In this document: piece by piece, positions 1 through 64,000 of the stretch
How positions within the stretch are numbered: position 1 is the stretch's first letter
How the letters are laid out: each line of letters starts with the position of its first letter
Assembly: GCA_025149125.1 (NCBI GenBank)
Contig: CP102272.1
Coordinates: 62,001 to 126,000, forward strand
Source of the DNA: [Clostridium] asparagiforme DSM 15981
GTDB taxonomy: Bacteria > Bacillota > Clostridia > Lachnospirales > Lachnospiraceae
Length of the DNA: 64,000 nucleotides
Direction: 5' to 3'
Made by a program: the position numbers and the translations under genes
The notes under the pieces: generated by a model
Database searches by the model: none
The model's input: the letters and a program-made list of their open reading frames with translations, nothing else
What the model was told of the DNA's origin: nothing

Positions 1-806
1 GCTTCATCACCCAGGGCGAGATCCTGTTTGAGGGCCAGGACGTGGTCAACATGAAGGAAGAGAAGATGCGCATGCTGCGCGGAAATGATATCTCCATGAT
101 TTTCGCCGACCCCATGAGCGCCTTAAACCCCCTGCACACGGTGGGAAGCCAGATCGCCGAGGTGATTCTGCTCCACAATACGGGCATGAGCCACGCCGAT
201 GTGGAGAAAAAGGTGGACGAGATGATGGAGCTGGTGGGAATCCCGGCGGAGCGCAAGGTGGAGTACCCACATCAGTTCTCCGGCGGAATGCGCCAGAGAA
301 TCGTGATTGCCATGGCGCTGTCCTGTACGCCCCGGCTGCTGCTGGCGGACGAGCCCACCACGGCTCTGGACGTTACCATCCAGGCCCAGGTGCTTAAAAT
401 GATGGAGGACTTAAAGGAGCGTTTGAACACCTCCATGATCATGATTACCCACGATCTGGGCGTTGTGGCCCAGATTTGCAACCGGGTGGCCATCATCTAC
501 GCGGGCGAGATCGTGGAGTACGGGAAGATTGAGGATATTTATGAGGGGGAGAAGCATCACCCATACACTGTGGGCCTGTTCGGGTCCATCCCGGATATCA
601 CCAGCACCGCATCCAGGCTGACGCCCATCGACGGCCTGATGCCGGATCCCACGAAACCCATTCCCGGGTGCCGGTTCGCGGACCGCTGCCCGCACTGCAT
701 GGAGATTTGCAACACGAAAGCGCCGGGTATGGCTGACTTTGACGGTCATCAGATCAAGTGTTTCCTCTATTTGCAGGACGAAAAAAACGGCGGGGAGGGA
801 AAATAA
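1..806 (+). CDS. Oligopeptide/dipeptide ABC transporter ATP-binding protein, DppD/OppD type (5' truncated by window)
   Basis: This is one of the two cytoplasmic ATPases that power an oligopeptide-type importer. The reading frame is open back to the first bases of the window, so the true start and the Walker A loop lie upstream. Visible parts are the Q-loop region (FADPMSALNP), the ABC signature FSGGMRQR, Walker B LLLADEPTTALD and the switch histidine in ITHDLGVV. The C-terminal extension with PGCRFADRCPHCMEIC is the cysteine-rich tail typical of OppD/OppF ATPases. It abuts the partner ATPase at position 807. Substrate-binding protein and permeases are presumably upstream and not visible. The transported compound cannot be read from the ATPase. 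The family call is firm and the substrate is unknown. Confidence 0.93.
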   Translation, partial: FITQGEILFEGQDVVNMKEEKMRMLRGNDISMIFADPMSALNPLHTVGSQIAEVILLHNTGMSHADVEKKVDEMMELVGIPAERKVEYPHQFSGGMRQRIVIAMALSCTPRLLLADEPTTALDVTIQAQVLKMMEDLKERLNTSMIMITHDLGVVAQICNRVAIIYAGEIVEYGKIEDIYEGEKHHPYTVGLFGSIPDITSTASRLTPIDGLMPDPTKPIPGCRFADRCPHCMEICNTKAPGMADFDGHQIKCFLYLQDEKNGGEGK

Positions 807-1757
807 ATGGATACACCATTGATTCAGACAAAAGACTTAGTGAAATATTTTAATACCAAACGGGGAAATCTTCACGCGGTTGACCATGTGAATATTTCTA
901 TCATGAAGGGCGAGACCCTGGGCGTTGTGGGCGAGAGCGGCTGCGGCAAGTCCACTCTGGGAAGGACGATATTGCGCCTATTGGAGCCCACATCCGGGGA
1001 GATCCTGTACAACGGCCAGAATATTGTTGATTATTCAACAAAGCAGATGAAGGAGATGCGCAAGAAGATGCAGATTATCTTCCAGGATCCCTTCACCTCC
1101 TTGAATCCAAGAATGTCCGTCAGTGAGATCATCGCGGAGCCCATGATCACGACCAGGACTCTGAAGAATAACACCGAGCGGCTGGACCGGGTTTACCAGC
1201 TGATGGAGACGGTGGGGCTTGCGGAGCGGTTTATCAACTCCTATCCCCACGAGCTGGACGGCGGCAGAAGACAGCGCATCGGCATCGCCCGCGCCCTTTC
1301 CGTGGACCCGGAATTCATCGTCTGCGACGAGCCGGTGTCTGCCCTGGACGTGTCCATTCAGGCGCAGATTCTGAACCTGATGATGGATTTGCAGGATGAG
1401 ATGGGCCTGACCTACATGTTCGTCACCCATAACTTAAGCGTAATCAAACATATCAGCAACAATATCGCGGTGATGTATCTGGGACAGTGCGTGGAGCACG
1501 CGCCCACCGACGAACTGTTCGCCCATCCCCAGCACCCCTATACCAAGGCCCTTTTAAACGCCATTCCCATCGCGTCCTTAAAGGACCGCAAGAAGCTTGA
1601 GATCATCAAGGGCGAAGTGACGTCGCCCATTAATCCCAAGCCCGGATGCCGCTTTGCCGACCGGTGCCCCTATGTGACGGATCGCTGCAGGGAAGACGGC
1701 CTGAAGCTCAGAGAGGTCGCGCCCAAGCACTATGTCGCCTGCCGCCTGCATGAGTGA
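807..1757 (+). CDS. Oligopeptide/dipeptide ABC transporter ATP-binding protein, OppF/DppF type
   Basis: This is the second ATPase of the importer, starting at the base after the stop of the first, so the two are translated as a pair. Its 316 residues show Walker A GESGCGKST (about residue 45), Q-loop IFQDPFTSLNP, Walker B FIVCDEPVSALD and H-loop FVTHNLSVI. The C-terminal PGCRFADRCPYVTDRC tail is typical of OppF. The ABC signature reads ELDGGRRQR instead of LSGGQRQR, so the serine that contacts the ATP gamma-phosphate is aspartate. The partner keeps the canonical SGG, so the two ATP sites of the heterodimer are probably unequal. The C45-type hydrolases just downstream suggest that the imported substrate is a peptide or N-acyl amino compound; that is an inference. 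Confidence 0.93.
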   Translation: MDTPLIQTKDLVKYFNTKRGNLHAVDHVNISIMKGETLGVVGESGCGKSTLGRTILRLLEPTSGEILYNGQNIVDYSTKQMKEMRKKMQIIFQDPFTSLNPRMSVSEIIAEPMITTRTLKNNTERLDRVYQLMETVGLAERFINSYPHELDGGRRQRIGIARALSVDPEFIVCDEPVSALDVSIQAQILNLMMDLQDEMGLTYMFVTHNLSVIKHISNNIAVMYLGQCVEHAPTDELFAHPQHPYTKALLNAIPIASLKDRKKLEIIKGEVTSPINPKPGCRFADRCPYVTDRCREDGLKLREVAPKHYVACRLHE

Positions 1758-1795
1758 GAATCAAACAGACGAACTGAAAGGAGCACATTGTTGGA

Positions 1796-2860
1796 ATGGA
1801 GAAGAGAGAGCCATATCCGCTGATTGAAATTACCGCCGAGACGCCCTTTGAGCGCGGGGTCCAGTACGGCAGACAGGCCGTGGACCGCATCGGCATTTGC
1901 ATTGAATACTATAAAGAGTCGTTTAAGAAGCAGGGTTTTACCTGGGATGAGGCGAAAGCGTACGCCATGGGCTACGTGCCTGTGATCGAGGAGTCCATGC
2001 CGGAGATACTGGAGGAGGCCAAAGGGCTGGCTTCCGGTTCGGGGCGGGAACTGGCGGAGATTATGGCGGTCAACTGCCGGTATGAGATCAGCAAGATTTC
2101 CAAGCCTGAGGAGTGTACCACCGCGGCGGTTCTGCCGGAGGCGTCCAGGGGCGGGAAGACCTACGCTGTAAAAAACTGGGATTTTTTTGAGCGGACGATC
2201 CCCCACATCGTACTGCTGCGCATCCGCACAAAGGAGTATTCCGCCATCGGCTGGACCGAGGCGGGGCAGATGCCCAGGGAGGGGTTCAATTCCTTCGGAG
2301 TCGCCATTGTGAACAACGGGATGCAGTCGGTTCACGACCACTACGGGGAGGGACTTCCCGTGACCTTCCTGCGCCGCCGGGTGCTGGCCAGCCGCAGCTT
2401 TGAGGAGGCGGCTAAGCTGGTGCGCAGCTACAAGCGCTGCGTTTCCAACAACATCATGCTGGTGGGGTCCAAGGGGCAGGTGCTGGATTTTGAGGTGCAG
2501 CCGGAGCGTATGGACCAGGTGTATTCCCAGGGAGGAATCTTAACCCACGCCAACCATTTTGTGGTGGATGCGGACGCAGATGCGTTCCCCGAGCGGCCCA
2601 AGGTGCGGGATGCCAGGCTGATGGAGCTGCTTGCCAGACGGCGGGGCGATATCGACGTGCCTTATATCATGGAGTGCATGAAGGACCATGAATACTGGCC
2701 AAAGGCTATCTGCAGCCATCCCACTTTTGCGGGGGACAAGCGGACCTATATCCCGGCCGGGATCACGGTGGCCTCCATGATTGTGGATTTTGCGGAAAAT
2801 ACGGCGTATATTTGCTCAGGCCCGCCCTGTGAGGGCGAGTATATCCCCTATAAATTGTAA
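1796..2860 (+). CDS. C45 peptidase / acyl-CoA:6-aminopenicillanate acyltransferase-like amide hydrolase (copy 1)
   Basis: This 354-residue protein belongs to the N-terminal-nucleophile family that includes fungal isopenicillin-N acyltransferase and bacterial linear-amide hydrolases. The family hallmark is ECTTAAVLPEA with Cys107 as the expected nucleophile after self-cleavage, followed by KNWDFF (the conserved NWD). Further family signatures are the SVHDHYGEGLP region and LTHANHF near residue 250. AAAGGAG lies 11 bases before the ATG. There is no signal peptide, so it should act in the cytoplasm on imported substrate. It is 39 bases downstream of the oligopeptide ATPases and upstream of a close paralogue, which suggests one operon. 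Known family members hydrolyse or transfer acyl amides, but the substrate here is not known. Confidence 0.85.
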   Translation: MEKREPYPLIEITAETPFERGVQYGRQAVDRIGICIEYYKESFKKQGFTWDEAKAYAMGYVPVIEESMPEILEEAKGLASGSGRELAEIMAVNCRYEISKISKPEECTTAAVLPEASRGGKTYAVKNWDFFERTIPHIVLLRIRTKEYSAIGWTEAGQMPREGFNSFGVAIVNNGMQSVHDHYGEGLPVTFLRRRVLASRSFEEAAKLVRSYKRCVSNNIMLVGSKGQVLDFEVQPERMDQVYSQGGILTHANHFVVDADADAFPERPKVRDARLMELLARRRGDIDVPYIMECMKDHEYWPKAICSHPTFAGDKRTYIPAGITVASMIVDFAENTAYICSGPPCEGEYIPYKL

Positions 2861-2896
2861 GGTTCAGAATTGTGAGAATCAGAAAGGAGTTTAGGA

Positions 2897-3949
2897 ATGT
2901 TACATTATCCTTTTATTAAGGTGTCCGGCGCGACTTACTATGAGATCGGAAAGGACTACGGCCGCCAGGCGAAGGACCTGATCGCCCACGCCGTCAGCGA
3001 CTACAAGCAGGTATTTGCGGGCAGCTCCGACCGTTCCTGGGAGGAGATCCAGCAGTTCGCCCTGTCCTTCGTGGACATTACGCGGAGGGTGGCGCCCGAG
3101 GTTATGGAGGAAGTGGAGGGCATCGCCGAGGGTTCGGGCTTTTCACTGGCGGACATCATGGTGGTTAACTGCCGATATGAAATTACCAAATTCCCCCAGA
3201 AAAATGAGTGCACCACGGCTGCGGTGCTGCCCGAGGCTGCCAAAGACGGCAAGATGTACCTGGTGAAAAACTGGGATTACCGGGTAGGGATCATGGATCA
3301 CGTGATGATCATCCACATCACCCAGCCGGACGGCACCCGGATCATGGGTCTCACCGAGGCGGGACAGGTGATCCGAGGCGGAATGAACAGCCACGGGCTG
3401 GGGTCGGTCAGCAACAATTTGCAGTCCATCTACGACGCCTGGGCGGTGGGATTGCCCACGGTGTTCGCCAGAAGGCAGCTGCTGAAGTACAAGACCTTCG
3501 ACGAGATCAAGGAGTTCATCCTGAACTTCCCCCGGGCGGTGTCCTGCAATATCATGATCGCAGGGTACAAGGAGAAGAAAGCCGTTGATTTTGAAGTGTA
3601 TCCCGGCGGAGTGGATATGATCGAGACGGAGAACGGCATCGTGACCCATGCCAACCATTTTATTGTGCAGCCGGAGATTCACGCGCTGCAGCGCTCCCCC
3701 AGAGACGCCCGCCTGCGCGAGCTTTTGATGAAGAAACACGGGGAAATCGACGCGGAATATATCAAATGCTGCGTGGCGGACCATGAGAATTATCCTCAGG
3801 CGCTCTGCCGTCATCCAGCCGACCCGACATTGCCTCTGGGTATGAGGTCCTGCACGGTTTCCAATGAGATTATGGATTTCGAGGCAGGAGTTATTCACAT
3901 TTGCGCAGGGCAGCCTTGCAGCGGGGAGTATAGCACTTACGTTCTGTAA
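2897..3949 (+). CDS. C45 peptidase / acyltransferase-like amide hydrolase (copy 2)
   Basis: This 350-residue paralogue of the preceding gene shares the whole layout: a GKDYGRQAK segment at the N-terminus, NECTTAAVLPEA with presumed nucleophile Cys105, KNWDYR, and VTHANHF about 250 residues in. AGAAAGGAG lies close before the ATG. The two copies have diverged well beyond a recent duplication, for example WDYRVG against WDFFER, so they probably act on different amides or form a mixed complex. The gap from copy 1 is 36 bases. Like its neighbour it has no secretion signal. The family is clear and the substrate is not. Confidence 0.85.
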   Translation: MLHYPFIKVSGATYYEIGKDYGRQAKDLIAHAVSDYKQVFAGSSDRSWEEIQQFALSFVDITRRVAPEVMEEVEGIAEGSGFSLADIMVVNCRYEITKFPQKNECTTAAVLPEAAKDGKMYLVKNWDYRVGIMDHVMIIHITQPDGTRIMGLTEAGQVIRGGMNSHGLGSVSNNLQSIYDAWAVGLPTVFARRQLLKYKTFDEIKEFILNFPRAVSCNIMIAGYKEKKAVDFEVYPGGVDMIETENGIVTHANHFIVQPEIHALQRSPRDARLRELLMKKHGEIDAEYIKCCVADHENYPQALCRHPADPTLPLGMRSCTVSNEIMDFEAGVIHICAGQPCSGEYSTYVL

Positions 3950-4095
3950 TGGGACGGGAGCGGTTTAAGGTAAGATAAATTATGATGGGGCTGCAGCGGT
4001 TACGGTTCACAGGCATCGGATAGCGTGTTGCCGGGAACAGAGTGGACGGTGACTTGTAAAAAATGCAGCCCTGTCCTTTGTGAGGAAACGATGAT

Positions 4096-5229
4096 ATGAG
4101 AAAAATACCGTGTACGTATATCCGCGGCGGCACCAGCAGGGCGCTGTTTTTCAAGGAGCAGGATCTGCCGGAGGACAAATCCATCTGGCCGGAGCTGTTT
4201 ACCAAGGCATTGGGCGTTCGGAAGACGGCGGCGGGGCTCTCCGCCATGGGCGTGGATTTCCCCACCCACAAGGTGGCGGTGATCTCCCCCCATCAGGGGC
4301 CGGAGGCAGATGTGGATTACAATTTTTTCCAGGTAGATTCGGAAAATTATTATGTGGACAACCGGGGGAACTGCGGAAACATGTCCTCGGCCGTTGGGCC
4401 CTTTGCGATTGACGAGGGTATGGTGGAAGCCAGGGAGCCGGAGACCGTGGTGCGGATTTACAACACCAATACCCGCAGGATAATCACCAGCCGGGTACAG
4501 GTGAAGGACGGAAAGAGCTGTACCCAGGGGGATGCCGTGATCTGCGGCGTGCCCGGGAGCGGTTCGCCGGTGTGGCTGTCCTTTGAGCGGCCCGGGGGCG
4601 GGCTGACCGGAAAGCTGTTCCCCACGGGGAATAAGATCGATTTGTTCCATATTCCAGGGCACGGGGACCTGCCGGTCACGCTGATCGACTGCGCCAACCC
4701 GGTGGTGCTCTTTAAGGCCGCCGACGCAGGGCTGACCGGGACGGAGCTGACCAGCCTGAACACCAGAAAGGATTTTATCGAGCTGGTGGGCCGGGTAAGG
4801 GGCATGGCCGCTCAGATGTTCGGACTGGTGGACCGCTGGGAGGATGCGGCCACGAAATCGACATACATGCCCTTTGTGGGAATTGTTTCCCCGCCTCAGA
4901 GCTATGAGGATATGGATGGGAATTGGATCAAGGCGGAGGAGATGGATATCTGCTGCCGCTCGTTTATCACCAGGCTGCACAGGGCTTATCCGATTGCGGC
5001 ATCGATGGCCACGGCCGCGGCTGCACGGATACCGGGGACGGTGGCGTACGAGGTGAGGCGGAAAGAACATGCTTCCCGGCCTGCCAGTGGCAGCAGCGTA
5101 GTGCTTGGCCACGCGGGCGGCTGCACGGAGGTGCAGATGGAAGTGGACGGGGATGAAGTTATCCGCGGAACCGTGCTGAGAACGGCAAACACAATTATGC
5201 GGGGGACCCTTTGGGTTGATGAGGTTTAG
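4096..5229 (+). CDS. PrpF-family protein (isomerase/tautomerase fold)
   Basis: This 377-residue protein opens with PCTYIRGGTSRALFF, the conserved start of the PrpF family (aconitate isomerase, 4-oxalomesaconate tautomerase and related enzymes of the diaminopimelate-epimerase fold). Other family blocks are NRGNCGNMSSAVGPFA near residue 95 and the C-terminal GHAGG. PrpF enzymes move double bonds in small di- and tricarboxylates by proton transfer. The gene follows the two amide hydrolases after a 146-base gap that shows no other gene. It is the last gene of the + strand block and is followed by a two-way hairpin at 5239. The specific substrate is unknown; a carboxylate released by the hydrolases is a guess. 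Confidence 0.88.
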   Translation: MRKIPCTYIRGGTSRALFFKEQDLPEDKSIWPELFTKALGVRKTAAGLSAMGVDFPTHKVAVISPHQGPEADVDYNFFQVDSENYYVDNRGNCGNMSSAVGPFAIDEGMVEAREPETVVRIYNTNTRRIITSRVQVKDGKSCTQGDAVICGVPGSGSPVWLSFERPGGGLTGKLFPTGNKIDLFHIPGHGDLPVTLIDCANPVVLFKAADAGLTGTELTSLNTRKDFIELVGRVRGMAAQMFGLVDRWEDAATKSTYMPFVGIVSPPQSYEDMDGNWIKAEEMDICCRSFITRLHRAYPIAASMATAAAARIPGTVAYEVRRKEHASRPASGSSVVLGHAGGCTEVQMEVDGDEVIRGTVLRTANTIMRGTLWVDEV

Positions 5230-5238
5230 ATAGAAATG

Positions 5239-5285
5239 AAAGGACAGGGCTCGGGAGAATGGATTCCGGGTCCTGTCCTTTGTTT
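5239..5285. terminator. Bidirectional terminator-like hairpin between prpF-like gene and lpdA
   Basis: The arms AAAGGACAGG and CCTGTCCTTT enclose a G/C-rich loop that pairs further (CGGGA with TCCGG). The hairpin lies between two convergent genes, 10 bases after the PrpF stop and about 45 bases after the lpdA stop. The T-runs on both sides are short and interrupted, so efficiency is uncertain. Confidence 0.6.
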
Positions 5286-5328
5286 ACGCGGCATATTTTG
5301 TTTTTTGCCTGCCTGGGCGGAATACCTC

Positions 5329-6702
5329 CTACCGCGCGGCCTCCCCGATTGCCTCGCTGAACGTGGGGTGGGGGAATACCACCCGCGCCAGGTCCTCCAG
5401 GGTCAATCCGTTCACGATTGCTGCGGAGAACTGGCTGATCATGTCCGTAGCCCGGGCGCACATCATCTGAGCGCCCAGGATGCGGTGGGTGTCGGACGCG
5501 GCCACGATCTTGATGAATCCCCGCTCCTGGCCGGAGAGGACGGATTTGCCGTTTGCGCCCATCACGTACTTACGGGAAATGATTTCCAGACCCGCGGCCT
5601 TGGCTTCGTCCGCCGTGATGCCCGCGCAGCCGATTTCGGGGTCTGTGTACACGCAGCCGGGGATCACGGATAAGTCGATGGACGGCTCTTTTCCGGCCAT
5701 GGCGGCCACAGCATTCCGCCCCTGGGCGGTGGCCGCGTGGGCCAGCTGAATCCCGCCGGTCACGTCCCCGATGGCGTAAATGCCGGGCACGCTGGTCTCA
5801 AAGCGTCCGTTCACCTGAATCCGGCCCCGCTCCATTGCCATGGACGTTACGGCCTCGGAGGCGTCCGCAGCAAACAGCCCTTCCGTGCAGGCCCGCCGCC
5901 CGGTGGCGATGAGCACCAGGCCGCCCTGGGCCTGGGCCGGTTTGTCCTTCTCCGCGTAGCGGCAGGTCAGGCCGCCTTCCGGGTCCGCGGCGATCTCCTG
6001 CACCATGGCGGAGGCGTGAATGTCCACGCCGCGCTTTTTCATGATCATTTTCAGGTTCTGGGAAATTTCCTTATCCATGTTGGCAAGGATGCGTTCCAGC
6101 GCCTCGATCACCGTGACCCGGCAGCCCAGGGCGCTGAACACGGAGGCGAATTCCATGCCGATGACCCCGCCGCCGATGATGACGAGGCTTTGGGGCAGGG
6201 CGTCGCAGTCGAGCAGCTCGTCGCTGGTGACCACGCCCGGCAAATCCGCGCCTGGGATAGGGGGCACCGCGGGGGTGGAGCCGGTGGCGATGAGGATGTG
6301 CTCCGTCTCCAGCTCGGTTCCTTCGGGCTCGATCCGCACCCGGCCGGAGTCCACGATAGAGGCAGAGCCTTGGATGACGGTGACTTTATTTGCCTTCATC
6401 AGGGAGGCGATGCCGCCCCGGAGCTGCTCCACCACAGCGTTCTTGCGGGCCTGAAGCTGGGCCATGTTGCAGCGGAGGTTTTCCGCCTCCAGGCCTATTG
6501 TGGAAGCGCCCCTTACTTCCCGGTAAAGCTCCGCGGTGTGCAGCAGGGTTTTGGTGGGGATACAGCCCCGGTTCAGGCAGGTTCCGCCCAGCTCGCGCCG
6601 CTCGATCAGAGCGGTTTTCATGCCGGATTTGGCGGCTTCGATGGCCGCCTCATAGCCGCCGGGACCTGCGCCGATTACAATAAGATCATATCTGTCTGCC
6701 AT
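5329..6702 (-). CDS. lpdA: Dihydrolipoyl dehydrogenase (glycine cleavage L-protein)
   Basis: This flavoprotein reoxidises the dihydrolipoyl arm of the H-protein with NAD+. It shows the FAD dinucleotide fold VIGAGPGGYEAA at the N-terminus, the redox pair GGTCLNRGCIPTK, a second nucleotide fold GGGVIGMEFASVF for NAD, the FAD motif YAIGDVTGG, and the C-terminal active-site FPHPTFSE. A start at 6702 (MADRYDLIV) matches family starts and has AAAGG upstream; an in-frame ATG at 6723 would add seven residues but has no ribosome site. It is the last gene of the gcv block on this strand, 75 bases after lplA. A separate 2-oxoacid dehydrogenase could also use it. Confidence 0.94.
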   Translation of the reverse strand: MADRYDLIVIGAGPGGYEAAIEAAKSGMKTALIERRELGGTCLNRGCIPTKTLLHTAELYREVRGASTIGLEAENLRCNMAQLQARKNAVVEQLRGGIASLMKANKVTVIQGSASIVDSGRVRIEPEGTELETEHILIATGSTPAVPPIPGADLPGVVTSDELLDCDALPQSLVIIGGGVIGMEFASVFSALGCRVTVIEALERILANMDKEISQNLKMIMKKRGVDIHASAMVQEIAADPEGGLTCRYAEKDKPAQAQGGLVLIATGRRACTEGLFAADASEAVTSMAMERGRIQVNGRFETSVPGIYAIGDVTGGIQLAHAATAQGRNAVAAMAGKEPSIDLSVIPGCVYTDPEIGCAGITADEAKAAGLEIISRKYVMGANGKSVLSGQERGFIKIVAASDTHRILGAQMMCARATDMISQFSAAIVNGLTLEDLARVVFPHPTFSEAIGEAAR

Positions 6703-6750
6703 AATTAATTCGATACCTTTCATGGTTGATTTTTGAGGGATGGGGTGGGG

Positions 6751-6769
6751 CCGCCGCCATTGGCGGCGG
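6751..6769. repeat. Perfect G/C inverted repeat between lplA and lpdA
   Basis: The arms CCGCCGCC and GGCGGCGG flank a three-base centre. The repeat sits just after the lplA stop with no T-run, so it looks more like an mRNA-stabilising stem-loop or processing site than a terminator. It could lower lpdA expression relative to lplA. Confidence 0.5.
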
Positions 6770-6777
6770 ATGCTAAA

Positions 6778-7782
6778 TTAAAAGCTCTCGGAGATCAAGG
6801 CTTTAATGTCGGATAAAACCTGGGAGAAAGGCACGCCGCCGGGATATTCCCCTTCCAGCCGGTTCAACGCCCCGCACAACCCCTCTCTCCCGCAAATGCA
6901 GCCCTTTAACGTCTCCGGCAGCAGCCCGATCAGTTCCGGGTCCATTGCGTCGGAATACGCCTCCGCGTCCAGCACGACACCGTCCTTCACGTGGAGCTGC
7001 AACTGGATATCTCCCCAGCCGAAGCGCCGTGCAAACTCGTAGTCAAAGGGCATTTTCCGCCCATATTTCCACGCATCCGATGCGAAACGCTCCGTCAGGC
7101 GGTCAACCTCCTTTGCGGAAAGCTCCGCCTCCTCCATACGCCGCGGTCTCATACCGTAAACCTGCGAGAACGCATCCACCAGGGACATTTTCAACTGTTC
7201 CAGCGTCAGCTCCGGCAGCAGCTCCCGCAGGTTCACCACCCGGGATTTTACCGAGGAAACGCTCTTGGAGGCCAGCTTTTCCCGGGAAACGTTGAGATAC
7301 CGGGACATCAGCTCCCGGTCCACGTCCACCAGCAGCGTGCCGTGGTGGCAGCAGTAGTCCCCGCTCTGGAAAAACGCGTTGCCGGAGAACTTGCGCCCAT
7401 CCACGGTCACGTCGTTGCGCCCGGTTTTTTCGCTGTGCAGCCCCAGAGATTCCAGGGCGGCGATGATCACCTGAAGCTGGCGGTCCACATTGTAGTCGGT
7501 CCGCCTGGCGATAAAGGTGAAATTTAAGTTTCCCAGGTCGTGGAACACGGCCCCGCCGCCGGATAACCGGCGGGCAAGAAAACCGCCGTCCTCCTCCAGC
7601 GCGCCCACATGGCATTCCTTCCAGCAATTCTGGTTTTTCCCAATCACCACGGTGCGGCGGTTCTGCCAAAGAAAGAGGATACATTCCCCTTCCTGCACAT
7701 GGCTTGTCATATACTCTTCCATGGCCAGGTTCCGGTAGGGCCATGTGTTCGCTGTCTCAATCCAGGTTAAATATCGTATCAT
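6778..7782 (-). CDS. lplA: Lipoate-protein ligase A
   Basis: This enzyme activates lipoate with ATP and attaches it to a lysine of the glycine cleavage H-protein. Its 334 residues include the biotin/lipoyl ligase core with RRLSGGGAVFHDLGNLNF (about residues 70-90), the DVTVDGRKFSGNAF segment with the catalytic lysine, HHGTLLVDVD, and a C-terminal accessory domain. This is the layout of LplA of E. coli type. It lies about 217 bases after gcvPB, in the same direction and probably the same operon. The cell would then salvage lipoate, and no lipoyl synthase is visible here. The ribosome site is weak (CAGGAA), so translation may be modest. Confidence 0.93.
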   Translation of the reverse strand: MIRYLTWIETANTWPYRNLAMEEYMTSHVQEGECILFLWQNRRTVVIGKNQNCWKECHVGALEEDGGFLARRLSGGGAVFHDLGNLNFTFIARRTDYNVDRQLQVIIAALESLGLHSEKTGRNDVTVDGRKFSGNAFFQSGDYCCHHGTLLVDVDRELMSRYLNVSREKLASKSVSSVKSRVVNLRELLPELTLEQLKMSLVDAFSQVYGMRPRRMEEAELSAKEVDRLTERFASDAWKYGRKMPFDYEFARRFGWGDIQLQLHVKDGVVLDAEAYSDAMDPELIGLLPETLKGCICGREGLCGALNRLEGEYPGGVPFSQVLSDIKALISESF

Positions 7783-7906
7783 TCTGTTCCTGCTTTCAAT
7801 ATTGGGTAGTGTCTGCCCGGCGTTTCACGCCGTGATCCGGGGGGTCTGCGGATTTTGCCCGATGCCCCGCACAAAAATAGTCCGCGTAAAACCTCCGTGA
7901 ACCGCA

Positions 7907-7937
7907 ACCGCCGGCCCGCAGTCTGCGCGCCGGCGGT
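7907..7937. repeat. G/C-rich inverted repeat in the gcvPB-lplA gap
   Basis: The 217-base gap between gcvPB and lplA holds no gene. Its main feature is a hairpin with arms ACCGCCGGC and GCCGGCGGT. No T-run follows on the - strand, so it is probably an RNA stem that affects processing or partial read-through rather than a strong terminator. Confidence 0.45.
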
Positions 7938-7999
7938 GGTTCGTATTCTGTGCGGCTGCCTGGGGGCAGGGCCTGGAAGCAGCCGCTTGTTGCAGTCGG

Positions 8000-9445
8000 T
8001 CAGCCCTCGTCCTCCCAGCTGTAGCGCAGCACCGGCTTGCGGGCGGCGGTAACCTCGTCGGGCCGCCCGATGGGGGTGTTGTGGGGAGCGCTGTGGAGGG
8101 ACTGTGGATTGTCCAGGGCTTCCTGATAAATCTTGTGGAAAACTTCGATGGCCTCGTCCAGGGTCTCCCGGGATTCCGTCTCCGTTGGCTCCACCATCAG
8201 GGCTTCGTGGACGATCAGCGGGAAATACATGGTCGGCGGATGAATTCCGTAGTCCAGCAGGGACTTGGCGATATCCATAGCCGTCACGCCGTTTTCGTGT
8301 TTCAAATGCTCTAGGCTCATGACGAACTCGTGCATGCAGATCTCGTCGTAGGCCATCTCATAGACGTCGGAGAGCTTCACCCGCATATAGTTGGCGTTCA
8401 GCACGGCGTTCTCAGCCGCCGCCGGTATGCCCTCCCGTCCCAGGGTCAGAATGTAGGAAAGCGCCTTCACCACCACCAGGAAGTTGCCGTAGAACTGTTT
8501 TACCTTGCCGATGGAGCGCTCCTCTACGCCGAAGGAAAGGTTGCCGGCCTCGTCCTTCACCGGACGGCTTCCGGGCAGGAACTGCGCCAGGAACTCTTTG
8601 CAGCCCACCGGCCCGCTGCCGGGTCCTCCGCCTCCGTGGGGGGTGGAAAATGTCTTGTGCAGATTCAGATGTACCACGTCAAATCCCATATCGCCGGGCC
8701 TCACAATGCCCATGACGGCGTTTAGGTTGGCCCCGTCGTAGTAGCAGAGGCCGCCCGCCTGGTGCACGATCTCGGTGATCTCCAGGATATTTTTGTCAAA
8801 TAAACCCACGGTGTTGGGGTTGGTCAGCATGAGTCCGGCCGTGTCCTCGCCCACCGCCTGCCGCAGCTGATCTAAGTCCACGCAGCCGTCCTCCCGGGAG
8901 GGGATGCTGACCACCTGGTAACCGCACATGGCGGCGCTGGCCGGGTTGGTGCCGTGGGCGGAATCCGGGACAATGATCTTGGTCCGCTTCTCATCTCCCC
9001 GGTGTACGTGATAGGCTTTAATCAGCAGCAAGCCGGTGAATTCTCCGTGAGCGCCCGCCGCGGGCTCAAAGGTCATGGCATCCATGCCCGTGATCTCGCA
9101 CAGAAGCCGCTCCGCGTTCCAGAGAACCTCCAGCGCGCCCTGGACGGTGCTTAGGGGCTGAAGGGGATGAATCTTTTTAAAGCCCGGCAGGGCGGCGGCT
9201 TCCTCGTTGACTTTGGGGTTGTATTTCATGGTGCAGGAGCCAAGGGGATAGAACCCGTCGTTGACCCCGTGGGTGCGCCCGGCCATCTGGGTGTAATGGC
9301 GGCTGATTTCAGTTTCGGACATATGGGGCAGGCGCGGTTTGACGCTGCGCCGCATGTTGTCCTCCGGCGTAAACGCGGGAACGTCGCATGGCGGCAGCAC
9401 GCTCAGATGCCGGCCGTCGGCCCCTTTTTCAAATACCAGCTTCAT
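8000..9445 (-). CDS. gcvPB: Glycine dehydrogenase (decarboxylating) subunit 2, P-protein
   Basis: This is the catalytic half of the two-subunit P-protein. With GcvPA it decarboxylates glycine and passes the aminomethyl group to the lipoyl arm of GcvH. The PLP-binding lysine is in NLHKTFSTPHGGGGPG (about residue 265), preceded by the conserved YYDGANLNA. PLGSCTMKYNPK near residue 70 is another P-protein block. AAGGAGG precedes the ATG and the start lies two bases after the gcvPA stop, so the subunits are co-translated. Its 481 residues are normal for the split form found in Firmicutes. Confidence 0.96.
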   Translation of the reverse strand: MKLVFEKGADGRHLSVLPPCDVPAFTPEDNMRRSVKPRLPHMSETEISRHYTQMAGRTHGVNDGFYPLGSCTMKYNPKVNEEAAALPGFKKIHPLQPLSTVQGALEVLWNAERLLCEITGMDAMTFEPAAGAHGEFTGLLLIKAYHVHRGDEKRTKIIVPDSAHGTNPASAAMCGYQVVSIPSREDGCVDLDQLRQAVGEDTAGLMLTNPNTVGLFDKNILEITEIVHQAGGLCYYDGANLNAVMGIVRPGDMGFDVVHLNLHKTFSTPHGGGGPGSGPVGCKEFLAQFLPGSRPVKDEAGNLSFGVEERSIGKVKQFYGNFLVVVKALSYILTLGREGIPAAAENAVLNANYMRVKLSDVYEMAYDEICMHEFVMSLEHLKHENGVTAMDIAKSLLDYGIHPPTMYFPLIVHEALMVEPTETESRETLDEAIEVFHKIYQEALDNPQSLHSAPHNTPIGRPDEVTAARKPVLRYSWEDEG

Positions 9446-9447
9446 AA

Positions 9448-10794
9448 TCAGCCCACCTCCTTTTTCTCGGCGCTCAGCGCAATGGACACGATTTCAGCAA
9501 CCTGATCCATCTCTTCTTTGGTGTTCATCTCCGTGGCGCACCAGAGGATTTCTTGGTCCGACAGGGGCAGTCCGCCCAGGATTCCCCGGGCTTCAAGGGC
9601 GCTCAGCACGGCCTCTACGCTTCCCGCAGGCCCGGTGGTGACGAACTCGTGGAAAAACGGCTTGTCGTATTTGGGAGCCAGCCCGGCGGCGCTGAGGCGC
9701 TCTCTCAGATAATGTGCCTTGGACATGCACTGTCCGGCCGCTTCCTCCATGCCGTCCGCGCCCATTGCGGTCATGTAGACGCTGGCGGTCAATGCGCAGA
9801 GGGCCTGATTGGAGCAGATGTTGGAGCTGGCCTTCTCGCGGCGGATGTGCTGCTCGCGGGCCTGCAGGGTCAGCACGAAGGCGCGGTTGCCCTGGCCGTC
9901 TTTTGTCTCGCCCACGATGCGGCCCGGCAGTTTGCGGGTCATGGCGGCCGTAGCGGCCATGAATCCCAGGTAGGGGCCGCCGAATGCCAGGGACATGCCC
10001 AGGGGCTGGCCGTCGCCCACCGCGATATCGGCCCCGCACTCAGCCGGGGTCTTTAACAGCGCCAGGGAAATGGGATTGCAGCCCATGATGAATTTGGCTC
10101 CGGCTTCATGGGCGATCCGTCCTAAGCTGTCCGCGTCCTCCAGACAGCCGTAGTAGTTGGGCTGCTGCATGTAGAAGCAGGCGGCCTGGGGATCGGCGGC
10201 TAGAAGCTCTGCTAAAGCGTCCGCATCCGTGACCCCGCCGGTTTCCGGCACCACCACTACCTTGGCGTTGCTGCCGAAGCAATATGTTTTCACCACCTGG
10301 ATCACGTCCGGGTGGGAGGCGGCGGAAATGTATACGGTGCTGCGTTTCCGGTCCCGGCACATGGCCGCCGCTTCCGCTGCTGCGGTGGCTCCGTCGTAGA
10401 CCGAGGCGTTGGACGCGTCCATGCCGGTGAGCTCGCAGATCATGGTCTGGTACTCGAAAATGGACTGTAAAATGCCCTGGCTGATCTCAGCCTGATAGGG
10501 CGTGTAGGCGGTGACAAATTCTTCCTTGCCGGTAACGCTGCCTACGATGGCGGGTATGTAGTGGTTGTAAGCTCCGGCTCCGCGGAAAATGTGGCGGAAC
10601 ACGGTATTTTTCTCTGCGGAATCCGCCATTTTCCGGATGACCTCCAGCTCGCTTAAGCCCTCCGGCAGATTGAGGCCGCTTTCCAGGCGGACCTGCTGCG
10701 GAATGTGGGAGAACAGGCCGTCGAAGCTGTCAAAGCCGATGGATTTCAGCATTTCCAGCTGCTCCTGTTCTGTGCCCGGTATGTAGCATCCCAT
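9448..10794 (-). CDS. gcvPA: Glycine dehydrogenase (decarboxylating) subunit 1, P-protein
   Basis: This is the structural partner of GcvPB and shares its PLP-enzyme fold but lacks the PLP lysine. Family blocks are YIPGTEQEQLEML at the N-terminus, FRGAGAYNHYIPAIV near residue 90, EISQGILQSIFEYQTMICELTG (split here as EISQGILQS and EYQTMICELTG) and FGGPYLGFMA. Its 448 residues match the family. AAAGGGGGA precedes the ATG. It sits between gcvH and gcvPB in the order gcvT-H-PA-PB. In the cytoplasm it forms an alpha2-beta2 complex with GcvPB. Confidence 0.95.
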   Translation of the reverse strand: MGCYIPGTEQEQLEMLKSIGFDSFDGLFSHIPQQVRLESGLNLPEGLSELEVIRKMADSAEKNTVFRHIFRGAGAYNHYIPAIVGSVTGKEEFVTAYTPYQAEISQGILQSIFEYQTMICELTGMDASNASVYDGATAAAEAAAMCRDRKRSTVYISAASHPDVIQVVKTYCFGSNAKVVVVPETGGVTDADALAELLAADPQAACFYMQQPNYYGCLEDADSLGRIAHEAGAKFIMGCNPISLALLKTPAECGADIAVGDGQPLGMSLAFGGPYLGFMAATAAMTRKLPGRIVGETKDGQGNRAFVLTLQAREQHIRREKASSNICSNQALCALTASVYMTAMGADGMEEAAGQCMSKAHYLRERLSAAGLAPKYDKPFFHEFVTTGPAGSVEAVLSALEARGILGGLPLSDQEILWCATEMNTKEEMDQVAEIVSIALSAEKKEVG

Positions 10795-10808
10795 GTTGTG
10801 TCCCCCTT

Positions 10809-11192
10809 TTATTCTTCGATTGTTTTTAAGAATGCCTCATAGGCTCCGGCGTCCATCAATTCCTCCTTGTCGGTGATATCGCTCACCTTGATGAACCAGG
10901 CGTCGTAGGGAGCTTCATTGATGGCTTCCGGGGTGTCCAACAGGTTGTCGTTGATGGCGTCCACCACGCCGGTGAGCGGGGAGTACACGTCGGAAACGGC
11001 CTTTACGGATTCCACGTCTGCAAAAGGCTCGCCTGCGGACACTTCGTCGCCGGCCTCAGGCAGATTCACAAAGACCAGATCGCCCAGCGCATCCTGGGCG
11101 TAATCGGACAGGCCCACAAGCGCGGTGCCGTCCTCCTGCATTTTGATCCACTCGTGGGATTTGGTGTACATTAAATCGTTGGGAAAATTCAT
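10809..11192 (-). CDS. gcvH: Glycine cleavage system H-protein
   Basis: This is the small lipoyl carrier of the system (127 residues). The lipoylated lysine is in [14 protein letters not shown] (about residue 63), the canonical ESVKA context. The N-terminal [13 protein letters not shown] and the [20 protein letters not shown] strand are typical. It shuttles the aminomethyl group from the P-protein to the T-protein and is then reoxidised by the L-protein; lplA downstream would load the lipoate. AGGAGG lies eight bases before the ATG. Confidence 0.97.
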
Positions 11193-11240
11193 CGTATTAC
11201 CTCCTGGGGAAATTGTTTTAATAGTTTATGTTAAAATGGA

Positions 11241-12341
11241 TCAGGATCTCTTATAGAACGGCAGCTTGACGATCTCGGCGGCTACCCGGCGGCCTCTCAC
11301 GTCCACCTCCACCGCGGTGCCCGGCTCCTTGTAGGCGATATCCAGTAACGCCATGGCCACGGGATAGCCCAGATAGGGACAGTGGGTGCCGGAGGTGGTG
11401 ACGCCGATCGGTTCTCCGCCGGCGTACACGGCCTGGTGTTCCCGGACGATACCGCGGCCGGTCACCTTTAAGCCCACGCGCTTGCGGGTCAGGGGGCCTT
11501 TGGCCTCGATGGCCTTCTTGCCGATGAAGTCCTCTTTATCCATCTTGACGAACATGCCAAGGCCCGCCTCCTTGGGGGTGATGGCGTCGTCCATCTCGTG
11601 GCCGTACAGGGGCATGGAAGCTTCCAGGCGCAGGGTGTCGCGGGCTCCCAGCCCGCAGGGGATCAGTCCCTCGTCCCGTCCATGTTCCATGAGCAGACGC
11701 CACAGCCTGGGCGCATCCTCGGACGCCAGGTAGATTTCCACGCCGTCCTCGCCGGTGTACCCGGTCTTGGAGATGATGCAGTCCATGCCGTCGATGGTGC
11801 AGTGGAACTTGCAGGTGTAATATTTCTCCGGGATGTCCTCCTCCCTTGCCACCTTCCGTAAAATGTCCATGGCTTTGGGACCCTGCAGGGCCAGCTGGGC
11901 GACGGAGGCGGAGATGTCGGAGAGCTGGGCTTCGCCGGATACGTGGGCCTTCATCCAGGCGTAGTCCTTATCCTTGTTGGCCGCGTTTACCACGATGAAA
12001 TAGCAGTCGTCCCGCACCTTGTAGACGATGAGGTCGTCCACCACGCCGCCCTCCTCGTTGCACATGGGGCTGTAGCGGGCCTGGCCGCAGGCCATCACGG
12101 TGTAGTCGTTGGTCAGCAGATGGTTCAGGTTCTTTAACGCGTCGGGACCCTTTAAAATGATCTCGCCCATGTGGGAGACGTCGAACAGCCCGCATTTTGT
12201 GCGGACGGCCATGTGCTCCGCAATCACCCCCGTCCCGTACTGCACCGGGAGTAGGTACCCGGCGAAGGGAACGATCTTGCCGCCGCTCTCCACATGGATG
12301 TCATAGAGGGGCGTTTTTAAACCATTGGTTTCGGTTGACAT
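11241..12341 (-). CDS. gcvT: Glycine cleavage system aminomethyltransferase (T-protein)
   Basis: This enzyme transfers the methylene group from the aminomethyl-lipoyl H-protein to tetrahydrofolate and releases ammonia. Its 366 residues show the N-terminal KTPLYDIHVE block, FDVSHMGEI, the folate-site region around TGYTGEDGVEIY, and the C-terminal barrel with TSGTHCPYLGYPVAMA. A good AAAGGAGG lies before the ATG. It is the first gene of the gcv operon and its leader carries the glycine riboswitch, so the whole block should be induced by glycine. Confidence 0.96.
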   Translation of the reverse strand: MSTETNGLKTPLYDIHVESGGKIVPFAGYLLPVQYGTGVIAEHMAVRTKCGLFDVSHMGEIILKGPDALKNLNHLLTNDYTVMACGQARYSPMCNEEGGVVDDLIVYKVRDDCYFIVVNAANKDKDYAWMKAHVSGEAQLSDISASVAQLALQGPKAMDILRKVAREEDIPEKYYTCKFHCTIDGMDCIISKTGYTGEDGVEIYLASEDAPRLWRLLMEHGRDEGLIPCGLGARDTLRLEASMPLYGHEMDDAITPKEAGLGMFVKMDKEDFIGKKAIEAKGPLTRKRVGLKVTGRGIVREHQAVYAGGEPIGVTTSGTHCPYLGYPVAMALLDIAYKEPGTAVEVDVRGRRVAAEIVKLPFYKRS

Positions 12342-12432
12342 AGAAATTATCCTCCTTTTGTGTTCGGATCGTGTTTGCCGCGGGAAAAGCGGTAGTTGAG
12401 ACGTGCCGTGGGAAGTTTGTTAAATATAAAAC

Positions 12433-12468
12433 AAAAAGCGCGCAGACAACGGAATGTTGTCTGTGCGC
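12433..12468 (-). terminator. Riboswitch expression-platform terminator before gcvT
   Basis: On the - strand a 13-bp hairpin (GCGCACAGACAAC with GTTGTCTGCGCGC, one G-U pair) is followed by TTTTTGTTTT. It lies directly after the second glycine aptamer and about 90 bases before the gcvT start. Its first arm touches the closing stem of aptamer 2 (GACAGAG), so glycine binding should compete with hairpin formation, as in the known on-switch of Bacillus gcvT. Confidence 0.85.
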
Positions 12469-12620
12469 TCTGTCTCTTAACCTGAAAGATTGGGCTTCGT
12501 CGGTGCGTCATCGCTTTCCAGAGTTTCGTACGGTATCTGGTCCTTTTGCCTGAGAGTTTTTCGCATCCCCTTCGGCTCCGGGGCGAAAATCCATCCCGGC
12601 CTCTCCCAGATCCATCATCC
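12469..12620 (-). ncRNA. Tandem glycine riboswitch
   Basis: Reading the - strand from 12,620, the first aptamer has GGGAGAG, the GCCGAAGGGG core, CTCTCAGGCAAAAGGAC and a closing CAGA. The second begins at ACTCTGGAAAG, with CACCGACGAAG, TCTTTCAGGTTAAGAGACAGAG split across stem and core. These are the conserved core words of the paired glycine aptamers known upstream of gcvT in Bacillus and Clostridia. The aptamers are joined by a short linker (about 12,523-12,531). Position and order before gcvT fit glycine-dependent activation. Confidence 0.92.
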
Positions 12621-12645
12621 GAATTTATACGGTTTTCATAAATTA

Positions 12646-12674
12646 ATCTTATCATAGGATGGATTTCCCGTCAA
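12646..12674 (-). promoter_or_regulatory. Sigma-A promoter of the gcv operon
   Basis: On the - strand TTGACG is separated by exactly 17 bases from TAAGAT. Transcription would start about 25 bases before the glycine riboswitch. No other good promoter is seen between the riboswitch and the divergent DUF3881-like gene. Confidence 0.75.
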
Positions 12675-12888
12675 CATATACATGCCGCGTCTTTTGTAGA
12701 AAATGGACGCCCGATTTTTCCGTCTCCGTTTAAAAAAAGGGCTGGTAATCCTGGGGGAAGTAGTATATAATGAGCGGAGGAACACGGGGGCGACGGATTT
12801 TGATCAGATCGCCTCTTTATTTGAATGGTGATGGGCCGCCGGCGCAGCTTGCGGGCCATTGTTGTCAGGAAGAAAGAAGGTGACGTGG

Positions 12889-13761
12889 ATGCACAAGTTT
12901 ATGCGCACGGTTGGATTCAGTATGTACCAGAAAAAGCGGGATATGGAAGCGCTCTTAAAGGAGCTTGCCGCCCAGGCGGTGCGCACCGGCAGACTGGCGG
13001 AGAAGGACGGCAGTATGTTCTGCGAGCTGCGGGCCGAGCTGGCGGACGATATGGGCGTGGTGCTTGCCGGTGAGATGGACGAGGAAGGGAACTTCAGCCA
13101 GGAGTATTATTTCCCTTACGTGAAGAATACCGGGATTAGCTCTGCCGCCGAATGTTCCATCCAGCGTCACGCGGAGAAAGAGACCTACGCCGGGCTTTTG
13201 GACGAATACCGGGTGGGCATTTCCCTGATCTTTTATATGGAGAATTCCCTGGAGTACCGTCTGCGCAGACAGAACAAAGAGGTGACCGAGGCCAAGGGCG
13301 TTTCCCTGACCGGTCTGGCGGTTCAGGGCAAGATCCTTCTTCCGGTGCAAAAGACCAGGCAGCAGGCGGAGAACAGCCGCCAGGAGTCAAGGAAGCGGAC
13401 GCGGCTCATCGAGGCGGCGAAGAACGGGGACGAGGACGCCATTGAGACGTTGACCATCGAGGACATCGACCTGTACTCCATGGTGTCCAGGCGGATTGCA
13501 CACGAGGACGTCTACTCCATCATCGATACCTGCTTCATGCCCTGCGGCGTGGAATGCGACCAGTACGCGGTGATCGGCGAGATCACGGACATGGAGATCA
13601 AGACCAACCGCATGACCGGCGAGGAGGTCTATAATCTGAAGCTGGACTGCAACGACATGCAGTTTTACGTGGCCATCAACAAGAAGGATCTGCTGGGCGA
13701 ACCCCTGCCGGGCCGCAGGTTCAAGGGCCAGGTTTGGATGCAGGGCACGGTGGAATTTTGA
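12889..13761 (+). CDS. DUF3881-like conserved Lachnospiraceae protein of unknown function
   Basis: The reading frame is open from 12,859, but GAAGGTG lies just before the ATG at 12,889, giving MHKFMRTVGFSMYQKK as the N-terminus and about 290 residues. I recognise it as resembling the DUF3881 family of Clostridia, which has no assigned function. No signal peptide or membrane segment is present. It is a soluble protein with a basic Gln/Arg/Lys-rich linker (about 160-185) and a C-terminal part ending in FYVAINKKDLLGEPLPGRRF, which looks like a small beta-barrel. It is transcribed away from the gcv operon and towards the tRNA locus. Confidence 0.75.
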   Translation: MHKFMRTVGFSMYQKKRDMEALLKELAAQAVRTGRLAEKDGSMFCELRAELADDMGVVLAGEMDEEGNFSQEYYFPYVKNTGISSAAECSIQRHAEKETYAGLLDEYRVGISLIFYMENSLEYRLRRQNKEVTEAKGVSLTGLAVQGKILLPVQKTRQQAENSRQESRKRTRLIEAAKNGDEDAIETLTIEDIDLYSMVSRRIAHEDVYSIIDTCFMPCGVECDQYAVIGEITDMEIKTNRMTGEEVYNLKLDCNDMQFYVAINKKDLLGEPLPGRRFKGQVWMQGTVEF

Positions 13762-13796
13762 CTTGATTTTTTTTGAAAAATAGGATACTATAGAAA

Positions 13797-13828
13797 GCGG
13801 ACCATACGGCGTATGCCGTATGATCCGC
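13797..13828. repeat. Inverted repeat between DUF3881-like gene and tRNA-Arg
   Basis: The arms GCGGA-C-CATACGGC and GCCGTATG-A-TCCGC flank a 4-base loop, 14 positions with one mismatch pair. There is no T-run after it. It lies about 20 bases before the tRNA and could be the terminator of the upstream gene or part of the tRNA promoter region. Confidence 0.5.
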
Positions 13829-13848
13829 GTAGTATATTTATAAGAGAT

Positions 13849-13891
13849 GTTTCTGTAGCTCAGCAGGATAGAGCGTCCGCCTCCTAAGCGG
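13849..13891 (+). pseudogene. tRNA-Arg(CCU), 5' half left of the integrated element
   Basis: The bases from GTTTCTG (acceptor strand) through the D-arm TAGCTCAGCAGGATAGAGC and anticodon stem TCCGC with loop CTCCTAA are an intact tRNA 5' half. What follows (GCGGCAGATTGTTCGATTCC) only loosely mimics a tRNA 3' half: the T-stem and acceptor do not pair. The true 3' half is at 45,568-45,609. Joining the two gives a perfect cloverleaf: acceptor GTTTCTG with CAGGAAC, anticodon stem TCCGC with GCGGA, T-stem AGCGG with CCGCT. The gene is therefore split by the conjugative element. Confidence 0.88.
13881..13891 (+). repeat. attL core of the conjugative element
   Basis: CTCCTAAGCGG covers the anticodon loop and the 3' anticodon-stem strand of tRNA-Arg(CCU). 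It recurs exactly at 45,568-45,578. The flanking bases differ on both sides, which fixes the shared core at 11 bases. Confidence 0.85.
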
Positions 13892-13941
13892 CAGATTGTT
13901 CGATTCCTTCGAGCAGTGAAAATTGCATAAATCTTAAAAAT

Positions 13942-14018
13942 GTCTCAGTAGCTCAGCTGGATAGAGCACACGCCTCCTAAGCGTGGGGTCGGAGGTTCAA
14001 ATCCTCTCTGGGACGCCA
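13942..14018 (+). tRNA. tRNA-Arg (anticodon CCU), carried by the element
   Basis: This is a complete cloverleaf of 77 bases including encoded CCA. The acceptor GTCTCAG pairs with CTGGGAC, the D-arm is AGCTCAGCTGGATAGAGC, the anticodon loop CTCCTAA gives CCU for AGG codons, and the T-loop TTCAAAT sits in the stem GGAGG/CCTCT. It lies 50 bases inside the left end of the conjugative element and differs in sequence from the split host tRNA. No clear promoter lies in the 50 bases before it, so it may be transcribed from the host tRNA promoter. It is followed by a strong terminator. Confidence 0.95.
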
Positions 14019-14026
14019 GAAAGCAC

Positions 14027-14064
14027 CGCTGCAAGCCTTTTTTCGGGGTTTGCAGCGTTTTTTT
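14027..14064 (+). terminator. Terminator of the element-borne tRNA-Arg
   Basis: CGCTGCAAGCC pairs with GGGTTTGCAGCG (one G-U) and is followed by a run of seven T. It starts nine bases after the tRNA CCA end. Confidence 0.85.
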
Positions 14065-14073
14065 GTTCCTCCT

Positions 14074-14111
14074 TCTCCCGGTAATTTCACTTCCGTTACC
14101 GGGAGATTTTT
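14074..14111 (+). terminator. Second hairpin terminator after tRNA-Arg
   Basis: TCTCCCGGTAA and TTACCGGGAGA form a perfect 11-bp stem around an 11-base loop, followed by TTTTTAT. It would insulate the integrase region from tRNA transcription. Confidence 0.75.
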
Positions 14112-14130
14112 ATACGCCGCATGATGTATA

Positions 14131-14193
14131 TTTGCTAATTGGACTCGAACGCTTTTCAGAAATTTGCTAAGAAAATTCTGCGTTTTGCTAATT
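14131..14193 (+). promoter_or_regulatory. Putative left arm-type integrase binding sites
   Basis: Three direct copies of TTTGCTAA(T/G) occur at 14,131, 14,163 and 14,184, between the attL core and the integrase stop. The same word occurs twice near the right end at 45,412 and 45,423. Short direct repeats flanking the core on both sides are the usual layout of arm sites for tyrosine integrases. This is inferred from pattern only. Confidence 0.5.
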
Positions 14194-14205
14194 CGATTTT
14201 TCGGA

Positions 14206-15600
14206 TCACTTTGCCGGGGCTTGCGCCGCTATTAGGGCTGCGAGCGCACTCGCCAGCTCCGGCGACTTCTGAAGCTGCTCCACAAGGCTTTCAAGGTCCA
14301 GGGTCGCAGGCTCCGATTTTACCGGTTCCTCCGGCGGACGGACGTTGCGAAGATCAGGCTTGGCATAGAAGGCAGTCTCGAATTTCTGAGCATTGACCTT
14401 TCTATCCTCGTCCAGAATGTGAGCATAGATACTGGTTATCATGTCAATCTCGGCATGGCCTGTATCGCCCTGGGTGGCTTTCAGATCGCCGTGGTTGAGT
14501 TTCAGTTTGTAGGTGGTACTGGAATGACGGAGAGAATGAAAGACCACCTTCGGCAGCCCTGCGTCCTCACGGAGCTTTGCAAACTCTTTGAGGATGATCC
14601 GATCCTCGCAGGGCCGTCCATTGGGAAGTGCCACCACCAGATCGAAATCTTGATACTCGTCGCCCAGGAAGCCTTTCAACTCGTCCTGGGACTTCTTCCA
14701 TTCCCGCAGGATGTAAGCCAGCGTTTTCGGCAGCCACACCTTACGGATACTGGAATCGGTTTTCGGCTTTTTCAGAACAATTCTTGTGCTGGTGTTCGGC
14801 ATGAGCGGAGTGAAGATGTAATAGATATCCTTCTCACCCAGCGTTTCAATCGCCCGTTTGGAAGCCCTCGTCAGCTCCTTGTCGATGTAGACATAGGCAT
14901 TATCCGCTGCAATATCTTCATCGGAAATATGGACGTTCTCCCAGGTCAGCCCCAGGATTTCACCCATACGCAGAGAGCAGGCAAAGGAAAGGTTCATTGC
15001 CACATAGAGCTTGCTGTCCGTGCATTTGTCCAGGGCAAGACGGATCATATCCGCCGTCCAGATATCCCGTTTCGCATACTCCGTTTTCGGGAGGATCACA
15101 TTGTCAAAGGGATTTCTTGCAATGATTTCCCATCGTACCGCCTGCTTAAACGCACACCGCAGGAGCTTGATGATCTTTTCAATGGTTTTGTCGCTGACAT
15201 AGGTGGTAACGGCCTTTCGGGTCTTGGTAGACACCGACTTGGTTTTCTGCAAGGTCTGGATATAACCGTCAACCGCACGGGGAGTAACCGCCTGTACCTC
15301 CATATCACCGATGATCGGATTGATATAGTTCGCAATCAGTGCCGTTTGGCCGTCATACATAGACACGCCCCATTTCTTTTCTCCGTAAAGAGATACGAAG
15401 TCATAAAGGAACTCGGTGATCGTCTGATTGCTTGGAGGGAGAAAAGTTCCCGTGTGCTGCTGATTTTCGATTTCCGCCTTGCGCTTCAAGGCCTCCTTGT
15501 GGGTATGCCAGGTTTCCCACTTCTGTTTGGTTTCTCCGTTTTCGTCCACATAGTTGTAAACAACGGAATAGTTTTTCTTTCGCTTGATTATAGATGCCAT
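14206..15600 (-). CDS. int: Site-specific tyrosine recombinase (integrase)
   Basis: This enzyme integrates and excises the element. With the start at 15,600 (MASIIKRKKNYSV, preceded by AAGGAAG) it has 464 residues; the frame is open eight codons further upstream but without a ribosome site there. Domains are an N-terminal arm-binding region, a SAM-like core-binding domain (about 60-160) and the catalytic domain. Catalytic residues are Arg211 in SLRMGE, His355 and Arg358 in HSLRHSS, a histidine in DTGHAEIDM, and the nucleophile Tyr392 in TSIYAHIL. It is transcribed towards the left end, downstream of the excisionase-like gene. The target deduced here is the anticodon loop of tRNA-Arg(CCU). Confidence 0.95.
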   Translation of the reverse strand: MASIIKRKKNYSVVYNYVDENGETKQKWETWHTHKEALKRKAEIENQQHTGTFLPPSNQTITEFLYDFVSLYGEKKWGVSMYDGQTALIANYINPIIGDMEVQAVTPRAVDGYIQTLQKTKSVSTKTRKAVTTYVSDKTIEKIIKLLRCAFKQAVRWEIIARNPFDNVILPKTEYAKRDIWTADMIRLALDKCTDSKLYVAMNLSFACSLRMGEILGLTWENVHISDEDIAADNAYVYIDKELTRASKRAIETLGEKDIYYIFTPLMPNTSTRIVLKKPKTDSSIRKVWLPKTLAYILREWKKSQDELKGFLGDEYQDFDLVVALPNGRPCEDRIILKEFAKLREDAGLPKVVFHSLRHSSTTYKLKLNHGDLKATQGDTGHAEIDMITSIYAHILDEDRKVNAQKFETAFYAKPDLRNVRPPEEPVKSEPATLDLESLVEQLQKSPELASALAALIAAQAPAK

Positions 15601-15620
15601 ATCGTTCTTCCTTTCTTGGA

Positions 15621-15827
15621 TCACAGGTCGAGGGAGTCAAGCCACTCGTCAAATGACCGCTTGGAAATGCGTATGGCGTTACCAATTCGCACGATTTTGA
15701 AGTGCCCTTCTTTTACAAGGATATATGCGGAAGTTCTTCCGATGCCCAGAATTTGAGCAATATCGTCAACCGTATATGTCCTTCTTTCAGGGGTTTCTTT
15801 CTTCGTGCCGTTCCATGTTTGAGACAT
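15621..15827 (-). CDS. Excisionase-like winged helix-turn-helix protein (left copy)
   Basis: This 68-residue DNA-binding protein of the excisionase/MerR-like helix-turn-helix family contains YTVDDIAQILGIGRTSAYIL followed by VRIGNAIRISKRSFDEWLDSL. The last block is the wing and C-terminal helix typical of such proteins. It lies 20 bases upstream of the integrase start in the same direction, the usual Xis-Int order. A close paralogue sits at the other end of the element (45,132-45,329). It should steer recombination towards excision and may also repress its own promoter. It is either Xis or a regulator of int. Confidence 0.85.
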   Translation of the reverse strand: MSQTWNGTKKETPERRTYTVDDIAQILGIGRTSAYILVKEGHFKIVRIGNAIRISKRSFDEWLDSLDL

Positions 15828-15852
15828 GAGAACCCCCTTTCAGTTATGAAAA

Positions 15853-15912
15853 GGAACAGCACGAATATGTGTGGGTAATATAACTTCCACTATAATTTTA
15901 CCGTGCTGCTCC
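15853..15912. promoter_or_regulatory. Imperfect inverted repeat in the xis promoter region
   Basis: GGAACAGCACG and CGTGCTGCTCC (10 of 11 pairing) enclose 38 bases of AT-rich sequence with TATAAT-like words on both strands. It lies 26 bases upstream of the excisionase-like start. A promoter with an operator pair is the likely role. The rest of the 527-base gap (15,828-16,354) shows no convincing gene; its open frames lack ribosome sites and family motifs. Confidence 0.45.
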
Positions 15913-16354
15913 GTGTTTGTCTGCTGCTAATTGAAAAGTTTACGATCTATCCATAAACTTTCAAAAAAGAAAAGTAGGCTTACGGACGGCTGCTGGCACA
16001 GCTCCACGGGAGTCTAACCCCGGCCCATGCTGATGGGTGCGGCGCACAATGCCTTGTGGGCGTTCAATGCGCGAGTATCTTTGACCCTGCCCGTGTGTCA
16101 TCGCCCGCAAGCCGCCACGCTTGTTTTACGATCTGGTGCTGTTCGCTCGCCCGTTACAGTGGTCCCGTCCTGCGGACTTGAAACGAGGTCATGGCGCACC
16201 GGCCGTATGGCTCGGCACAAACAGGAATGTATCCGTTTGCCTTATACTGCGGCGTTGGCCTCCCAACGGGCTTTCTTTGTCAAGGTGCTTCCTCCGTTCA
16301 CGAAAGAGAGAAACAGGGAAAGGGTAAGCTGTTTCCGCTTTCAGACCGGGCTTG

Positions 16355-16591
16355 TCAGCTCATGCTGACAATGGAATGAATGAGCTTGATCTCCAATCGG
16401 CGCTTCATGTACTCGTCCACCCGAACATGGGGCTGGCCGTCAGGATCGTAAAGCGTCCGGGTGCAGAGCTTATTGATATAGCCCTCATAGTACCGGAGTA
16501 CCTGATCCACAGCCTGAGAATCCCCGTCACGGGCGGCGTCAATCACCGAAAGAGGAAGAAGCTCCTTGCCCTTGTAAGTGGGTTTCTTCAT
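16355..16591 (-). CDS. Helix-turn-helix domain protein, Tn916 ORF8-like
   Basis: This 78-residue protein matches the pattern of Tn916 ORF8 and its relatives: a KGKELLPLSVIDAARDGD start, then YYEGYINKLCTRTLYDPDG and a C-terminal RRLEIKLIHSI helix. The family pairs with the ORF7-like sigma factor encoded just upstream. Together they regulate transfer genes in Tn916-type elements. GGGAGG precedes the ATG. The gene begins four bases after the sigma-factor stop, so the two are translationally coupled. The role is transferred from Tn916 and not shown here. Confidence 0.85.
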   Translation of the reverse strand: MKKPTYKGKELLPLSVIDAARDGDSQAVDQVLRYYEGYINKLCTRTLYDPDGQPHVRVDEYMKRRLEIKLIHSIVSMS

Positions 16592-16595
16592 ACCT

Positions 16596-17030
16596 TCAAC
16601 CTCCCTTCGGCATGAGTGCGGCCAACTTGATCCGCAGCTCGGTCAATGATTTTGCCCTTCGCCGTTGAACGGCACTACGAGACATTCCAACAAGGAGGCC
16701 AACCTCCTGATCCGGCAGGTCCAGAACAAAATGCAGAATCAAAATACTCTGCTCCTGAACAGACAAACCGGCGAAGGCATCAGCCACAAGCTCGTTTTCA
16801 ATATGCAGGTCATACCCATGGGACGAGAATGTAAATCTGTCACTGGGGTAATGATCTACAACGCAGAGCTTGTCCATCTCCATCTGCGGAAGGTCGCTGA
16901 ATGACAGTTCCCTGTCACGGCGCCTCTGCATTTCCCGAAGGTAGTCGATTGCCTCATGGTACAGTACCAGCTTGCAGTAAGCATCGAACTGGCACCGCTC
17001 GCCATAGTCATTGCGGGGGATCATATCCAT
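16596..17030 (-). CDS. Sigma-70 family RNA polymerase sigma factor, Tn916 ORF7-like
   Basis: This is a 144-residue short sigma factor. The C-terminal half is a region-4 helix-turn-helix: LSVQEQSILILHFVLDLPDQ followed by EVGLLVGMSRSAVQRRRAKSL. The N-terminal half lacks a clear region 2, as in Tn916 ORF7. GGGGGTG precedes the ATG. With the ORF8-like gene it forms the regulatory pair of the element, probably controlling excision or transfer promoters. The 530 bases upstream hold no gene that I can support. Confidence 0.85.
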   Translation of the reverse strand: MDMIPRNDYGERCQFDAYCKLVLYHEAIDYLREMQRRRDRELSFSDLPQMEMDKLCVVDHYPSDRFTFSSHGYDLHIENELVADAFAGLSVQEQSILILHFVLDLPDQEVGLLVGMSRSAVQRRRAKSLTELRIKLAALMPKGG

Positions 17031-17180
17031 CTTTTCACCCCCTTTCCTGGGGGAATGAGGTGGTTTTCTCCCTTTCCGCTAACAAGGCGAACGCAAAGCC
17101 GCTCGCTACCCGCTAAAAGCCTCCTTTTTGAAAATTTCTCAAAAAATTTTTTCGAGGCGGGCTTGTCCTCGGAAAACAGC

Positions 17181-17219
17181 AAAAAGCGCCCAGCAAGTCG
17201 CAACGGACCTGCTGGGCGC
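17181..17219 (-). terminator. Intrinsic terminator upstream of the sigma-factor gene
   Basis: On the - strand GCGCCCAGCA pairs with TGCTGGGCGC and is followed by TTTTTGCTGTTTT. It separates the ABC cargo operon, which ends at 17,564, from the regulatory genes. The 17,031-17,563 gap also holds hairpins at 17,418-17,447 (ACGGCGG/CCGCCGT) and 17,482-17,527 (CCTGCCCC/GGGGCAGG) but no supportable gene. Confidence 0.75.
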
Positions 17220-17563
17220 AGAAATGTTTTATAAAGAAGATTGCTTACATGGTATATTTCATACTCAAAGCCGGACGACTCCGATGGAGGGGCTACGCTT
17301 TTTTTAACTGGTGCAGATCATGGATACTGCGAAACAAAAAGAAGGACACGGCAAAATAACCTCCAATCGGCTACCGTATCCCTGCAAGTCGTCATTGGTT
17401 TGTGTAAACGCAAAGAAACGGCGGCTCTGATTTCTCAAAACCGCCGTTAGGATAATAACTTAAAATGGGCGCGCAAAATCGCCTGCCCCAACCAACGGTT
17501 TTTTTCTTTCCCCTTAGTCGGGGCAGGTTCATGCGCTATGCAATTATTCTTCTTTAGCTTCTA

Positions 17564-19276
17564 TCAAGCCGATATTTTTTGCTCTGCGTTCCACATAGCT
17601 GCGTATTTTCCGCCCTTCGCAAGCAATTCTTCGTGGGTTCCTGATTCAGCAATTCTGCCATCACCCATTACAAGGATTTGATCTGCATTTTTGACAATGG
17701 AAAGGGTATGAGCAATCATTACCACTGTCTTTTTTTCTTTTAGCAGATTGGCGATGGCCTGCTTTACGGCAAGCTCATTTTCAATATCAAGAGATGCTGT
17801 TGCTTCATCCAAAAGTAGGATGGGGCTATTTTTCAGGATAGCGCGGGCTATTGAAATTCGCTGACGCTCACCGCCAGAGAGAAGATTTCCATTCTCGCCA
17901 GTCGGCGTATCGTATCCCTTTTCCATCTTACGGATGAAGCTGTCACAGTTAGCCTCCCGGCAGGCAGCCTCGATTTCCGTGTCCGTAGCATTAGGGCGAG
18001 CGTGGCGGATATTATCCCGGATGGTATCATCAAAAAGAAATACGTCCTGGTCTACCATAGAAACTTGTTCCAGTACACGCTCTGCGGCAATATGGTTAAT
18101 GGGTTTACCGCCAATCGAAATCGTCCCGCTCGTTGCTTCATAATATTTTGCAATCAGGTTCAAAATGGTAGATTTGCCGGAGCCAGAGTCTCCGACAATG
18201 GCCGTGAGCTTTTGATCTGGTACCGTAAAGGTGGCGTGTTTTAGTACCGGTTCACCGGGAACATATGCAAAATCTACATTGTCAAATGTGATTTCATGGG
18301 TAGCTGTGTGAAGCGGTTCCATGCTTCCAGTTTCCTCCGGCTCATTCATTACACCCAAGATTTTGTTTTTCGAGATCATCAGGTTCTTATAACTGGTGAG
18401 GTCTACAAAAATCGAGTTAGCCAACTTTGCACAAAACAGGGGTAACATACAAATCAAAAGGTAGTCTACTGTGTTCAGTGTCCCTGCAATCCAAGGTGCA
18501 TAGGACAACCAGATAACCAGCGGACAGGACAGCCAACTTAAAATGCCAAAGCCCGCACCAATGGGAAGCACCTTTGCTTCGTATATAAAGCTGATCCGGC
18601 AAAACTCCCGCATGGCGTTGATAACGGTTTTGTTCTTCATACCGCCTACACCATAAGCTCGGAAAGTCTGAATACCAGAAACATATTCAACAATGCTGCT
18701 GACGTTCTCCGCACAAATATCGTTCTTTTCTTTTCCATATTTCCGTACCATGCGGAAAGAAAGCCACAGGCCGGGGATTAAAAGAAGGTCTGCTATCAGC
18801 AGGATAATTCCAGCTGGAACATAAAGCGTCACAACAAAGACAATCAACATCAATGACAGGGCAAAATTCTTTGCCAAATCTCCGACTTTATGGGTCAGGA
18901 TTTTTTCGTAGTTGTTTACATCGCTTGTGATGGTGTTGATATAATCGCCGGTCTGCCCCTGCGTAAAGCGGGACAGTGGGATGCGCTTCAAATGGTCACC
19001 CATAAAAAGCCGAATATTCTTACTGACCTCCGCACCGCCAATCTGCGCTTTGGTATAACCGTAGCTGTAAATCAGGATACGGAGAAGAAAAACCACTGCA
19101 ATAATACCGGTCAGAGCCAGAACGCGGTTCATGTCAAATTGACCCGACCACAAAAACTGCATAACAGAGTAAAGCAGCATAAACAGGCTGCCGGAGAGAA
19201 GTCCTTCCAGAACGGTTCCGCCGACACCAATATAGAAATTGCGGTTTTTTTTCAATACATCATGCTCATTCATGCT
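17564..19276 (-). CDS. Exporter-fold ABC transporter, permease-ATPase fusion (subunit 2)
   Basis: The ATG at 19,276 (MNEHDVLKKNRN) has GGAGG eight bases upstream and overlaps the stop of the previous gene by 11 bases; the longer open frame to 19,381 has no ribosome site. The product has about 570 residues: six membrane helices (about 20-310) and an ATPase with Walker A GDSGSGKST, signature LLSGGERQR, Walker B LLLDEATASLD and switch histidine IAHTLSIV. It pairs with the next gene as a heterodimer. The fold is that of exporters, but the siderophore importers IrtAB and YbtPQ share it, and the ECF genes in the same operon make import plausible. Confidence 0.9.
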   Translation of the reverse strand, partial: SMNEHDVLKKNRNFYIGVGGTVLEGLLSGSLFMLLYSVMQFLWSGQFDMNRVLALTGIIAVVFLLRILIYSYGYTKAQIGGAEVSKNIRLFMGDHLKRIPLSRFTQGQTGDYINTITSDVNNYEKILTHKVGDLAKNFALSLMLIVFVVTLYVPAGIILLIADLLLIPGLWLSFRMVRKYGKEKNDICAENVSSIVEYVSGIQTFRAYGVGGMKNKTVINAMREFCRISFIYEAKVLPIGAGFGILSWLSCPLVIWLSYAPWIAGTLNTVDYLLICMLPLFCAKLANSIFVDLTSYKNLMISKNKILGVMNEPEETGSMEPLHTATHEITFDNVDFAYVPGEPVLKHATFTVPDQKLTAIVGDSGSGKSTILNLIAKYYEATSGTISIGGKPINHIAAERVLEQVSMVDQDVFLFDDTIRDNIRHARPNATDTEIEAACREANCDSFIRKMEKGYDTPTGENGNLLSGGERQRISIARAILKNSPILLLDEATASLDIENELAVKQAIANLLKEKKTVVMIAHTLSIVKNADQILVMGDGRIAESGTHEELLAKGGKYAAMWNAEQKISA

Positions 19277-21029
19277 GCTCGCCTCCTTCCAACTGATAAG
19301 TGATATTCCGGGCTGTCTCGTAGTCTTTCCACGCATTTCGATAGTAGGCGTTGTTCTTCCGAACTTCCTCATGGGTGCCAACGCTGGTAATTGTATGATT
19401 TTCCACCACAGCCACCCGGTTGCACATTTTCAAAGCACTCAAACGGTGTGCTACTACAATGACTGTTTTGCCTTTGCATAGATTTTGAATAGCTTTATCA
19501 ATCTCCATCTGATTTTCCGGGTCAGAGGCACTTGTGGCCTCGTCCAAAATTAAGATAGGTGCATTTTTCAGAATTGCGCGGGCAATCGCGATCCGCTGTT
19601 TTTCACCGCCGGAGAAGCGAGAGCCAAAGCTACCCACTTTCGTGTCATATCCATCTGGCAAGGACATGATAAAATCGTCAATCTGCGCCTCTTTTGCAGC
19701 AGCCCGCACTTCTTCCAGAGTGGCGTTGCTGCCCATTCGGATATTTTCTAAAACGCTGTCACGGGTCAGGAATGTCTTTTGAAATACGATGGCTACATTT
19801 TTCAGAATGGTATCGTAGTCAAGCTCTTTGACATTTTTTCCACCAATCAGCACTTCGCCCTCCTGCACATCATAGAAGCGGGAGATCAGTTCAATCACAG
19901 TGCTTTTACCGGCACCAGACTGTCCCACAAGAGCCATGCGTTCCCCGTCATTGATTTTGAGGTTGACGCCTTGCAGTACATCGGTCTTGCCGTCATAGGA
20001 AAATCGGACATTGCGAAGTTCAATATCGTGATTTTGGGGAAAGTCCGTTCCACCCTCATAAATCGGAATATCCAGGATTTCTTTGGTCTTGGTAACAGCG
20101 TTCAGTACATTAGCAAAATTAGTCCCCAGTTCTTGCAGGGGGCGGATTTCCGTCAGATACATGGAACCTACATAGACGAACAGCAAAAATGCGCTGGCCG
20201 CCAGTGAGCCTTTGAGGAAAAACATTCCGCCGATTGGAACCATCAGCAACATCCCACATTCGATGATAACAACAAAGGCCGCATAAGGTGGCCCCATGCG
20301 CCGGGAAGTTTCATTCCACATGGTGTTTTCTTCCTGGATAGCGTCTGAAAACTTTTGAAACGATTTGCTCCCCATGTTATAGGCTTTAATCAATTTCATA
20401 CCGCTGATGTACTCAATCATAACCGAGTTCAGTGTGGTAATGGAGCGATTGGCCCGTTCCATCAGGTCATCCGTGTTGCGGAACATCATCCCCATTACAA
20501 CAACAGCAAGAATCAGCGGAACCAGGGAAATCAATGCCAGAGGAATATTGACGGTCATCAGGTAAATAAAGATGACTACCGGCCCAACCAGATAGCACAC
20601 AAGGTCAGGAAGGTTATGGGCCAGGAACAACTCCAGCTTTTCAATATCTTCATTCAGAACCGTTTTTATATCCCCGGTGCGCCGTTCATTCAAGGCCCCC
20701 AAAGGCGCTCTGGCCATGTGTTCCGCAACCATGCAGCGCACTTTGAACAGTGCGCCGTATGCACCTTTATGGGCTGCCACGCCGGAACAGCCGAATAATG
20801 CAAAACGCAGGGTGACAGCGGCGGCAATCATTGCCACAGTCTGTACCACAAGTTCTTTTGTGCAGGCATTGTTAAATGTGGCATCCATCAGCCTGTAAAT
20901 CCCAATATACGGAACAATAATGCAAAGCCCACTGCACATGGACAGCAGGATTGCCAGGAACAGCCAGATTTTCTGGCCTCCGGCCCAATGGAGCAGCAGT
21001 GCTACTCTGTTTTCTTTTTTCTGCTTCAT
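19266..21029 (-). CDS. Exporter-fold ABC transporter, permease-ATPase fusion (subunit 1)
   Basis: This 587-residue partner half-transporter has an N-terminal six-helix membrane domain (from about residue 20) and an ATPase with Walker A GQSGAGKST, signature RFSGGEKQR, Walker B LILDEATSASD and switch His VVAHRLSAL. The D-loop reads SASD rather than SALD, which may make one ATP site weaker. The gene starts four bases after the ECF ATPase stop and ends inside the start of subunit 2, so all five genes from 23,835 to 17,564 form one operon. Confidence 0.9.
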   Translation of the reverse strand: MKQKKENRVALLLHWAGGQKIWLFLAILLSMCSGLCIIVPYIGIYRLMDATFNNACTKELVVQTVAMIAAAVTLRFALFGCSGVAAHKGAYGALFKVRCMVAEHMARAPLGALNERRTGDIKTVLNEDIEKLELFLAHNLPDLVCYLVGPVVIFIYLMTVNIPLALISLVPLILAVVVMGMMFRNTDDLMERANRSITTLNSVMIEYISGMKLIKAYNMGSKSFQKFSDAIQEENTMWNETSRRMGPPYAAFVVIIECGMLLMVPIGGMFFLKGSLAASAFLLFVYVGSMYLTEIRPLQELGTNFANVLNAVTKTKEILDIPIYEGGTDFPQNHDIELRNVRFSYDGKTDVLQGVNLKINDGERMALVGQSGAGKSTVIELISRFYDVQEGEVLIGGKNVKELDYDTILKNVAIVFQKTFLTRDSVLENIRMGSNATLEEVRAAAKEAQIDDFIMSLPDGYDTKVGSFGSRFSGGEKQRIAIARAILKNAPILILDEATSASDPENQMEIDKAIQNLCKGKTVIVVAHRLSALKMCNRVAVVENHTITSVGTHEEVRKNNAYYRNAWKDYETARNITYQLEGGEQHE

Positions 21030-21032
21030 AGA

Positions 21033-22505
21033 CTACCTCTCCTTTCCATCTGAAACAGAGAACAGCTCTCTCAATTTCGGGAGGGCATCCATTGTAACTG
21101 GTACATCATCGGGCATTTCGCCCTCGTCAAAATGCAGGACACGTGAGCAGGTACGGCAGACAAATTCAAAATCGTGGGTGACAATGAAAATGACTTTTCC
21201 CATATTGGATAATCGCCGGATCAATCCTGCAACCTGCGTCATACTGTCAAAGTCAAGGCCGCTGGTCGGTTCATCAAATACAAGCAAGTCTTTCCCACAA
21301 ATCATGCTGACAGCTACAGCTACTCGTTGCTTTTGACCGCCGGAAAGCGTGTTTGGATGTTGTTCTCGATATGGGGAAAGTCCCAGTTCTTCCAAAGTTG
21401 CATTTACCAGCGTTTGGTCTGGATTTCGGATGCCAAAGGAACATTCTGCTTCTACGCTGTCAGCGAAAAGCTCATAGTTCACATCCTGCATGACCATATA
21501 AGAGCGTTGCAGCCTTTCCTTACGCTCAATCGGCTTGCTTTCCCACAAAAATTGTCCATCGCAGTCTTTGTGAAGCCCACAGAGAGCGCGAGAAAATGTA
21601 GTCTTTCCGGCTCCATTGTGGCCGACCACGCCAATCACTTCACCCTTTCCTGCAGATAAGCCAATATCATGCAAAATGGTTCGCTTCTTGTAACGGAGCG
21701 TCACATTCCGTAGCTCTAATACCGGGATAGGGGCAATCGAGTGGGGTTTAGGTGGGAACACCGCCCGAAGATCAACTGCCCGCAGGCCCATGCGTTCACG
21801 CTCCTGTTCCGACAGCTGTCGAAATTCTTCCGGGGTATAAATCCCTTTGATTTCTCCTTTTTCCAGATAAACAATTCGGTCGGCCAGTTCCATCAGGTAG
21901 TACAGCCGGTGTTCTGCTATCAAAACCGTTTTGCCCTGCTTTTTTATCAGCCGCAAATGCTCTCTCAACTCCTGAATGGAAGTCATATCCAAATTGGAGG
22001 ACGGTTCATCCAGCAAATAAATCTGTGGGTTCATGGCATAAACAGAAGCGAAGGCGATTTTCTGCTTTTCACCGCCGGACAACTCAAAAATATTCCGGTT
22101 CCGCAGCTTTTGAATACGCAGATCGTCGGCTGTCTGTTCCACTCGCTCTATCAGCTCTTGTGGAGGACGAGCCTCGTTCTCAATGCCAAAGGCGATCTCG
22201 CTGTCTGTGTCCACATTGAAAAACTGCGTCCGTGGATTTTGGAAAACGGAGCCGACCTTAGCGGCAATCTGATACATAGGGATATTGCTGATTTCCTGAC
22301 CATCTACCAGCACACGGCCATGAAGTTCCCCTTGATAAAATTGAGGAATTAAGCCGTTCACCAGCCGTGTGATCGTTGTCTTTCCGCACCCACTGCGGCC
22401 ACAGAACAGGACACATTCTCCGTCCGAAATTTTCAAATTGATGTCATGCAGCCCGCCATGTTCCTGTCCTGTATAGGAAAACGATACATTTTCAAACTCA
22501 ATCAA
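21033..22505 (-). CDS. ECF-type transporter ATPase with two fused ABC domains
   Basis: The likely start is TTG at 22,505, which overlaps the upstream stop as TTGA and has GGGGAGG about nine bases before it; an in-frame ATG at 22,529 would include that ribosome site in the coding region. The product of about 490 residues has two ATPase domains: GRSGCGKTT with LSGGEKQK and LLDEPSSNLD, then GHNGAGKTT with LSGGQKQR and VFDEPTSGLD. This is a fused EcfA-EcfA' energising module. With the EcfT and MptD-like genes before it, it forms a complete ECF importer. Confidence 0.9.
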   Translation of the reverse strand: MIEFENVSFSYTGQEHGGLHDINLKISDGECVLFCGRSGCGKTTITRLVNGLIPQFYQGELHGRVLVDGQEISNIPMYQIAAKVGSVFQNPRTQFFNVDTDSEIAFGIENEARPPQELIERVEQTADDLRIQKLRNRNIFELSGGEKQKIAFASVYAMNPQIYLLDEPSSNLDMTSIQELREHLRLIKKQGKTVLIAEHRLYYLMELADRIVYLEKGEIKGIYTPEEFRQLSEQERERMGLRAVDLRAVFPPKPHSIAPIPVLELRNVTLRYKKRTILHDIGLSAGKGEVIGVVGHNGAGKTTFSRALCGLHKDCDGQFLWESKPIERKERLQRSYMVMQDVNYELFADSVEAECSFGIRNPDQTLVNATLEELGLSPYREQHPNTLSGGQKQRVAVAVSMICGKDLLVFDEPTSGLDFDSMTQVAGLIRRLSNMGKVIFIVTHDFEFVCRTCSRVLHFDEGEMPDDVPVTMDALPKLRELFSVSDGKER

Positions 22506-23227
22506 CCGATCACACCTCCCCGCACACATAATTCAAAAATCAGATAAGCTACGGCAACGGTCATGACGCCCCAATCGGCAGCTCCGCATTTTATCTGGAC
22601 AAGGCAGGTGCGTGGATTGGGATTTTCAATTCCACGGGTGACAGAAGCAACAGAAAGATCATCCGCTGCTTTTGAAGCTGCCATCAACAAAGGCACATAA
22701 ATACACTCAACTGTCATGCCCGGATGTGCTAAAAAGCTCGCCAGAGAAGGTGAAACATCTCTCATCCGCATAGCGTCCTTGATATAGCGCCAGTCCTCTT
22801 GAATAGTTGGAATGTACCGTAGCATAACTGCCATAGGAATTACTAACTTTTTGGGTGCGTGGACACGGTTCATAGCAGACAGGAACTCATTGACTTTTGT
22901 AGTAGTCAGAACAATCCCGGCCAAGGTTCCGCACGCATATACCTTATGAAACAATCCTAAAAAGGCAATAAACATTGTCCGCAGCGTGCCTGTCATTTCT
23001 GCCATGATCCAAACTGTCAGGGCACAGATGACCGCATAAAAGCATACAGCCTTAATGACATATTTCCACTTTCCAAAGAAAGCCCCCAATACCGCAATCA
23101 GCATAACAAGGACAAATTGATATGCAAGTGAAGGAGCAAACATGGACGATAAAACACACATAAGAATAAGAAAGAGCTTGGCCCGTGGGTCGAGCCAAAG
23201 CCCTTTCTTGTGGCGTTTACCGCTCAT
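22502..23227 (-). CDS. ECF transporter transmembrane component (EcfT/CbiQ family)
   Basis: This 241-residue membrane protein has about five hydrophobic segments and the two coupling helices of EcfT, with arginine motifs IKDAMRMRDVSP near residue 140 and SVASVTRGIENP near residue 200. These match the Ala-Arg-Gly-type motifs that contact the ATPases. It overlaps the S-component stop by four bases (ATGA). It would couple ATP hydrolysis by the neighbouring double ATPase to toppling of the S-component. Confidence 0.9.
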   Translation of the reverse strand: MSGKRHKKGLWLDPRAKLFLILMCVLSSMFAPSLAYQFVLVMLIAVLGAFFGKWKYVIKAVCFYAVICALTVWIMAEMTGTLRTMFIAFLGLFHKVYACGTLAGIVLTTTKVNEFLSAMNRVHAPKKLVIPMAVMLRYIPTIQEDWRYIKDAMRMRDVSPSLASFLAHPGMTVECIYVPLLMAASKAADDLSVASVTRGIENPNPRTCLVQIKCGAADWGVMTVAVAYLIFELCVRGGVIG

Positions 23228-23835
23228 GCTGTAATACCTGCTTTTTCAAACTGCTTTTTCAGCATTTTGCAGCCTACAAAGGCGCTGATCGCAGATGTAA
23301 TAATAGCAGCGGCAAACATGGCAATCAGAATGCCGGTGTTAGCGGTTGCCTGCATGGTGTCGATGTAGCTCTGTTCGGTTCCATTACCCAGCATTGTCTG
23401 CGCCCAGCCGTTGGGGTCAGCAAAGAAAACGATATACGATCCAGTACCGCCGAGGGAAAACAGGATGTAAGACAGACTGTTGAGTTTCTTGCTTTTGTAT
23501 TGCCCTGCACCCGCAACAAAGTCCGCGACAATCGCCATGATCAGATAACCCAATGCAAAAGCCCAGTGCATACCGGTCACGAACCAAATAATACCCATGA
23601 TAACGCCCATTATAGAAAGGCTCCAACGCTTATGTACTTTTGCAATCAGCAAAAGATAAATGGGGCCAGCAAGCAGCCCACCTCCTGCTGGCATGAAAAA
23701 AGTAAGTACAGGATTCGTTGCAAAAAAGACACCGCCCACCAATACAAAAACAAATAACAGTGCAGTAAAAATACCTGTTGTTACAAGGTCTTTCACTGTC
23801 AGACCTTTGTTCATAGAATTTACTTGATTACTCAT
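23224..23835 (-). CDS. MptD/Trep_Strep-family ECF substrate-binding (S) component
   Basis: This 203-residue integral membrane protein with five to six helices starts MSNQVNSMNKGLTVKDLVTT. It is recognisable as the MptD-type ECF S-component family by the TVKDLVTTGIFTAL opening and the FMPAGGGLLAGPIYLLL stretch. AGGAGG precedes the ATG. It is the first gene of the five-gene cargo operon and is divergent from an AraC regulator. The substrate of this family is not established; the exporter-fold pair and regulator hint at an iron or metal chelate. Confidence 0.85.
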   Translation of the reverse strand: MSNQVNSMNKGLTVKDLVTTGIFTALLFVFVLVGGVFFATNPVLTFFMPAGGGLLAGPIYLLLIAKVHKRWSLSIMGVIMGIIWFVTGMHWAFALGYLIMAIVADFVAGAGQYKSKKLNSLSYILFSLGGTGSYIVFFADPNGWAQTMLGNGTEQSYIDTMQATANTGILIAMFAAAIITSAISAFVGCKMLKKQFEKAGITA

Positions 23836-24021
23836 TTTGACCTCCTACCTTTCATTGTCTTGACTCGACAAATGGCTTGTGATATTCTACGGTTAGATAG
23901 CTATAACCACTGTCTAATACAATACGCATTTATCGAACAACATTCAATAGGTCCCGGCGATGTTCGTCTGTTCCTTTCAAAAGTTCGTCTAATCGTTGCA
24001 AAAAGGAGATGGTCTGTTTTC
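23836..24021. promoter_or_regulatory. Divergent promoter region of the ECF/ABC operon and the AraC regulator
   Basis: The 186 bases contain a short dyad (TTGTC-TTGACTC-GACAA near 23,857) and the repeated word GTTCGTCT at about 23,965 and 23,986, with an inverted CGAACAACAT at about 23,935. Repeated half-sites beside an AraC gene suggest its operator. No start codon with a ribosome site exists here for the regulator before 24,022. Confidence 0.45.
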
Positions 24022-24990
24022 ATGTCTGAAATTATTGACCAGTTTTATACACCGTTGCTGATTGAACACGGTTTTATCCGTGACCCAGACAACCAGCAAT
24101 ATGGGGCATTAGGTGACTGCTGGAAACTTTCTCCCGAAGTTGGAGAAGGCTCCTACTGGACTTATGGACAGAAAGACTTATATGATATTAAAATCCACAA
24201 CTTTTCCTTCCACGAAGATTTCATGTTGGAATGTTCCCTGCCGGAATGTCTGAGTATCACTCGGTATGACTCTATTTCCGGGGAGGAATTATCTCCATAC
24301 CGTAGGCTGTCTGCCGGTTGTATCAAAACATTTATTGGAGGCTACGCTCCATACAAGGCTTTGATACATAAAAATATTCCAATCCGTTCGGTTGGGATTG
24401 AGATTGCACCGGCATATTATGAGGACTACCTGAAAAAACTGTACCCAGAGGCACAGATTAATCCTGTGGATGCATTTCGGAAGATCGACCAAACTTCCGA
24501 CTTTCCAGAAATGTCACGGTTACTCACAGAAATCAAAGACTATCGCGGGGAAGGGATTGCCGCAAAACTTTTTTATGAAGGTAAAGTCGCAGAAGCCGTT
24601 TCAATGGTGGTGGAATATCAGAAGAAACATCCTGATAAACCAGTCCATAAGCTCTCTCAACAGGATATTGAAAATCTCCAAATAGTTGCTGCTTATCTTA
24701 GCGACCACTATGCTTTTGATATTCCTCTGGAACGGCTAACACAGATTGCCTGCATGGGAACAACAAAGCTCAAAAACTGTTTTAAGAAATACTACGACTG
24801 CACCATCACGGAATATGTTCAACAGCGGCGCATGAGTCAAGCAGAATATCTGCTGGCATATACAGAGCTGACAGTCGGGCAAGTTGCCAAAACAGTAGGC
24901 TATTCCACTTCAAGCCGATTTGCAGAATTATTCCGTAAAAGCACTGGATTGTTGCCACTGGAGTACAGAAAAAGCGCACAGCGAAAGTAA
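24022..24990 (+). CDS. AraC-family transcriptional regulator
   Basis: The frame is open from 23,824, but the first ATG with a ribosome site (AAAGGAGAT) is at 24,022, giving MSEIIDQFYTPLL and 322 residues. The C-terminal 100 residues hold the two helix-turn-helix units: FDIPLERLTQIACMGTTKLK, then QVAKTVGYSTSSRFAELFRK. The N-terminal 200 residues would sense the ligand. The architecture resembles the siderophore-responsive regulators YbtA and PchR, and the gene is divergent from the ECF/ABC operon that it probably controls. That it is ligand-activated is an inference from the family. Confidence 0.88.
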   Translation: MSEIIDQFYTPLLIEHGFIRDPDNQQYGALGDCWKLSPEVGEGSYWTYGQKDLYDIKIHNFSFHEDFMLECSLPECLSITRYDSISGEELSPYRRLSAGCIKTFIGGYAPYKALIHKNIPIRSVGIEIAPAYYEDYLKKLYPEAQINPVDAFRKIDQTSDFPEMSRLLTEIKDYRGEGIAAKLFYEGKVAEAVSMVVEYQKKHPDKPVHKLSQQDIENLQIVAAYLSDHYAFDIPLERLTQIACMGTTKLKNCFKKYYDCTITEYVQQRRMSQAEYLLAYTELTVGQVAKTVGYSTSSRFAELFRKSTGLLPLEYRKSAQRK

Positions 24991-24993
24991 AAT

Positions 24994-25027
24994 GAGCGCC
25001 AGAGGAAACTCTGGCGCTCGTCTGATT
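24994..25027 (+). terminator. Terminator after the AraC regulator
   Basis: GAGCGCCAGA and TCTGGCGCTC form a perfect 10-bp stem around a six-base loop, starting three bases after the stop codon. The following T-run is weak (GTCTGATTTT). Confidence 0.75.
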
Positions 25028-25117
25028 TTGCACCGAACTATAAAATGTAGGTGAAGTACATATCAAATCATTCCATGTACAAACTATGAAATATAAAATG
25101 TATGTGGGTGATGTTGA

Positions 25118-25462
25118 ATGGCAAAAATTAAAGACTGTCCGGGCTTTGAAACCTTTGGTGCAGATATAAAAGCCGCGCGGGAGGCTTTGAATATGTCTCG
25201 CAGAGTGCTGGCAGAGCAGATACATGTTGATCCGCGCTATCTTGCCAATATCGAATTAGAGCAAACGATTCCAAGTTTGCCGGTTATCATTCAGCTTGTA
25301 AAAATCTGCGGCTTGCCGATGGAACGATATTTCAATCCAGAGGTCATGCGAGAAGAAAGCAAGCTGCGTCAACGAGTTAGCCACAAGTTGGCACTCTGCC
25401 CAGAGAAGTATCTTCCTATTGTGGAAGCAACCATTGATGGGGCAATCAAAATGAACGAATAA
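25118..25462 (+). CDS. XRE-family helix-turn-helix regulator
   Basis: This 114-residue protein has an N-terminal Cro/C1-type domain (residues 14-70): FGADIKAAREALNMSRRVLA followed by IHVDPRYLANIELEQTIPSL. The C-terminal tail is short and probably helical. It precedes the oriT-MobC-relaxase module on the same strand and is separated from it by a terminator. It probably represses element genes such as mobilisation or cargo, but the target is not visible. Confidence 0.88.
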   Translation: MAKIKDCPGFETFGADIKAAREALNMSRRVLAEQIHVDPRYLANIELEQTIPSLPVIIQLVKICGLPMERYFNPEVMREESKLRQRVSHKLALCPEKYLPIVEATIDGAIKMNE

Positions 25463-25500
25463 GAGTCGCTTTACCAGTTTGTAGAGCGGCTCTTATTTTA
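25458..25500 (+). terminator. Terminator overlapping the XRE stop codon
   Basis: AATAAGAGTCGCT pairs with AGCGGCTCTTATT (one G-U) and is followed by TTATTTTATG. It insulates the regulator from the mobilisation genes. Confidence 0.75.
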
Positions 25501-25680
25501 TGCTCTTTTGCGGGTATTTGGGGACTTCCGAAACGCTTTATAAGTAGGGATAAGATACGGTAGCAAGCACAGCAAGCGAGTACCCGCTTGCGAATTTTGA
25601 GATTTTCAGGTCCCTTGCCCGAAAATTCAAAATTGCTTGTTGGGATAGTCCCAAACCCTTATAAAGAACGGAGGCGGCGC
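25501..25680 (+). other. Candidate origin of transfer (oriT) upstream of mobC
   Basis: This is 180 bases without a gene, immediately before MobC and the relaxase, the usual place of oriT in MOBP systems. It holds several dyads: CAAGCG...CGCTTG near 25,574-25,590, GAATTTT...AAAATTC near 25,592-25,628 and TTGGGA-TAG-TCCCAA near 25,640-25,655. The nick site cannot be assigned from sequence alone. Confidence 0.45.
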
Positions 25681-26010
25681 ATGGCAAACCGAAAGCGGAA
25701 TATCCAAATGAAATTCTATGTTACGGAGGATGAAAAACGGCTCATAGACGAAAAAATGAGCCAGCTCCCCACACGCAGATATGGTGCCTACCTCCGCAAG
25801 ATGGCGATTGACGGGTATATCATCTATACGGACACCGCAGATATCAAGGCATTTACCAAAGAGCTTTCCGCCATTGGTCGGAATATCAACCAGATTGCCA
25901 AGCGGATCAACGCCGGAGCTCCTGCGTATCAGGCCGACATGGACGAGATACAGGAAAGGCTGGACGAGATATGGCAGTTACAAAGACACATCCTATCAAG
26001 TCAACGCTGA
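25681..26010 (+). CDS. mobC: Relaxosome accessory protein MobC
   Basis: The start at 25,681 (MANRKRNIQMKFYV) is preceded by GGAGGCGGC. The product has 110 residues: an N-terminal ribbon-helix-helix-like part (KFYVTEDEKRLIDEKMSQLP), then the MobC signature LRKMAIDGYI and ELSAIGRNINQIAKRINAG. MobC proteins open oriT and help the relaxase nick. The last 40 bases overlap the relaxase start in another frame, so both are made together. The longer open frame from 25,588 lacks a ribosome site and runs through the presumed oriT. Confidence 0.9.
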   Translation: MANRKRNIQMKFYVTEDEKRLIDEKMSQLPTRRYGAYLRKMAIDGYIIYTDTADIKAFTKELSAIGRNINQIAKRINAGAPAYQADMDEIQERLDEIWQLQRHILSSQR

Positions 26011-27314
26011 AAGCAGCCATTGACTATATCTGCAACCCGGAGAAAACAGACGGGAAGCTCCTGATATCCGCCTATGGCTGCGCCGCCGAAACTGCAGATA
26101 TCGAATTTTCCTGGACCCGCCGCCACGCCATCGACAAGGGAACGAACCTGGGCCGACACCTGATCCAAGCCTTTCAGCCTGGGGAGGTTACGCCGGAACA
26201 GGCCCATGAAATAGGCATGGAGCTTGCAAAAGAAATCCTGGGCGGAAAGTACGAGTTTGTACTTACCACCCATATAGACAAAGATCATGTTCATAACCAC
26301 TTGATTTTCAATGCGGTCAGCTTTGCGGATCACAAGCACTATCATTCCAACAAGCGAAGCTATCACGATATCCGCCGCACCTCAGACCGGCTTTGCAAGG
26401 AACACGGTCTGTCCGTCATCATCCCCGGACAGGACAAGGGTAAGAGCTATATTGAACATCAGGCCGCGCAGAATGGCACCAGCTATAAGGCGAAGCTGAA
26501 AGCGGCCATCGACCGGCTCCTGCCAGCCTGTTCCGATTTGGAAGAACTGCTTCGCCGCCTGCAGAGAGAAGGCTATGAGATCAAGCGGGGCAAATATATC
26601 TCCGCCAGAGCGCCGAATCAGGAACGGTTTACCCGTCTGAAAACCCTGGGTGTGGACTACACCGAAGAAGCCCTTGCCGCCCGGATCGCCGGACGATCCA
26701 GACCTTCCCGCCAACCGAAACGGCAGGACGGAAAGATCAGCCTGCTCATTGATATCCAGAATAACATTAAGGCACAGCAGAGCGCAGGCTTCACCCATTG
26801 GGCGAAGCTGAACAATCTGAAACAGGCCGCCAAGACCATGAATTTCCTGACGGAACACGGGATAAGCAGTTATGGAGAACTGGAAAGCAAATTGACCGCA
26901 GTATCCGCACGCAGGGATACCGCTCATGCAGAGATCAAGCGGATAGAAAGCAGAAGTGCCGAACTTGCCCTTGTGATGAAGCATGCCGGAACTTACCGTC
27001 AGCTAAAGCCGCTTTATGAAAGATACCGTAAATCGAATGATAAAGAAAAGTTTCTGCGGGGGCATGAGAGCGAGATCATCCTTTTTGAAGCGGCCGCCAG
27101 AGAATTAAAACGGCTGGGGACTGTGCCGCTGCCGACAACGGAAAGCATGAAAACGGAGCTTGCTAATCTCAACGCAGAAAAGGAACGGCTCCTTGCTGAA
27201 TATAAAGCCGCAAGAGCCGAAGCCCAGGAATACGATACCGTCAAGCAGAATGTGGATGCGCTGCTGACCGTTCCAAAGGAACAGGAACAACAGCGGCGGC
27301 ATGAACTGGAATAA
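25971..27314 (+). CDS. MOBP-type relaxase/mobilisation nuclease
   Basis: This is the 447-residue enzyme that nicks oriT, stays bound to the 5' end and leads the strand into the recipient. The N-terminal relaxase domain (about 1-220) has the metal-binding histidines His101, His106, His108 and His110 in HIDKDHVHNHLIFN, and SYHDIRRTSDRLCKEHGLSV after it. The nucleophile tyrosine is probably Tyr18 in AIDYICNPEKT. The C-terminal half is mostly coiled helix (from about residue 260). The start lies inside mobC. It is transcribed towards the element centre, opposite to the transfer operon. Confidence 0.93.
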   Translation: MAVTKTHPIKSTLKAAIDYICNPEKTDGKLLISAYGCAAETADIEFSWTRRHAIDKGTNLGRHLIQAFQPGEVTPEQAHEIGMELAKEILGGKYEFVLTTHIDKDHVHNHLIFNAVSFADHKHYHSNKRSYHDIRRTSDRLCKEHGLSVIIPGQDKGKSYIEHQAAQNGTSYKAKLKAAIDRLLPACSDLEELLRRLQREGYEIKRGKYISARAPNQERFTRLKTLGVDYTEEALAARIAGRSRPSRQPKRQDGKISLLIDIQNNIKAQQSAGFTHWAKLNNLKQAAKTMNFLTEHGISSYGELESKLTAVSARRDTAHAEIKRIESRSAELALVMKHAGTYRQLKPLYERYRKSNDKEKFLRGHESEIILFEAAARELKRLGTVPLPTTESMKTELANLNAEKERLLAEYKAARAEAQEYDTVKQNVDALLTVPKEQEQQRRHELE

Positions 27315-27385
27315 ATTTCTTTGAAAGACGCTGGGCGCAGCTCCCGGCATCCTGTATAATGGAACTGCGGAAGGAGGTTTTACAG

Positions 27386-27718
27386 ATGATAAGAAGCGAA
27401 GCAATCAAAGCATTTTTCTTCAAAAGCGTATTGCCCGTGACCGTGGCGCTGATCCTGTATTGTATCTTCAAATCCGCCTGCATGAAGAACGGAGAGCTTG
27501 ACTATGTATGGCTCTGGATACTCTGCGGGCTGCCGTTTGGTCTCCATCGGATGTGCCTCTGGATCGTGCCGGGTGGCGGCTCCCTGGGTGGAGGAATCGC
27601 CCTGTTTGCATTGAACTTTATTATCGGCGGCGTGATCGGTGGTTTCGTTCTGGCATGGCGGCTGATTGTGGCGGTGTGGTATGTGCCGCTGACGGTGTAC
27701 CGGCTAATCGTTGGATGA
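27386..27718 (+). CDS. Small multi-pass membrane protein of the element (DUF6050-like)
   Basis: AAGGAGG precedes the ATG at 27,386, giving 110 residues with three or four hydrophobic stretches: VLPVTVALILYCIF, DYVWLWILCGLPFG, IALFALNFIIGGVIGGFVLA and IVAVWYVPLTVYRL. A glycine-rich loop VPGGGSLGGG joins two of them. It resembles membrane proteins annotated as DUF6050 next to relaxases in Clostridial elements. No function is known. It may belong to the mating channel or act in entry exclusion; both are guesses. Confidence 0.65.
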   Translation: MIRSEAIKAFFFKSVLPVTVALILYCIFKSACMKNGELDYVWLWILCGLPFGLHRMCLWIVPGGGSLGGGIALFALNFIIGGVIGGFVLAWRLIVAVWYVPLTVYRLIVG

Positions 27719-28019
27719 TTTTCTTGCGTCATGGAAATATGGAAAACTGTCGCTCGTGCCGATGGAAAAGCCATTCACAACCTGATGGAAAAAGACAAGC
27801 CTTTTCCCACAGGTCTGCAAACAGCTTTCCCACAGCCTCGCAATCTTGACAGTTTACGCACATTCCCACAACGCCTACTACGGCGGCTATCCATCCTTTC
27901 CTATCCAATCCTAATGAGAAAATACTATGGAAATTCCTTTTCAACGGAGGTACAATTTGTACCCCTGTTCAAACAACAGAACCGTGTTAAAGTAATTTGA
28001 TGATAGCAAAAAGAAAAAG
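27719..28019. other. Gene-poor gap with repeated TTCCCACA words
   Basis: No supportable gene lies between the DUF6050-like gene and the terminator at 28,020. The stretch 27,803-27,872 contains three copies of TTCCCACA in one direction, resembling degenerate DnaA-box-like words. The open frames here on both strands lack ribosome sites and protein-like composition. Confidence 0.4.
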
Positions 28020-28067
28020 CGGGAGTACAGCCAATCGGATGAACCGAAAAGCTGTACTCCCGTTTTG
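28020..28067. terminator. Bidirectional terminator between converging relaxase and transfer operons
   Basis: CGGGAGTACAGC and GCTGTACTCCCG form a perfect 12-bp stem. It is followed by TTTTG on the + strand and preceded by AAAAAGAAAAAG, which is a T-run on the - strand. It fits termination from both sides. Confidence 0.85.
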
Positions 28068-28173
28068 CGTGACAGAAAGTGTTTGAAATCAAGCCTTTTT
28101 CTTCATGTGCCAGCAAGCAGACCGACACATGAAAAATCATAAAGGCTCCCTTTGAAAATACGAATACAGGGAA

Positions 28174-28371
28174 TTATTCTGCGTTTTTCGCCCCCTTATC
28201 CTCACAGATTTTAGACCGTTTGGAACTGTAATGCGGGCAAGCGACCAGACACGCCCGGAAACTCTGCTTGCAGCCGTGAACACATTTTTTACAGATATGG
28301 TTATACTGCCGCCTGCCGTTCTCGCCCAGGAAGAACGCCCATTCCAGCCGCCACTTCTTGCTTCGGCTCAT
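28174..28371 (-). CDS. Small Cys-rich protein at the end of the transfer operon
   Basis: This 65-residue basic protein has CKKCVHGCKQSFRACLVACPHY, whose spaced cysteines suggest a small zinc ribbon or Fe-S-like knot. The ATG overlaps the stop of the ArdA-type gene (ATGA), so it is translated with it and is very likely real. It is the last gene before the two-way terminator. I do not recognise a family. A DNA-binding or anti-defence helper would fit its place, but that is a guess. Confidence 0.6.
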   Translation of the reverse strand: MSRSKKWRLEWAFFLGENGRRQYNHICKKCVHGCKQSFRACLVACPHYSSKRSKICEDKGAKNAE

Positions 28372-30194
28372 AGGCAGTCATGCTCCGGCACATCACGACC
28401 GGACTTCTTTCCCTCCGGGGGTTTGTGCTCGGTACACTCCCGTTTTGCGTCCTCCAACCGCTCACGGATTGAAGACTTCTCCGGCGTTATCCGTTCTGCG
28501 TACTCCTGGGCCTTTTCCAATTCCTCGCCGCGTCTGCCGTTGTTGATAACGCCGTCGATCATGCCGTAGTCATCCTCCAGCGTCATTTCAGCAGTACGGA
28601 GAGGATTGTCCTTTTCCGGCTGCTCCGCTGCCACGGCAAATGCCCGTGTGCCATTTCCCATGATAAGATACTTTCCATCATCGGAAATATGGTGGACACC
28701 GTAACCGGCCGCCTCCATCTGTTCCCGGCTCATAGCCGTCACCTGAAAGCTGCCCCTCGGTGTCTGCACACGCTCGCCAGTTTCAAAACGGTCTGGCAGA
28801 TAAGCGAGGTCTTGCTTCTCTGCTGGGACAGGAAGAACAACGATATTGCCATTGATCTGCATAAATCGTTCCGGCGTTTTGAACTGTTCCGTGTATTTCT
28901 GAATCAGTTCCGGGGACAGGGACGCAAAATCTTCCTCACCAAGTCCAACCACCAAAAAAGTCCCTGCTACGATATCATAAATTTCTCCATTTTCATCCCG
29001 CAGCCCACGGTTCAGATCAAGCCCTATGAGCTTTCCTTCATCATTGCAAACCAGCGCCACCGGGTCAGAATAGGGATAAGTTGCGCCAATGTCTCCGCCG
29101 ACCTCCGCCTGCAGGGAATGAAGATCGGGGTCGATCTCCTTCACATAGGGTTCCTTCATAGGCTCCACTACAAGCACAGTCATCTTTTCCGAGGCAACCT
29201 TCTCCGCAGCGGACAGCATTTCATCCGCATGGGACTTCTCCGGGTCATCCAAAGCGGCCTTGACCTCCGCCGGATCAAAATCAAGAAATTCTTCATAGCC
29301 CGTGGCATCCTTGAACTTTTCAATCTCCGAAGGAAGATAGTCCTCCTGCGTCTGCCCCAGCGCCGCCAGCTTTTCATCCAGCGCAGAAATGCGTCCCGCC
29401 ATCAGGTTTTCGTAAAGTTCTTCCTTTGCGGCGTGCGCCTCCGGGTGCTCCGCCGCATACTGCGGATCGTTCTGACGGAAAAACTCGTCCATGTCAAAGG
29501 CAATATCCATAGCCCACTCGGATTTTTCTTCTTCGGGAAGATCGTCCTGGAAGGTCATCACCCGGTACTCGTCGGGGATACTGCCGCGCTCACCGTCGTA
29601 ATACTCATGGAAACTGTCACCCGTATCACGCACATAGCCCTGATCCGTGAAGGTGCCGTTTTCCTCCAACGCAACGTCCCGGCCGTAGGCCTCATAGTCG
29701 ATGTAATTCTGCAAATGCTCTGGCACCTGCATAACGTCCAGTTCTTCGATGTAATAGCGGCCCAGATCGTCATAGTCATGGATATCGGGGTAAACCTCAT
29801 AGCAATCCAGATTCTCGGTGAGGTTGATGATCTCCTGCAGGCTGCCGCAATGGTCGCCCATTTCCATACCGGCCTGAAACTGTGCGTATTCGCTTTCGCT
29901 CATTTCATCCAGCTTCGATGCCAGATAATTCAGCTCGTCCAGATTTTCATATTCACCCAGCTTACTGTAAAGACCGTCCACATAGCAGTCATAGTCCGTG
30001 ATGAACCATTCCTCATAGGGCTGGCCGAAGTCATCCTTCTGGCCGATCCCAATCCGCTTAAACACTTCCTTCAATTCCTCGGCGGTGGTGGGAAACTTCA
30101 CCCACTCGCCCACAAGTTCGCCCTCATTGTACTTCCCAAGATTGGTGATAAAGGCGGCAAAGGGATAATCCTTGTCGTGATCGTAATATGGCAT
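28368..30194 (-). CDS. ArdA-type antirestriction protein with DUF3846-like domain and SIRERL tail
   Basis: This 608-residue, strongly acidic protein has several parts. The first part (about 1-210) resembles ArdA, the DNA mimic that blocks type I restriction: FAAFITNLGKYNEGELVGEW at the start and EELDVMQVPEHLQNYIDYEAYGRD near 165-190. The middle (about 340-450) resembles DUF3846: TVLVVEPMKEPYVKEI, then DPVALVCNDEGKLIGLDLNR. A C-terminal module (about 480-608) ends with KSSIRERLEDAKRECTEHK. The gene has GGAGGTG before its ATG. ArdA would protect incoming single-to-double-strand DNA after transfer. The tail motif recurs in two other transfer-operon proteins. Confidence 0.8.
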   Translation of the reverse strand: MPYYDHDKDYPFAAFITNLGKYNEGELVGEWVKFPTTAEELKEVFKRIGIGQKDDFGQPYEEWFITDYDCYVDGLYSKLGEYENLDELNYLASKLDEMSESEYAQFQAGMEMGDHCGSLQEIINLTENLDCYEVYPDIHDYDDLGRYYIEELDVMQVPEHLQNYIDYEAYGRDVALEENGTFTDQGYVRDTGDSFHEYYDGERGSIPDEYRVMTFQDDLPEEEKSEWAMDIAFDMDEFFRQNDPQYAAEHPEAHAAKEELYENLMAGRISALDEKLAALGQTQEDYLPSEIEKFKDATGYEEFLDFDPAEVKAALDDPEKSHADEMLSAAEKVASEKMTVLVVEPMKEPYVKEIDPDLHSLQAEVGGDIGATYPYSDPVALVCNDEGKLIGLDLNRGLRDENGEIYDIVAGTFLVVGLGEEDFASLSPELIQKYTEQFKTPERFMQINGNIVVLPVPAEKQDLAYLPDRFETGERVQTPRGSFQVTAMSREQMEAAGYGVHHISDDGKYLIMGNGTRAFAVAAEQPEKDNPLRTAEMTLEDDYGMIDGVINNGRRGEELEKAQEYAERITPEKSSIRERLEDAKRECTEHKPPEGKKSGRDVPEHDCL

Positions 30195-30206
30195 ATCAGC
30201 ACCTCC

Positions 30207-30686
30207 TTACAGCTCCGGCGCAGATTTTTCCTTATGGGGCTGCGCCTTGTTTTTCTCCGCACATTCTTTCTTGCCCTGTTCCAGCCGTTCCCGGATGGAG
30301 GGCTTTTTCTCCGGCTCCGCAGGGTGTTCATGGTTCCACTCGTCGCCGGAGAGAGAAATGTATCCGTGTTCCGTAAAATGCCCCTGTTCCTCCTGCATGG
30401 CGTACTTGCCAAACGGAACAGGGTCGATTGCCTTCAGAAGTTCCGGTGGCAGTAGCATATCCATGTGCTGTGCCAGATACCGCCAGCCCAGATCATTCAG
30501 ATTGTGGATGTTTGGCTCAAATACGAAATAGTCGATGTTGGCCGCAAACTCCTTGAACTGCTCCGGCGCTGTCAGCTTGAAGGGCGAGGTCTGCACCGCC
30601 GCTAACAGTTCCCGATCCTCCGGGGAGAGGGCAGCCACCGCCGCCCTCACTTCGGGTAAATGTTCCAAAGTCTTATTTTCTGCCAT
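30207..30686 (-). CDS. Short ArdA-C-terminal-like protein with SIRERL tail
   Basis: The start at 30,686 ([13 protein letters not shown]) has GGAAGGTGT upstream and lies inside the end of topB. The 159-residue product contains NIHNLNDLGWRYLAQHMD, then LLPPELLKAIDPVPFGKYAM and HFTEHGYISL. These align with DIHDYDDLGRYYIEELD, QVPEHLQNYIDYEAYGRDVAL and TFTDQGYVRDT of the neighbouring ArdA-type protein, so it is a stand-alone copy of the ArdA C-terminal third. It ends in KPSIRERLEQGKKECAEK. Its acidity is lower than that of full ArdA. It may be a partner or a remnant that gained a role. Confidence 0.7.
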   Translation of the reverse strand: MAENKTLEHLPEVRAAVAALSPEDRELLAAVQTSPFKLTAPEQFKEFAANIDYFVFEPNIHNLNDLGWRYLAQHMDMLLPPELLKAIDPVPFGKYAMQEEQGHFTEHGYISLSGDEWNHEHPAEPEKKPSIRERLEQGKKECAEKNKAQPHKEKSAPEL

Positions 30687-32772
30687 TGACACCTTCCTTT
30701 CTTTTCGGAAATTCCAGTTTGAAGTTGATGTATTTGCCGCCCGTGTCATCCAGGATCACCGCAGCGTCATAAGCAGCCTGTTTCTTTTCAGACCACATTC
30801 CCTTGACATTGGTACGTCCCTTTTTCAGAAGGTCCGTTGCCATCTTCTTTGTCAGCTCCTTCTTGCGGCTCGTCCAGAAGCGGTCATTTTTCCAGAGGAC
30901 GAAACCACAGGACCGATCCGAACAGGCAAAGTTTTTCTTCCCCTCATAGACCGGCTGGCCGCAGCGGGGGCAGGTGCCGATCACTTCCTTCTCCGGGGCA
31001 AACAGCTTTTTGCCGTCCTCGGAAATACAGGAATAGGTGGACACGATCTCCTGGACCATCGTGCGGATACCGTCCATGAAGGTATCCGGGTCAGCGCCGC
31101 CCTTTGCGATCTCCGTCAATTTCTGTTCCCATTCCGCTGTCAGCATGGGAGAGGTCAGCGGCTCCGGCAGAATCGTGACAAGGTTGATACCGGCTTTTGT
31201 GGGGATCAGGCTCTTGCCCTTGCGTTCCACAAATCCGGCAGCCACCAGCTTTTCGATGATAGCCGCCCTGGTCGCAGGCGTGCCAAGCCCTTTCCGCTCC
31301 GCCTCGTCGGGGATACCATCCTTGCCTGCGTTCTCCATAGCGGACAGGAGGGTATCTTCGGTATAGGGCTTCGGCGGCTGGGTGAAATGCTCGGTAACAG
31401 CAATCTCCGCACCATCAAAAATCTGCCCTTCGGTGAAGTCTGGGAGTGTGCCGCCGTCCCCATCCGCTGGCTTTTCCTTCAGGGAGGTACGGAAAATGCG
31501 GTCGATCTCCCGCCAGCCTTCGGAGAGGATGCGCTTGCCCTTTGCGGTGAAAGAATAGCCGCCGCAGTCGAAAGTTACCGTGACTGCCTCATACACATAC
31601 GGCTCCGCTGATGCACACAGCAGCTTGCAGCAGACCAAGAGAAACAAATTGCGCTCGCCCAGGGGCAGAGCCTTGATATCCGCTTTTTCAATCTCCATCG
31701 TGGGAATAATGGCGTGATGGTCGGATACGTCCTTGTCGGAAATCATGGCCTCCACCAGCGGAAAGAAGTTGCCGCAGCCATCAAAGGGCGGCAGCTTTGC
31801 CGCCAGGTGGATCACGCAGGAAGCCGTTTCTGCCATGTCGGAGGTCAGATACCGGCTGTCCGTGCGGGGATAGGTCAGCAGCTTCTTTTCGTAGAGACTC
31901 TGGGCGTAGTCGAGGGTCTGCTTCGCCGTGTATCCGAACAGGCGGTTCGCCTCCCGCTGCAAGGTGGTAAGGTCATAGAGCTTCGGCGGCTGCTCTTTCT
32001 TCTGTTCACGGGTAACAGAGGTACAGGTGACGGCCGCGCCCCTGCAGTCTGCCGCCGCCTGTTCCGCTGCTGCCGGATCGGTGAACTTTTCCGAAACCGC
32101 TTCGGCTCCGTTCAGCGTCAGACGCAGCAGATGATATTTTTCCTTGTGAAACAGCGTGATCTTCGCGTCACGCTCCGCCAGCATTGCCAGTGTGGGGGTC
32201 TGAACACGGCCCACATTCAAGGTGCGGTGATAGAGAACGGAGAAAAGGCGAGTGGCGTTGATCCCCACCAGCCAATCCGCTTTCTGGCGGCAGAGTGCAG
32301 ATTGATACAGGGCTTCATAATCAGCGCCGGGGCGCAGATCAGAAAAGCCCTCCCGGATAGCGCTGTCCTCCATCGAGGAAATCCAGAGACGAAGGATCGG
32401 CTTGCGGCATCCGGTCATTTCATACACCAGTCGGAAAATCAGCTCCCCTTCACGCCCGGCGTCACAGGCATTGACGATGGTATCCACATCGGGGCGGTCC
32501 ATCAGGGCACGGAGATTTTCAAAAGCATCCTCCTTGCCTGGTGCCAGCACATAGCGAAATGGCTCCGGCAGAATGGGAAGATCATCATAGCGCCATTTCT
32601 TGAAACGCTCGTCATAGCCGCCCGCATCCATCGGGGATACCAGGTGTCCCACGCACCAGGATACGAGAAGGCCGCTGCCCTCATAAAAGCCGTCGGCCCT
32701 GGATGAAGCACCCAAGGCCGACGCGATAGATTTTGCCACACTCGGTTTTTCTGCGATAATCAGTTTACTCAT
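30673..32772 (-). CDS. topB: DNA topoisomerase III of the element
   Basis: This 699-residue type IA topoisomerase starts [17 protein letters not shown], the Toprim domain, with [14 protein letters not shown] as the metal-binding acid motif. The catalytic tyrosine is Tyr301 in [13 protein letters not shown] single zinc-ribbon-like segment near the C-terminus ([19 protein letters not shown]) is followed by a second DNA-binding part. TopB proteins are standard in Tn1549-type elements and resolve single-stranded intermediates during transfer. The start overlaps the previous stop by eight bases and the end overlaps the next start, so it is embedded in the operon. Confidence 0.95.
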
Positions 32773-33841
32773 TCTTTTCCTCCGTTTCCTCGTCCTCAGT
32801 CAAATATTCTTCTTCATCCTCCAGGTCGAAATCATCCAGATCAGCGGGAACTTTCTTTCCCTGCTTCGGTTTCAGCACCAGGAAATAGACCGCCGCACCA
32901 CCTCCGGCTGCAAGGATCAGCAGCACCGCCAGGATTGCCCCGGTATTGCTTTTCTTTTCAGGCTTCGGATTCTCCGGCTCGGTGGGCTCCGCAGCTTTCT
33001 GTTCCGTGCCAACACATTCACTGAGGTTTTTTACGCAGACCTGGCAAGCAGTGTTGACCGCTCCGGCCTGGCACTTTTCCGTACAGGTGCAGACAATAGG
33101 TGTTTCCGCCTTTTCTCCATCCTCCGTGAGTGCCATGAGGTCGGCTTCATCCACCTGATTCAGAAAATGCACGGTTTCCTCGCCCTCGTCGTCACGGTCG
33201 ATAATGAGATAGAACACATTGCCGTTCTTCGTTTCCACTGTAATAAACTGCTTGCCGCTGGCGGTCGGGCTGCCAATATCGTCAATCAGCGAAAGGTTCC
33301 CGTCCGGCGTCAAGGCGGCACCGCCATTCAAACCACCGCCCAGCATACCCAGCAGATTTTCCAGCGTTTCCGTGTCCAGAGAGAAAGAACCTTCCCCAGA
33401 GCCAGCCTCGCCATCACTTACCGTCATGTAGCCGGAATAGACATAGCCGACTTTCTCCGGCAGGATGACCTTCAGCCAGTCGCCGTCCGTGCCGATCACC
33501 TTCACGGTCGTTCCGTTGGGAAGCTGAGTGAAGGCGGTGTAGTCCATTCCTGCACCCGTGCGGACATTCAGATTGCCGCCGCCCGTGGTGACGGTGCCGG
33601 TCTGCCCGGAGTCATTTTCGCCGGAACTGAACTGGATACCATCCTCGGTGACGGATACCGTGACCTGGCTGCCGGCCAGAGCGGAAAGCAGATCAGAAAC
33701 ATCACCGACCGTTTCTTGTTCAGCCACGGACTCCGTGCTTTCCTCGCCGCCGCTGGCAAAGGCGGTGACAGAAAAAGCGGCAGTGCTGAGCACCACCGCC
33801 AAAAGAGCCGATACCATTTTTGTCATAAAGTTATGCTTCAT
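32765..33841 (-). CDS. DUF4366-like cell-envelope protein with SH3 domain (CD1107-like)
   Basis: The ATG at 33,841 ([18 protein letters not shown]) has GGAGGG eight bases upstream. The product of about 358 residues has a signal peptide (about 1-30, ending TAFA-SGG), a bacterial SH3 domain ([18 protein letters not shown], about 90-145), a DUF4366-like central domain, a Cys cluster [10 protein letters not shown], a late membrane helix ([20 protein letters not shown], about 307-327) and an acidic cytoplasmic tail. It is anchored outside the membrane with the SH3 domain near the wall, consistent with a scaffold for the mating channel. It resembles CD1107-type proteins of C. difficile elements. 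Confidence 0.82.
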
Positions 33842-34103
33842 CCTCATATCCCTCCGTTTCCTCATTTTCGGTGTTGCCCTCCTGCAGCATACCTTCCGGC
33901 AGGGAGATCATACCGCTGGCATAGGCTTTCAGGAAAGCGGTCAACTCCTTGTTGTCCATCTTCACGGCTTTTACCATGCGGACGATTTCCAGATTTTCTT
34001 CCTCCGCAAGCTGGGCTTCCAGCGCACGAAGGCGTTTCTGCTGCTCCGCGATCTTTTCTTTGGTTTTCGCAATGTCATTGCGGATCTTCTGTGTCGTTGC
34101 CAT
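33831..34103 (-). CDS. DUF4315 coiled-coil protein
   Basis: This 90-residue protein consists of a long helix with heptads ([25 protein letters not shown]), a short helical segment ([20 protein letters not shown]) and an acidic end. It matches the DUF4315 family found between the NlpC/P60 and DUF4366 genes in Tn1549-like elements. The stop lies inside the next gene. It is probably a small structural or regulatory part of the secretion system. Confidence 0.82.
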
Positions 34104-34129
34104 AAATCAAATTACCTCCATATCGTTTT

Positions 34130-36109
34130 TTAGTTGTAGGGTGGTCGCCCGAAAGCGTAAAAGTGGGATTGCCAGTAGCTTGTGTTAATATCTGCATACT
34201 GGATGGGGTCGCCGCAGTGCAGCATTTTTCCACCGCCCACATAGATACCCACATGGGAAACGCCCGGTGTATCGTAAGTGCCGACGAAAAAGATCAGGTC
34301 GCCGGGTCTTGCGTTGGCAGAAGATACCGGGGTGGAAATACTGTAGAGTCCCTGGGCTCCCAGCCTGCCCGTATTGCAGACGCCGCTTTGCGTCAGCACC
34401 CAGGACACGAAGCCGGAGCAATCAAAAGAAGTGTTCGGATTGCTGCCGCCCCAGACATAGGGATAGCCGATGTACTTCTCCGCCTCGGTAATGAGCGCTG
34501 CAAAGGTTTCATCTTCCAGTGCGGAAGGCGGGATATCATAGGTGGTTGGCGGTTTGGTGTACTTGTCTACATAGCCGGAGCCTGGGAACAAATCTTCCCG
34601 GTTCCCCAGCGTCGCCATATAGACCGCATACAGGGAAAGCGTTTCTTCGTCCATGATGTAGACCGGCACATGGGAAAGGTCGAAGTTTTCCAGCTTCACC
34701 TTGCAGATATAGTAGTTGTATGGTACTTCCACGTCATAGTCGTTTCCTTCGCTGTCTGTCCGTGTCTCCGTCCGATAGCGTACCTCCACCTCCACGGTCT
34801 GCGTCAGGATATACTGCTTTTCAAAGAGCATTTGCAATTCAGCCTGAACCTCGTCGATGGTGAACACCCCTTCATGGAACGCCGTGAGAATGGAGATCAG
34901 CACATAAGGGTCATGCTCGATCTCATCCAGATCAAAACGGTATTCGTCATATCCGGGGTACAGAGCCTCATAGTGGTCCAGCTCATATTGAAGCTCCTGC
35001 TCCAGTTCGCAGTAGGCCGCCTCCGCAGCCAGCATATCCGTGTCCTCGGAGAGATAAGAGGAAGTAAATACACCGCCCACACCGGAGCCTGCCATCATGG
35101 AACAGGAAGATACCCCGCCAAACAGCAGGGCAATACAGGCGCCAATGCCGATCACCAGCAGCACCGCCCGGCTATGGTGTTTGATGTAGAGGAATGTTTC
35201 CTTGAAGGCGTCCTTTGCTTTCTGCGCCGCACTTTTCGCCGTGGCCGCTGTGTTCTTTGCGGTTTTCTCTGCCTGTCGCAGCTCCTTTGCATAGTTCCGC
35301 TTGATCCGCTGTTTCTGCAGAAAGCGGGATACCGGGTTAGAAGCCGCCAATGCAGGATCATCATGCAGTGCCTTTTGGTAAAGGTAGTCGGCGTTTGCCT
35401 TAAAAGAAGCCTGCTCTGCCTTCGCCGCGTCACGCCAGGGCTTTGTGCGGTGGTGGTGAACGGCGGCACGGACTTTGCCTTTTCCGTAGGCAAGCCCGCG
35501 TTCCGTCAGCACCTCGCCCTTGTGTCCGGCCTCTACACCCACATTTTCCTGTTCCACCTCATGCACCTTCGCATGGGCGGCGTGGGCGATCTCATGAACC
35601 GGTCGGGAAAGTGGATTGTGCCGCAGGCGTCCGTTGGGGCGTTTCTCCACTTTTTCAATGTGAAGCTGCATCTTGCCTTTTCCGGCTGTCTCGTCAAAAA
35701 CACGCTCGGTACGGAGAATTTTCTTTGTGGGGATAGCGGCCTTTGCCGCGTCCAGCCGGTCCGCCGCACGGTCGGAACGGTCGATATATTTTCCAAGTGT
35801 GGGATCGGCGCGTTCTTCCTCGGTGAATTGCAGACGGGAGGACGGGCGCTGCCTTGTGGCAGAACCATCCCGCACCGCCTGGGTATCAGCCTTTTCCGCC
35901 TTTCGTGCACTTTTCTTCTCATGGTGTTCTGCCGCACGCAGGGCAAGGTCAGCCGCAGCGCCAGCGGATTCTTCCGAAGAAGCGGACAGCTCCGCTTCCG
36001 GCTCCCGGCTGCTAATATGTTTCACCTCGCCCGTGGCAAGATTTTCCGATACCGCACCGTCACGGGTCATTTTCTGCGTGATCTTATCGGTCGCTTTCAG
36101 TTCCCTCAT
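34130..36109 (-). CDS. NlpC/P60 peptidoglycan hydrolase of the conjugation system (CD1108-like)
   Basis: This 659-residue protein has a basic cytoplasmic N-terminal half (about 1-300) rich in Arg/Lys, one membrane helix (AVLLVIGIGACIALLFGG, about 315-335), a linker, and a C-terminal NlpC/P60 domain (about 545-659). Catalytic Cys564 is in FDCSGFVSWVL and the histidine partner is His619 in VSHVGIYVGG. It would cut peptide links in the wall at the mating site, as VirB1-like or CwlT-like enzymes do. It overlaps the methyltransferase stop (ATGA). The extended cytoplasmic part may link wall opening to the VirB4/VirD4 machinery. Confidence 0.88.
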   Translation of the reverse strand: MRELKATDKITQKMTRDGAVSENLATGEVKHISSREPEAELSASSEESAGAAADLALRAAEHHEKKSARKAEKADTQAVRDGSATRQRPSSRLQFTEEERADPTLGKYIDRSDRAADRLDAAKAAIPTKKILRTERVFDETAGKGKMQLHIEKVEKRPNGRLRHNPLSRPVHEIAHAAHAKVHEVEQENVGVEAGHKGEVLTERGLAYGKGKVRAAVHHHRTKPWRDAAKAEQASFKANADYLYQKALHDDPALAASNPVSRFLQKQRIKRNYAKELRQAEKTAKNTAATAKSAAQKAKDAFKETFLYIKHHSRAVLLVIGIGACIALLFGGVSSCSMMAGSGVGGVFTSSYLSEDTDMLAAEAAYCELEQELQYELDHYEALYPGYDEYRFDLDEIEHDPYVLISILTAFHEGVFTIDEVQAELQMLFEKQYILTQTVEVEVRYRTETRTDSEGNDYDVEVPYNYYICKVKLENFDLSHVPVYIMDEETLSLYAVYMATLGNREDLFPGSGYVDKYTKPPTTYDIPPSALEDETFAALITEAEKYIGYPYVWGGSNPNTSFDCSGFVSWVLTQSGVCNTGRLGAQGLYSISTPVSSANARPGDLIFFVGTYDTPGVSHVGIYVGGGKMLHCGDPIQYADINTSYWQSHFYAFGRPPYN

Positions 36110-37128
36110 AGGCAGTCACCTTCCTTTCCATAGGGGCAAAAGTCGCCGCAGGTGCCATTCTCGATCATGGCGATATAGCGGAAAATGGGATATGCCTGGG
36201 GCGGGCAGACCGCATTTCCCAATGTTTTCAGCCGCAGCGCCCGGTCATCCATGCGCTCGGTCATGCGGGGGATTCCTTCCGGTTCGGCGGCCCAGAGGAT
36301 ACGTCCGTCCATCCTTTCGGGAAGCCCATGAGCCATTCCACCCAATCCGGATTCAGCGCCGCCGTTTCGGACACCGGCCGCTCCTGGGAGATGATCTGCG
36401 CCGACAGGTTCCCGTCCTTCTTCGCCGGATCGAAGGCCGACGGCTTCAAGGTTGAGCGGAAACCGTCCGACGCCACCGGGGTCAGATAGAATACCGCCGC
36501 CGACAGGCTGAGGCTCCAGATTGCCCCGTTTCGGTTCCTCTTGCGGAATATCCCATTGTCCGACAGGAACACATCCAGGCTTGCCGCGTCCCTGGCGGTG
36601 TTGTTGTCGGAGGCAAGGGGTGTGGGAAACATCAGCCGCGACGATAAAAGTTCGCTGGCGCTCATGCCATGCGCCGACGCCGCAAGCCGGAAATACGAAT
36701 GGGAGAACAGCGTATCCCGCTTTTGCCAGGTCAAAGATCGTTTTGTCGAGCCCCATATTGATGAAGCCAGCAACATTTTCCCCAAGCACCCAGCGGGGCC
36801 GCAGCTCGGTAATAACGCGGCACATTTCCGGCCACAGGTAGCGTTCATCCGCAAAGCCCTTCCGTTTTCCGGCGGTGGAGAAGGGCTGACAGGGAAAGCC
36901 GCCTGAGATAACGGTAACTGTTTCAAGTCCTGTTTTTTCAAAAAACGCCTCCTTCGTAAAAGTAGTAATATCCCGGAACCTGGGAACATCCGGCCATCGT
37001 GCGGAGAGGACGGAGTGCGGAAAATCCGCCCACTCACACTGGCAGACGGTTTCAAACCCGGCAGCCTCCGCCGCCAGGTCCAGACCGCCAATGCCGGAAA
37101 ACAGGCTCACATGGGTCAGTTTATTCAT
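36106..37128 (-). pseudogene. DNA (cytosine-5-) methyltransferase, open but apparently frameshifted twice
   Basis: The start at 37,128 (MNKLTHVSLFSGIGGLDLAA) gives 340 codons. The N-terminal half is intact: motif I FSGIGG, motif IV GGFPCQPFS with catalytic Cys80, and motif VI GENVAG. From about 36,635 to 36,290 the open frame gives a Gly/Arg/Pro-rich sequence, whereas the +1 frame (codons in phase with 37,091) carries family blocks MFPTPLASDN, LTPVASDGFRS and LNPDWVEWLMGFPKGWTD. The original frame then resumes with TERMDDRALRLKTLGNAV, the expected C-terminal motif. Two compensating indels would explain this. As it stands the target-recognition part is scrambled and activity is doubtful, although the catalytic loop is present. 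Confidence 0.75.
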
Positions 37129-37294
37129 GGCCCTTCGGTACACGGAACGGTTCGATCTCACTTTCCAACTCCGCAAGGACCGCCTCCATATCCGCCGTGA
37201 CCGCCTTACTTCTGGCAATCAGCCGGTTCATCACATCAAAGAAGGTTTCGCCCTCCTGTTTTTCTTCCGTATGCAAATAGCGGGGATCATTCAT
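37121..37294 (-). CDS. Small hypothetical protein of the transfer operon
   Basis: AAAGGAG lies 10 bases before the ATG at 37,294, giving 57 residues: MNDPRYLHTEEKQEGETFF, then a helical DVMNRLIARSKAVTADMEAVLAELE region. It overlaps the stop of virB4 and the start of the methyltransferase, each by eight bases, which supports it being translated. It is charged and soluble with no known family. It might regulate the following methyltransferase, but nothing proves it. Confidence 0.6.
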   Translation of the reverse strand: MNDPRYLHTEEKQEGETFFDVMNRLIARSKAVTADMEAVLAELESEIEPFRVPKGHE

Positions 37295-39716
37295 GTTCGT
37301 TTTCTCCTTTCCCGGTTTCACCAAGTTTTGTCGTCATAATGCTGTAAAGTTCATTGTCCTTCGGGAAGTCATCCACAAAAGGCAGGATCACATTGCCGAA
37401 GAAGATCAGCCCCTCGCCGGGGCCTGCGTTGCTGATATGCGCCGCCTGCTGGTTAGAGATATTCAGGCGCTCGCAGAGAATTTTTCTGTCTCCGCTGGCC
37501 TGGTTCAGAAGGTACACAAAATCGCTGTTTTCAAAGATGTTCTCAATCTCCGGGGAGGAAAGCAGGTCCTTAATGTTCTGCGTGATCCCTGTGGGGATAC
37601 CGCCCCATTTGCGAAAGCGTTTCCAAATCTCCACGCTCCAGGCACCAACCTCGCCGCGCAGCAGAAGGTGGAACTCGTCTACGAAGTACCAGGTGGATTT
37701 ACCCTGATCCCGGTTTTGGGAAACACGGTTCCACACCTGATCCTGGATCACCAGCATACCCAGGCTTTTGAGCTGCTTTCCCAGTTCCTTGATATCAAAG
37801 CAGACAATGCGGTTGTTGATATCCACATTGGTGCGGTGATTAAAAACATTCAGGCTGCCATGCACATACAGTTCCAGTGCCGCCGCGATCCGCTGTGCCT
37901 CCGGCTCCGGCTGCCGTTTGATCTCGTCATACAAATCTTCCAACAGCGGCATATTCTCCGGGCGGGGGTCTGCAATATAGGGGCGGTACACGATCCGCAC
38001 AGCACGGTCAATGACCGTTTTCTCCACCGGCTCCAGACCGTTCCGTCCGCCTGCCGCCAGTTCGCAGAATGACAGGATAAAGTCGGATTTCAGCGCCAGC
38101 GGGTTATCGTCCTCGCTATAATTGAGGTTGATATCCATAGGGTTCACATACTGCGTGCTGGTAGGCGAGATTTTGATGACCTGGCCTTCCAGCCGGTTCA
38201 CCAGCGGAAAATATTCCGCCTCCGGATCGCAGATCAGGATATCGTCCTTTGTGTTCAGGAACACACCCACGATGGAACGCTTTGCAGAAAAACTCTTGCC
38301 GCTACCGGGTGTGCCTAAGATCATGCCGTTGGGTGTTTTCAGCTTTTTGCGGTCAGCAAGGATCATGTTGCCGGAAGTGGCATTAAGCCCGTAGTAAAGA
38401 GCTTCGCCGCCGTGGAAAATCTCCTGTGTGGTGAAGGGAACGAACACCGCCACCGCCGAAGTGGTAAGCCCGCGCTGTATCTTAATGCGGTTGACACCCA
38501 GGGGCAGAGCCGACACGAAGCCGTCCTCCTGCTGAAAGTCCAGCCGCACCAGGGAGCAGTTATATTTCTGCGCCACGCTTGTCGCACGGAGAAGGTCATT
38601 CTCCAGCTTTTGCTTGCTGTCCGCAAAGTTCACCACCAGGAAGGTCATCAGGAACATTCGCTCATTTCTGCTTTGCAGATCACGGAGGATGTTCTTTGCC
38701 TCGCCTGCGTAGGTGGCAAGGTCAGTGGGGATGATATCCATATCGAAACCTTCCCGCACCGCCTTTTTCTGCGCGTCGATCTTCATACTGTCAATATCGG
38801 TGATCTTTCGCTTGACCGTTTTGATCGCCTCGTTCTGATCCATGCTGCGGATATGGAGGCTGACAAGCAGCCCGCTGTCCGTATCCAGCAGTTCGGTGAG
38901 CATACGGTCATCCATTTCCGGTGCGCTGATCTGCAGAAAGGACACGGCACAGAATTTATCCGCCATCGTGAACTTCCGTGCTTCACCGAAGCGGAAAGAA
39001 GAAGGTGCGATAAAATCCTGAACCGACAGGCCGGAAGGGGCAAGCCAGCTCCATTCAAAGGCAAACCGTTCCCCGTCCGGGTGCAGGATGCCGTGGAGCA
39101 TTTCCAGCCACTCCTTGCCGCCAAGCTCCTTTGCCAGAGCACCCATGACCTTGAAATGGTTGAGGGCGTCCATGACGATCCGGGAAAATCGTGCCCGTGC
39201 AGTTTTACTGTCCCGTGCCTCGATGGTGAGGGTCAGGTACTTTGTTTTGATAAGACCGTTGTTGCCCCGTTCAAGCTGCTTGCGGAGCATTTGCGTGTAA
39301 AGCTCACGGATATGGTCAAAGTGATCTCCCTGCGCCGCGATCTCGATACGCTTCACAAAATCCTCCCGGTTCATGCGGCGGCTCACAAGGGAGAGCTGCA
39401 TCCCGATAGAAGCGTCATGGGCGTTATACATATCGCAGAGGGCTTCAAAGATCGCCGTCTGGTCGTCAGGCTTTGCAAGCTGATAATTCACATCCTCGAA
39501 CTCGATACACTTCGACCAGATGTGGTCGTCCAGCTTGCACAGACCGTCCGGGTACATCTGGCGGAACGGTAAGGTGTCCTGTGCGGAATGTACCTTGCCG
39601 TCGCCTCTGGCGGTTTCCAGGATACGGCTGATCTCACGCTTTTCTGCGGCGGTCAGTTTTACCGCGGCTTTTGCCGCCTGCCGTGCCTGCGGCTCTGGCT
39701 TTCGCTTTCTGAACAA
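37287..39716 (-). CDS. VirB4-family conjugation ATPase
   Basis: This 809-residue motor of the type IV secretion channel has a VirB4 N-terminal domain (about 1-430), then a RecA-like ATPase with Walker A GTPGSGKS at Gly468-Ser475, Walker B region STWYFVDEFHLLL and the late NIKDLLSSPEIENIFENSD block common to TraE/VirB4 proteins. The start lies 83 bases inside the prgI gene in another frame, so the two are co-translated. It acts at the inner face of the membrane with VirD4. Confidence 0.93.
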   Translation of the reverse strand: MFRKRKPEPQARQAAKAAVKLTAAEKREISRILETARGDGKVHSAQDTLPFRQMYPDGLCKLDDHIWSKCIEFEDVNYQLAKPDDQTAIFEALCDMYNAHDASIGMQLSLVSRRMNREDFVKRIEIAAQGDHFDHIRELYTQMLRKQLERGNNGLIKTKYLTLTIEARDSKTARARFSRIVMDALNHFKVMGALAKELGGKEWLEMLHGILHPDGERFAFEWSWLAPSGLSVQDFIAPSSFRFGEARKFTMADKFCAVSFLQISAPEMDDRMLTELLDTDSGLLVSLHIRSMDQNEAIKTVKRKITDIDSMKIDAQKKAVREGFDMDIIPTDLATYAGEAKNILRDLQSRNERMFLMTFLVVNFADSKQKLENDLLRATSVAQKYNCSLVRLDFQQEDGFVSALPLGVNRIKIQRGLTTSAVAVFVPFTTQEIFHGGEALYYGLNATSGNMILADRKKLKTPNGMILGTPGSGKSFSAKRSIVGVFLNTKDDILICDPEAEYFPLVNRLEGQVIKISPTSTQYVNPMDINLNYSEDDNPLALKSDFILSFCELAAGGRNGLEPVEKTVIDRAVRIVYRPYIADPRPENMPLLEDLYDEIKRQPEPEAQRIAAALELYVHGSLNVFNHRTNVDINNRIVCFDIKELGKQLKSLGMLVIQDQVWNRVSQNRDQGKSTWYFVDEFHLLLRGEVGAWSVEIWKRFRKWGGIPTGITQNIKDLLSSPEIENIFENSDFVYLLNQASGDRKILCERLNISNQQAAHISNAGPGEGLIFFGNVILPFVDDFPKDNELYSIMTTKLGETGKGENEHE

Positions 39717-40068
39717 TGGCTTTCACCTCCTTTTCCGCCTGGGCCTGCCGCTCCAGGGCTACATAGAAATTGTTTGTCTGGTAAGGCCGTTCCTTCGTCC
39801 GCAGGAACATACAGCGGATGACCTGTCCGGCCACCACCTCCAGGGGTTGACCATGCCGCTCATACATGGCGAGCAGAAAGAACGGGAGCATGACGATAAT
39901 CATGCAGAACGCGGCGGCGCTGTTGCTGGCCGTGCGTCTGAGCAAAAAGAAAAGCGGTACTCCGATGAGTGCCGCCGCTCCGAAACATATAAGCTGCCGT
40001 TTGGTAAGCCCAAACAGCACTTTGGATTTTACTTTCGTCAAATCCTTTGGAATGGTTACATACGCCAA
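39634..40068 (-). CDS. PrgI-family membrane protein of the transfer channel
   Basis: This 144-residue protein has the family start MAYVTIPKDLTKVKSKVLFGLTKRQ (the last part as LFGLTKRQLICFGAA), two membrane helices (about 29-48 and 53-70) and a basic C-terminal tail ending GKSRGKTDRRRKA. PrgI is the VirB3-like partner of VirB4 in Gram-positive systems. Its long overlap with virB4 in a different frame ensures matched synthesis. Confidence 0.9.
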   Translation of the reverse strand: MAYVTIPKDLTKVKSKVLFGLTKRQLICFGAAALIGVPLFFLLRRTASNSAAAFCMIIVMLPFFLLAMYERHGQPLEVVAGQVIRCMFLRTKERPYQTNNFYVALERQAQAEKEVKAIVQKAKARAAGTAGGKSRGKTDRRRKA

Positions 40069-40082
40069 TTTACCAAGCCTCC

Positions 40083-40952
40083 TTAATGCGCTCCGAACAG
40101 GCTCTTAGAGAGGCTGCCGGTCTTGAACAGGGCGAAGCACAGCAGAACCGTGTAGCCCATGCAGGCCCATATCGCGCCTGAGATATTTCCGTCCGTGGCG
40201 ATACTCTGTACCAAAACAGAGTAGATTCCCACGCACACCATGATTAGAAATGCCTGGAACGCCAATGCAAACAGGGATTTCAAGTAGTTCTGTCCTGTAT
40301 GGCTCCAATCCCGGTTTGTCATAGTGGCAAGCGGAATCGGTCCAACGGAAGTTGTCAAATACACCTCGATCATGCGGCCGTAGATGACAAGCATGATACA
40401 GATGGAAAGGGCGTTCATGGTAAGCCCCACGAAAAGGGACTGGAACCACAGCCCGAACAGTTCTCCCGTGCCCAGGGCTTCAAGCTGCGCCTCCATATCC
40501 GTGATGACGCTGCTGATATCAATGGAGGTATTCCCAATGATGACGCCTGCGCTGCTGTTCACAACGCTTTGCCCCACATCGAAGATACCCATGACGATAT
40601 TCCATGTGTTCGTCACAATGAGAACGGCACAGAAAGTCTTGAAAATCCACTTGAAGAACATCCAGGTATCTACATCGTGCAGATTGTTTTTCTCTGTCAC
40701 AAGCTGGATCAGCTCATAACACATTACGAATGTCAGGATAACCCCGGCGATTGGAACGATCACCGTTTCAGAGAGGTTTCGGATCATAGAAAAGACGCCG
40801 CTGTTCCATGCCAGCGGCGTCTGTCCCACTTCACCGGCGATCTCGCCTACTTTGGTATTGACCGTATCGAACATGCCCGACAGGTTTCCCATGATCCCCT
40901 CGATGAGCAGTCCTCGGAGCCATTCATCGAGTTTGTCGAGTATGCCGCCCAT
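40083..40952 (-). CDS. VirB6/TrbL-like polytopic membrane protein
   Basis: This 289-residue protein has an N-terminal amphipathic part (MGGILDKLDEWLRGLLIEGI) and about six membrane helices, among them VIVPIAGVILTFVMCYELIQL, FKWIFKTFCAVLIVTNTWNI and IWACMGYTVLLCFALFKTG. Gene order after Maff2 and before PrgI is that of the VirB6-like channel component in Tn1549-type elements. It would form the inner-membrane pore platform. Confidence 0.85.
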   Translation of the reverse strand: MGGILDKLDEWLRGLLIEGIMGNLSGMFDTVNTKVGEIAGEVGQTPLAWNSGVFSMIRNLSETVIVPIAGVILTFVMCYELIQLVTEKNNLHDVDTWMFFKWIFKTFCAVLIVTNTWNIVMGIFDVGQSVVNSSAGVIIGNTSIDISSVITDMEAQLEALGTGELFGLWFQSLFVGLTMNALSICIMLVIYGRMIEVYLTTSVGPIPLATMTNRDWSHTGQNYLKSLFALAFQAFLIMVCVGIYSVLVQSIATDGNISGAIWACMGYTVLLCFALFKTGSLSKSLFGAH

Positions 40953-40972
40953 AAGCGATCACCGCCGGACGA

Positions 40973-41188
40973 TCAACCGAACAGGCCGGAGAGCAGAGGT
41001 ACAAGGGTGATGCCGATGAGGGCGACACCGCCGCCGGCCATCAACTGTTTCATACCCTGGCTTTTGGAAGCAGGGTTGTCCTGGCCGTAACCTTCCAGAA
41101 GGTTGATAACGCCCCAGATACCAAGACCTGCGCCCAGGGCCACTACGAGAGTCTGCAAAACACCAACTGCACTGTTGAAAAATTCCAT
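40973..41188 (-). CDS. Maff2-family small membrane protein
   Basis: This 71-residue protein has two hydrophobic helices (LQTLVVALGAGLGIWGVINLL and LMAGGGVALIGITLVPLLSGLF) joined by a polar loop EGYGQDNPASKSQG. The size, topology and position between VirD4 and VirB6 match the Maff2 family, which is comparable to a VirB2-like subunit. AGGAGG precedes the ATG. Confidence 0.9.
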   Translation of the reverse strand: MEFFNSAVGVLQTLVVALGAGLGIWGVINLLEGYGQDNPASKSQGMKQLMAGGGVALIGITLVPLLSGLFG

Positions 41189-41224
41189 AAAATAATCCTC
41201 CTAAAAAATGTTTTTGATTTTTGG

Positions 41225-42982
41225 TTAAGTTGTTGCGTCAATCTCGTACACATCGAAGGTGTCCGTGGGTTTTACCACGGTACGCTGCTTCTTCATGTAC
41301 CGTTCCATGTCAAAGACATTTTTAGGGTCGGCGTCGGCCGTGTATCTGTAATTCGGGTGCCGGGTGAGGTCGTACTTGTCCGAAAGGAACGGGCGCACGC
41401 CCCGCAGCATGAAGATACACTTGCCACCGTCCATCACTGCCAATTCGTCTTGGGTCATCAACTCCTTTCCTAATTTCTGATAACTGAGGCCATGGGAAAC
41501 CTGACTGCCCCGGTTTTCAGACTGGTTATAGAGATCAATGGTCTCTTTTCCCAGCAGCTCCGAAATTTCCTTGAGCGTGGATTTCTCCTTGCCTCCCAAA
41601 AACAAAGTGCTGTCACAGTTACCGACGATGGTATCTGCCGCGTCCTTGTAGATGGTCTTTAGCTGACTCTGCGACTGCAAAATAATAGAAGCCGATATTT
41701 CACGGCTTCGGATGGTGGCAATCAGCTTATCGAAGTTCGGTATCTGGCCGATGTTGGCAAACTCGTCCAGGATCAGACGGACATGGACGGGCAGCCGCCC
41801 GCCGTAGAAGTCATCCGCCTTGTCGCAGAGCAGATTGAAAAGCTGACTATACATGAGGGCGGCCACGAAATTGAAAGTGTTGTCCGTATCCGAAAGGATC
41901 ACAAACAGCGCCGTCTTTTGGTCGCCCAGGGTATCCAGTTCCAGTTCGTCATATTCCATCAGGTCCCGCAGCTCCTTGATGTCGAAGGGAGCAAGCCGGG
42001 CGCCACAGGAAATGAGGATGGATTTTAAGGTTTTGCCCGCCGCCATCTTGAATTTGCGGTACTGCTTGACGGCGAAGTGGTCCGGCTCCCGTTCCTCCAA
42101 CTGAGAAAAGAGCAGGTCCACCGGGCTTTGATAAGTCTCGTCGTCCTCTCTGGCTTCACTGGCATTGATAAGGTCCAGAAGTGTGATGAAGTTCTTTTCT
42201 TCCTCCGTGGCCTCGTACCAGATGTAGCCGATCAGTGCGGAATAATAGAGGCGTTCCGCTTTGACCCAGAAATCTTCCGAAGATTTTTCGCCTTCGCCCT
42301 TCGTGTTCATAATCAGGGCGTTCACCAGCTTTAAGATATCTTTCTCTGATCGGATATAAGCCAGCGGATTGTATTTCATGGATTTTCGGAAGTTTATCAG
42401 GTTGAGGCACTTGATACGGTATTTCTTCCGTTCCAGGAAAGCGCCGATCTCCGGCAGCAAGGTTCCTTTCGGATCAGTGCAGACATAGGACGAATGAGCT
42501 TGCAGCAGCGACGGCTTACAGAAGAACCGCGTCTTGCCGCTGCCGGAACCGCCGATCACCAGAATGTTTTTATTTCTGGCATACTTCGGCTGCTTTGGGC
42601 GGCTCGCCATCGTGATTCGCTCCGTCTGCGTCATGGGGATGTTCTGGAAAAAGTCCTTGTCCATGTAGGGGGCGATATCCGCCGCTGTCCCCCAGCGGGC
42701 AGAACCATACTCGATCCCGTGACGGTACTTCTTAGCGTTCTTGCCTTTCAGGTAGACTGCCATGCGGAGAATCACCGCACCGGCTATGCCGATCAGCAGG
42801 TCCGTGGGATGGAAACTGAGCCACGGGGAGGAAAGCGCTGCCGTGAAGCCGTCCCCAATGGAAAGCAGCTTGCCAGAGAGGTCAGCACCGGGCGCAAGCC
42901 GGAAAGCCTGTGCCAGCTTATCGAAGGGATACACGAACAGAAGATACGGAAGGTTCAGCAAAAACAGTTTTTTCATGTTCAT
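41225..42982 (-). CDS. VirD4/TraG type IV coupling protein
   Basis: This 585-residue ATPase links the relaxosome to the channel. It has two N-terminal membrane helices (about 5-20 and 45-75) and a Walker A GGSGSGKTRFF with Lys150. The Walker B region contains VHVRLILDEFANIGQIP and is followed by SREISASIILQSQSQLK. The start overlaps the pcfB stop (ATGA). The coupling protein selects the relaxase and possibly the accessory proteins of this operon that share a C-terminal SIRERL module. Confidence 0.95.
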   Translation of the reverse strand: MNMKKLFLLNLPYLLFVYPFDKLAQAFRLAPGADLSGKLLSIGDGFTAALSSPWLSFHPTDLLIGIAGAVILRMAVYLKGKNAKKYRHGIEYGSARWGTAADIAPYMDKDFFQNIPMTQTERITMASRPKQPKYARNKNILVIGGSGSGKTRFFCKPSLLQAHSSYVCTDPKGTLLPEIGAFLERKKYRIKCLNLINFRKSMKYNPLAYIRSEKDILKLVNALIMNTKGEGEKSSEDFWVKAERLYYSALIGYIWYEATEEEKNFITLLDLINASEAREDDETYQSPVDLLFSQLEEREPDHFAVKQYRKFKMAAGKTLKSILISCGARLAPFDIKELRDLMEYDELELDTLGDQKTALFVILSDTDNTFNFVAALMYSQLFNLLCDKADDFYGGRLPVHVRLILDEFANIGQIPNFDKLIATIRSREISASIILQSQSQLKTIYKDAADTIVGNCDSTLFLGGKEKSTLKEISELLGKETIDLYNQSENRGSQVSHGLSYQKLGKELMTQDELAVMDGGKCIFMLRGVRPFLSDKYDLTRHPNYRYTADADPKNVFDMERYMKKQRTVVKPTDTFDVYEIDATT

Positions 42983-43470
42983 CTCTGCACGCTCCGATCT
43001 TTGACCTTTACTTTCTCCCGGTCAATGGTGCGGTGTTCCGTTTTCTCCGCCGCCTGTTCCTTCGCCTGGGTCAGCCGTTCCCGGATGGATGGCTTTTCCT
43101 CACGGCTCATTTTCCGGCTGGCAAACTCCTGAAATGCCGCTGTGATGGCGTCTGCATCCCGGCTTTTGAAAAAGACCAGGTAACGGGGCTGCTCTGCGGC
43201 GGTGTCCTTCTTCAAGGCAAAATCCACATGGTATTTCTTCGCCACACGGGAGAAGGCCTTGATATTCTTGTCACTGATCTCGATATTGGCAAGACCGGCG
43301 TTCTGGCTGGCAAGTTGTTTAAGACTCTGCCTGCCGCGGTAGATTTTGGGCTTCTGGCTTTTCTGGATTTCCTCCAGGAACTTTTTGACGGCCTTTTCAA
43401 AGACCTGCTCACTTAGCTTGGCTCCGTCAACAATGAGCGTCACGGCGCCCCGCGTTACTTCCTCCTGCAT
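42979..43470 (-). CDS. PcfB family protein (DUF3801) with SIRERL tail
   Basis: This 163-residue protein starts directly after the repA stop. It contains the DUF3801/PcfB pattern GRQSLKQLASQNAGLANIEI, then KNIKAFSRVAKKYHVDFALKK, and RYLVFFKSRDADAITAAFQEF. PcfB-like proteins bring substrate to the VirD4 coupling ATPase in enterococcal systems. The C-terminus has KPSIRERLTQAKEQAAEK, nearly the same tail as in the two ArdA-related proteins. It is coupled to virD4 by a four-base overlap. Confidence 0.88.
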   Translation of the reverse strand: MQEEVTRGAVTLIVDGAKLSEQVFEKAVKKFLEEIQKSQKPKIYRGRQSLKQLASQNAGLANIEISDKNIKAFSRVAKKYHVDFALKKDTAAEQPRYLVFFKSRDADAITAAFQEFASRKMSREEKPSIRERLTQAKEQAAEKTEHRTIDREKVKVKDRSVQR

Positions 43471-44367
43471 TTAGCCTCGCCCCCTTTGCCCGTCCCCGTA
43501 CATATCGTGCTGCACCAGGGAAGAATAGTAGCTGTTGATGGTGGTCGGGGCGTTATACAGCGCCGCCAGAAGGTATTTCTTGATATTGCGGACATAGGTG
43601 GTGTTGTCCTTCATGCAGTCCATAACATACTGAACATGGGAGCTGTCCAGCTTCATAAACCGGGACTTTACCACCTCCGCCGGATAATCGTCTCCGGCAA
43701 TGCGGATGACTTTGCGGGCAGAACATACGGTATCCACGATCAGGTCAACGATTTCGTCAAGCTGCTCACGGTCGATATGGCTGTCCTGCACCAGATAGCT
43801 GTACTCGATGTTATCCAAAATCACTTCACGATAACATTCTCTGGCTCCCATCCGATCCGTTCCCATCCTTGCCCCTGTGGGGGTAGGGGGATTTGATTGG
43901 ATAGGATTTGATAGTTCCGTACTTGATAAATCAGTCTTTGTTTGATTAGTATTTAATTGTGCGGGGTTTTCCGTACACGGTTCCGCCGTATCCGGGATAC
44001 CCATATCCGGGTTTTCCGTATATGGCTTTGCCGTACCCGGTAAAGGCGTACCTGGGCTTGACGGCGGCTCGCACTGAGGCATTTCGTAAATGACATACTC
44101 GGTATCCGTGATCTTGCCTTTTTCATCCCGAAGCTGTGTGCGCCGGATATACCCGTGGGTTTCCAGCTCCTTCAACGCCGCACCGATGCTGTCCACACCT
44201 TCCCGACAGATCGCCGCAAGACCTCTGGTGGTGTAATTCCACTCGTCAGGGAGCGACAACATCATGGACAGCAGCCCTTTGGATTTCAGGGTCAGCGTCC
44301 GATCTTTCAAGTGATGGTTCGACATGACCGTATAATCACGGGTCTTTTCAATACGAAAAACAGCCAT
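43471..44367 (-). CDS. Replication initiator-like protein RepA of the element
   Basis: This 298-residue protein has an N-terminal winged helix (about 1-95, RTLTLKSKGLLSMMLSLPDEW) like replisome-organiser and RepA N-terminal domains. A variable linker (about 100-160) is rich in Pro, Thr and Asn with repeated PxTENPxxGIPDT units, and a C-terminal helical domain contains FMKLDSSHVQYVMDCMKDNT. GGAAGGAGGTG precedes the ATG. It heads the transfer operon. In Tn1549-like elements such proteins support autonomous rolling or theta replication of the excised circle. Confidence 0.85.
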   Translation of the reverse strand: MAVFRIEKTRDYTVMSNHHLKDRTLTLKSKGLLSMMLSLPDEWNYTTRGLAAICREGVDSIGAALKELETHGYIRRTQLRDEKGKITDTEYVIYEMPQCEPPSSPGTPLPGTAKPYTENPDMGIPDTAEPCTENPAQLNTNQTKTDLSSTELSNPIQSNPPTPTGARMGTDRMGARECYREVILDNIEYSYLVQDSHIDREQLDEIVDLIVDTVCSARKVIRIAGDDYPAEVVKSRFMKLDSSHVQYVMDCMKDNTTYVRNIKKYLLAALYNAPTTINSYYSSLVQHDMYGDGQRGRG

Positions 44368-44537
44368 CTTCGCACCTCCTTCCTGCGAAAATAAAAAGTG
44401 TTGATTTTGAGCGGTTTACCCGTCTGTATGCCTCCGTTTTCTCCCGCATGGGAAAACATCCACGCCCTGTTCAGAACGCAAGTCACGGAGGAAGAAACAG
44501 AAGATTTTCCGCTGATTTTGATACATTTTGGGGGCGG

Positions 44538-45059
44538 CTACCTCTCACGGCCTTTATGGTCATAGTGGAGATCGCCGGAAAGCACCTTCGCATGGTTACG
44601 GATTTTGATATGTCCCTTTTCCTGATTTTCCAAAGCCTTGCTGTATCCGGCGTCAGTCAGGAACAGGCGCATTTTCTCACCCTTCCAGCCAACAGGCGAG
44701 TCATGGGTAAGAACATCAAAGACGATCATGTGTCTGGTCGCCGGGTCGAAACGCTCCAAAGCCATAATGTCATGGCCGGATAATTTCTGCGCCCCGGATC
44801 GTTGTCTGGCTTCTGCCAGCATTTCCCCGATGGTGCGGGCTTTCTCTGGCAGATGGTATTCGGCCTGCATCTTGCGGATCAAATCCATACACTCCTGATC
44901 CGACAGTGGGCGGAGCTTGTCCAGAAGGCCTTCCGCCGTTTCTTTCGTTGCCGGGTTCGGCGCGTAGCGCCATGTCATGTAAATCTCATTCAGGGCGGCG
45001 TTCTGATTGGTACTTTCAATCTGAAACACCATCCTCATTTCTGCTTCTGTCAGTTTCAT
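44538..45059 (-). CDS. Conserved element protein of unknown function
   Basis: This 173-residue protein starts MKLTEAEMRMVFQIE and contains SDQECMDLIRKMQAEYHLP, then GHDIMALERFDPATRHMIVFDVLT. It has a good AAGGAGG site, no signal peptide and no membrane segment. It lies between the right-end excisionase-like gene and the repA operon. The 170 bases after it, before repA, hold no gene. I do not recognise the family beyond its likely occurrence in other conjugative elements. Confidence 0.6.
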   Translation of the reverse strand: MKLTEAEMRMVFQIESTNQNAALNEIYMTWRYAPNPATKETAEGLLDKLRPLSDQECMDLIRKMQAEYHLPEKARTIGEMLAEARQRSGAQKLSGHDIMALERFDPATRHMIVFDVLTHDSPVGWKGEKMRLFLTDAGYSKALENQEKGHIKIRNHAKVLSGDLHYDHKGRER

Positions 45060-45131
45060 TGCCAGCCTCCTTCAAAATGGGTATAAAAAAACGCCATAGG
45101 TCTTTTGAGCCTACGGCGTTTCTTGCGATAT

Positions 45132-45329
45132 TCACAATTCCAAACTTTCCAGCCACTCGTCAAAAGATTTCTTGGAGACGCGGATCGCATTGCCTATGCG
45201 GACGATCCTGAACTCCTCCTGCTTGACGAGCTGATATGCGGTTGTGCGACCGATGTTGAGCATGGCCGCAATCTGTTCCACGGTGTATGTGCGCGGTTCC
45301 GGCAGTGACTTTTTCTCTTTCTTGTCCAT
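45132..45329 (-). CDS. Excisionase-like helix-turn-helix protein (right copy)
   Basis: GGAGG lies before the ATG at 45,329 (MDKKEKKSLPEPRTYTVEQI), giving 65 residues. It is a paralogue of the left-end protein: RTYTVEQIAAMLNIGRTTAY with VRIGNAIRVSKKSFDEWLESLEL, against RTYTVDDIAQILGIGRTSAY with VRIGNAIRISKRSFDEWLDSLDL. It is the last gene before the right attachment core. Either copy could be the real excisionase, with the other acting as a transcriptional switch. Confidence 0.82.
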   Translation of the reverse strand: MDKKEKKSLPEPRTYTVEQIAAMLNIGRTTAYQLVKQEEFRIVRIGNAIRVSKKSFDEWLESLEL

Positions 45330-45411
45330 AGTAACCTCCATGTATTTGCCTTGTCATTTTGACTAAGGGAGTGAAGAATGGCAGTAGCAATCGGCTTTGG
45401 CTGGGTGTCCT

Positions 45412-45432
45412 CTTGCTAAGAATTTGCTAATA
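45412..45432 (+). promoter_or_regulatory. Putative right arm-type integrase binding sites
   Basis: CTTGCTAAG and TTTGCTAAT sit head to tail about 140 bases inside the right core. They match the three copies inside the left end. The surrounding gap (45,330-45,567) has no gene. Confidence 0.5.
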
Positions 45433-45567
45433 GGACCACCCAACGGACACATAAAACTGCGTCAGAATAGGTGTTTTGCACCATAAAGTTCGTTTACTAC
45501 AAGTCATTCTGCGTAAGGGATGATATTGGAAGTTACATCCGAACCGTGTATCACATGGTAAGCCATA

Positions 45568-45578
45568 CTCCTAAGCGG
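45568..45578 (+). repeat. attR core of the conjugative element
   Basis: CTCCTAAGCGG is identical to the left core at 13,881-13,891 and begins the displaced 3' half of the host tRNA-Arg(CCU). Confidence 0.85.
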
Positions 45579-45609
45579 AAGGCCAGCGGTTCGAATCCGC
45601 TCAGGAACA
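45568..45609 (+). pseudogene. tRNA-Arg(CCU), 3' half right of the element
   Basis: The half contains the anticodon loop, 3' stem strand GCGGA, variable bases AGGCC, T-arm AGCGG-TTCGAAT-CCGCT and acceptor strand CAGGAAC plus discriminator A. Every stem pairs perfectly with the 5' half at 13,849. The CCA end is not encoded. Alone it cannot be transcribed from its own promoter. Confidence 0.88.
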
Positions 45610-45617
45610 TTGGATGA

Positions 45618-45660
45618 AACGCCGAAAGCCGGATTTTACTGGTTTTGGGCGTTTTTGTTT
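45618..45660 (+). terminator. Original terminator of the host tRNA-Arg gene
   Basis: AAACGCC pairs with GGGCGTTT, with further pairing of GAAAGCC and TGGTTTT in the inner stem, followed by TTTTGTTTTT. It lies nine bases after the tRNA 3' end and is now separated from the tRNA promoter by the element. Confidence 0.75.
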
Positions 45661-45875
45661 TTGGTGAACCTTTTAAAATCTGCTAATAAAATGCCCCTTT
45701 TTCAATTCCGAGGTAATTCTTTTGGGGCTGGTTTGCTAATACGATCGTGGAAACAACGGTGGGGAAAGGCTGTGTTGGTCTCCTATGTTAAGGACAAAAT
45801 AGTGCTCGAATGATGTCCAAGCGAACAAACAGAGTTATGAAAAGTAGTATGAAGTAATGAAACGAAATGAACTTT

Positions 45876-45904
45876 TTGACAATTTCATGTGCAAATAGTA
45901 GAAT
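45876..45904 (+). promoter_or_regulatory. Sigma-A promoter of the alpha/beta hydrolase gene
   Basis: TTGACA and TAGAAT are separated by exactly 17 bases, about 70 bases before the hydrolase start. The 45,610-45,977 stretch otherwise holds the tRNA terminator and two TTTGCTAAT-like words but no gene. Confidence 0.8.
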
Positions 45905-45977
45905 GAAATAAACGAGTTATGTGTTGGTACGCCTTAGGGGGATAAGGCGTACAAAAATAATTGTTGGGGAGAAGCAA

Positions 45978-46811
45978 ATGGGAAAATTTGTAGAAGTACA
46001 TGGATATAAAAACTTTGTATATTGTTATGGTCAAGGCTCTATTACCTTGGTGCTTTTGTCTGGGTCAGGAGTGCCTTTTCCGAGCCTAGAATACAAAACT
46101 CTAGCGAAAGCATTAGCCAAAACCTATCAAGTTATTGGGATTGAAAAGTTAGGTTACGGGCGTAGTGATTTGACCGAAAACAACCGGGATATTGACGTTG
46201 TTGTTCATGAATATAGAAGTGTGTTACAAAAGTTAGGAATCAATTCGCCTATCGTGCTAGTAGCGCATAGCATGGGATTTTTAGAAGCTCTCCGCTGGGG
46301 ACAACAGTACCCTTTTGAAATTGCTGGTATCCTTGGCGTTGACCCTGCAACGCCAGATTGTTATAGGGAATTCGATGTGGAAGGAGCCACAAAAAAACTG
46401 AAAGAGATGTCAGCAGATGTAGTCTGCCGAAAAACAACCGCCAGCGCCTTAGTTGAGCAATTCTTAAAAGAACAAAAAATTTCCGAAAAGGAAAAAAATG
46501 AAATTGAAGATTTAGCATTTCGCAATTTAGCTAACCAAAATTGGATTAGCGAAGCTGAAAACTTGAGAAATGCGATTGGGCTGGTAGAACAGAATAATCC
46601 ATATTTGCAGATTCCAATGCTATTCTTTTTATCAAACGGAGAGGGTACGACACTTAAAAAAGAGAGTTGGATAAAGTATGCTTTACAATATTTAGATAAG
46701 ATAAGGGGTTCACAATACGAATTATTTGACTTTCCACATAACTTGTATAAGTTTGTATATCAGGAAATCGCCCAATTATCAAGAAACTTTATATCGAAAC
46801 ATATAGAATAA
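45978..46811 (+). CDS. Alpha/beta-fold hydrolase
   Basis: The ATG at 45,978 (MGKFVEVHGYKNFVYCYGQG) has GGGGAG six bases upstream and a strong promoter; the frame upstream to 45,921 is not needed. The 277 residues show the oxyanion region LLSGSGVPFPS, the nucleophile elbow VAHSMGFLEA (Ser in GHS-like AHS), an acid near FFLSNGEG and a late FDFPHNLYKF with the catalytic His. It is AT-rich compared with the chromosome on either side of the element and probably acquired. The substrate is unknown. Confidence 0.85.
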   Translation: MGKFVEVHGYKNFVYCYGQGSITLVLLSGSGVPFPSLEYKTLAKALAKTYQVIGIEKLGYGRSDLTENNRDIDVVVHEYRSVLQKLGINSPIVLVAHSMGFLEALRWGQQYPFEIAGILGVDPATPDCYREFDVEGATKKLKEMSADVVCRKTTASALVEQFLKEQKISEKEKNEIEDLAFRNLANQNWISEAENLRNAIGLVEQNNPYLQIPMLFFLSNGEGTTLKKESWIKYALQYLDKIRGSQYELFDFPHNLYKFVYQEIAQLSRNFISKHIE

Positions 46812-46869
46812 GGGGCAAGAAAAAGAGACGGAAAATTGTAACAATCAAAAGTTGTAAGGGAGGAATAAT

Positions 46870-47124
46870 GTGGAACGCTTGAAAAGCTATTACGCAGATG
46901 TATGTTTTATAGATGGTTTAGAAACATTTATAATTTCCCCCTCGAAGTTTGATGACATTCTAAAAGATAACGTACTTTTAAAATACTTGAAAAAATCAAA
47001 TAAGGATATAGTTCCTTTTATAAATATATCAAGGGAAGTTGGTACAAATAAAATATATCTTGCATTTGTAAATTTGCCCGCTAAAGTAGAACGGTTTCTG
47101 GCATGGTATTACAAAATCATTTGA
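46870..47124 (+). CDS. Small hypothetical protein (orphan, possibly immunity-like)
   Basis: This 84-residue frame starts with GTG after GGGAGGAATAAT; the ATG two bases earlier leads to a stop after four codons. The sequence MERLKSYYADVCFIDGLETF is followed by KNIY-type charged turns and FVNLPAKVERFLAWYYKI. There are no membrane segments. It sits in an AT-rich string of small unrelated genes separated by a repeated spacer. I do not recognise a family. Confidence 0.5.
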   Translation: MERLKSYYADVCFIDGLETFIISPSKFDDILKDNVLLKYLKKSNKDIVPFINISREVGTNKIYLAFVNLPAKVERFLAWYYKII

Positions 47125-47139
47125 TTATCATTGAGTAAC

Positions 47140-47178
47140 ACAACTTCCAGTTTGTCAAACTGAAAAATTAGAATTGAG
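47140..47178. repeat. Palindromic intergenic spacer repeat, copy 1
   Basis: ACAACTTCCAGTTTGTCAAACTG contains the 15-base palindrome CAGTTTG-T-CAAACTG, followed by AAAAATTAGAATTGAGG. A closely similar block lies at 47,627-47,671. A shorter piece (AAAGTTGTAAGGGAGG) lies before the 46,870 gene. Confidence 0.65.
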
Positions 47179-47239
47179 GTGATAAAACATAGAATGTTTA
47201 TTTGCATATACGTATCTTTGGGCATGGGGATTTTGCTCT

Positions 47240-47623
47240 ATGCAGGAATATAATCTGTATTTAGACAGTATGTTTTCTGAGACACCTGGCGATGAAGTGT
47301 TATTGGAACTAGAAGAATGTTCTGATAATTACAATAACACATTTGTACGGCTGAAAAGATATTTTGAGAATGAAATAAACACTTTTGATTCAGATAAATT
47401 TGGAAAGATTCTTTTCAAAGGCTTAGAGACGGTATACAATTCAGGTGTCTATGATATTGTCGAGTTTGGCAACAGATGTTATAAGCTATGGAGCTTGTTG
47501 CCTGCTTTTTTAGATCATGAGCAGCCATTTTATGTTTTATGTTATGCAGATGACCCACTATCATGGGGAGATGAAGAACAAAGCCGTACATTGTATAGGG
47601 ATGCATTTAGCTTTTATAAATAA
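47240..47623 (+). CDS. Hypothetical acidic protein (orphan, possibly immunity-like)
   Basis: This 127-residue, strongly acidic soluble protein starts MQEYNLYLDSMFSETPGDEV and contains LLELEECSDNYNNTFVRLKR, then FGNRCYKLWSLLPAFLDHEQ. Small acidic orphans between copies of a repeated spacer are common as immunity genes of polymorphic toxins in Firmicutes, but no toxin is present here. The ribosome site is weak. The family was not recognised. Confidence 0.5.
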   Translation: MQEYNLYLDSMFSETPGDEVLLELEECSDNYNNTFVRLKRYFENEINTFDSDKFGKILFKGLETVYNSGVYDIVEFGNRCYKLWSLLPAFLDHEQPFYVLCYADDPLSWGDEEQSRTLYRDAFSFYK

Positions 47624-47626
47624 TAG

Positions 47627-47671
47627 CACAACTCCCCGTTTGACAAACTGGAAAATTAGAAGTTGTAAGGG
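47627..47671. repeat. Palindromic intergenic spacer repeat, copy 2
   Basis: CACAACTCCCCGTTTGACAAACTGG, then AAAATTAGAAGTTGTAAGGGAG, matches copy 1 over most of its length. The last part also matches the sequence before the 46,870 gene. It precedes a nucleotidyltransferase remnant. Confidence 0.65.
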
Positions 47672-47680
47672 AGAAATCGC

Positions 47681-47764
47681 GTGGGCAGAAAAGAAATGAC
47701 AACAAAGGAAGATTTAATGACTGTTATCAGTCTATTGGAAAATTCAGGGATAACATGTGCTTGA
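47681..47764 (+). pseudogene. Remnant of a lincosamide/aminoglycoside nucleotidyltransferase-like gene
   Basis: GTG with GGGAG upstream opens 27 codons: GRKEMTTKEDLMTVISLLENSGITC, then stop. This resembles the N-terminus of Lnu-like nucleotidyltransferases, which normally continue ITCWLDGGWG. Restoring two bases after the Cys codon gives Trp-Leu-Asp before the similarity ends. A 2-base deletion plus loss of the rest is the simplest reading. Confidence 0.55.
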
Positions 47765-47814
47765 TGTTTTAATTTTTGATAATATATCAGAATAGCTTGG
47801 AAAGGAAATATATT

Positions 47815-48225
47815 ATGGCAGAGATAAGCAGCAACGTAACTCCCTGGTCTGAGAACATCATAAAAAGTTACCAATGGTTGGATGAATGCTTACAAAAACA
47901 GCCTTCTACGGAAAAAGAATTTCAACCTGCATGGCAAGCGTACAAATATCTGCTATGTGGCAAAATGTACGCCTACATCGGCATTGATGACAGAAACGGA
48001 CGTCCTATAATAACTTTGAAATTGGAACCTGTCTTCAGTGATATGCTACGAAGCAAGTATGAGGATATCGTGCCAGGTTACTATATGAATAAGATGCATT
48101 GGAGCACAATATATCTTGATGGTAATATTCCACAAGATGTACTTTCAGATATTGTATATGCTTCTTATAAATTGGTACGTTCATCGTTAAGTAAAAAGGC
48201 ACAGAAGAAAATGCTGGAAAAGTAG
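47815..48225 (+). CDS. MmcQ/YjbR-like family protein
   Basis: The start at 47,815 (MAEISSNVTPWSENIIKSYQ) has AAAGGAAA upstream. The 136 residues show the family pattern KYLLCGKMYAYIGIDDRNGR, then PIITLKLEPVFSDMLRSKYE and MNKMHWSTIYLDG, ending with a C-terminal helix. YjbR/MmcQ proteins have a CyaY-like fold and bind DNA in some members; their function is not clear. It is the last gene of the AT-rich string. Confidence 0.8.
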   Translation: MAEISSNVTPWSENIIKSYQWLDECLQKQPSTEKEFQPAWQAYKYLLCGKMYAYIGIDDRNGRPIITLKLEPVFSDMLRSKYEDIVPGYYMNKMHWSTIYLDGNIPQDVLSDIVYASYKLVRSSLSKKAQKKMLEK

Positions 48226-48463
48226 AGAACGTTAATTGTCGCTAATATAAGCAGCAAATTAGAATTTGTGGGGGAATCCACACAGATAATCCGTTTGATT
48301 CCTCTCCATTTGCGAAGAAAAATATTGGAGTTTTTTCTTGCTATTTTATGTATTATCCGGTATGATAAGACAAAATTTGAAAATAGAGGACTTTATGGAC
48401 ACCGCCATGGATGACGCTGCCCGGATTATCCGATATAAGTGTATATCTTATGACATTATATAC

Positions 48464-48505
48464 GCGCGGCCTGCGTCTTTTTAAGATGCTGGGCCGCGCA
48501 TTTTT
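48464..48505 (+). terminator. Terminator-like hairpin before the 48,558 gene
   Basis: GCGCGGCC and GGCCGCGC form an 8-bp stem closed by pairing of GCGTC with GATGC, followed by ATTTTTCT. It lies 52 bases upstream of a gene start and 240 bases after the YjbR stop. It may end the previous transcript or act as an attenuator. The 48,226-48,557 stretch has no gene. Confidence 0.7.
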
Positions 48506-48557
48506 CTCTGTTTTCCGGTAACAAGGGAATGAATTTACAAACAACAAGGAGACACTT

Positions 48558-49739
48558 ATGAAGAGAAGCAGGCTATGGCTTTTATTTCCCATACTGTCAG
48601 TATTTATGATTATTTTTGCTTTCTGGCTTTCACGTCAGGAAGGGAGTTACAAACAGGCCATGGAACTTTCTTTTGAACCTGTCCAGGATATGTTCACGAT
48701 AGAACTTCAGGCCGAAGAAAAATATATGGAGCCTCATGTGAGCGATGGGGACACAGAGTTAATGTGGGAAAGTGCAACGGGAAATGGGAAAAGCTATTTA
48801 AGAATTAAAGGAAAGCTCCCGAAGCATCGGCTTGGAAAGCCGGTTGCGCTGCGTATCGAGAGCGACTCAGGGAATAAAATCAGGGAAATGGAAATACTGT
48901 CCGTCAGCGGGATATCCGCGGCCGGTTGCCAGATTGATGTGGTGAAAGACGATACCTGGCCGCTCTATATTGGTTTTTCCCTCGCATTAATTGCCGCCAT
49001 GGCGTTTTTGCTGGCCGGAAGCTTTGGAGTGAAAAAGAAGAGGAAGAAGTTTGCTTATGCGTTAGAGCTGGCGGAGGGATTGAGGAATGATCCGTCAGCC
49101 GGGGACTGTTTTGAGGAGGGACAAAGATACTTTCTTGCAGTTGAGAGAATGTGTATTGTGGATACTCTATCGGGGATGCTTTTCGTATGGATTTCGGTCC
49201 TGTGGGTTTACCGGCAGTCTTACAGTCCGGGCTGGTCTCGGGCAATCAGCTGGTTTCTGCTTGCAATGGCCGCATTTTTCATAATTACTTATTTTCTGCG
49301 GATTTACAGAAACCGGATAATGCTGCGCCCGCTGCTTTACGAAAACCGTCCTTTAAGCGCTTCTACGGCCTGCTTGCTGTCCGGAATCAATGGAATCGGA
49401 AATATGAAGGAACGGGCGATTTCCTTGCACAATGCCGCGGTGGGATTATACCGCAGCGGCCGGGTCAGAGAGGCTCTGACACTGGAAGATTTGGCATGGA
49501 AGCTGGCAGGAAAGCATAAAGGCGCCATGCTCTGTTTCCTGCACAGCGATCTGCGTAGCGCCTGTCTGCGTTGTTTGAGAGAGGAACAAGCGGCTGAAAG
49601 AGAAGAGCTAAAGCTGGAGATTATGCTTGAGGAGACGCCGTGGCTCTGTAAGAATAGAGATATTCAGATGCGTTCACTGTCCGCAAAGATTCGCGGTCTG
49701 ATAAGTGGAGGTACAGTCCTGAAAATCATGAGGTCTTAA
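48558..49739 (+). CDS. Hypothetical membrane protein with large extracytoplasmic N-domain
   Basis: This 393-residue protein has an N-terminal helix (LLFPILSVFMIIFAFWL, about 8-24), an extracytoplasmic beta-rich segment of about 100 residues, a second helix (LYIGFSLALIAAMAFLLAGS, about 135-155), a cytoplasmic part, and two more helices (about 215-265). The C-terminal 120 residues are helical and tetratricopeptide-like (HNAAVGLYRSGRVREALTLE). A good AAGGAG precedes the ATG. It forms a short operon with the next gene. No known family. Confidence 0.65.
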   Translation: MKRSRLWLLFPILSVFMIIFAFWLSRQEGSYKQAMELSFEPVQDMFTIELQAEEKYMEPHVSDGDTELMWESATGNGKSYLRIKGKLPKHRLGKPVALRIESDSGNKIREMEILSVSGISAAGCQIDVVKDDTWPLYIGFSLALIAAMAFLLAGSFGVKKKRKKFAYALELAEGLRNDPSAGDCFEEGQRYFLAVERMCIVDTLSGMLFVWISVLWVYRQSYSPGWSRAISWFLLAMAAFFIITYFLRIYRNRIMLRPLLYENRPLSASTACLLSGINGIGNMKERAISLHNAAVGLYRSGRVREALTLEDLAWKLAGKHKGAMLCFLHSDLRSACLRCLREEQAAEREELKLEIMLEETPWLCKNRDIQMRSLSAKIRGLISGGTVLKIMRS

Positions 49740-49744
49740 AGGCT

Positions 49745-50173
49745 ATGGCCTACGGACCCTGCACTTATTCATATACCAGGCTGAAGGCGCATGATTTTAC
49801 CGGAATTATATTACGAGCGGCTTACGTTCTGGCTGTCATGTTTTTTCTGTTTCAACTGACAGACGGCGCAGCCCACTCCAAAGGACAGGAAGGCAGTCCT
49901 GTTTACATAGAAACGGAAATGTCCTCGTCTGCCGGGATAGACAACAAGGAAACTACACCGTCTGCTCTAAAAGAAACGGCGTCCGAGGAACCTGTGGATT
50001 CCATAGTTAGGAAGGCGGCGGAATTTTCCATCACCTACCCGGAGAATTGGGACGGGCTGCTGTTCTCGATCCGTGTTTTTAATAATGGTGATTATGTGAA
50101 TGAACCAGACTATGAGATCTTAGGCTATGACGGAGCGAGTGTATATTTTCAAACAGTTGCGATTCCGCTCTGA
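49745..50173 (+). CDS. Hypothetical single-pass membrane protein
   Basis: This 142-residue frame starts six bases after the previous stop. One membrane helix (IILRAAYVLAVMFFLFQLTD, about 20-40) is followed by a Ser/Thr-rich linker and a short extracytoplasmic domain (FSITYPENWDGLLFSIRVFN). It ends abruptly where another frame begins a YARHG domain (from about 50,161), so the present stop may be caused by a frameshift and the two could once have been one protein. Confidence 0.5.
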   Translation: MAYGPCTYSYTRLKAHDFTGIILRAAYVLAVMFFLFQLTDGAAHSKGQEGSPVYIETEMSSSAGIDNKETTPSALKETASEEPVDSIVRKAAEFSITYPENWDGLLFSIRVFNNGDYVNEPDYEILGYDGASVYFQTVAIPL

Positions 50174-50343
50174 ACGAGGCTAATTTGCTGAATTTATCCG
50201 CGCAAAGGCTGCGGATTGCGAAAAACGAGATTTACACGCGGCACGGGAGGCGCTTTACGGATATGGAACTGCAGCAATATTTTAATAGTTGTAGTTATCA
50301 AATCCACAGTAGGCGCTATTTCATAAAAATCAATAAGCATGGG
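50161..50343 (+). pseudogene. YARHG-domain fragment
   Basis: The frame reading DSALNEANLLNLSAQRLRIA, then KNEIYTRHGRRFTDMELQQYF, is a clear YARHG domain (consensus IARNEIYARHGR). It has no start codon with a ribosome site and degenerates after FNSCSYQIHSRRYF. It follows the stop of the upstream membrane protein in a shifted frame and probably represents its lost C-terminus or a recombined tail. It is not likely to be expressed alone. Confidence 0.6.
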
Positions 50344-50364
50344 AATATACAAAAAGGAGTTTTT

Positions 50365-50604
50365 ATGAAAGTGAAAAAAGTTCTGGGAATCATAATGGGT
50401 ATATTGGGACTGGTTTTGGTTATTATTGAGATTCTATTGAAAATGGAAGAAAGTATGTCCATATCTGTTATAGGCGGTGCAGATGGGCCGACTTCTATAT
50501 TTTTAGCTGGCCGAATAGGCGGGAATATATCTATTTTAATAATTATTGTAGGAGTGATTCTTATGGTTATAGCAGGATTTATTCTTTTTAAGCGTAAGCA
50601 CTGA
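50365..50604 (+). CDS. Small two-helix membrane protein with OadB-like GGADGPTSIF motif
   Basis: AAAAAGGAG lies just before the ATG, giving 79 residues. Two membrane helices (VLGIIMGILGLVLVIIEILL and SILIIIVGVILMVIAGFILF) flank the motif SVIGGADGPTSIFLAGRIGG. This motif is the conserved Na+-site signature of oxaloacetate/glutaconyl decarboxylase beta subunits (OadB/GcdB), which are proteins of about 380 residues. Here the motif stands alone between two unrelated helices. Such mini-proteins seem to recur in Lachnospiraceae. No decarboxylase partner is present, so function is unknown. Confidence 0.75.
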   Translation: MKVKKVLGIIMGILGLVLVIIEILLKMEESMSISVIGGADGPTSIFLAGRIGGNISILIIIVGVILMVIAGFILFKRKH

Positions 50605-50682
50605 CTTCCGCTGCTCATTCTTCTTATAGGTTTGTTTGATATAATTGGCTCAATCAGAAATAGAGGAGGTGGTGTAATATAA

Positions 50683-51426
50683 ATGAATGGTTCTGTACTG
50701 ATACAATCCTTAAAACAGTTATGGGGAATCATTGTGCTGGAATATAAATACCGCGGCAATCTTCCCAGTATTGAAAGCTATCATTCGCAGGTGAAATATG
50801 CGTTGCCCTTTAGCGGTGAGTGGGTGGTTGCAAATGGCGGGGTAACTGAAAAAAACTCTCATTCCTGGGAGATACCGACGCAAAGATATGCGTATGATTT
50901 TGTGATCCTGGATGGCGCCGGCAGCAGTTTTCGGGGAGAAGAGACAGAAGCAGGCTCCTTTTATTGTTATGGCAGGGATATTTTAGCTCCGGCAGACGGC
51001 ACAGTGGCGGAAATTTGTACCGGGAATCCGGATAGCAGGATCACGAAGAACAGGACCGCCTCATGCAATGCCCGCGATATTCGGGGAAATTACGTTCTGA
51101 TTTGTCATTCTGCTGATGAATACTCCTTGCTGGCACACCTTAAACCGGACAGTATACAGGTGTCTGTGGGACAATCCATAAAAAAGGGAGAAAAGATCGC
51201 TGAGTGTGGAAATTCGGGGAATACCTCGGAGCCACATCTCCATTTTCAGGTGCAGTTGGGAAAAAGCTTTTATTCCTCTCCCGGGCTTCCGATTGAATTT
51301 GAAAATATTATAGTGAAGAAAACTCCGAATTATGAGAAGTTTGATAATAGATGCTTGAAGGAATATAGTGAAAATTATTATCCGCCATATATCGGAGTTG
51401 GGCAGATGGTTCGGCAGGGTAACTAA
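50683..51426 (+). CDS. M23-family metallopeptidase-like protein
   Basis: This 247-residue protein contains the LytM/M23 pattern: HSWEIPTQRYAYDFV with the metal-binding His and Asp, DILAPADGTV, GNYVLICHSADEYSLLAHLK and EPHLHFQVQ with the catalytic/metal histidines. No signal peptide or membrane helix is visible from the ATG at 50,683, which has GGAGGTGG upstream. So it is either cytoplasmic, a toxin-like or stress-associated member, or a recently truncated exported enzyme. Peptidoglycan cross-links are the usual family substrate. Confidence 0.82.
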   Translation: MNGSVLIQSLKQLWGIIVLEYKYRGNLPSIESYHSQVKYALPFSGEWVVANGGVTEKNSHSWEIPTQRYAYDFVILDGAGSSFRGEETEAGSFYCYGRDILAPADGTVAEICTGNPDSRITKNRTASCNARDIRGNYVLICHSADEYSLLAHLKPDSIQVSVGQSIKKGEKIAECGNSGNTSEPHLHFQVQLGKSFYSSPGLPIEFENIIVKKTPNYEKFDNRCLKEYSENYYPPYIGVGQMVRQGN

Positions 51427-51455
51427 ATAGCGCAGTAGGTTAAGAGGAGGACTTT

Positions 51456-51647
51456 ATGAAACAATTTGTACTGTATGCATTATTAAAGGCGTTCGTGATT
51501 TCTGTTGGCGTTGATTTGGTGTGTATGATTTATGGGGTAATATCCGGCGATCCTTACAGAATAACCTTAGCGGGAGGAGTAATATGTTTCCTGGTATTGT
51601 TCTTTGTTGAACTAATTGAGTGCTTATGGAAGAACCGAAAGAAGTAA
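51456..51647 (+). CDS. Small two-helix membrane protein
   Basis: This 63-residue protein has two hydrophobic helices (YALLKAFVISVGVDLVCMIYG and LAGGVICFLVLFFVELIECLW) and a basic C-terminus KNRKK. AAGAGGAGG precedes the ATG. It lies 29 bases after the M23 gene and could be co-expressed with it, for example as its membrane partner. No family recognised. Confidence 0.6.
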   Translation: MKQFVLYALLKAFVISVGVDLVCMIYGVISGDPYRITLAGGVICFLVLFFVELIECLWKNRKK

Positions 51648-51693
51648 CAGATCACTATTTTGATAAATTGCAATTTGAGAGGTGTGGCAAATT

Positions 51694-52107
51694 ATGAAGA
51701 TGCCCCAAGAAAATATTGATATAATTATGTTTGCCCCTTGCGGAATGAATTGCAAGGTTTGTTATAAACATTGTTACCATAAAAAGCCATGTGCTGGTTG
51801 CCTGAACAGTGATAAGGGAAAGCCGGAGCATTGCCGCAAATGCAGAATAAAGGATTGCATAAGAGAAAAGCACCTGTCTTATTGCTATGAATGTTCCGAA
51901 TATCCATGTAAGCTTATTAAGAATCTTGAAAAAAGCTATAAGAAGCGGTATCAGGCAAGCCTTATCGAAAATAGCCGTTTTGTTCAAGCATATGGTTTAG
52001 AGCAATTCATGGTACACCAAAAAGAAAAATATACGTGTCCCAGATGTGGTGGTATTATTTCCATTCATGACAGAGAATGCAGTGAATGCCAGGAAAAAAT
52101 GACATAG
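51694..52107 (+). CDS. DUF3795-family Cys-rich protein
   Basis: This 137-residue protein shows MFAPCGMNCKVCYKHCYHKK, then PCAGCLNSDKGKPEHCRKCR, the Cys pattern of DUF3795, with YCYECSEYPC after it. A second zinc-ribbon pair at the C-terminus (YTCPRCGGIISIHDRECSEC) is added. It is probably a zinc or Fe-S binding protein in the cytoplasm; function unknown. The GTG at 51,682 is a possible alternative start. Confidence 0.8.
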   Translation: MKMPQENIDIIMFAPCGMNCKVCYKHCYHKKPCAGCLNSDKGKPEHCRKCRIKDCIREKHLSYCYECSEYPCKLIKNLEKSYKKRYQASLIENSRFVQAYGLEQFMVHQKEKYTCPRCGGIISIHDRECSECQEKMT

Positions 52108-52122
52108 TAAATAGCAGAGTTT

Positions 52123-52353
52123 ATGGATCAGGAAAATAATATAAAATACAAGGGAGAATTGTTTTTGAAAAAAGGCGAAATTTTCAGTATTATATTGTTT
52201 TTAATTATGGGGATAGCCCTCATCGTTTGTTCCGTTAACCCTCCAAAAATCTTAGTATTTTTAAATGGTAATGCCTGGAGAGTCGGAAGTGCAATAATAG
52301 GAGCTTTTTTTCTTATAGCGGGACTTTCAAATATGTTCCACAGGAAAAAGTAA
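52123..52353 (+). CDS. Small two-helix membrane protein of unknown function
   Basis: These 76 residues hold the helices FSIILFLIMGIALIVCSVN and WRVGSAIIGAFFLIAGLSNMF. The ATG at 52,123 has a poor ribosome site. A TTG at 52,165 (LKKGEIFSI) has AAGGGAGAA upstream and may be the real start. No family recognised. Confidence 0.5.
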   Translation: MDQENNIKYKGELFLKKGEIFSIILFLIMGIALIVCSVNPPKILVFLNGNAWRVGSAIIGAFFLIAGLSNMFHRKK

Positions 52354-52394
52354 TCTCCGACGTTCCCAAGACGCTTGAAATGAGGTAAAACAAT

Positions 52395-52940
52395 ATGGAA
52401 TTTATTCGATTAACAGACAGCAATCATGCCATGTATCATCAGGCGATGGATCTATACAAGGCCAGCTTCCCGATTCATGAGCAAAGGGAAAGTCATGTAC
52501 AAACCTGTATTATGGGAAATGAAGCATATCATTTTAATTTGATTTATGAGAACAATAGGTGGGTTGGTATGATTCTTTGTTGGGAGACGGAAGAATTTAT
52601 CTATATTGAGCACTTCTGCATCCTGCCGGAAATGCGCGGTAAAAAGTATGGGCAGAAGGCATTGGAGCTTTTAGGTGGGGAGCAAAAAACAGTCATTCTT
52701 GAAATTGACCCTCCCATTGATGATGTGTCCGTTCGTCGTAAGCGATTTTATGAGCGTTCGGGATATCAGGCTAATAGGTTTGCCCATGTTCACCCGCCTT
52801 ATAAGAAAGGCTTTAAAGGGCATGATCTTGTTGTGATGTCCAGTCCAGATCAACTGTCGGAAGCAGAGTATCGTGCTTTTAACAGTTATTTAAGTTCGGT
52901 AGTCATGAAACGCTGTCTCATTACAAAATCTTCCTATTAA
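52395..52940 (+). CDS. GNAT-family N-acetyltransferase
   Basis: This 181-residue protein starts MEFIRLTDSNHAMYHQAMDL. The acetyl-CoA fold is visible in WVGMILCWETEEFIYIEHFC, then ILPEMRGKKYGQKALELLGG with the RGKKYG pyrophosphate loop, and RRKRFYERSGYQ in motif B. GAGGT precedes the ATG. The acceptor substrate cannot be told. It ends the accessory block before the DHHW/MBOAT pair. Confidence 0.85.
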   Translation: MEFIRLTDSNHAMYHQAMDLYKASFPIHEQRESHVQTCIMGNEAYHFNLIYENNRWVGMILCWETEEFIYIEHFCILPEMRGKKYGQKALELLGGEQKTVILEIDPPIDDVSVRRKRFYERSGYQANRFAHVHPPYKKGFKGHDLVVMSSPDQLSEAEYRAFNSYLSSVVMKRCLITKSSY

Positions 52941-53126
52941 AGATAATCCAACCCTACCTCATTTTACCAATCACTTTGTAAAATCCTCTCATCTTTATCA
53001 TAAAATGAATTCCGAATTGTTCCATATTGCGAACCGTCCCGATCTATGGCATAATTTGTAATAAGTGCGTTACAGAGGAAAATGCTTCCGGCGCGTTCGG
53101 GCCGGGCGGGGATTATGAGGTAGCAG

Positions 53127-54290
53127 ATGAAAAAGATACGGTATACGCTGTTTGTGGCGCTGGCGGCGCTGACGCTGCTCTTGCCTGTGATATTTAGTAC
53201 GCTGGACCGGCGTTTCTCCACCAGCGGGGTGGAGACCGCCCAGCCGTTTCCGGAGATAACGGGAAACGCGCTTTTAAACGGAGAGGCCCAGACAAAGTTC
53301 GAGCAGTATGTCCAGCAGAATCTTCCGGGAAAGCCGCTGATGGTCCGGCTGCGCAATCAGATTACCTTTTCCGCGCTTCACACAACGCCCAACAACAATT
53401 ACAGCATGAACGCTGACAAGAACCTGTTTACCTGGGGAAATGTGAGCTATTACATGCAGTATAATGAGCCGGTGTCGGAGGCGTATGTCCGGGAGCTGGT
53501 GAGCAAAATTGAGCGGCTGCAGGAGCTGGCAGAACAAAACGGAATCCAGCTGTTTGTGTTCGTGACTCCCTGCAAGATCCGTTACTATGAGGAGGAACTG
53601 CCCTGGGTGGACCGGGTTATGGCGCCCCAGCGGGGCGTGGGGGACTATGACCGCCTGGTGGACGCCCTTGAGGACAGCAGCCTCAATTACTTCGACAGCA
53701 TCGCCTATATTGACCAGCACAAGGCGGAGTTCGATCCCCGGGTTCCCCTGTTTTACCGGACAAGCGTCCACTGGTCCGTGTACGTGGGAAATGCGGTGGG
53801 CGCTGCTTTCGGGGAATTTCTGGAGGAGGAAAGCGGTTACAACCTGCCGGAGGTGCGCGTCACCGCCCGGCCCTGCGAGGAGCCCGTTGTCCCGGACGCC
53901 GATGCCTTCGAAACCTTTAATCTTCTGCAAAAGCCCTATGACCAGTATTACGAGCCGGTCATAGAGGTGACCGACGCGTCCACCGACGCCCCGGGCATGC
54001 TTTGCCGGGGCGGAAGCTTTATGGGGCAAAGCCTGTCCGCCATCGTGCGCCACGGATATTTCGGGAAGGATGTCTATATGGAAAACGATCAGATTTTCAC
54101 GGGGAATTTCGGGGAACGGGTCATTTTCCACGATTACAATGAGGTGGACATGGGGGCGTATTTTAAAGACATTGATTTGCTGGTTCTGGAGGTCAACGAG
54201 CCGTCCATTAGCGGAATGAGCTTTGGCTTTATCGATTATGTGCTGGAACACCCGCAGGTGCTTGACCAGACGGAACAGAGGGGGGAGTAG
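53127..54290 (+). CDS. DHHW-family SGNH-like protein (AlgJ/AlgX type)
   Basis: This 387-residue protein has one N-terminal signal anchor (YTLFVALAALTLLLPVIFS, about 5-24) and an extracytoplasmic SGNH-hydrolase-like domain. It shows TPNNNYSMNADKNLF early, RTSVHWSVYVG (the HW pair of the DHHW group) near residue 215, and RGGSFMGQSL with the likely catalytic Ser near residue 295. It is followed after two bases by an MBOAT acyltransferase. Such pairs O-acetylate extracellular polysaccharides or wall polymers. The polymer is not identifiable here. Confidence 0.88.
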   Translation: MKKIRYTLFVALAALTLLLPVIFSTLDRRFSTSGVETAQPFPEITGNALLNGEAQTKFEQYVQQNLPGKPLMVRLRNQITFSALHTTPNNNYSMNADKNLFTWGNVSYYMQYNEPVSEAYVRELVSKIERLQELAEQNGIQLFVFVTPCKIRYYEEELPWVDRVMAPQRGVGDYDRLVDALEDSSLNYFDSIAYIDQHKAEFDPRVPLFYRTSVHWSVYVGNAVGAAFGEFLEEESGYNLPEVRVTARPCEEPVVPDADAFETFNLLQKPYDQYYEPVIEVTDASTDAPGMLCRGGSFMGQSLSAIVRHGYFGKDVYMENDQIFTGNFGERVIFHDYNEVDMGAYFKDIDLLVLEVNEPSISGMSFGFIDYVLEHPQVLDQTEQRGE

Positions 54291-54292
54291 CT

Positions 54293-55717
54293 GTGGTATT
54301 TTCATCTCCGGTATTTTTATTTCTGTTCCTTCCCGCGACGCTGGTGCTGTACGCGGTGGCGTCTATGCGGGGGATCCGGGCCAGAAACACGGTGCTGTTG
54401 TTTTGCTCCGTCTGTTTTTACGCCTACGGGGGCGTGTCCTATCTGGGATTGCTTCTGTTGTCCGTTTTGGTGAACTGGGCGGCCGGTTTGTGGCTGTCCC
54501 GCCTGGAAGACGGAAGAGGGCGCAGGGCGCTATTTCTCGCGTGCCTGGCTTACAATATTGGAATTCTGGTGATTTTCAAATATTTGAATTTATTCGGTGA
54601 CACGGCGGCCTGGATTGCCGGGAAGCTGTCGGGCCATGCGGTGGAATCGATCATACCGGCCATCGCCCTTCCCATCGGGATTTCATTTTTCACCTTTCAG
54701 ATCATGTCCTATCTGATTGACGTTTACAAGAAGACGGTTCCCTGCCAGAGAAATGTGGCCGATCTGGCGCTGTATGTGATGCTGTTTCCCCAGCTGATTG
54801 CCGGTCCCATCGTGCGTTATTCCGATGTGGAACGGGAGATCGGCCGGCGCCGGACCGGCCTTAAGGACGCCTACGAGGGCGCATTCCGCTTTATGGTGGG
54901 ATTTATTAAGAAAATTCTGCTGGCGAATGCCGTGGGCAAGGCGGCTGATCTGGCGTTTGTGCTGGAACCGGGAAGAGGCGCGCTCTATGCCTGGATCGGG
55001 GTGATTTGCTACGGCCTTCAGATTTACCTGGATTTCTGGGCTTACTCTGATATGGCCATCGGATTGGGACGGATTTTTGGGTTCCATTTTTTGGAAAATT
55101 TTAACGATCCGTACATTTCAAAGAGTATCAGCGAGTTCTGGCGGCGCTGGCATATCTCGCTGTCCACCTGGTTCCGGGACTATGTGTACATTCCGCTGGG
55201 AGGCAGCCGCGAAGGGCTTTGGAAAAACTGCCGCAATTATCTGGTCGTGTTTGCCCTTACCGGGATCTGGCACGGGGCCAGCTGGAATTTTCTGCTGTGG
55301 GGCCTGTACTTTGCAGCGTTCCTGATTCTGGAAAAGCTGTGGCTGAGGGCCGTGCTGGAGCGTCTGCCCGCCCTATTGCGCCATGTTTACGTGCTGCTTG
55401 TGGTCGGGATCGGCTGGGTGCTGTTCAGGGCCGATACCATGGCCGCTGCAGCGGGATTTTTAGGGGACATGTTCTCCCTTACGCTTATGGGGACTCACGA
55501 GCGGGAGCTGGCGGAGCTGCTGTGCGGCGGCAAATTCCTGTTGCAGTTCGCGGTTTCCGTCCTGTTCTGTACGCCCGTGTTCACCAAACTGCATGACGCT
55601 CTGGAGGAGCGGCGGTTGGGCGGGATTGGGGACGGCATCGTATTGCTGCTTTTTATGCTGGCGGTTTGCGAGATGATGGCCAGCGGTTATAATCCGTTTA
55701 TTTATTTCCGGTTCTGA
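54293..55717 (+). CDS. MBOAT-family O-acyltransferase (AlgI/DltB-like)
   Basis: This 474-residue polytopic protein starts with GTG after GGGGGGAG, two bases after the DHHW stop, so the two are coupled. Family blocks are PIGISFFTFQIMSYLIDVYK, then FNDPYISKSISEFWRRWHIS, RDYVYIPLGGSR and the catalytic His327 in LTGIWHGASWNFLLWG. It moves an acyl group, usually acetyl, from a cytoplasmic donor across the membrane for the DHHW partner to place. About ten membrane helices are expected. Confidence 0.93.
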   Translation: MVFSSPVFLFLFLPATLVLYAVASMRGIRARNTVLLFCSVCFYAYGGVSYLGLLLLSVLVNWAAGLWLSRLEDGRGRRALFLACLAYNIGILVIFKYLNLFGDTAAWIAGKLSGHAVESIIPAIALPIGISFFTFQIMSYLIDVYKKTVPCQRNVADLALYVMLFPQLIAGPIVRYSDVEREIGRRRTGLKDAYEGAFRFMVGFIKKILLANAVGKAADLAFVLEPGRGALYAWIGVICYGLQIYLDFWAYSDMAIGLGRIFGFHFLENFNDPYISKSISEFWRRWHISLSTWFRDYVYIPLGGSREGLWKNCRNYLVVFALTGIWHGASWNFLLWGLYFAAFLILEKLWLRAVLERLPALLRHVYVLLVVGIGWVLFRADTMAAAAGFLGDMFSLTLMGTHERELAELLCGGKFLLQFAVSVLFCTPVFTKLHDALEERRLGGIGDGIVLLLFMLAVCEMMASGYNPFIYFRF

Positions 55718-55721
55718 TGGA

Positions 55722-56159
55722 TTACTTTATGCCAAAGATCCGTCCGTCCATATCGTAGAGTTCCCCCAGCGGGATCCTCAGCCCGTCCTCCATCAAAAGG
55801 CACTGACCGTACAGATCCAGCTTCTTCACCCGTCCGGTGACGCTGACATAAGCGCCGCCGGATTTTTTTGCGTCCGGTTGAAAATAGGTGACGGTGATTT
55901 CCGGGCGAGCGGGCAGCATTTCCTGAATCATCCTGAGCTTTTCATCCAGAACCGCCTTGGCGTTCTCGTCCAGCTCGGCCCGCTCATCCGTCAGCCGTGC
56001 GGTTTCCCGGATGGCCGCCTCGTGTCCGGTAAGAGCGGCAAAAGGGGAAAACTGGGCCGCCCGGTCGGCAGCCGGCATCGGGGGATGGGCCGTGGAGACG
56101 TGGTGGGGAAGGTGAATAATATCGTCGTAGCGGTGGGAATCCGCGTCATGTTGATTCAT
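55722..56159 (-). CDS. YolD-like family protein
   Basis: This 145-residue protein starts MNQHDADSHRYDDIIHLPHH with the block PMPAADRAAQFSPFAALTGH, as in YolD-like proteins. The C-terminal half is beta-rich (TVTYFQPDAKKSGGAYVSVT, then GRVKKLDLYGQCLLMEDG). AAAGGAGA precedes the ATG. It follows the Y-family polymerase gene on the same strand; YolD proteins often pair with UvrX/YqjW-type polymerases in Firmicutes, so it probably assists that enzyme. Confidence 0.85.
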   Translation of the reverse strand: MNQHDADSHRYDDIIHLPHHVSTAHPPMPAADRAAQFSPFAALTGHEAAIRETARLTDERAELDENAKAVLDEKLRMIQEMLPARPEITVTYFQPDAKKSGGAYVSVTGRVKKLDLYGQCLLMEDGLRIPLGELYDMDGRIFGIK

Positions 56160-56194
56160 GTTGTTCTCCTTTCGCGCGTGCCATGGCCGCCGGG

Positions 56195-57724
56195 TTAAGC
56201 CTTGTGACCGCCGATCTGCCGGTTGCGCTCCCGGGCCGTGGCCCCCTCTTCCAGATTCATACCCTTTAAAACCGCGTTTTTGCCGTATTTTTTCTGGATC
56301 CCCAGCATGGCCTGCTGCAGCTGTTTTTCGCGGTTCAGCTTCGCTTCCTCTTCCTGTTTTTTTTGTTCCAGCGCCTGGTAGTCGGTAAAAAGGTCCAGCT
56401 GTTCAAAGGCCGGCTGCTCCGAGGCCGCGCTCTCCTCAGTCACGTGGCAGGCCGTGACATAGATCCGGCGGACCAGCAGGTTATGGTCGATGATCCGGTC
56501 GTATAAGTCCATAACTGCGTCCAGGATCAACATCGTGGAGGAGGTCTTGCGGTCCAGATTGGCGGTACCGTGCGCGTGTTTGGGGATTTTGCGCCCGTAG
56601 CGGTCCGTCACGATCTCGCCCTGATAGCGTTTCCGGATTTCAGGGTCCGTCAGGTTTTCGATGTCATACCCCACGGTGAGCACCAGTTGGTCCGTCACAA
56701 GGCCCTTGTCCACCAGGTTCAGGACCAGCAGATCGGTCATTTCCCGGACAATCAGCTTCGCCTTCCCGGAATCGTAGGGGCACTGAAGCACCTGGCCGGA
56801 GCCGATGCTGTTGGCCGCGGGCTTGTAGGCTTTGATATCCGCCATGGCGCAGGGTTCCCAGCCCCAGGCGTGGTCGATCAACAGCTCCGCGTTGACGCCG
56901 AACAACCGGTAGAGCAGCTCCTCGTTGTGGTAGTCGTTGGGTTTTCCGACGGAGCACCGGGCCACGTCGCCCATGGTGAAGATCCCGTGTTCCTCCAGTT
57001 TTCTCGCATATCCCTTTCCTACGCGCCAGAAATCCGTCAGCGGCCGGTGGTTCCACAGCAGGCGGCGGTAGGTCATCTCGTCCAGCTCCGCGATCCGCGC
57101 CCCGTTTTGGTCCGGCTCAATGTGCTTGGCCACGATATCCATAGCCACCTTGCACAGATACAGGTTCGAGCCGATTCCCGCCGTGGCCGTGATCCCGGTG
57201 GCCTGAAGCACGTCCTGCATCATCTTTGCCGCCAACTCGCGGGCCGTGAGGCGGTAGGTGCCCAGATAGGCGGTCACATCCATAAACACCTCGTCGATGG
57301 AATAGACGTGGATATCCTCAGGTGCAATGTACTTCAGGTAAATGTTGTAAATCCGGGTGCTGTATTCCATATAGAGCGCCATTCTGGGCGGAGCCGTGAT
57401 ATAGGAAATGGACCGCTCCGGGAAACGGTTCAGCTCATTCGAATCCCAGGAAGAGCCGGTGAGAGCGCGTCCTGGAGCCGCGGTCCGCCGTCTGGCGTTG
57501 GCCTCCCGGACTTTTTGCACCACCTCGAACAGCCGGGGCCGCCCGGGAACCCCGTAGGCCTTCATGGCCGGGGATACGGAAAGGCAGATGGTCTTTTCCG
57601 TGCGGCTCTCGTCGGCCACCACCAGATTAGTGGTCAGGGGATCAAGCCGCCGCTCCCGGCACTCCACGGAGGCGTAGAAAGATTTTAAGTCGATGGCGAT
57701 ATAGACGCGGTTTTCCTGCTGCAT
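56195..57724 (-). CDS. Y-family DNA polymerase (UmuC/UvrX/DinB-like)
   Basis: This 509-residue translesion polymerase has the palm start YIAIDLKSFYASVECRER with the first catalytic Asp. The second acid motif is VYSIDEVFMDVTAYL near residue 140. The helix-hairpin-helix region TDFWRVGKGYARKLEEHGI is followed by the little-finger domain and a C-terminal basic tail. It is longer than DinB because of a tail containing EQLDLFTDYQALEQKK, in which QLDLF is a beta-clamp binding motif. It is expected to be SOS-regulated, though no LexA box was identified with confidence. Confidence 0.92.
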   Translation of the reverse strand: MQQENRVYIAIDLKSFYASVECRERRLDPLTTNLVVADESRTEKTICLSVSPAMKAYGVPGRPRLFEVVQKVREANARRRTAAPGRALTGSSWDSNELNRFPERSISYITAPPRMALYMEYSTRIYNIYLKYIAPEDIHVYSIDEVFMDVTAYLGTYRLTARELAAKMMQDVLQATGITATAGIGSNLYLCKVAMDIVAKHIEPDQNGARIAELDEMTYRRLLWNHRPLTDFWRVGKGYARKLEEHGIFTMGDVARCSVGKPNDYHNEELLYRLFGVNAELLIDHAWGWEPCAMADIKAYKPAANSIGSGQVLQCPYDSGKAKLIVREMTDLLVLNLVDKGLVTDQLVLTVGYDIENLTDPEIRKRYQGEIVTDRYGRKIPKHAHGTANLDRKTSSTMLILDAVMDLYDRIIDHNLLVRRIYVTACHVTEESAASEQPAFEQLDLFTDYQALEQKKQEEEAKLNREKQLQQAMLGIQKKYGKNAVLKGMNLEEGATARERNRQIGGHKA

Positions 57725-57940
57725 GGCCTGCGGCCTCCCTTCTGTTTTTGCGCGAATGCGTTCTCTTTTATATTACCACACAGGAGCGTTTAAATATACT
57801 GCATTGGGCCCTTGTTGTGAAAATTAAATGTCCGCCCGGACGGTCCAGGCACCTGGAAATCCCTGTTGACTTTCCCTTTCACATGTGCAATGATAAAGGG
57901 CAAACTGGAAATAATACCAGTCATCAGGAAGGAGCGGAAT

Positions 57941-60142
57941 ATGAGTAGGCGCAGAAGAAGGTCCAGAAGAAGATCCGGGGCCGGCCGGATGGTTTTAATC
58001 GTGATCATTGCGGCGGTCCTGCTGGCAGCGGCCGCCGGTGCGTTTTTGTTTGTAACCCATCGCAGCGCCAGGCAGAAACAGAAGCAGCCGGACGAGCTGC
58101 TGACGGAGTACATGCAGTTTTTGGCGGCCGGTAATTATGACGCCATGTATGAGCTGTTAAACGCCCAGAGCCGGCTCAATATCAGCCGGGAGGATTTTGT
58201 GGCCAGGAACCGGAATATTTACGAAGGAATTGAGGCGGCCGATATCCGCGTTGAGATAAAAGGTACGGAACAGAAGGAAAATGGATCGGAGGCGGTCAAT
58301 TATCAGACCACCATGAACAGCCAGGCCGGGGAAATCAGCTTTTTTAATCAGGTGGATTTCCGGCTGGAGGAGATACCGGGGGAGGATGGAAAAAAGAGCG
58401 CGGAGGAGTACCGGATGATCTGGAACGACTGGGTGATTTTTCCGCAGCTGGGGCGCACGGATAAGGTGCGCGTGAGCACGGACCGGGCGGACCGGGGCAG
58501 CATTCTGGACCGGAACGGCAATCTTTTGGCGGGTGAGGGAACCGCATCCTTAGTTGGCCTGGTTCCGGGGAAAATGAACCGCGACCCTGCGGGACTGGGC
58601 GGGTACGCGGCCGGGGACCTGGAACGGCTTTCCGGGCTGCTGGGCATTTCTGTGGAAGGGATCACAAAGAAGCTCTCCGCCGGATGGGTGAGGGACGATT
58701 CCCTGGTGCCGGTAAAAACCTTAAAGCATGTGGATGAGCTGAATCTTCTGGCGGACAAGCCCGATGAGGCCAATCTTCAAAATCAGGCGCTGCAGGAGGA
58801 ATTGCTGACGGTTCCGGGCGTGATGATCACGGACACGACGGTGCGCTCCTATCCGCTGGGGGAAAAGGCGGCCCATCTGGTGGGATATGTCCAGAATGTG
58901 ACTGCTGAGGATTTGGAGAAGCATCCCGGGGAAGGGTACCTGGCGGACAGCGTGATCGGCAGGAGCGGTATGGAGGGATTGTTCGAGAAGGAGTTAAAAG
59001 GGCAGAACGGCACGCGCATCGCCATCGTTACCCAGGACGGCGAAGAAAAACTGGTTCTTGCCAGTATTCCAAGGACGGATGGGCAGGACATCCGCCTGAC
59101 CATAGACGGCGGCCTGCAGCAGACCATCTACGACGCCTTCCGGGACCGGAAGAGCTGCACCGTTGCCATGAATCCCCGCACAGGGGAGGTGCTGGCCCTG
59201 GTAAATACGCCCAGCTTCGACAACAACGATTTTATTCTGGGCATGTCCCAGGAAAAATGGACGGCTCTCAACGAGGACGAGCGAAATCCCATGCTCAACC
59301 GTTTCCGCCAGCGATTCGCCCCTGGTTCCTCCTTTAAGCCCATTACGGGAATCATCGGCCTGTCCACGGGCACGTTTGGCCCCCAGGAGAATTTTGGAGA
59401 GGATGCGGCGGGACTCAGCTGGCAGAAGGACGGGAGCTGGGGCCGCTATTATGTGACGACGCTGCACGGGTACAGCCCGGTCAACCTGGAGAACGCGCTG
59501 ATCTATTCCGACAACATTTACTTCGCCAGAGCGGCTTTAAAGATCGGCAGTGAGAACTTTACGAAGGGATTGGATGCGCTGGGCTTTAACCAGGAGATTC
59601 CCTTTGAGATTGCGGTGGCCCAGGCCCAGTATTCCAACACGGAAACCATCGGGACCGAGATTCAGCTGGCCGACAGCGGATACGGGCAGGGCCAGGTGCT
59701 GATCAACCCCGTCCATCTGGCATCCCTGTACACCATGTTCCCCAACCGGGGGACGGTGCTAAAGCCGTATCTCCTCTACAAGGAGAATCCGGCCCCGGAG
59801 GCCTGGATTGAAAACGCCTGCACGCCGGAAAACGCAGAGATCATTGAGAACGCCCTGGTGAAGGTGGTGAACTCTGAGCACGGCACCGGGCATAAGGCCA
59901 TGCGGGACGACGTTGTGCTGGCCGGAAAGACCGGTACGGCGGAGATCAAGGCTTCCAAGGACGACGCAACCGGCACGGAGCTTGGGTGGTTTGCGGTGTA
60001 CACCAAGGACCTGAATCTGGACAATCCGCTGCTTATGGTGAGCATGGTGGAGGATGTGAAGAACGACGGGGGAAGCGGAGTGGCGGTCGAGAAATCGAAA
60101 GAGGTTTTCGAACGGTATATTCCAAAAAAGTCCGCAGAGTAG
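57941..60142 (+). CDS. Penicillin-binding transpeptidase with MecA_N-like domain
   Basis: The ATG at 57,941 (MSRRRRRSRRRSGAGRM) has AAGGAG upstream; the open frame before it has none. The 733-residue product has one membrane helix (about 17-40), an NTF2-like MecA_N domain (about 50-170, LLTEYMQFLAAGNYDAMYEL), a dimerisation domain, and the transpeptidase domain. The active serine is Ser463 in GSSFKPITG, with Ser523-Asp-Asn525 and Lys663-Thr-Gly665. This is the class B layout of PBP2a/PBP3-like proteins of Firmicutes. The N-terminal domain does not by itself mean beta-lactam resistance. Confidence 0.92.
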   Translation: MSRRRRRSRRRSGAGRMVLIVIIAAVLLAAAAGAFLFVTHRSARQKQKQPDELLTEYMQFLAAGNYDAMYELLNAQSRLNISREDFVARNRNIYEGIEAADIRVEIKGTEQKENGSEAVNYQTTMNSQAGEISFFNQVDFRLEEIPGEDGKKSAEEYRMIWNDWVIFPQLGRTDKVRVSTDRADRGSILDRNGNLLAGEGTASLVGLVPGKMNRDPAGLGGYAAGDLERLSGLLGISVEGITKKLSAGWVRDDSLVPVKTLKHVDELNLLADKPDEANLQNQALQEELLTVPGVMITDTTVRSYPLGEKAAHLVGYVQNVTAEDLEKHPGEGYLADSVIGRSGMEGLFEKELKGQNGTRIAIVTQDGEEKLVLASIPRTDGQDIRLTIDGGLQQTIYDAFRDRKSCTVAMNPRTGEVLALVNTPSFDNNDFILGMSQEKWTALNEDERNPMLNRFRQRFAPGSSFKPITGIIGLSTGTFGPQENFGEDAAGLSWQKDGSWGRYYVTTLHGYSPVNLENALIYSDNIYFARAALKIGSENFTKGLDALGFNQEIPFEIAVAQAQYSNTETIGTEIQLADSGYGQGQVLINPVHLASLYTMFPNRGTVLKPYLLYKENPAPEAWIENACTPENAEIIENALVKVVNSEHGTGHKAMRDDVVLAGKTGTAEIKASKDDATGTELGWFAVYTKDLNLDNPLLMVSMVEDVKNDGGSGVAVEKSKEVFERYIPKKSAE

Positions 60143-60154
60143 CGGCTGGCAGGC

Positions 60155-60187
60155 GAAAAAGCCATTCGGTTCCGGATGGCTTTTTTG
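60155..60187 (+). terminator. Terminator after the penicillin-binding protein gene
   Basis: AAAAAGCCAT pairs with ATGGCTTTTT around the loop TCGGTTCCGG, ending in a T-run. It lies 13 bases after the stop codon. Confidence 0.85.
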
Positions 60188-60214
60188 CGTTGTGCGCGCT
60201 TGGTTTATGCCCGT

Positions 60215-60973
60215 TTAATTTCTTCGGTCCTCCACCAGCAGCGTGCGGATGGTGTCCGGAGAGGGTTTGCGGTTCAGGACGTAGAGCGTATAGATCCGCC
60301 TGGGGTTTAAGTTGACCCTTGCGGTGATGAGCGCGGTATCCGGGCGTGCAAAGCGGGCGACTCTCAGCGCATAGCTGCCGGAAGCCATGGGGCTGAAGCT
60401 GGTAACCTGGGCGAAGTTTATGGAGTTAAAGTAAATATTTCCCAGAGAGGCGTTGACGGAACCGCTGTAGCAGGCCAGATTGCACACCCTGAAACAGGAG
60501 GTGGTATTGGCGGTGGGGCAGGCATTGTCCGCGATGGACAGCAGATTCAGGCCTCCTGCGGAGTTGACAATGGCGATGGTCGCCATGCCGTCGCCCACGT
60601 ACATGGATTTTTGGAAATAGGTATTCTGGTTAGTGTCGATCACAATAAAGATGTGATGGCCCTGGGGGACCTGTCGGTAGTCGGTGACTTCCGGGGATTC
60701 CAGCCCCGTGTAGGCCAGCTGGTTGTCGATGCGCACGGTAAAGGGATTATAGCCGGCGGCGGCGTTCAGCAGGCGGACGGCCCCGTGGACCCACTGATGG
60801 CTGTTGCAGAAAACGCAGGGGGCCCCGGTATCCGGCATCACAGAGAGGTCTTGATCCACCGGTTCCTCGTAGGGCGATACGGCCATGCCGTAATCGGGGG
60901 AACTAAAATCCGGGTCAATCACTTCGTCACGGGCCTGGGCGGTATAAAGGGGAATGGCATCGCAATCGTTCAT
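60215..60973 (-). CDS. DUF4397-domain protein
   Basis: This 252-residue protein has a low-complexity N-terminal part (about 1-60) with CVFCNSHQW, then a DUF4397 repeat-type beta domain: AVRLLNAAAGYNPFTVRIDN, then YRQVPQGHHIFIVIDTN. A second similar unit follows (FRVCNLACYSGSVNASLGNI, then SFSPMASGSYALRVARF). No signal peptide is seen. Proteins with these repeats are often surface or spore-coat associated in Clostridia. AAGGTT precedes the ATG. The gene converges with the upstream transpeptidase gene. Confidence 0.82.
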   Translation of the reverse strand: MNDCDAIPLYTAQARDEVIDPDFSSPDYGMAVSPYEEPVDQDLSVMPDTGAPCVFCNSHQWVHGAVRLLNAAAGYNPFTVRIDNQLAYTGLESPEVTDYRQVPQGHHIFIVIDTNQNTYFQKSMYVGDGMATIAIVNSAGGLNLLSIADNACPTANTTSCFRVCNLACYSGSVNASLGNIYFNSINFAQVTSFSPMASGSYALRVARFARPDTALITARVNLNPRRIYTLYVLNRKPSPDTIRTLLVEDRRN

Positions 60974-61176
60974 AGATTAACCTTAATGAGAAGTTATAAT
61001 TAGTGTATGTGAAGTATAGGGCATTGCCACCTGTTTTAGATCGGCCGGATTTGGGGAAGGGCAGGCGGGCGAACGCAGATTGTCGTTTCCCCGGGCGTGT
61101 GTAACCAAGTTACGGAACGAATCCCGGCTTGTTGTTATAATTATAACAAATATAAAATCAACCTACGGAGGACGGA

Positions 61177-62889
61177 ATGGTTATGAAAGTATTGATAATC
61201 GGCGGAGTGGCAGGAGGGGCCACCGCGGCGGCCAGGCTGCGCCGCCTGGACGAGTCGGCGGAAATTGTGATTCTGGAACGGAGCGGCTATGTGTCCTATG
61301 CCAACTGCGGACTGCCTTACTATATCGGGGGAGTGATCGAGAAGAAACAGGCGCTGACCCTTCAGACCAAGGAGAGCTTTTGGAATCGGTTTCACATCGA
61401 TGTGCGGCTGAACAGCGAGGCGCTGTCCATTGACCGGGAGAGAAATACGGTGCGGGTGAGACACCTTCTGGACGGAAGCGAGTACGAGGAGGCTTACGAC
61501 AAGCTGATTCTGTCTCCGGGCGCAAAGGCCCTGAGACCGCCCCTGCCGGGGATCGACAGCCCCCGCATCTTTACCCTGCGCACTGTGGAGGACACCTTTG
61601 CCATCCGGGAACAGATCGAAAAGACCAGGCCGGGGAACGCGGTGGTCATCGGCGGTGGCTTTATCGGCCTGGAGATGGCGGAAAATTTGATCCACGCGGG
61701 CATAAAGACCACGCTGCTGCAGAGAGGGGACCAGGTGATGGCGCCCCTGGACTACGACATGGCCTGTCAGATTCACAGCTACCTGCGCGGGCGTGGCGTG
61801 GACCTGCGCTTAAACCAGACCGTGACCGGATTCTATGAGGAGGACGGACGGCTGTACACGCAGTTGGAGGGCCGGGAAGCGGTGGGAGCGGATCTGGCGA
61901 TTCTGGCCATCGGCGTTGCGCCGGAGACCCATCTGGCCAGGGAGGCCGGTCTTTCGCTGGGCATCCGGGAGTCCATTCTGGTCAACGAGCGGATGGAGAC
62001 CTCGGACCCGGACATCTACGCGGTGGGAGACGCGGTGCAGGTGCGCCACTTTGTCTCCGGCGCGGATTCCCTGATCGCGCTGGCCGGTCCCGCCAACAAA
62101 CAGGGCCGCATCGCTGCGGACAATATCTGCGGCCGGGACAGCCGTTTTGACGGCTCCCAGGGCTCATCCATCATCCGGCTCTTCGACATGACGGCCGCCT
62201 CCACCGGACTTAACGAGAAGGCCGCCACTGCGGCCGGTATTCCCTGGGAGGCCGTTGTGACCTACTCGGCCAGCCATGCCGCCTACTATCCGGGCGCCAC
62301 GGACATGACCGTCAAGACGCTGTATAACCCGGAGAGCGGACGGATTCTGGGCGCGCAGATCGTGGGCTTTGACGGCGTGGACAAACGCATCGACGTGCTG
62401 GCCACGGCGATCCGGGCGGGAATGACCGGGGAAGACTTGGAGGAGCTGGATCTGGCCTACGCGCCTCCCTACTCCTCAGCCAAAGACCCGGTGAACATGG
62501 CCGGTTTCGTGATCGGCAATATCCGCAGCGGTTTGTTGAAACAATTTAACTGGAAAGATCTGGAAGAATTGCAGAAACAGCGCGGCGATGGGAAGATCAC
62601 GCTTCTGGATACCCGCACGGAGCGGGAGTACTACCAGGGGCATTTCCAGGGCAGCGTGAACATTCCGTTAGATGAGCTGCGGGAGCGTTTGTCGGAGTTG
62701 GATCCTCAAAAACCGGTTTATGTCAACTGCCATAGCGGCCTGCGCAGCTACCTGGCCTGCCGTATTCTGACCGGAAACGGGTTTGAGTGCTACAATTTCT
62801 CCGGCGGCTACCGGTTCTACGAGTACATCGCCGGAGACCGGAACTACGACGAGACGCCAAGACATGCCTGCGGGGTGGAAATCCGCTGA
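61177..62889 (+). CDS. CoA-disulfide reductase with C-terminal rhodanese domain
   Basis: This 570-residue flavoprotein has an N-terminal FAD fold VLIIGGVAGGATAAARLRRL and the single active cysteine Cys44 in SYANCGLPYY. A second nucleotide fold VVIGGGFIGLEMAENL and the FAD block DIYAVGDAVQV follow, then a dimerisation domain. A rhodanese domain (about 465-570) has catalytic Cys518 in VNCHSGLRS. This fusion reduces CoA disulfide or persulfide using NAD(P)H. GGAGG precedes the first ATG; a second in-frame ATG lies two codons later. The neighbouring D-cysteine desulfhydrase-family gene points to sulfur handling. Confidence 0.92.
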   Translation: MVMKVLIIGGVAGGATAAARLRRLDESAEIVILERSGYVSYANCGLPYYIGGVIEKKQALTLQTKESFWNRFHIDVRLNSEALSIDRERNTVRVRHLLDGSEYEEAYDKLILSPGAKALRPPLPGIDSPRIFTLRTVEDTFAIREQIEKTRPGNAVVIGGGFIGLEMAENLIHAGIKTTLLQRGDQVMAPLDYDMACQIHSYLRGRGVDLRLNQTVTGFYEEDGRLYTQLEGREAVGADLAILAIGVAPETHLAREAGLSLGIRESILVNERMETSDPDIYAVGDAVQVRHFVSGADSLIALAGPANKQGRIAADNICGRDSRFDGSQGSSIIRLFDMTAASTGLNEKAATAAGIPWEAVVTYSASHAAYYPGATDMTVKTLYNPESGRILGAQIVGFDGVDKRIDVLATAIRAGMTGEDLEELDLAYAPPYSSAKDPVNMAGFVIGNIRSGLLKQFNWKDLEELQKQRGDGKITLLDTRTEREYYQGHFQGSVNIPLDELRERLSELDPQKPVYVNCHSGLRSYLACRILTGNGFECYNFSGGYRFYEYIAGDRNYDETPRHACGVEIR

Positions 62890-62959
62890 CAAAGGCCGCC
62901 CCGGGGCCGACCGTCTGCCCGCAGCGGGATGACCGTCCCCCCGGGGCCGCCACCGCACA

Positions 62960-63988
62960 TTACTTCCGGCAGCTCAAATCCCCCACAATCCCGCTCTCCG
63001 AGAACAGCGCCGTTGCGCCGCCGGTGTGCAGGAAAATAACGGTGCTGCCCTTAGGCACGCGGCCGTTCCGGATGTATTCCATCATGCCGTGAAAACTTTT
63101 TCCCGAGTAAACGGGGTCGGCAAAGATTCCCTCGGTCCGCGCCAGATAGCGGATGTCGTCGTTGGCGTCAGGGCTTGGGACTTCGTAGCCGGCCCCGTAA
63201 TACTGGTCGGTCACGGTAAACAGGTCCGCGGTGACGGTTTCGTCCGCGCCCATCAGGCGAAGGGCTTCGTTTGCCAGGGCGATCACTTCCTCCGGGTAGG
63301 AAGCCGGCTTAGGTCCCACCTCGATGCCCACCAGCTTGGTGTCGTTGCCCAGCAGAGCCTTGCCCGCGCAGAGGCCGGACAAGGTTCCGGTGCTGCCGGT
63401 GGCGGTGAACAGATAGTCCGGCTTCAGTCCCATGGCGGCCGCCTGCTCCATGGTTTCCACATAGGCGTCGGCGAATCCGCAGGCGCCAAGGGGCAGGGAA
63501 CCGCCGGTGGGGATGTTGTAGATTTTGTGTCCCTGGGCTTCCAGCTCCTTTATACGGCCCTGGATCAGGTCCTGGGATTCTTCCATGGTCTGTTTGGTGC
63601 TCTGGCCGTTGGCCGGGATAATGTTAATCTCCGCGCCCAGAATGGTGTCGAGGAGCAGGTTGGCCCGGATATCCGCCGCGTTTGGCTCCACGATGGCGGC
63701 CAGGAACAGCACCGGATTCAGTCCGCATTTGCGGGCGGCGGTGGCTGTCTCCATGGCGTGGTTGGACTGGGTGGCCCCGTAGGTGACCACGGTGTCACAG
63801 CCCTGCCGGATGGCGTCATGCAGAAGATATTCCAGTTTGCGTATTTTATTGCCGCCAAACAGCGTCATGCCGGAGAAATCCTCCCGCTTTACATACAGCT
63901 CCACCCCGTACTCCTCTGAGATCCGGTCCAGCCGGTGAAACGGCGTGGGATAAAACCCCAGCTTCAGCTTGCCCAGACGCCCCAGCAT
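62960..63988 (-). CDS. D-cysteine desulfhydrase / ACC deaminase family PLP enzyme
   Basis: This 342-residue PLP enzyme of fold type II starts MLGRLGKLKLGFYPTPFHRL. The Schiff-base lysine is in LFGGNKIRKLEYLL (about residue 50), followed by TYGATQSNHAMETATAARKC and FTATGSTGTLSGL, the phosphate-binding loop. The family splits D-cysteine into pyruvate, ammonia and sulfide or opens aminocyclopropane carboxylate; the sequence alone does not settle which. The start has only a weak ribosome site and the window ends 12 bases upstream, so a longer N-terminus is not excluded. It converges with the CoA-disulfide reductase gene. Confidence 0.88.
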   Translation of the reverse strand: MLGRLGKLKLGFYPTPFHRLDRISEEYGVELYVKREDFSGMTLFGGNKIRKLEYLLHDAIRQGCDTVVTYGATQSNHAMETATAARKCGLNPVLFLAAIVEPNAADIRANLLLDTILGAEINIIPANGQSTKQTMEESQDLIQGRIKELEAQGHKIYNIPTGGSLPLGACGFADAYVETMEQAAAMGLKPDYLFTATGSTGTLSGLCAGKALLGNDTKLVGIEVGPKPASYPEEVIALANEALRLMGADETVTADLFTVTDQYYGAGYEVPSPDANDDIRYLARTEGIFADPVYSGKSFHGMMEYIRNGRVPKGSTVIFLHTGGATALFSESGIVGDLSCRK

Positions 63989-64000
63989 GTCTCTTATTTC

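Follow-up and report, generated by a model that had tools for sequence, protein, structure and literature searches.

The locus described here raises the question of what becomes of a tRNA gene when a mobile element integrates in the middle of it, and of why a second, complete tRNA gene with the same anticodon lies just inside that element. The window, the whole 64-kb stretch of DNA analysed, comes from [Clostridium] asparagiforme DSM 15981, whose genome is a single contig of 6.35 Mb.

The split gene and the element

In the sequence of the window a host tRNA-Arg(CCU) gene is split at its anticodon loop by a 31.7-kb element. An 11-bp core, CTCCTAAGCGG, is present twice, at 13881-13891 and 45568-45578, and the pieces of the broken gene adjoin its two copies:

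13849 to 13880, plus strand: 5' half of the broken host tRNA-Arg(CCU), which pairs with the 3' half at attR at 12 of 12 stem positions
13881 to 13891, plus strand: attL core CTCCTAAGCGG, with the anticodon loop CTCCTAA at 13881-13887
45568 to 45578, plus strand: attR core CTCCTAAGCGG, the second copy of the 11-mer
45579 to 45609, plus strand: rest of the 3' half of the broken host tRNA-Arg(CCU), 87.3% identical over 63 bases to locus L143

When the host flanks were joined in silico, ARAGORN called a tRNA-Arg(CCT); it called no tRNA at attL once the carried copy was left out, and none at attR. The chimera formed at attL (13849-13915) scored 24.9 bits with the Rfam tRNA model, under the gathering score of 29. 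Classical restoration of the target tRNA, by a 3' part that the element supplies, was found at neither junction. A seven-base overlap at the anticodon loop was reportedly described for tRNA-targeting integrases by Williams in 2002 (cited in PMC8371274), and this is shared here. The carried tRNA was also considered as the element's own 3'-end target, with the element starting at 14000; this was ruled out, since it is the upstream tRNA that the 3' half at attR matches.

Judged by its predicted genes, the 31.7-kb segment is an integrative and conjugative element, the att sites enclosing genes for an integrase, a relaxase, a coupling protein and type IV secretion:

14131 to 14191, plus strand: three TTTGCTAA repeats from a repeat search, candidate arm-type integrase sites
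14206 to 15603, minus strand: tyrosine integrase (Pfam Phage_integrase, 1.3e-13; 80 relatives)
15621 to 15827, minus strand: small HTH_17 protein by profile match, a probable excisionase
25971 to 27314, plus strand: relaxase (MobA/VirD2-like), profile match
37287 to 39716, minus strand: TraG P-loop protein by profile match, probably a VirB4-like ATPase
41225 to 42982, minus strand: type IV secretion coupling protein, profile match
45132 to 45341, minus strand: second small HTH_17 protein, near the right end, profile match
45413 to 45431, plus strand: two TTGCTAA repeats at the right end, repeat search

The 20 element ORFs scanned also included topoisomerase, NlpC/P60, ArdA-domain and ABC or cobalt-transport-type proteins, and none of the phage structural families that would mark a temperate phage was among their matches. 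The two HTH_17 (excisionase-like) genes, at 15621-15827 and 45132-45341, are alike and stand one by each end of the element. A cargo region at 17564-23835, with two ABC exporter-type genes, a double-ATPase ABC protein, CbiQ and Trep_Strep, resembles an ECF-type transport cluster. TTGCTAA occurs at the left end (14132, 14164 and 14185), at the right end (45413 and 45424) and elsewhere (27160, 20110 and 45733); we infer that the copies at the ends are integrase arm sites. Just beyond attR, 71-124 bases past the host 3' half, TGCTAA repeats at 45681-45740 resemble those of the element's left end, and comparable repeats past the 3' half were present in 5 of 17 other loci checked.

The carried tRNA and its promoter

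The earlier note on this DNA, made from the letters of the sequence, had placed a complete tRNA-Arg(CCU) 50 bases inside attL, with a strong terminator after it, no good promoter in the gap and the promoter of the broken tRNA pointing at it. The 50-base spacing (13892-13941) and the terminator, which starts at 14027, were both borne out:

13763 to 13791, plus strand: probable host tRNA promoter TTGATT-17 bases-TACTAT from a motif scan, the TTGATT-17 spacing being found also in L143
13797 to 13828, no strand: perfect-looking inverted repeat in the sequence between promoter and 5' half, in the host leader
13892 to 13941, plus strand: left end of the element, serving as tRNA leader, with a relic-like T-loop motif and no promoter-like site of at least 9/12
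13942 to 14018, plus strand: carried (replacement) tRNA-Arg(CCU) with CCA encoded (ARAGORN; Rfam tRNA model, 64.3 bits)
14027 to 14065, plus strand: intrinsic terminator 3' of the carried tRNA, a hairpin at 14027-14057 and a T run

The carried gene, called as tRNA-Arg(CCT), was the sole tRNA that ARAGORN reported in the 64-kb window, and the broken 5' half starts 93 bases upstream of it. Comparable genes from other elements gave 88 rows, some of which are one locus twice, so that the valid count is 42 distinct carried tRNAs. The loop CTCCTAA was present in all 42 and CCA was encoded in 37. Standard pairs filled 871 of 879 stem cells (mean 665 and highest 689 in shuffles), changes on both sides were seen in 17 of 21 pairs (mean 11.1, highest 15) and two-sided changes were held by 195 cells (mean 45, highest 62), the shuffles taking no account of relatedness among the 42 tRNAs. 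By these counts the cloverleaf of the carried tRNAs is maintained by compensatory changes.

The attL flank had also been said to look like a decayed tRNA 3' half, and this impression held up. Besides the sub-threshold match of the attL chimera, 37 of the 54 distinct left ends have a T-loop motif, TTCRANYC, at a constant offset of 11 bases past the loop; the figure for shuffles is 0.4%, and the spacing in a whole tRNA of the same kind is 15. The motif would fit a decayed 3' half, although a role in integrase binding is possible instead, and it is plausible that carriage of a whole gene succeeded repair by a 3' half over time.

Which promoter reads the carried tRNA was approached by motif searches. 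In the window the scan also listed an overlapping site, TTGACT-17-TAGGAT, at 13758-13786, and a TTGATT-17-TA pair lies at the same place in the window and upstream of the unbroken L143 tRNA. Repeats similar to the inverted repeat precede the tRNA in L124, L131 and L134, and a changed form does so in several loci of the same genus. With a promoter-like site defined as at least 9 of 12 matches and a second hexamer that stops 7 or more bases short of the tRNA, the scan found none in 13892-13941. The leaders had such sites as often as their shuffles did (2 of 57 against 2.0), while there was an enrichment before the 5' halves, both in stretches of 150 bases (37 of 61 against 9.65) and in stretches of 64 bases (13 of 61 against 4.05). 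This enrichment before the 5' halves and not in the leaders favours reading from the host promoter, as the earlier note had proposed, and on this motif evidence it is probable that the host promoter reads the carried tRNA.

The carried tRNA could instead be driven by a promoter of its own in the 50-base leader, independent of the host promoter. The leader is AT-rich, and the mean best promoter score of the leaders (6.79) was slightly over that of shuffles (6.07), so that weak or non-sigma-70 promoters are possible. At L104 a strong promoter-like site stands immediately before the tRNA, and at 6 of the 80 loci related to this one by integrase the intact tRNA lies behind something other than a 5' half, often the right end of another element, and so lacks the original promoter. 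Yet neither the leaders in general nor 13892-13941 showed an excess of sites at the 9/12 level, the enrichment lying before the 5' halves, and at a cut-off of 8/12 the leaders with a site numbered 6, against 9.85 in shuffles. An own promoter is, on balance, unlikely.

The empty site and the relatives of the integrase

Two similar tRNA sequences in tandem would also be seen if this were an ordinary chromosomal gene pair with one decayed member, the element lying next door by chance. However, the first tRNA has its 3' half at attR, at a distance of 31.7 kb, and is completed by it, and the second tRNA goes with the integrase in many genera. A conserved pair at a site free of the element had been named as something to look for; what was found instead, at the equivalent locus (L143) of a genome of the same genus (G013), was a single, unbroken tRNA. 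The gene upstream of it aligns with its counterpart in the window at 72.6% over 883 bases; on the attR side the similarity stops at 45630. This empty site rules out the chromosomal pair, which is scarcely credible. A glycine riboswitch aptamer at 12528-12618 on the minus strand is kept near the equivalent tRNA site in L143 and L144.

A count of the tRNA-Arg(CCU) genes in the genome had also been called for. The Rfam tRNA model gave 66 tRNA places (150 of 200 candidates scored), and ARAGORN, run over those places and the window, found 66 tRNAs with the arginine anticodons ACG, CCG, TCT and the carried CCT. The carried copy is the only intact CCU tRNA among those 66. A pattern of CCU loop plus T loop matched 44 times in 14 genomes, and these matches were sorted by reading into 14 intact copies, 19 lone 3' halves and 11 chance matches. 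Each of the 14 genomes has one intact copy, always borne by an element and preceded by one or more split 5' halves. In the window's genome the tRNA-Arg(UCU) probably reads AGG as well, and the CCU tRNA may therefore not be essential.

Some phages are thought to bear tRNAs for codon supply, according to the introduction of PMC10865867, and the carried tRNA might likewise serve mainly to translate the element's AGG codons, its position being incidental. Nevertheless, AGG was less frequent in the 12 element ORFs counted, at 3.3 per 1000, than in 10 flanking ones, at 6.6 per 1000; moreover, the anticodon of the carried tRNA is always that of the target gene, and its place is always attL. Codon supply, very improbable as the main role, was rejected on the lower AGG content of the element ORFs counted.

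The search for sister elements with the same tRNA near the integrase, another check that had been suggested, was carried out with the integrase sequence; 80 relatives were kept out of 148 returned. An intact tRNA-Arg(CCU) stands beside 64 of these 80, on the strand opposite to the integrase and 150-290 bases past it, a recurrence at one place that goes beyond chance; the tRNA is split at the anticodon loop beside 15, and one has neither. By motif, the 80 loci fall into 56 with an intact tRNA and an upstream 5' half (L106 included, although its nearest core is CTCCAAA), 6 intact behind something else, 2 intact with no upstream core, the 15 split at the loop, and L076, with no tRNA piece within 520 bases. 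The distance from core to core is 80-113 bases in 55 of the 56. L104 and L073 have an intact tRNA-Arg(CCU) near the integrase and no upstream core; these are possibly carried tRNAs that have turned into ordinary chromosomal genes.

Integrases at least 97% identical to that of the window occur in Oscillospiraceae, Gemmiger, Coprococcus, Cuneatibacter, Faecalibacterium and others, and in the 11 elements with such integrases (window included) the carried tRNA comes in 2 distinct versions and the 5' half in 8. In a comparison of 52 elements the integrase distance correlated with the carried-tRNA distance (r 0.53; none of 2000 permutations as high) and weakly with the 5'-half distance (r 0.27; 10 of 2000 as high), in a set that leaves out L073, L104 and L106, which have no core upstream, and 10 loci whose 5' half fails the motif, at least four of which (L096, L100, L103 and L105) resemble tRNA halves. 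The carried tRNA follows the integrase across hosts and the broken half does not. Taken with the single-tRNA empty site in the same genus, this agrees with the earlier claim that the carried tRNA is a property of the element that replaces the broken one, and from these comparisons of loci the replacement is well supported.

A carried tRNA-Arg(CCU) was found at 15 further loci, each with an integrase-like ORF 39-86% identical to that of the window. Among phage records 434 match the integrase, all at less than 60% identity. Of five records looked at whose integrases are 44-50% identical, three from phages and two from plasmids, one, a Subdoligranulum record, had the arrangement; the stretch covered in the other four contained no tRNA. 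The carried-tRNA trait is not universal among the more distant integrases. In IMG/VR 16 stretches fit the pattern of a split gene plus a tRNA, three of them with tRNA-Arg(CCT), and a relative of the window's integrase was found in none of the 16. The IMG/VR contigs L246 (3984-4082), L235 and L241 have CTCCTAA about 90 bases before a tRNA-Arg(CCT) and are possibly attP sites of unrelated phages with the same trick. An order-level survey found the pattern in 21 of 392 genomes, at least four being chance-like by eye, and the reversed control pattern in 7 genomes; a class-level survey, which overlaps it, found the pattern in 12 of 391, two of them chance-like by eye.

Stacked integrations and their significance

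In several genomes at least two split 5' halves stand in a row ahead of one intact tRNA. These ladders have two rungs in G002, G005, G006, G063, G067, G068, G070 and G021, three in G007, G061 and G066, and five in G069. For 14 of the 19 3' halves (that of the window included) a partner forming all 12 stem pairs is present in their own ladder, and between genomes only 18 of 470 pairings of 5' and 3' halves form all 12. Where a contig holds two partnered 3' halves, in G005, G067 and G068, the order is nested: the newest 5' half goes with the nearest 3' half and the oldest with the farthest. The other five of the 19, one each in G067, G068, G063, G069 and G007, have no full partner, and rungs can therefore be lost or exchanged. 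Among the four split carried tRNAs whose genomes were looked into, L074, L083 and L086 have their 5' half in a ladder of their own genome, while that of L122 is absent from the ladder. L074 sits on the contig of L210.

Instead of repeated integration, slippage or homologous recombination between short repeats might have built such ladders. G069 has three nearly identical 93-base ladder units and no 3' half matching the ladder, and some rungs are absent elsewhere. Against this, the different 5' halves in G005, G067 and G068 have their own 3' halves tens of kilobases off, in nested order, and for three of the four split carried tRNAs just named, a ladder in their own genome contains the 5' half. 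The near-identical 93-base units of G069 may indeed be slippage; as an account of the ladders in general it is improbable. At L196, in G069, six CTCCTAA cores stand in a row, four of the units being nearly identical, at a spacing of 93 bases.

Repeated integration is the preferred reading, and reuse of the carried tRNA as a landing site, which was not part of the earlier note and is new here, is strongly supported by the sequence of the matching halves. It is somewhat more doubtful, though still rather favoured, that the site renews itself, each newcomer destroying the only tRNA-Arg(CCU) of the cell and supplying its successor behind the unchanged old promoter; the position would then be inherited from element to element, the stacks would nest and the ladder of 5' halves would record the integrations. 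If so, the newest element always holds the working gene and its loss would be penalised, except by exact excision. The broken 'host' tRNA of the window may itself descend from the carried copy of an older element.

The whole explanation, comprising splitting at the loop, a replacement tRNA behind the host promoter, a reusable target and nested stacks, is given a probability of about 0.8. The tyrosine integrase would recombine at the seven-base anticodon loop CTCCTAA of tRNA-Arg(CCU), splitting the host gene, which would be rebuilt at neither end, as is seen in the window, and bringing in a complete tRNA-Arg(CCU) about 50 bases inside the left end. Given where the broken tRNA's promoter lies, its transcript most likely runs through the 5' half and a short leader into the carried tRNA and ends at the terminator. 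As it has the same anticodon loop, the carried tRNA would again be a target; another element could land in it, split that copy and supply the next. Nested stacks would result, with one whole tRNA kept near the original promoter, as the ladders and their matching 3' halves indicate. An element with a whole gene in place of a 3' half would have no need to match the acceptor stem of its recipient, which would fit its spread over many genera.

The nearest known system is the tRNA-dependent lysogeny of actinobacteriophages defined by Guerrero-Bustamante and Hatfull in 2024 (PMC10865867). There too a tyrosine integrase uses a short core, of about 10 bp, in a host tRNA, neither junction rebuilds the tRNA, and the element supplies a whole tRNA of the same isotype. 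The carriers, however, are phages, mostly with tRNA-Lys and tRNA-Ile2, whereas here a conjugative element of Clostridia carries tRNA-Arg(CCU). The phage tRNA has a demonstrated promoter of its own, as reported for phage Fionnbharth, and is required, as proven by deletion; here the tRNA is directly behind the target's promoter and its role is a predicted one. Natural nested stacks also set the present elements apart from those phages, although the same authors speculate that a second plasmid might integrate into a plasmid-borne tRNA gene. Their discussion mentions prophage Lj965 of Lactobacillus johnsonii, which leaves its target tRNA unrestored and encodes a cognate tRNA; that is a prophage and not a conjugative element.

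Classical tRNA-targeting islands and ICEs likewise have a tyrosine integrase and a target in a tRNA gene, but restore the target through a carried 3' part, whereas the attL chimera here is no tRNA. Tycheposons (PMC10872708) share a border tRNA and a tyrosine recombinase; they are cargo transposons of other phyla, and no description of nested splitting of carried tRNAs was found for them in the excerpts of that source. Nor did the portions of the open-licence literature covered yield a report of conjugative elements with replacement tRNAs or of nested carried tRNAs.

The principle is, then, already published for phages; what is new is its occurrence in conjugative elements, the placement behind the host promoter and the natural stacks. 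With this, tRNA-dependent integration reaches beyond phages, to conjugative elements that form a widespread group in gut Clostridia. As halves from different genomes so seldom fit fully, carriage of a whole gene would remove a host-range barrier, which suggests why the element bears a whole tRNA rather than a 3' half. The ladders are a natural record of the order of integration. In many genomes a conserved tRNA gene may be the property of an element, which bears on the annotation of tRNAs and on the stability of the elements.
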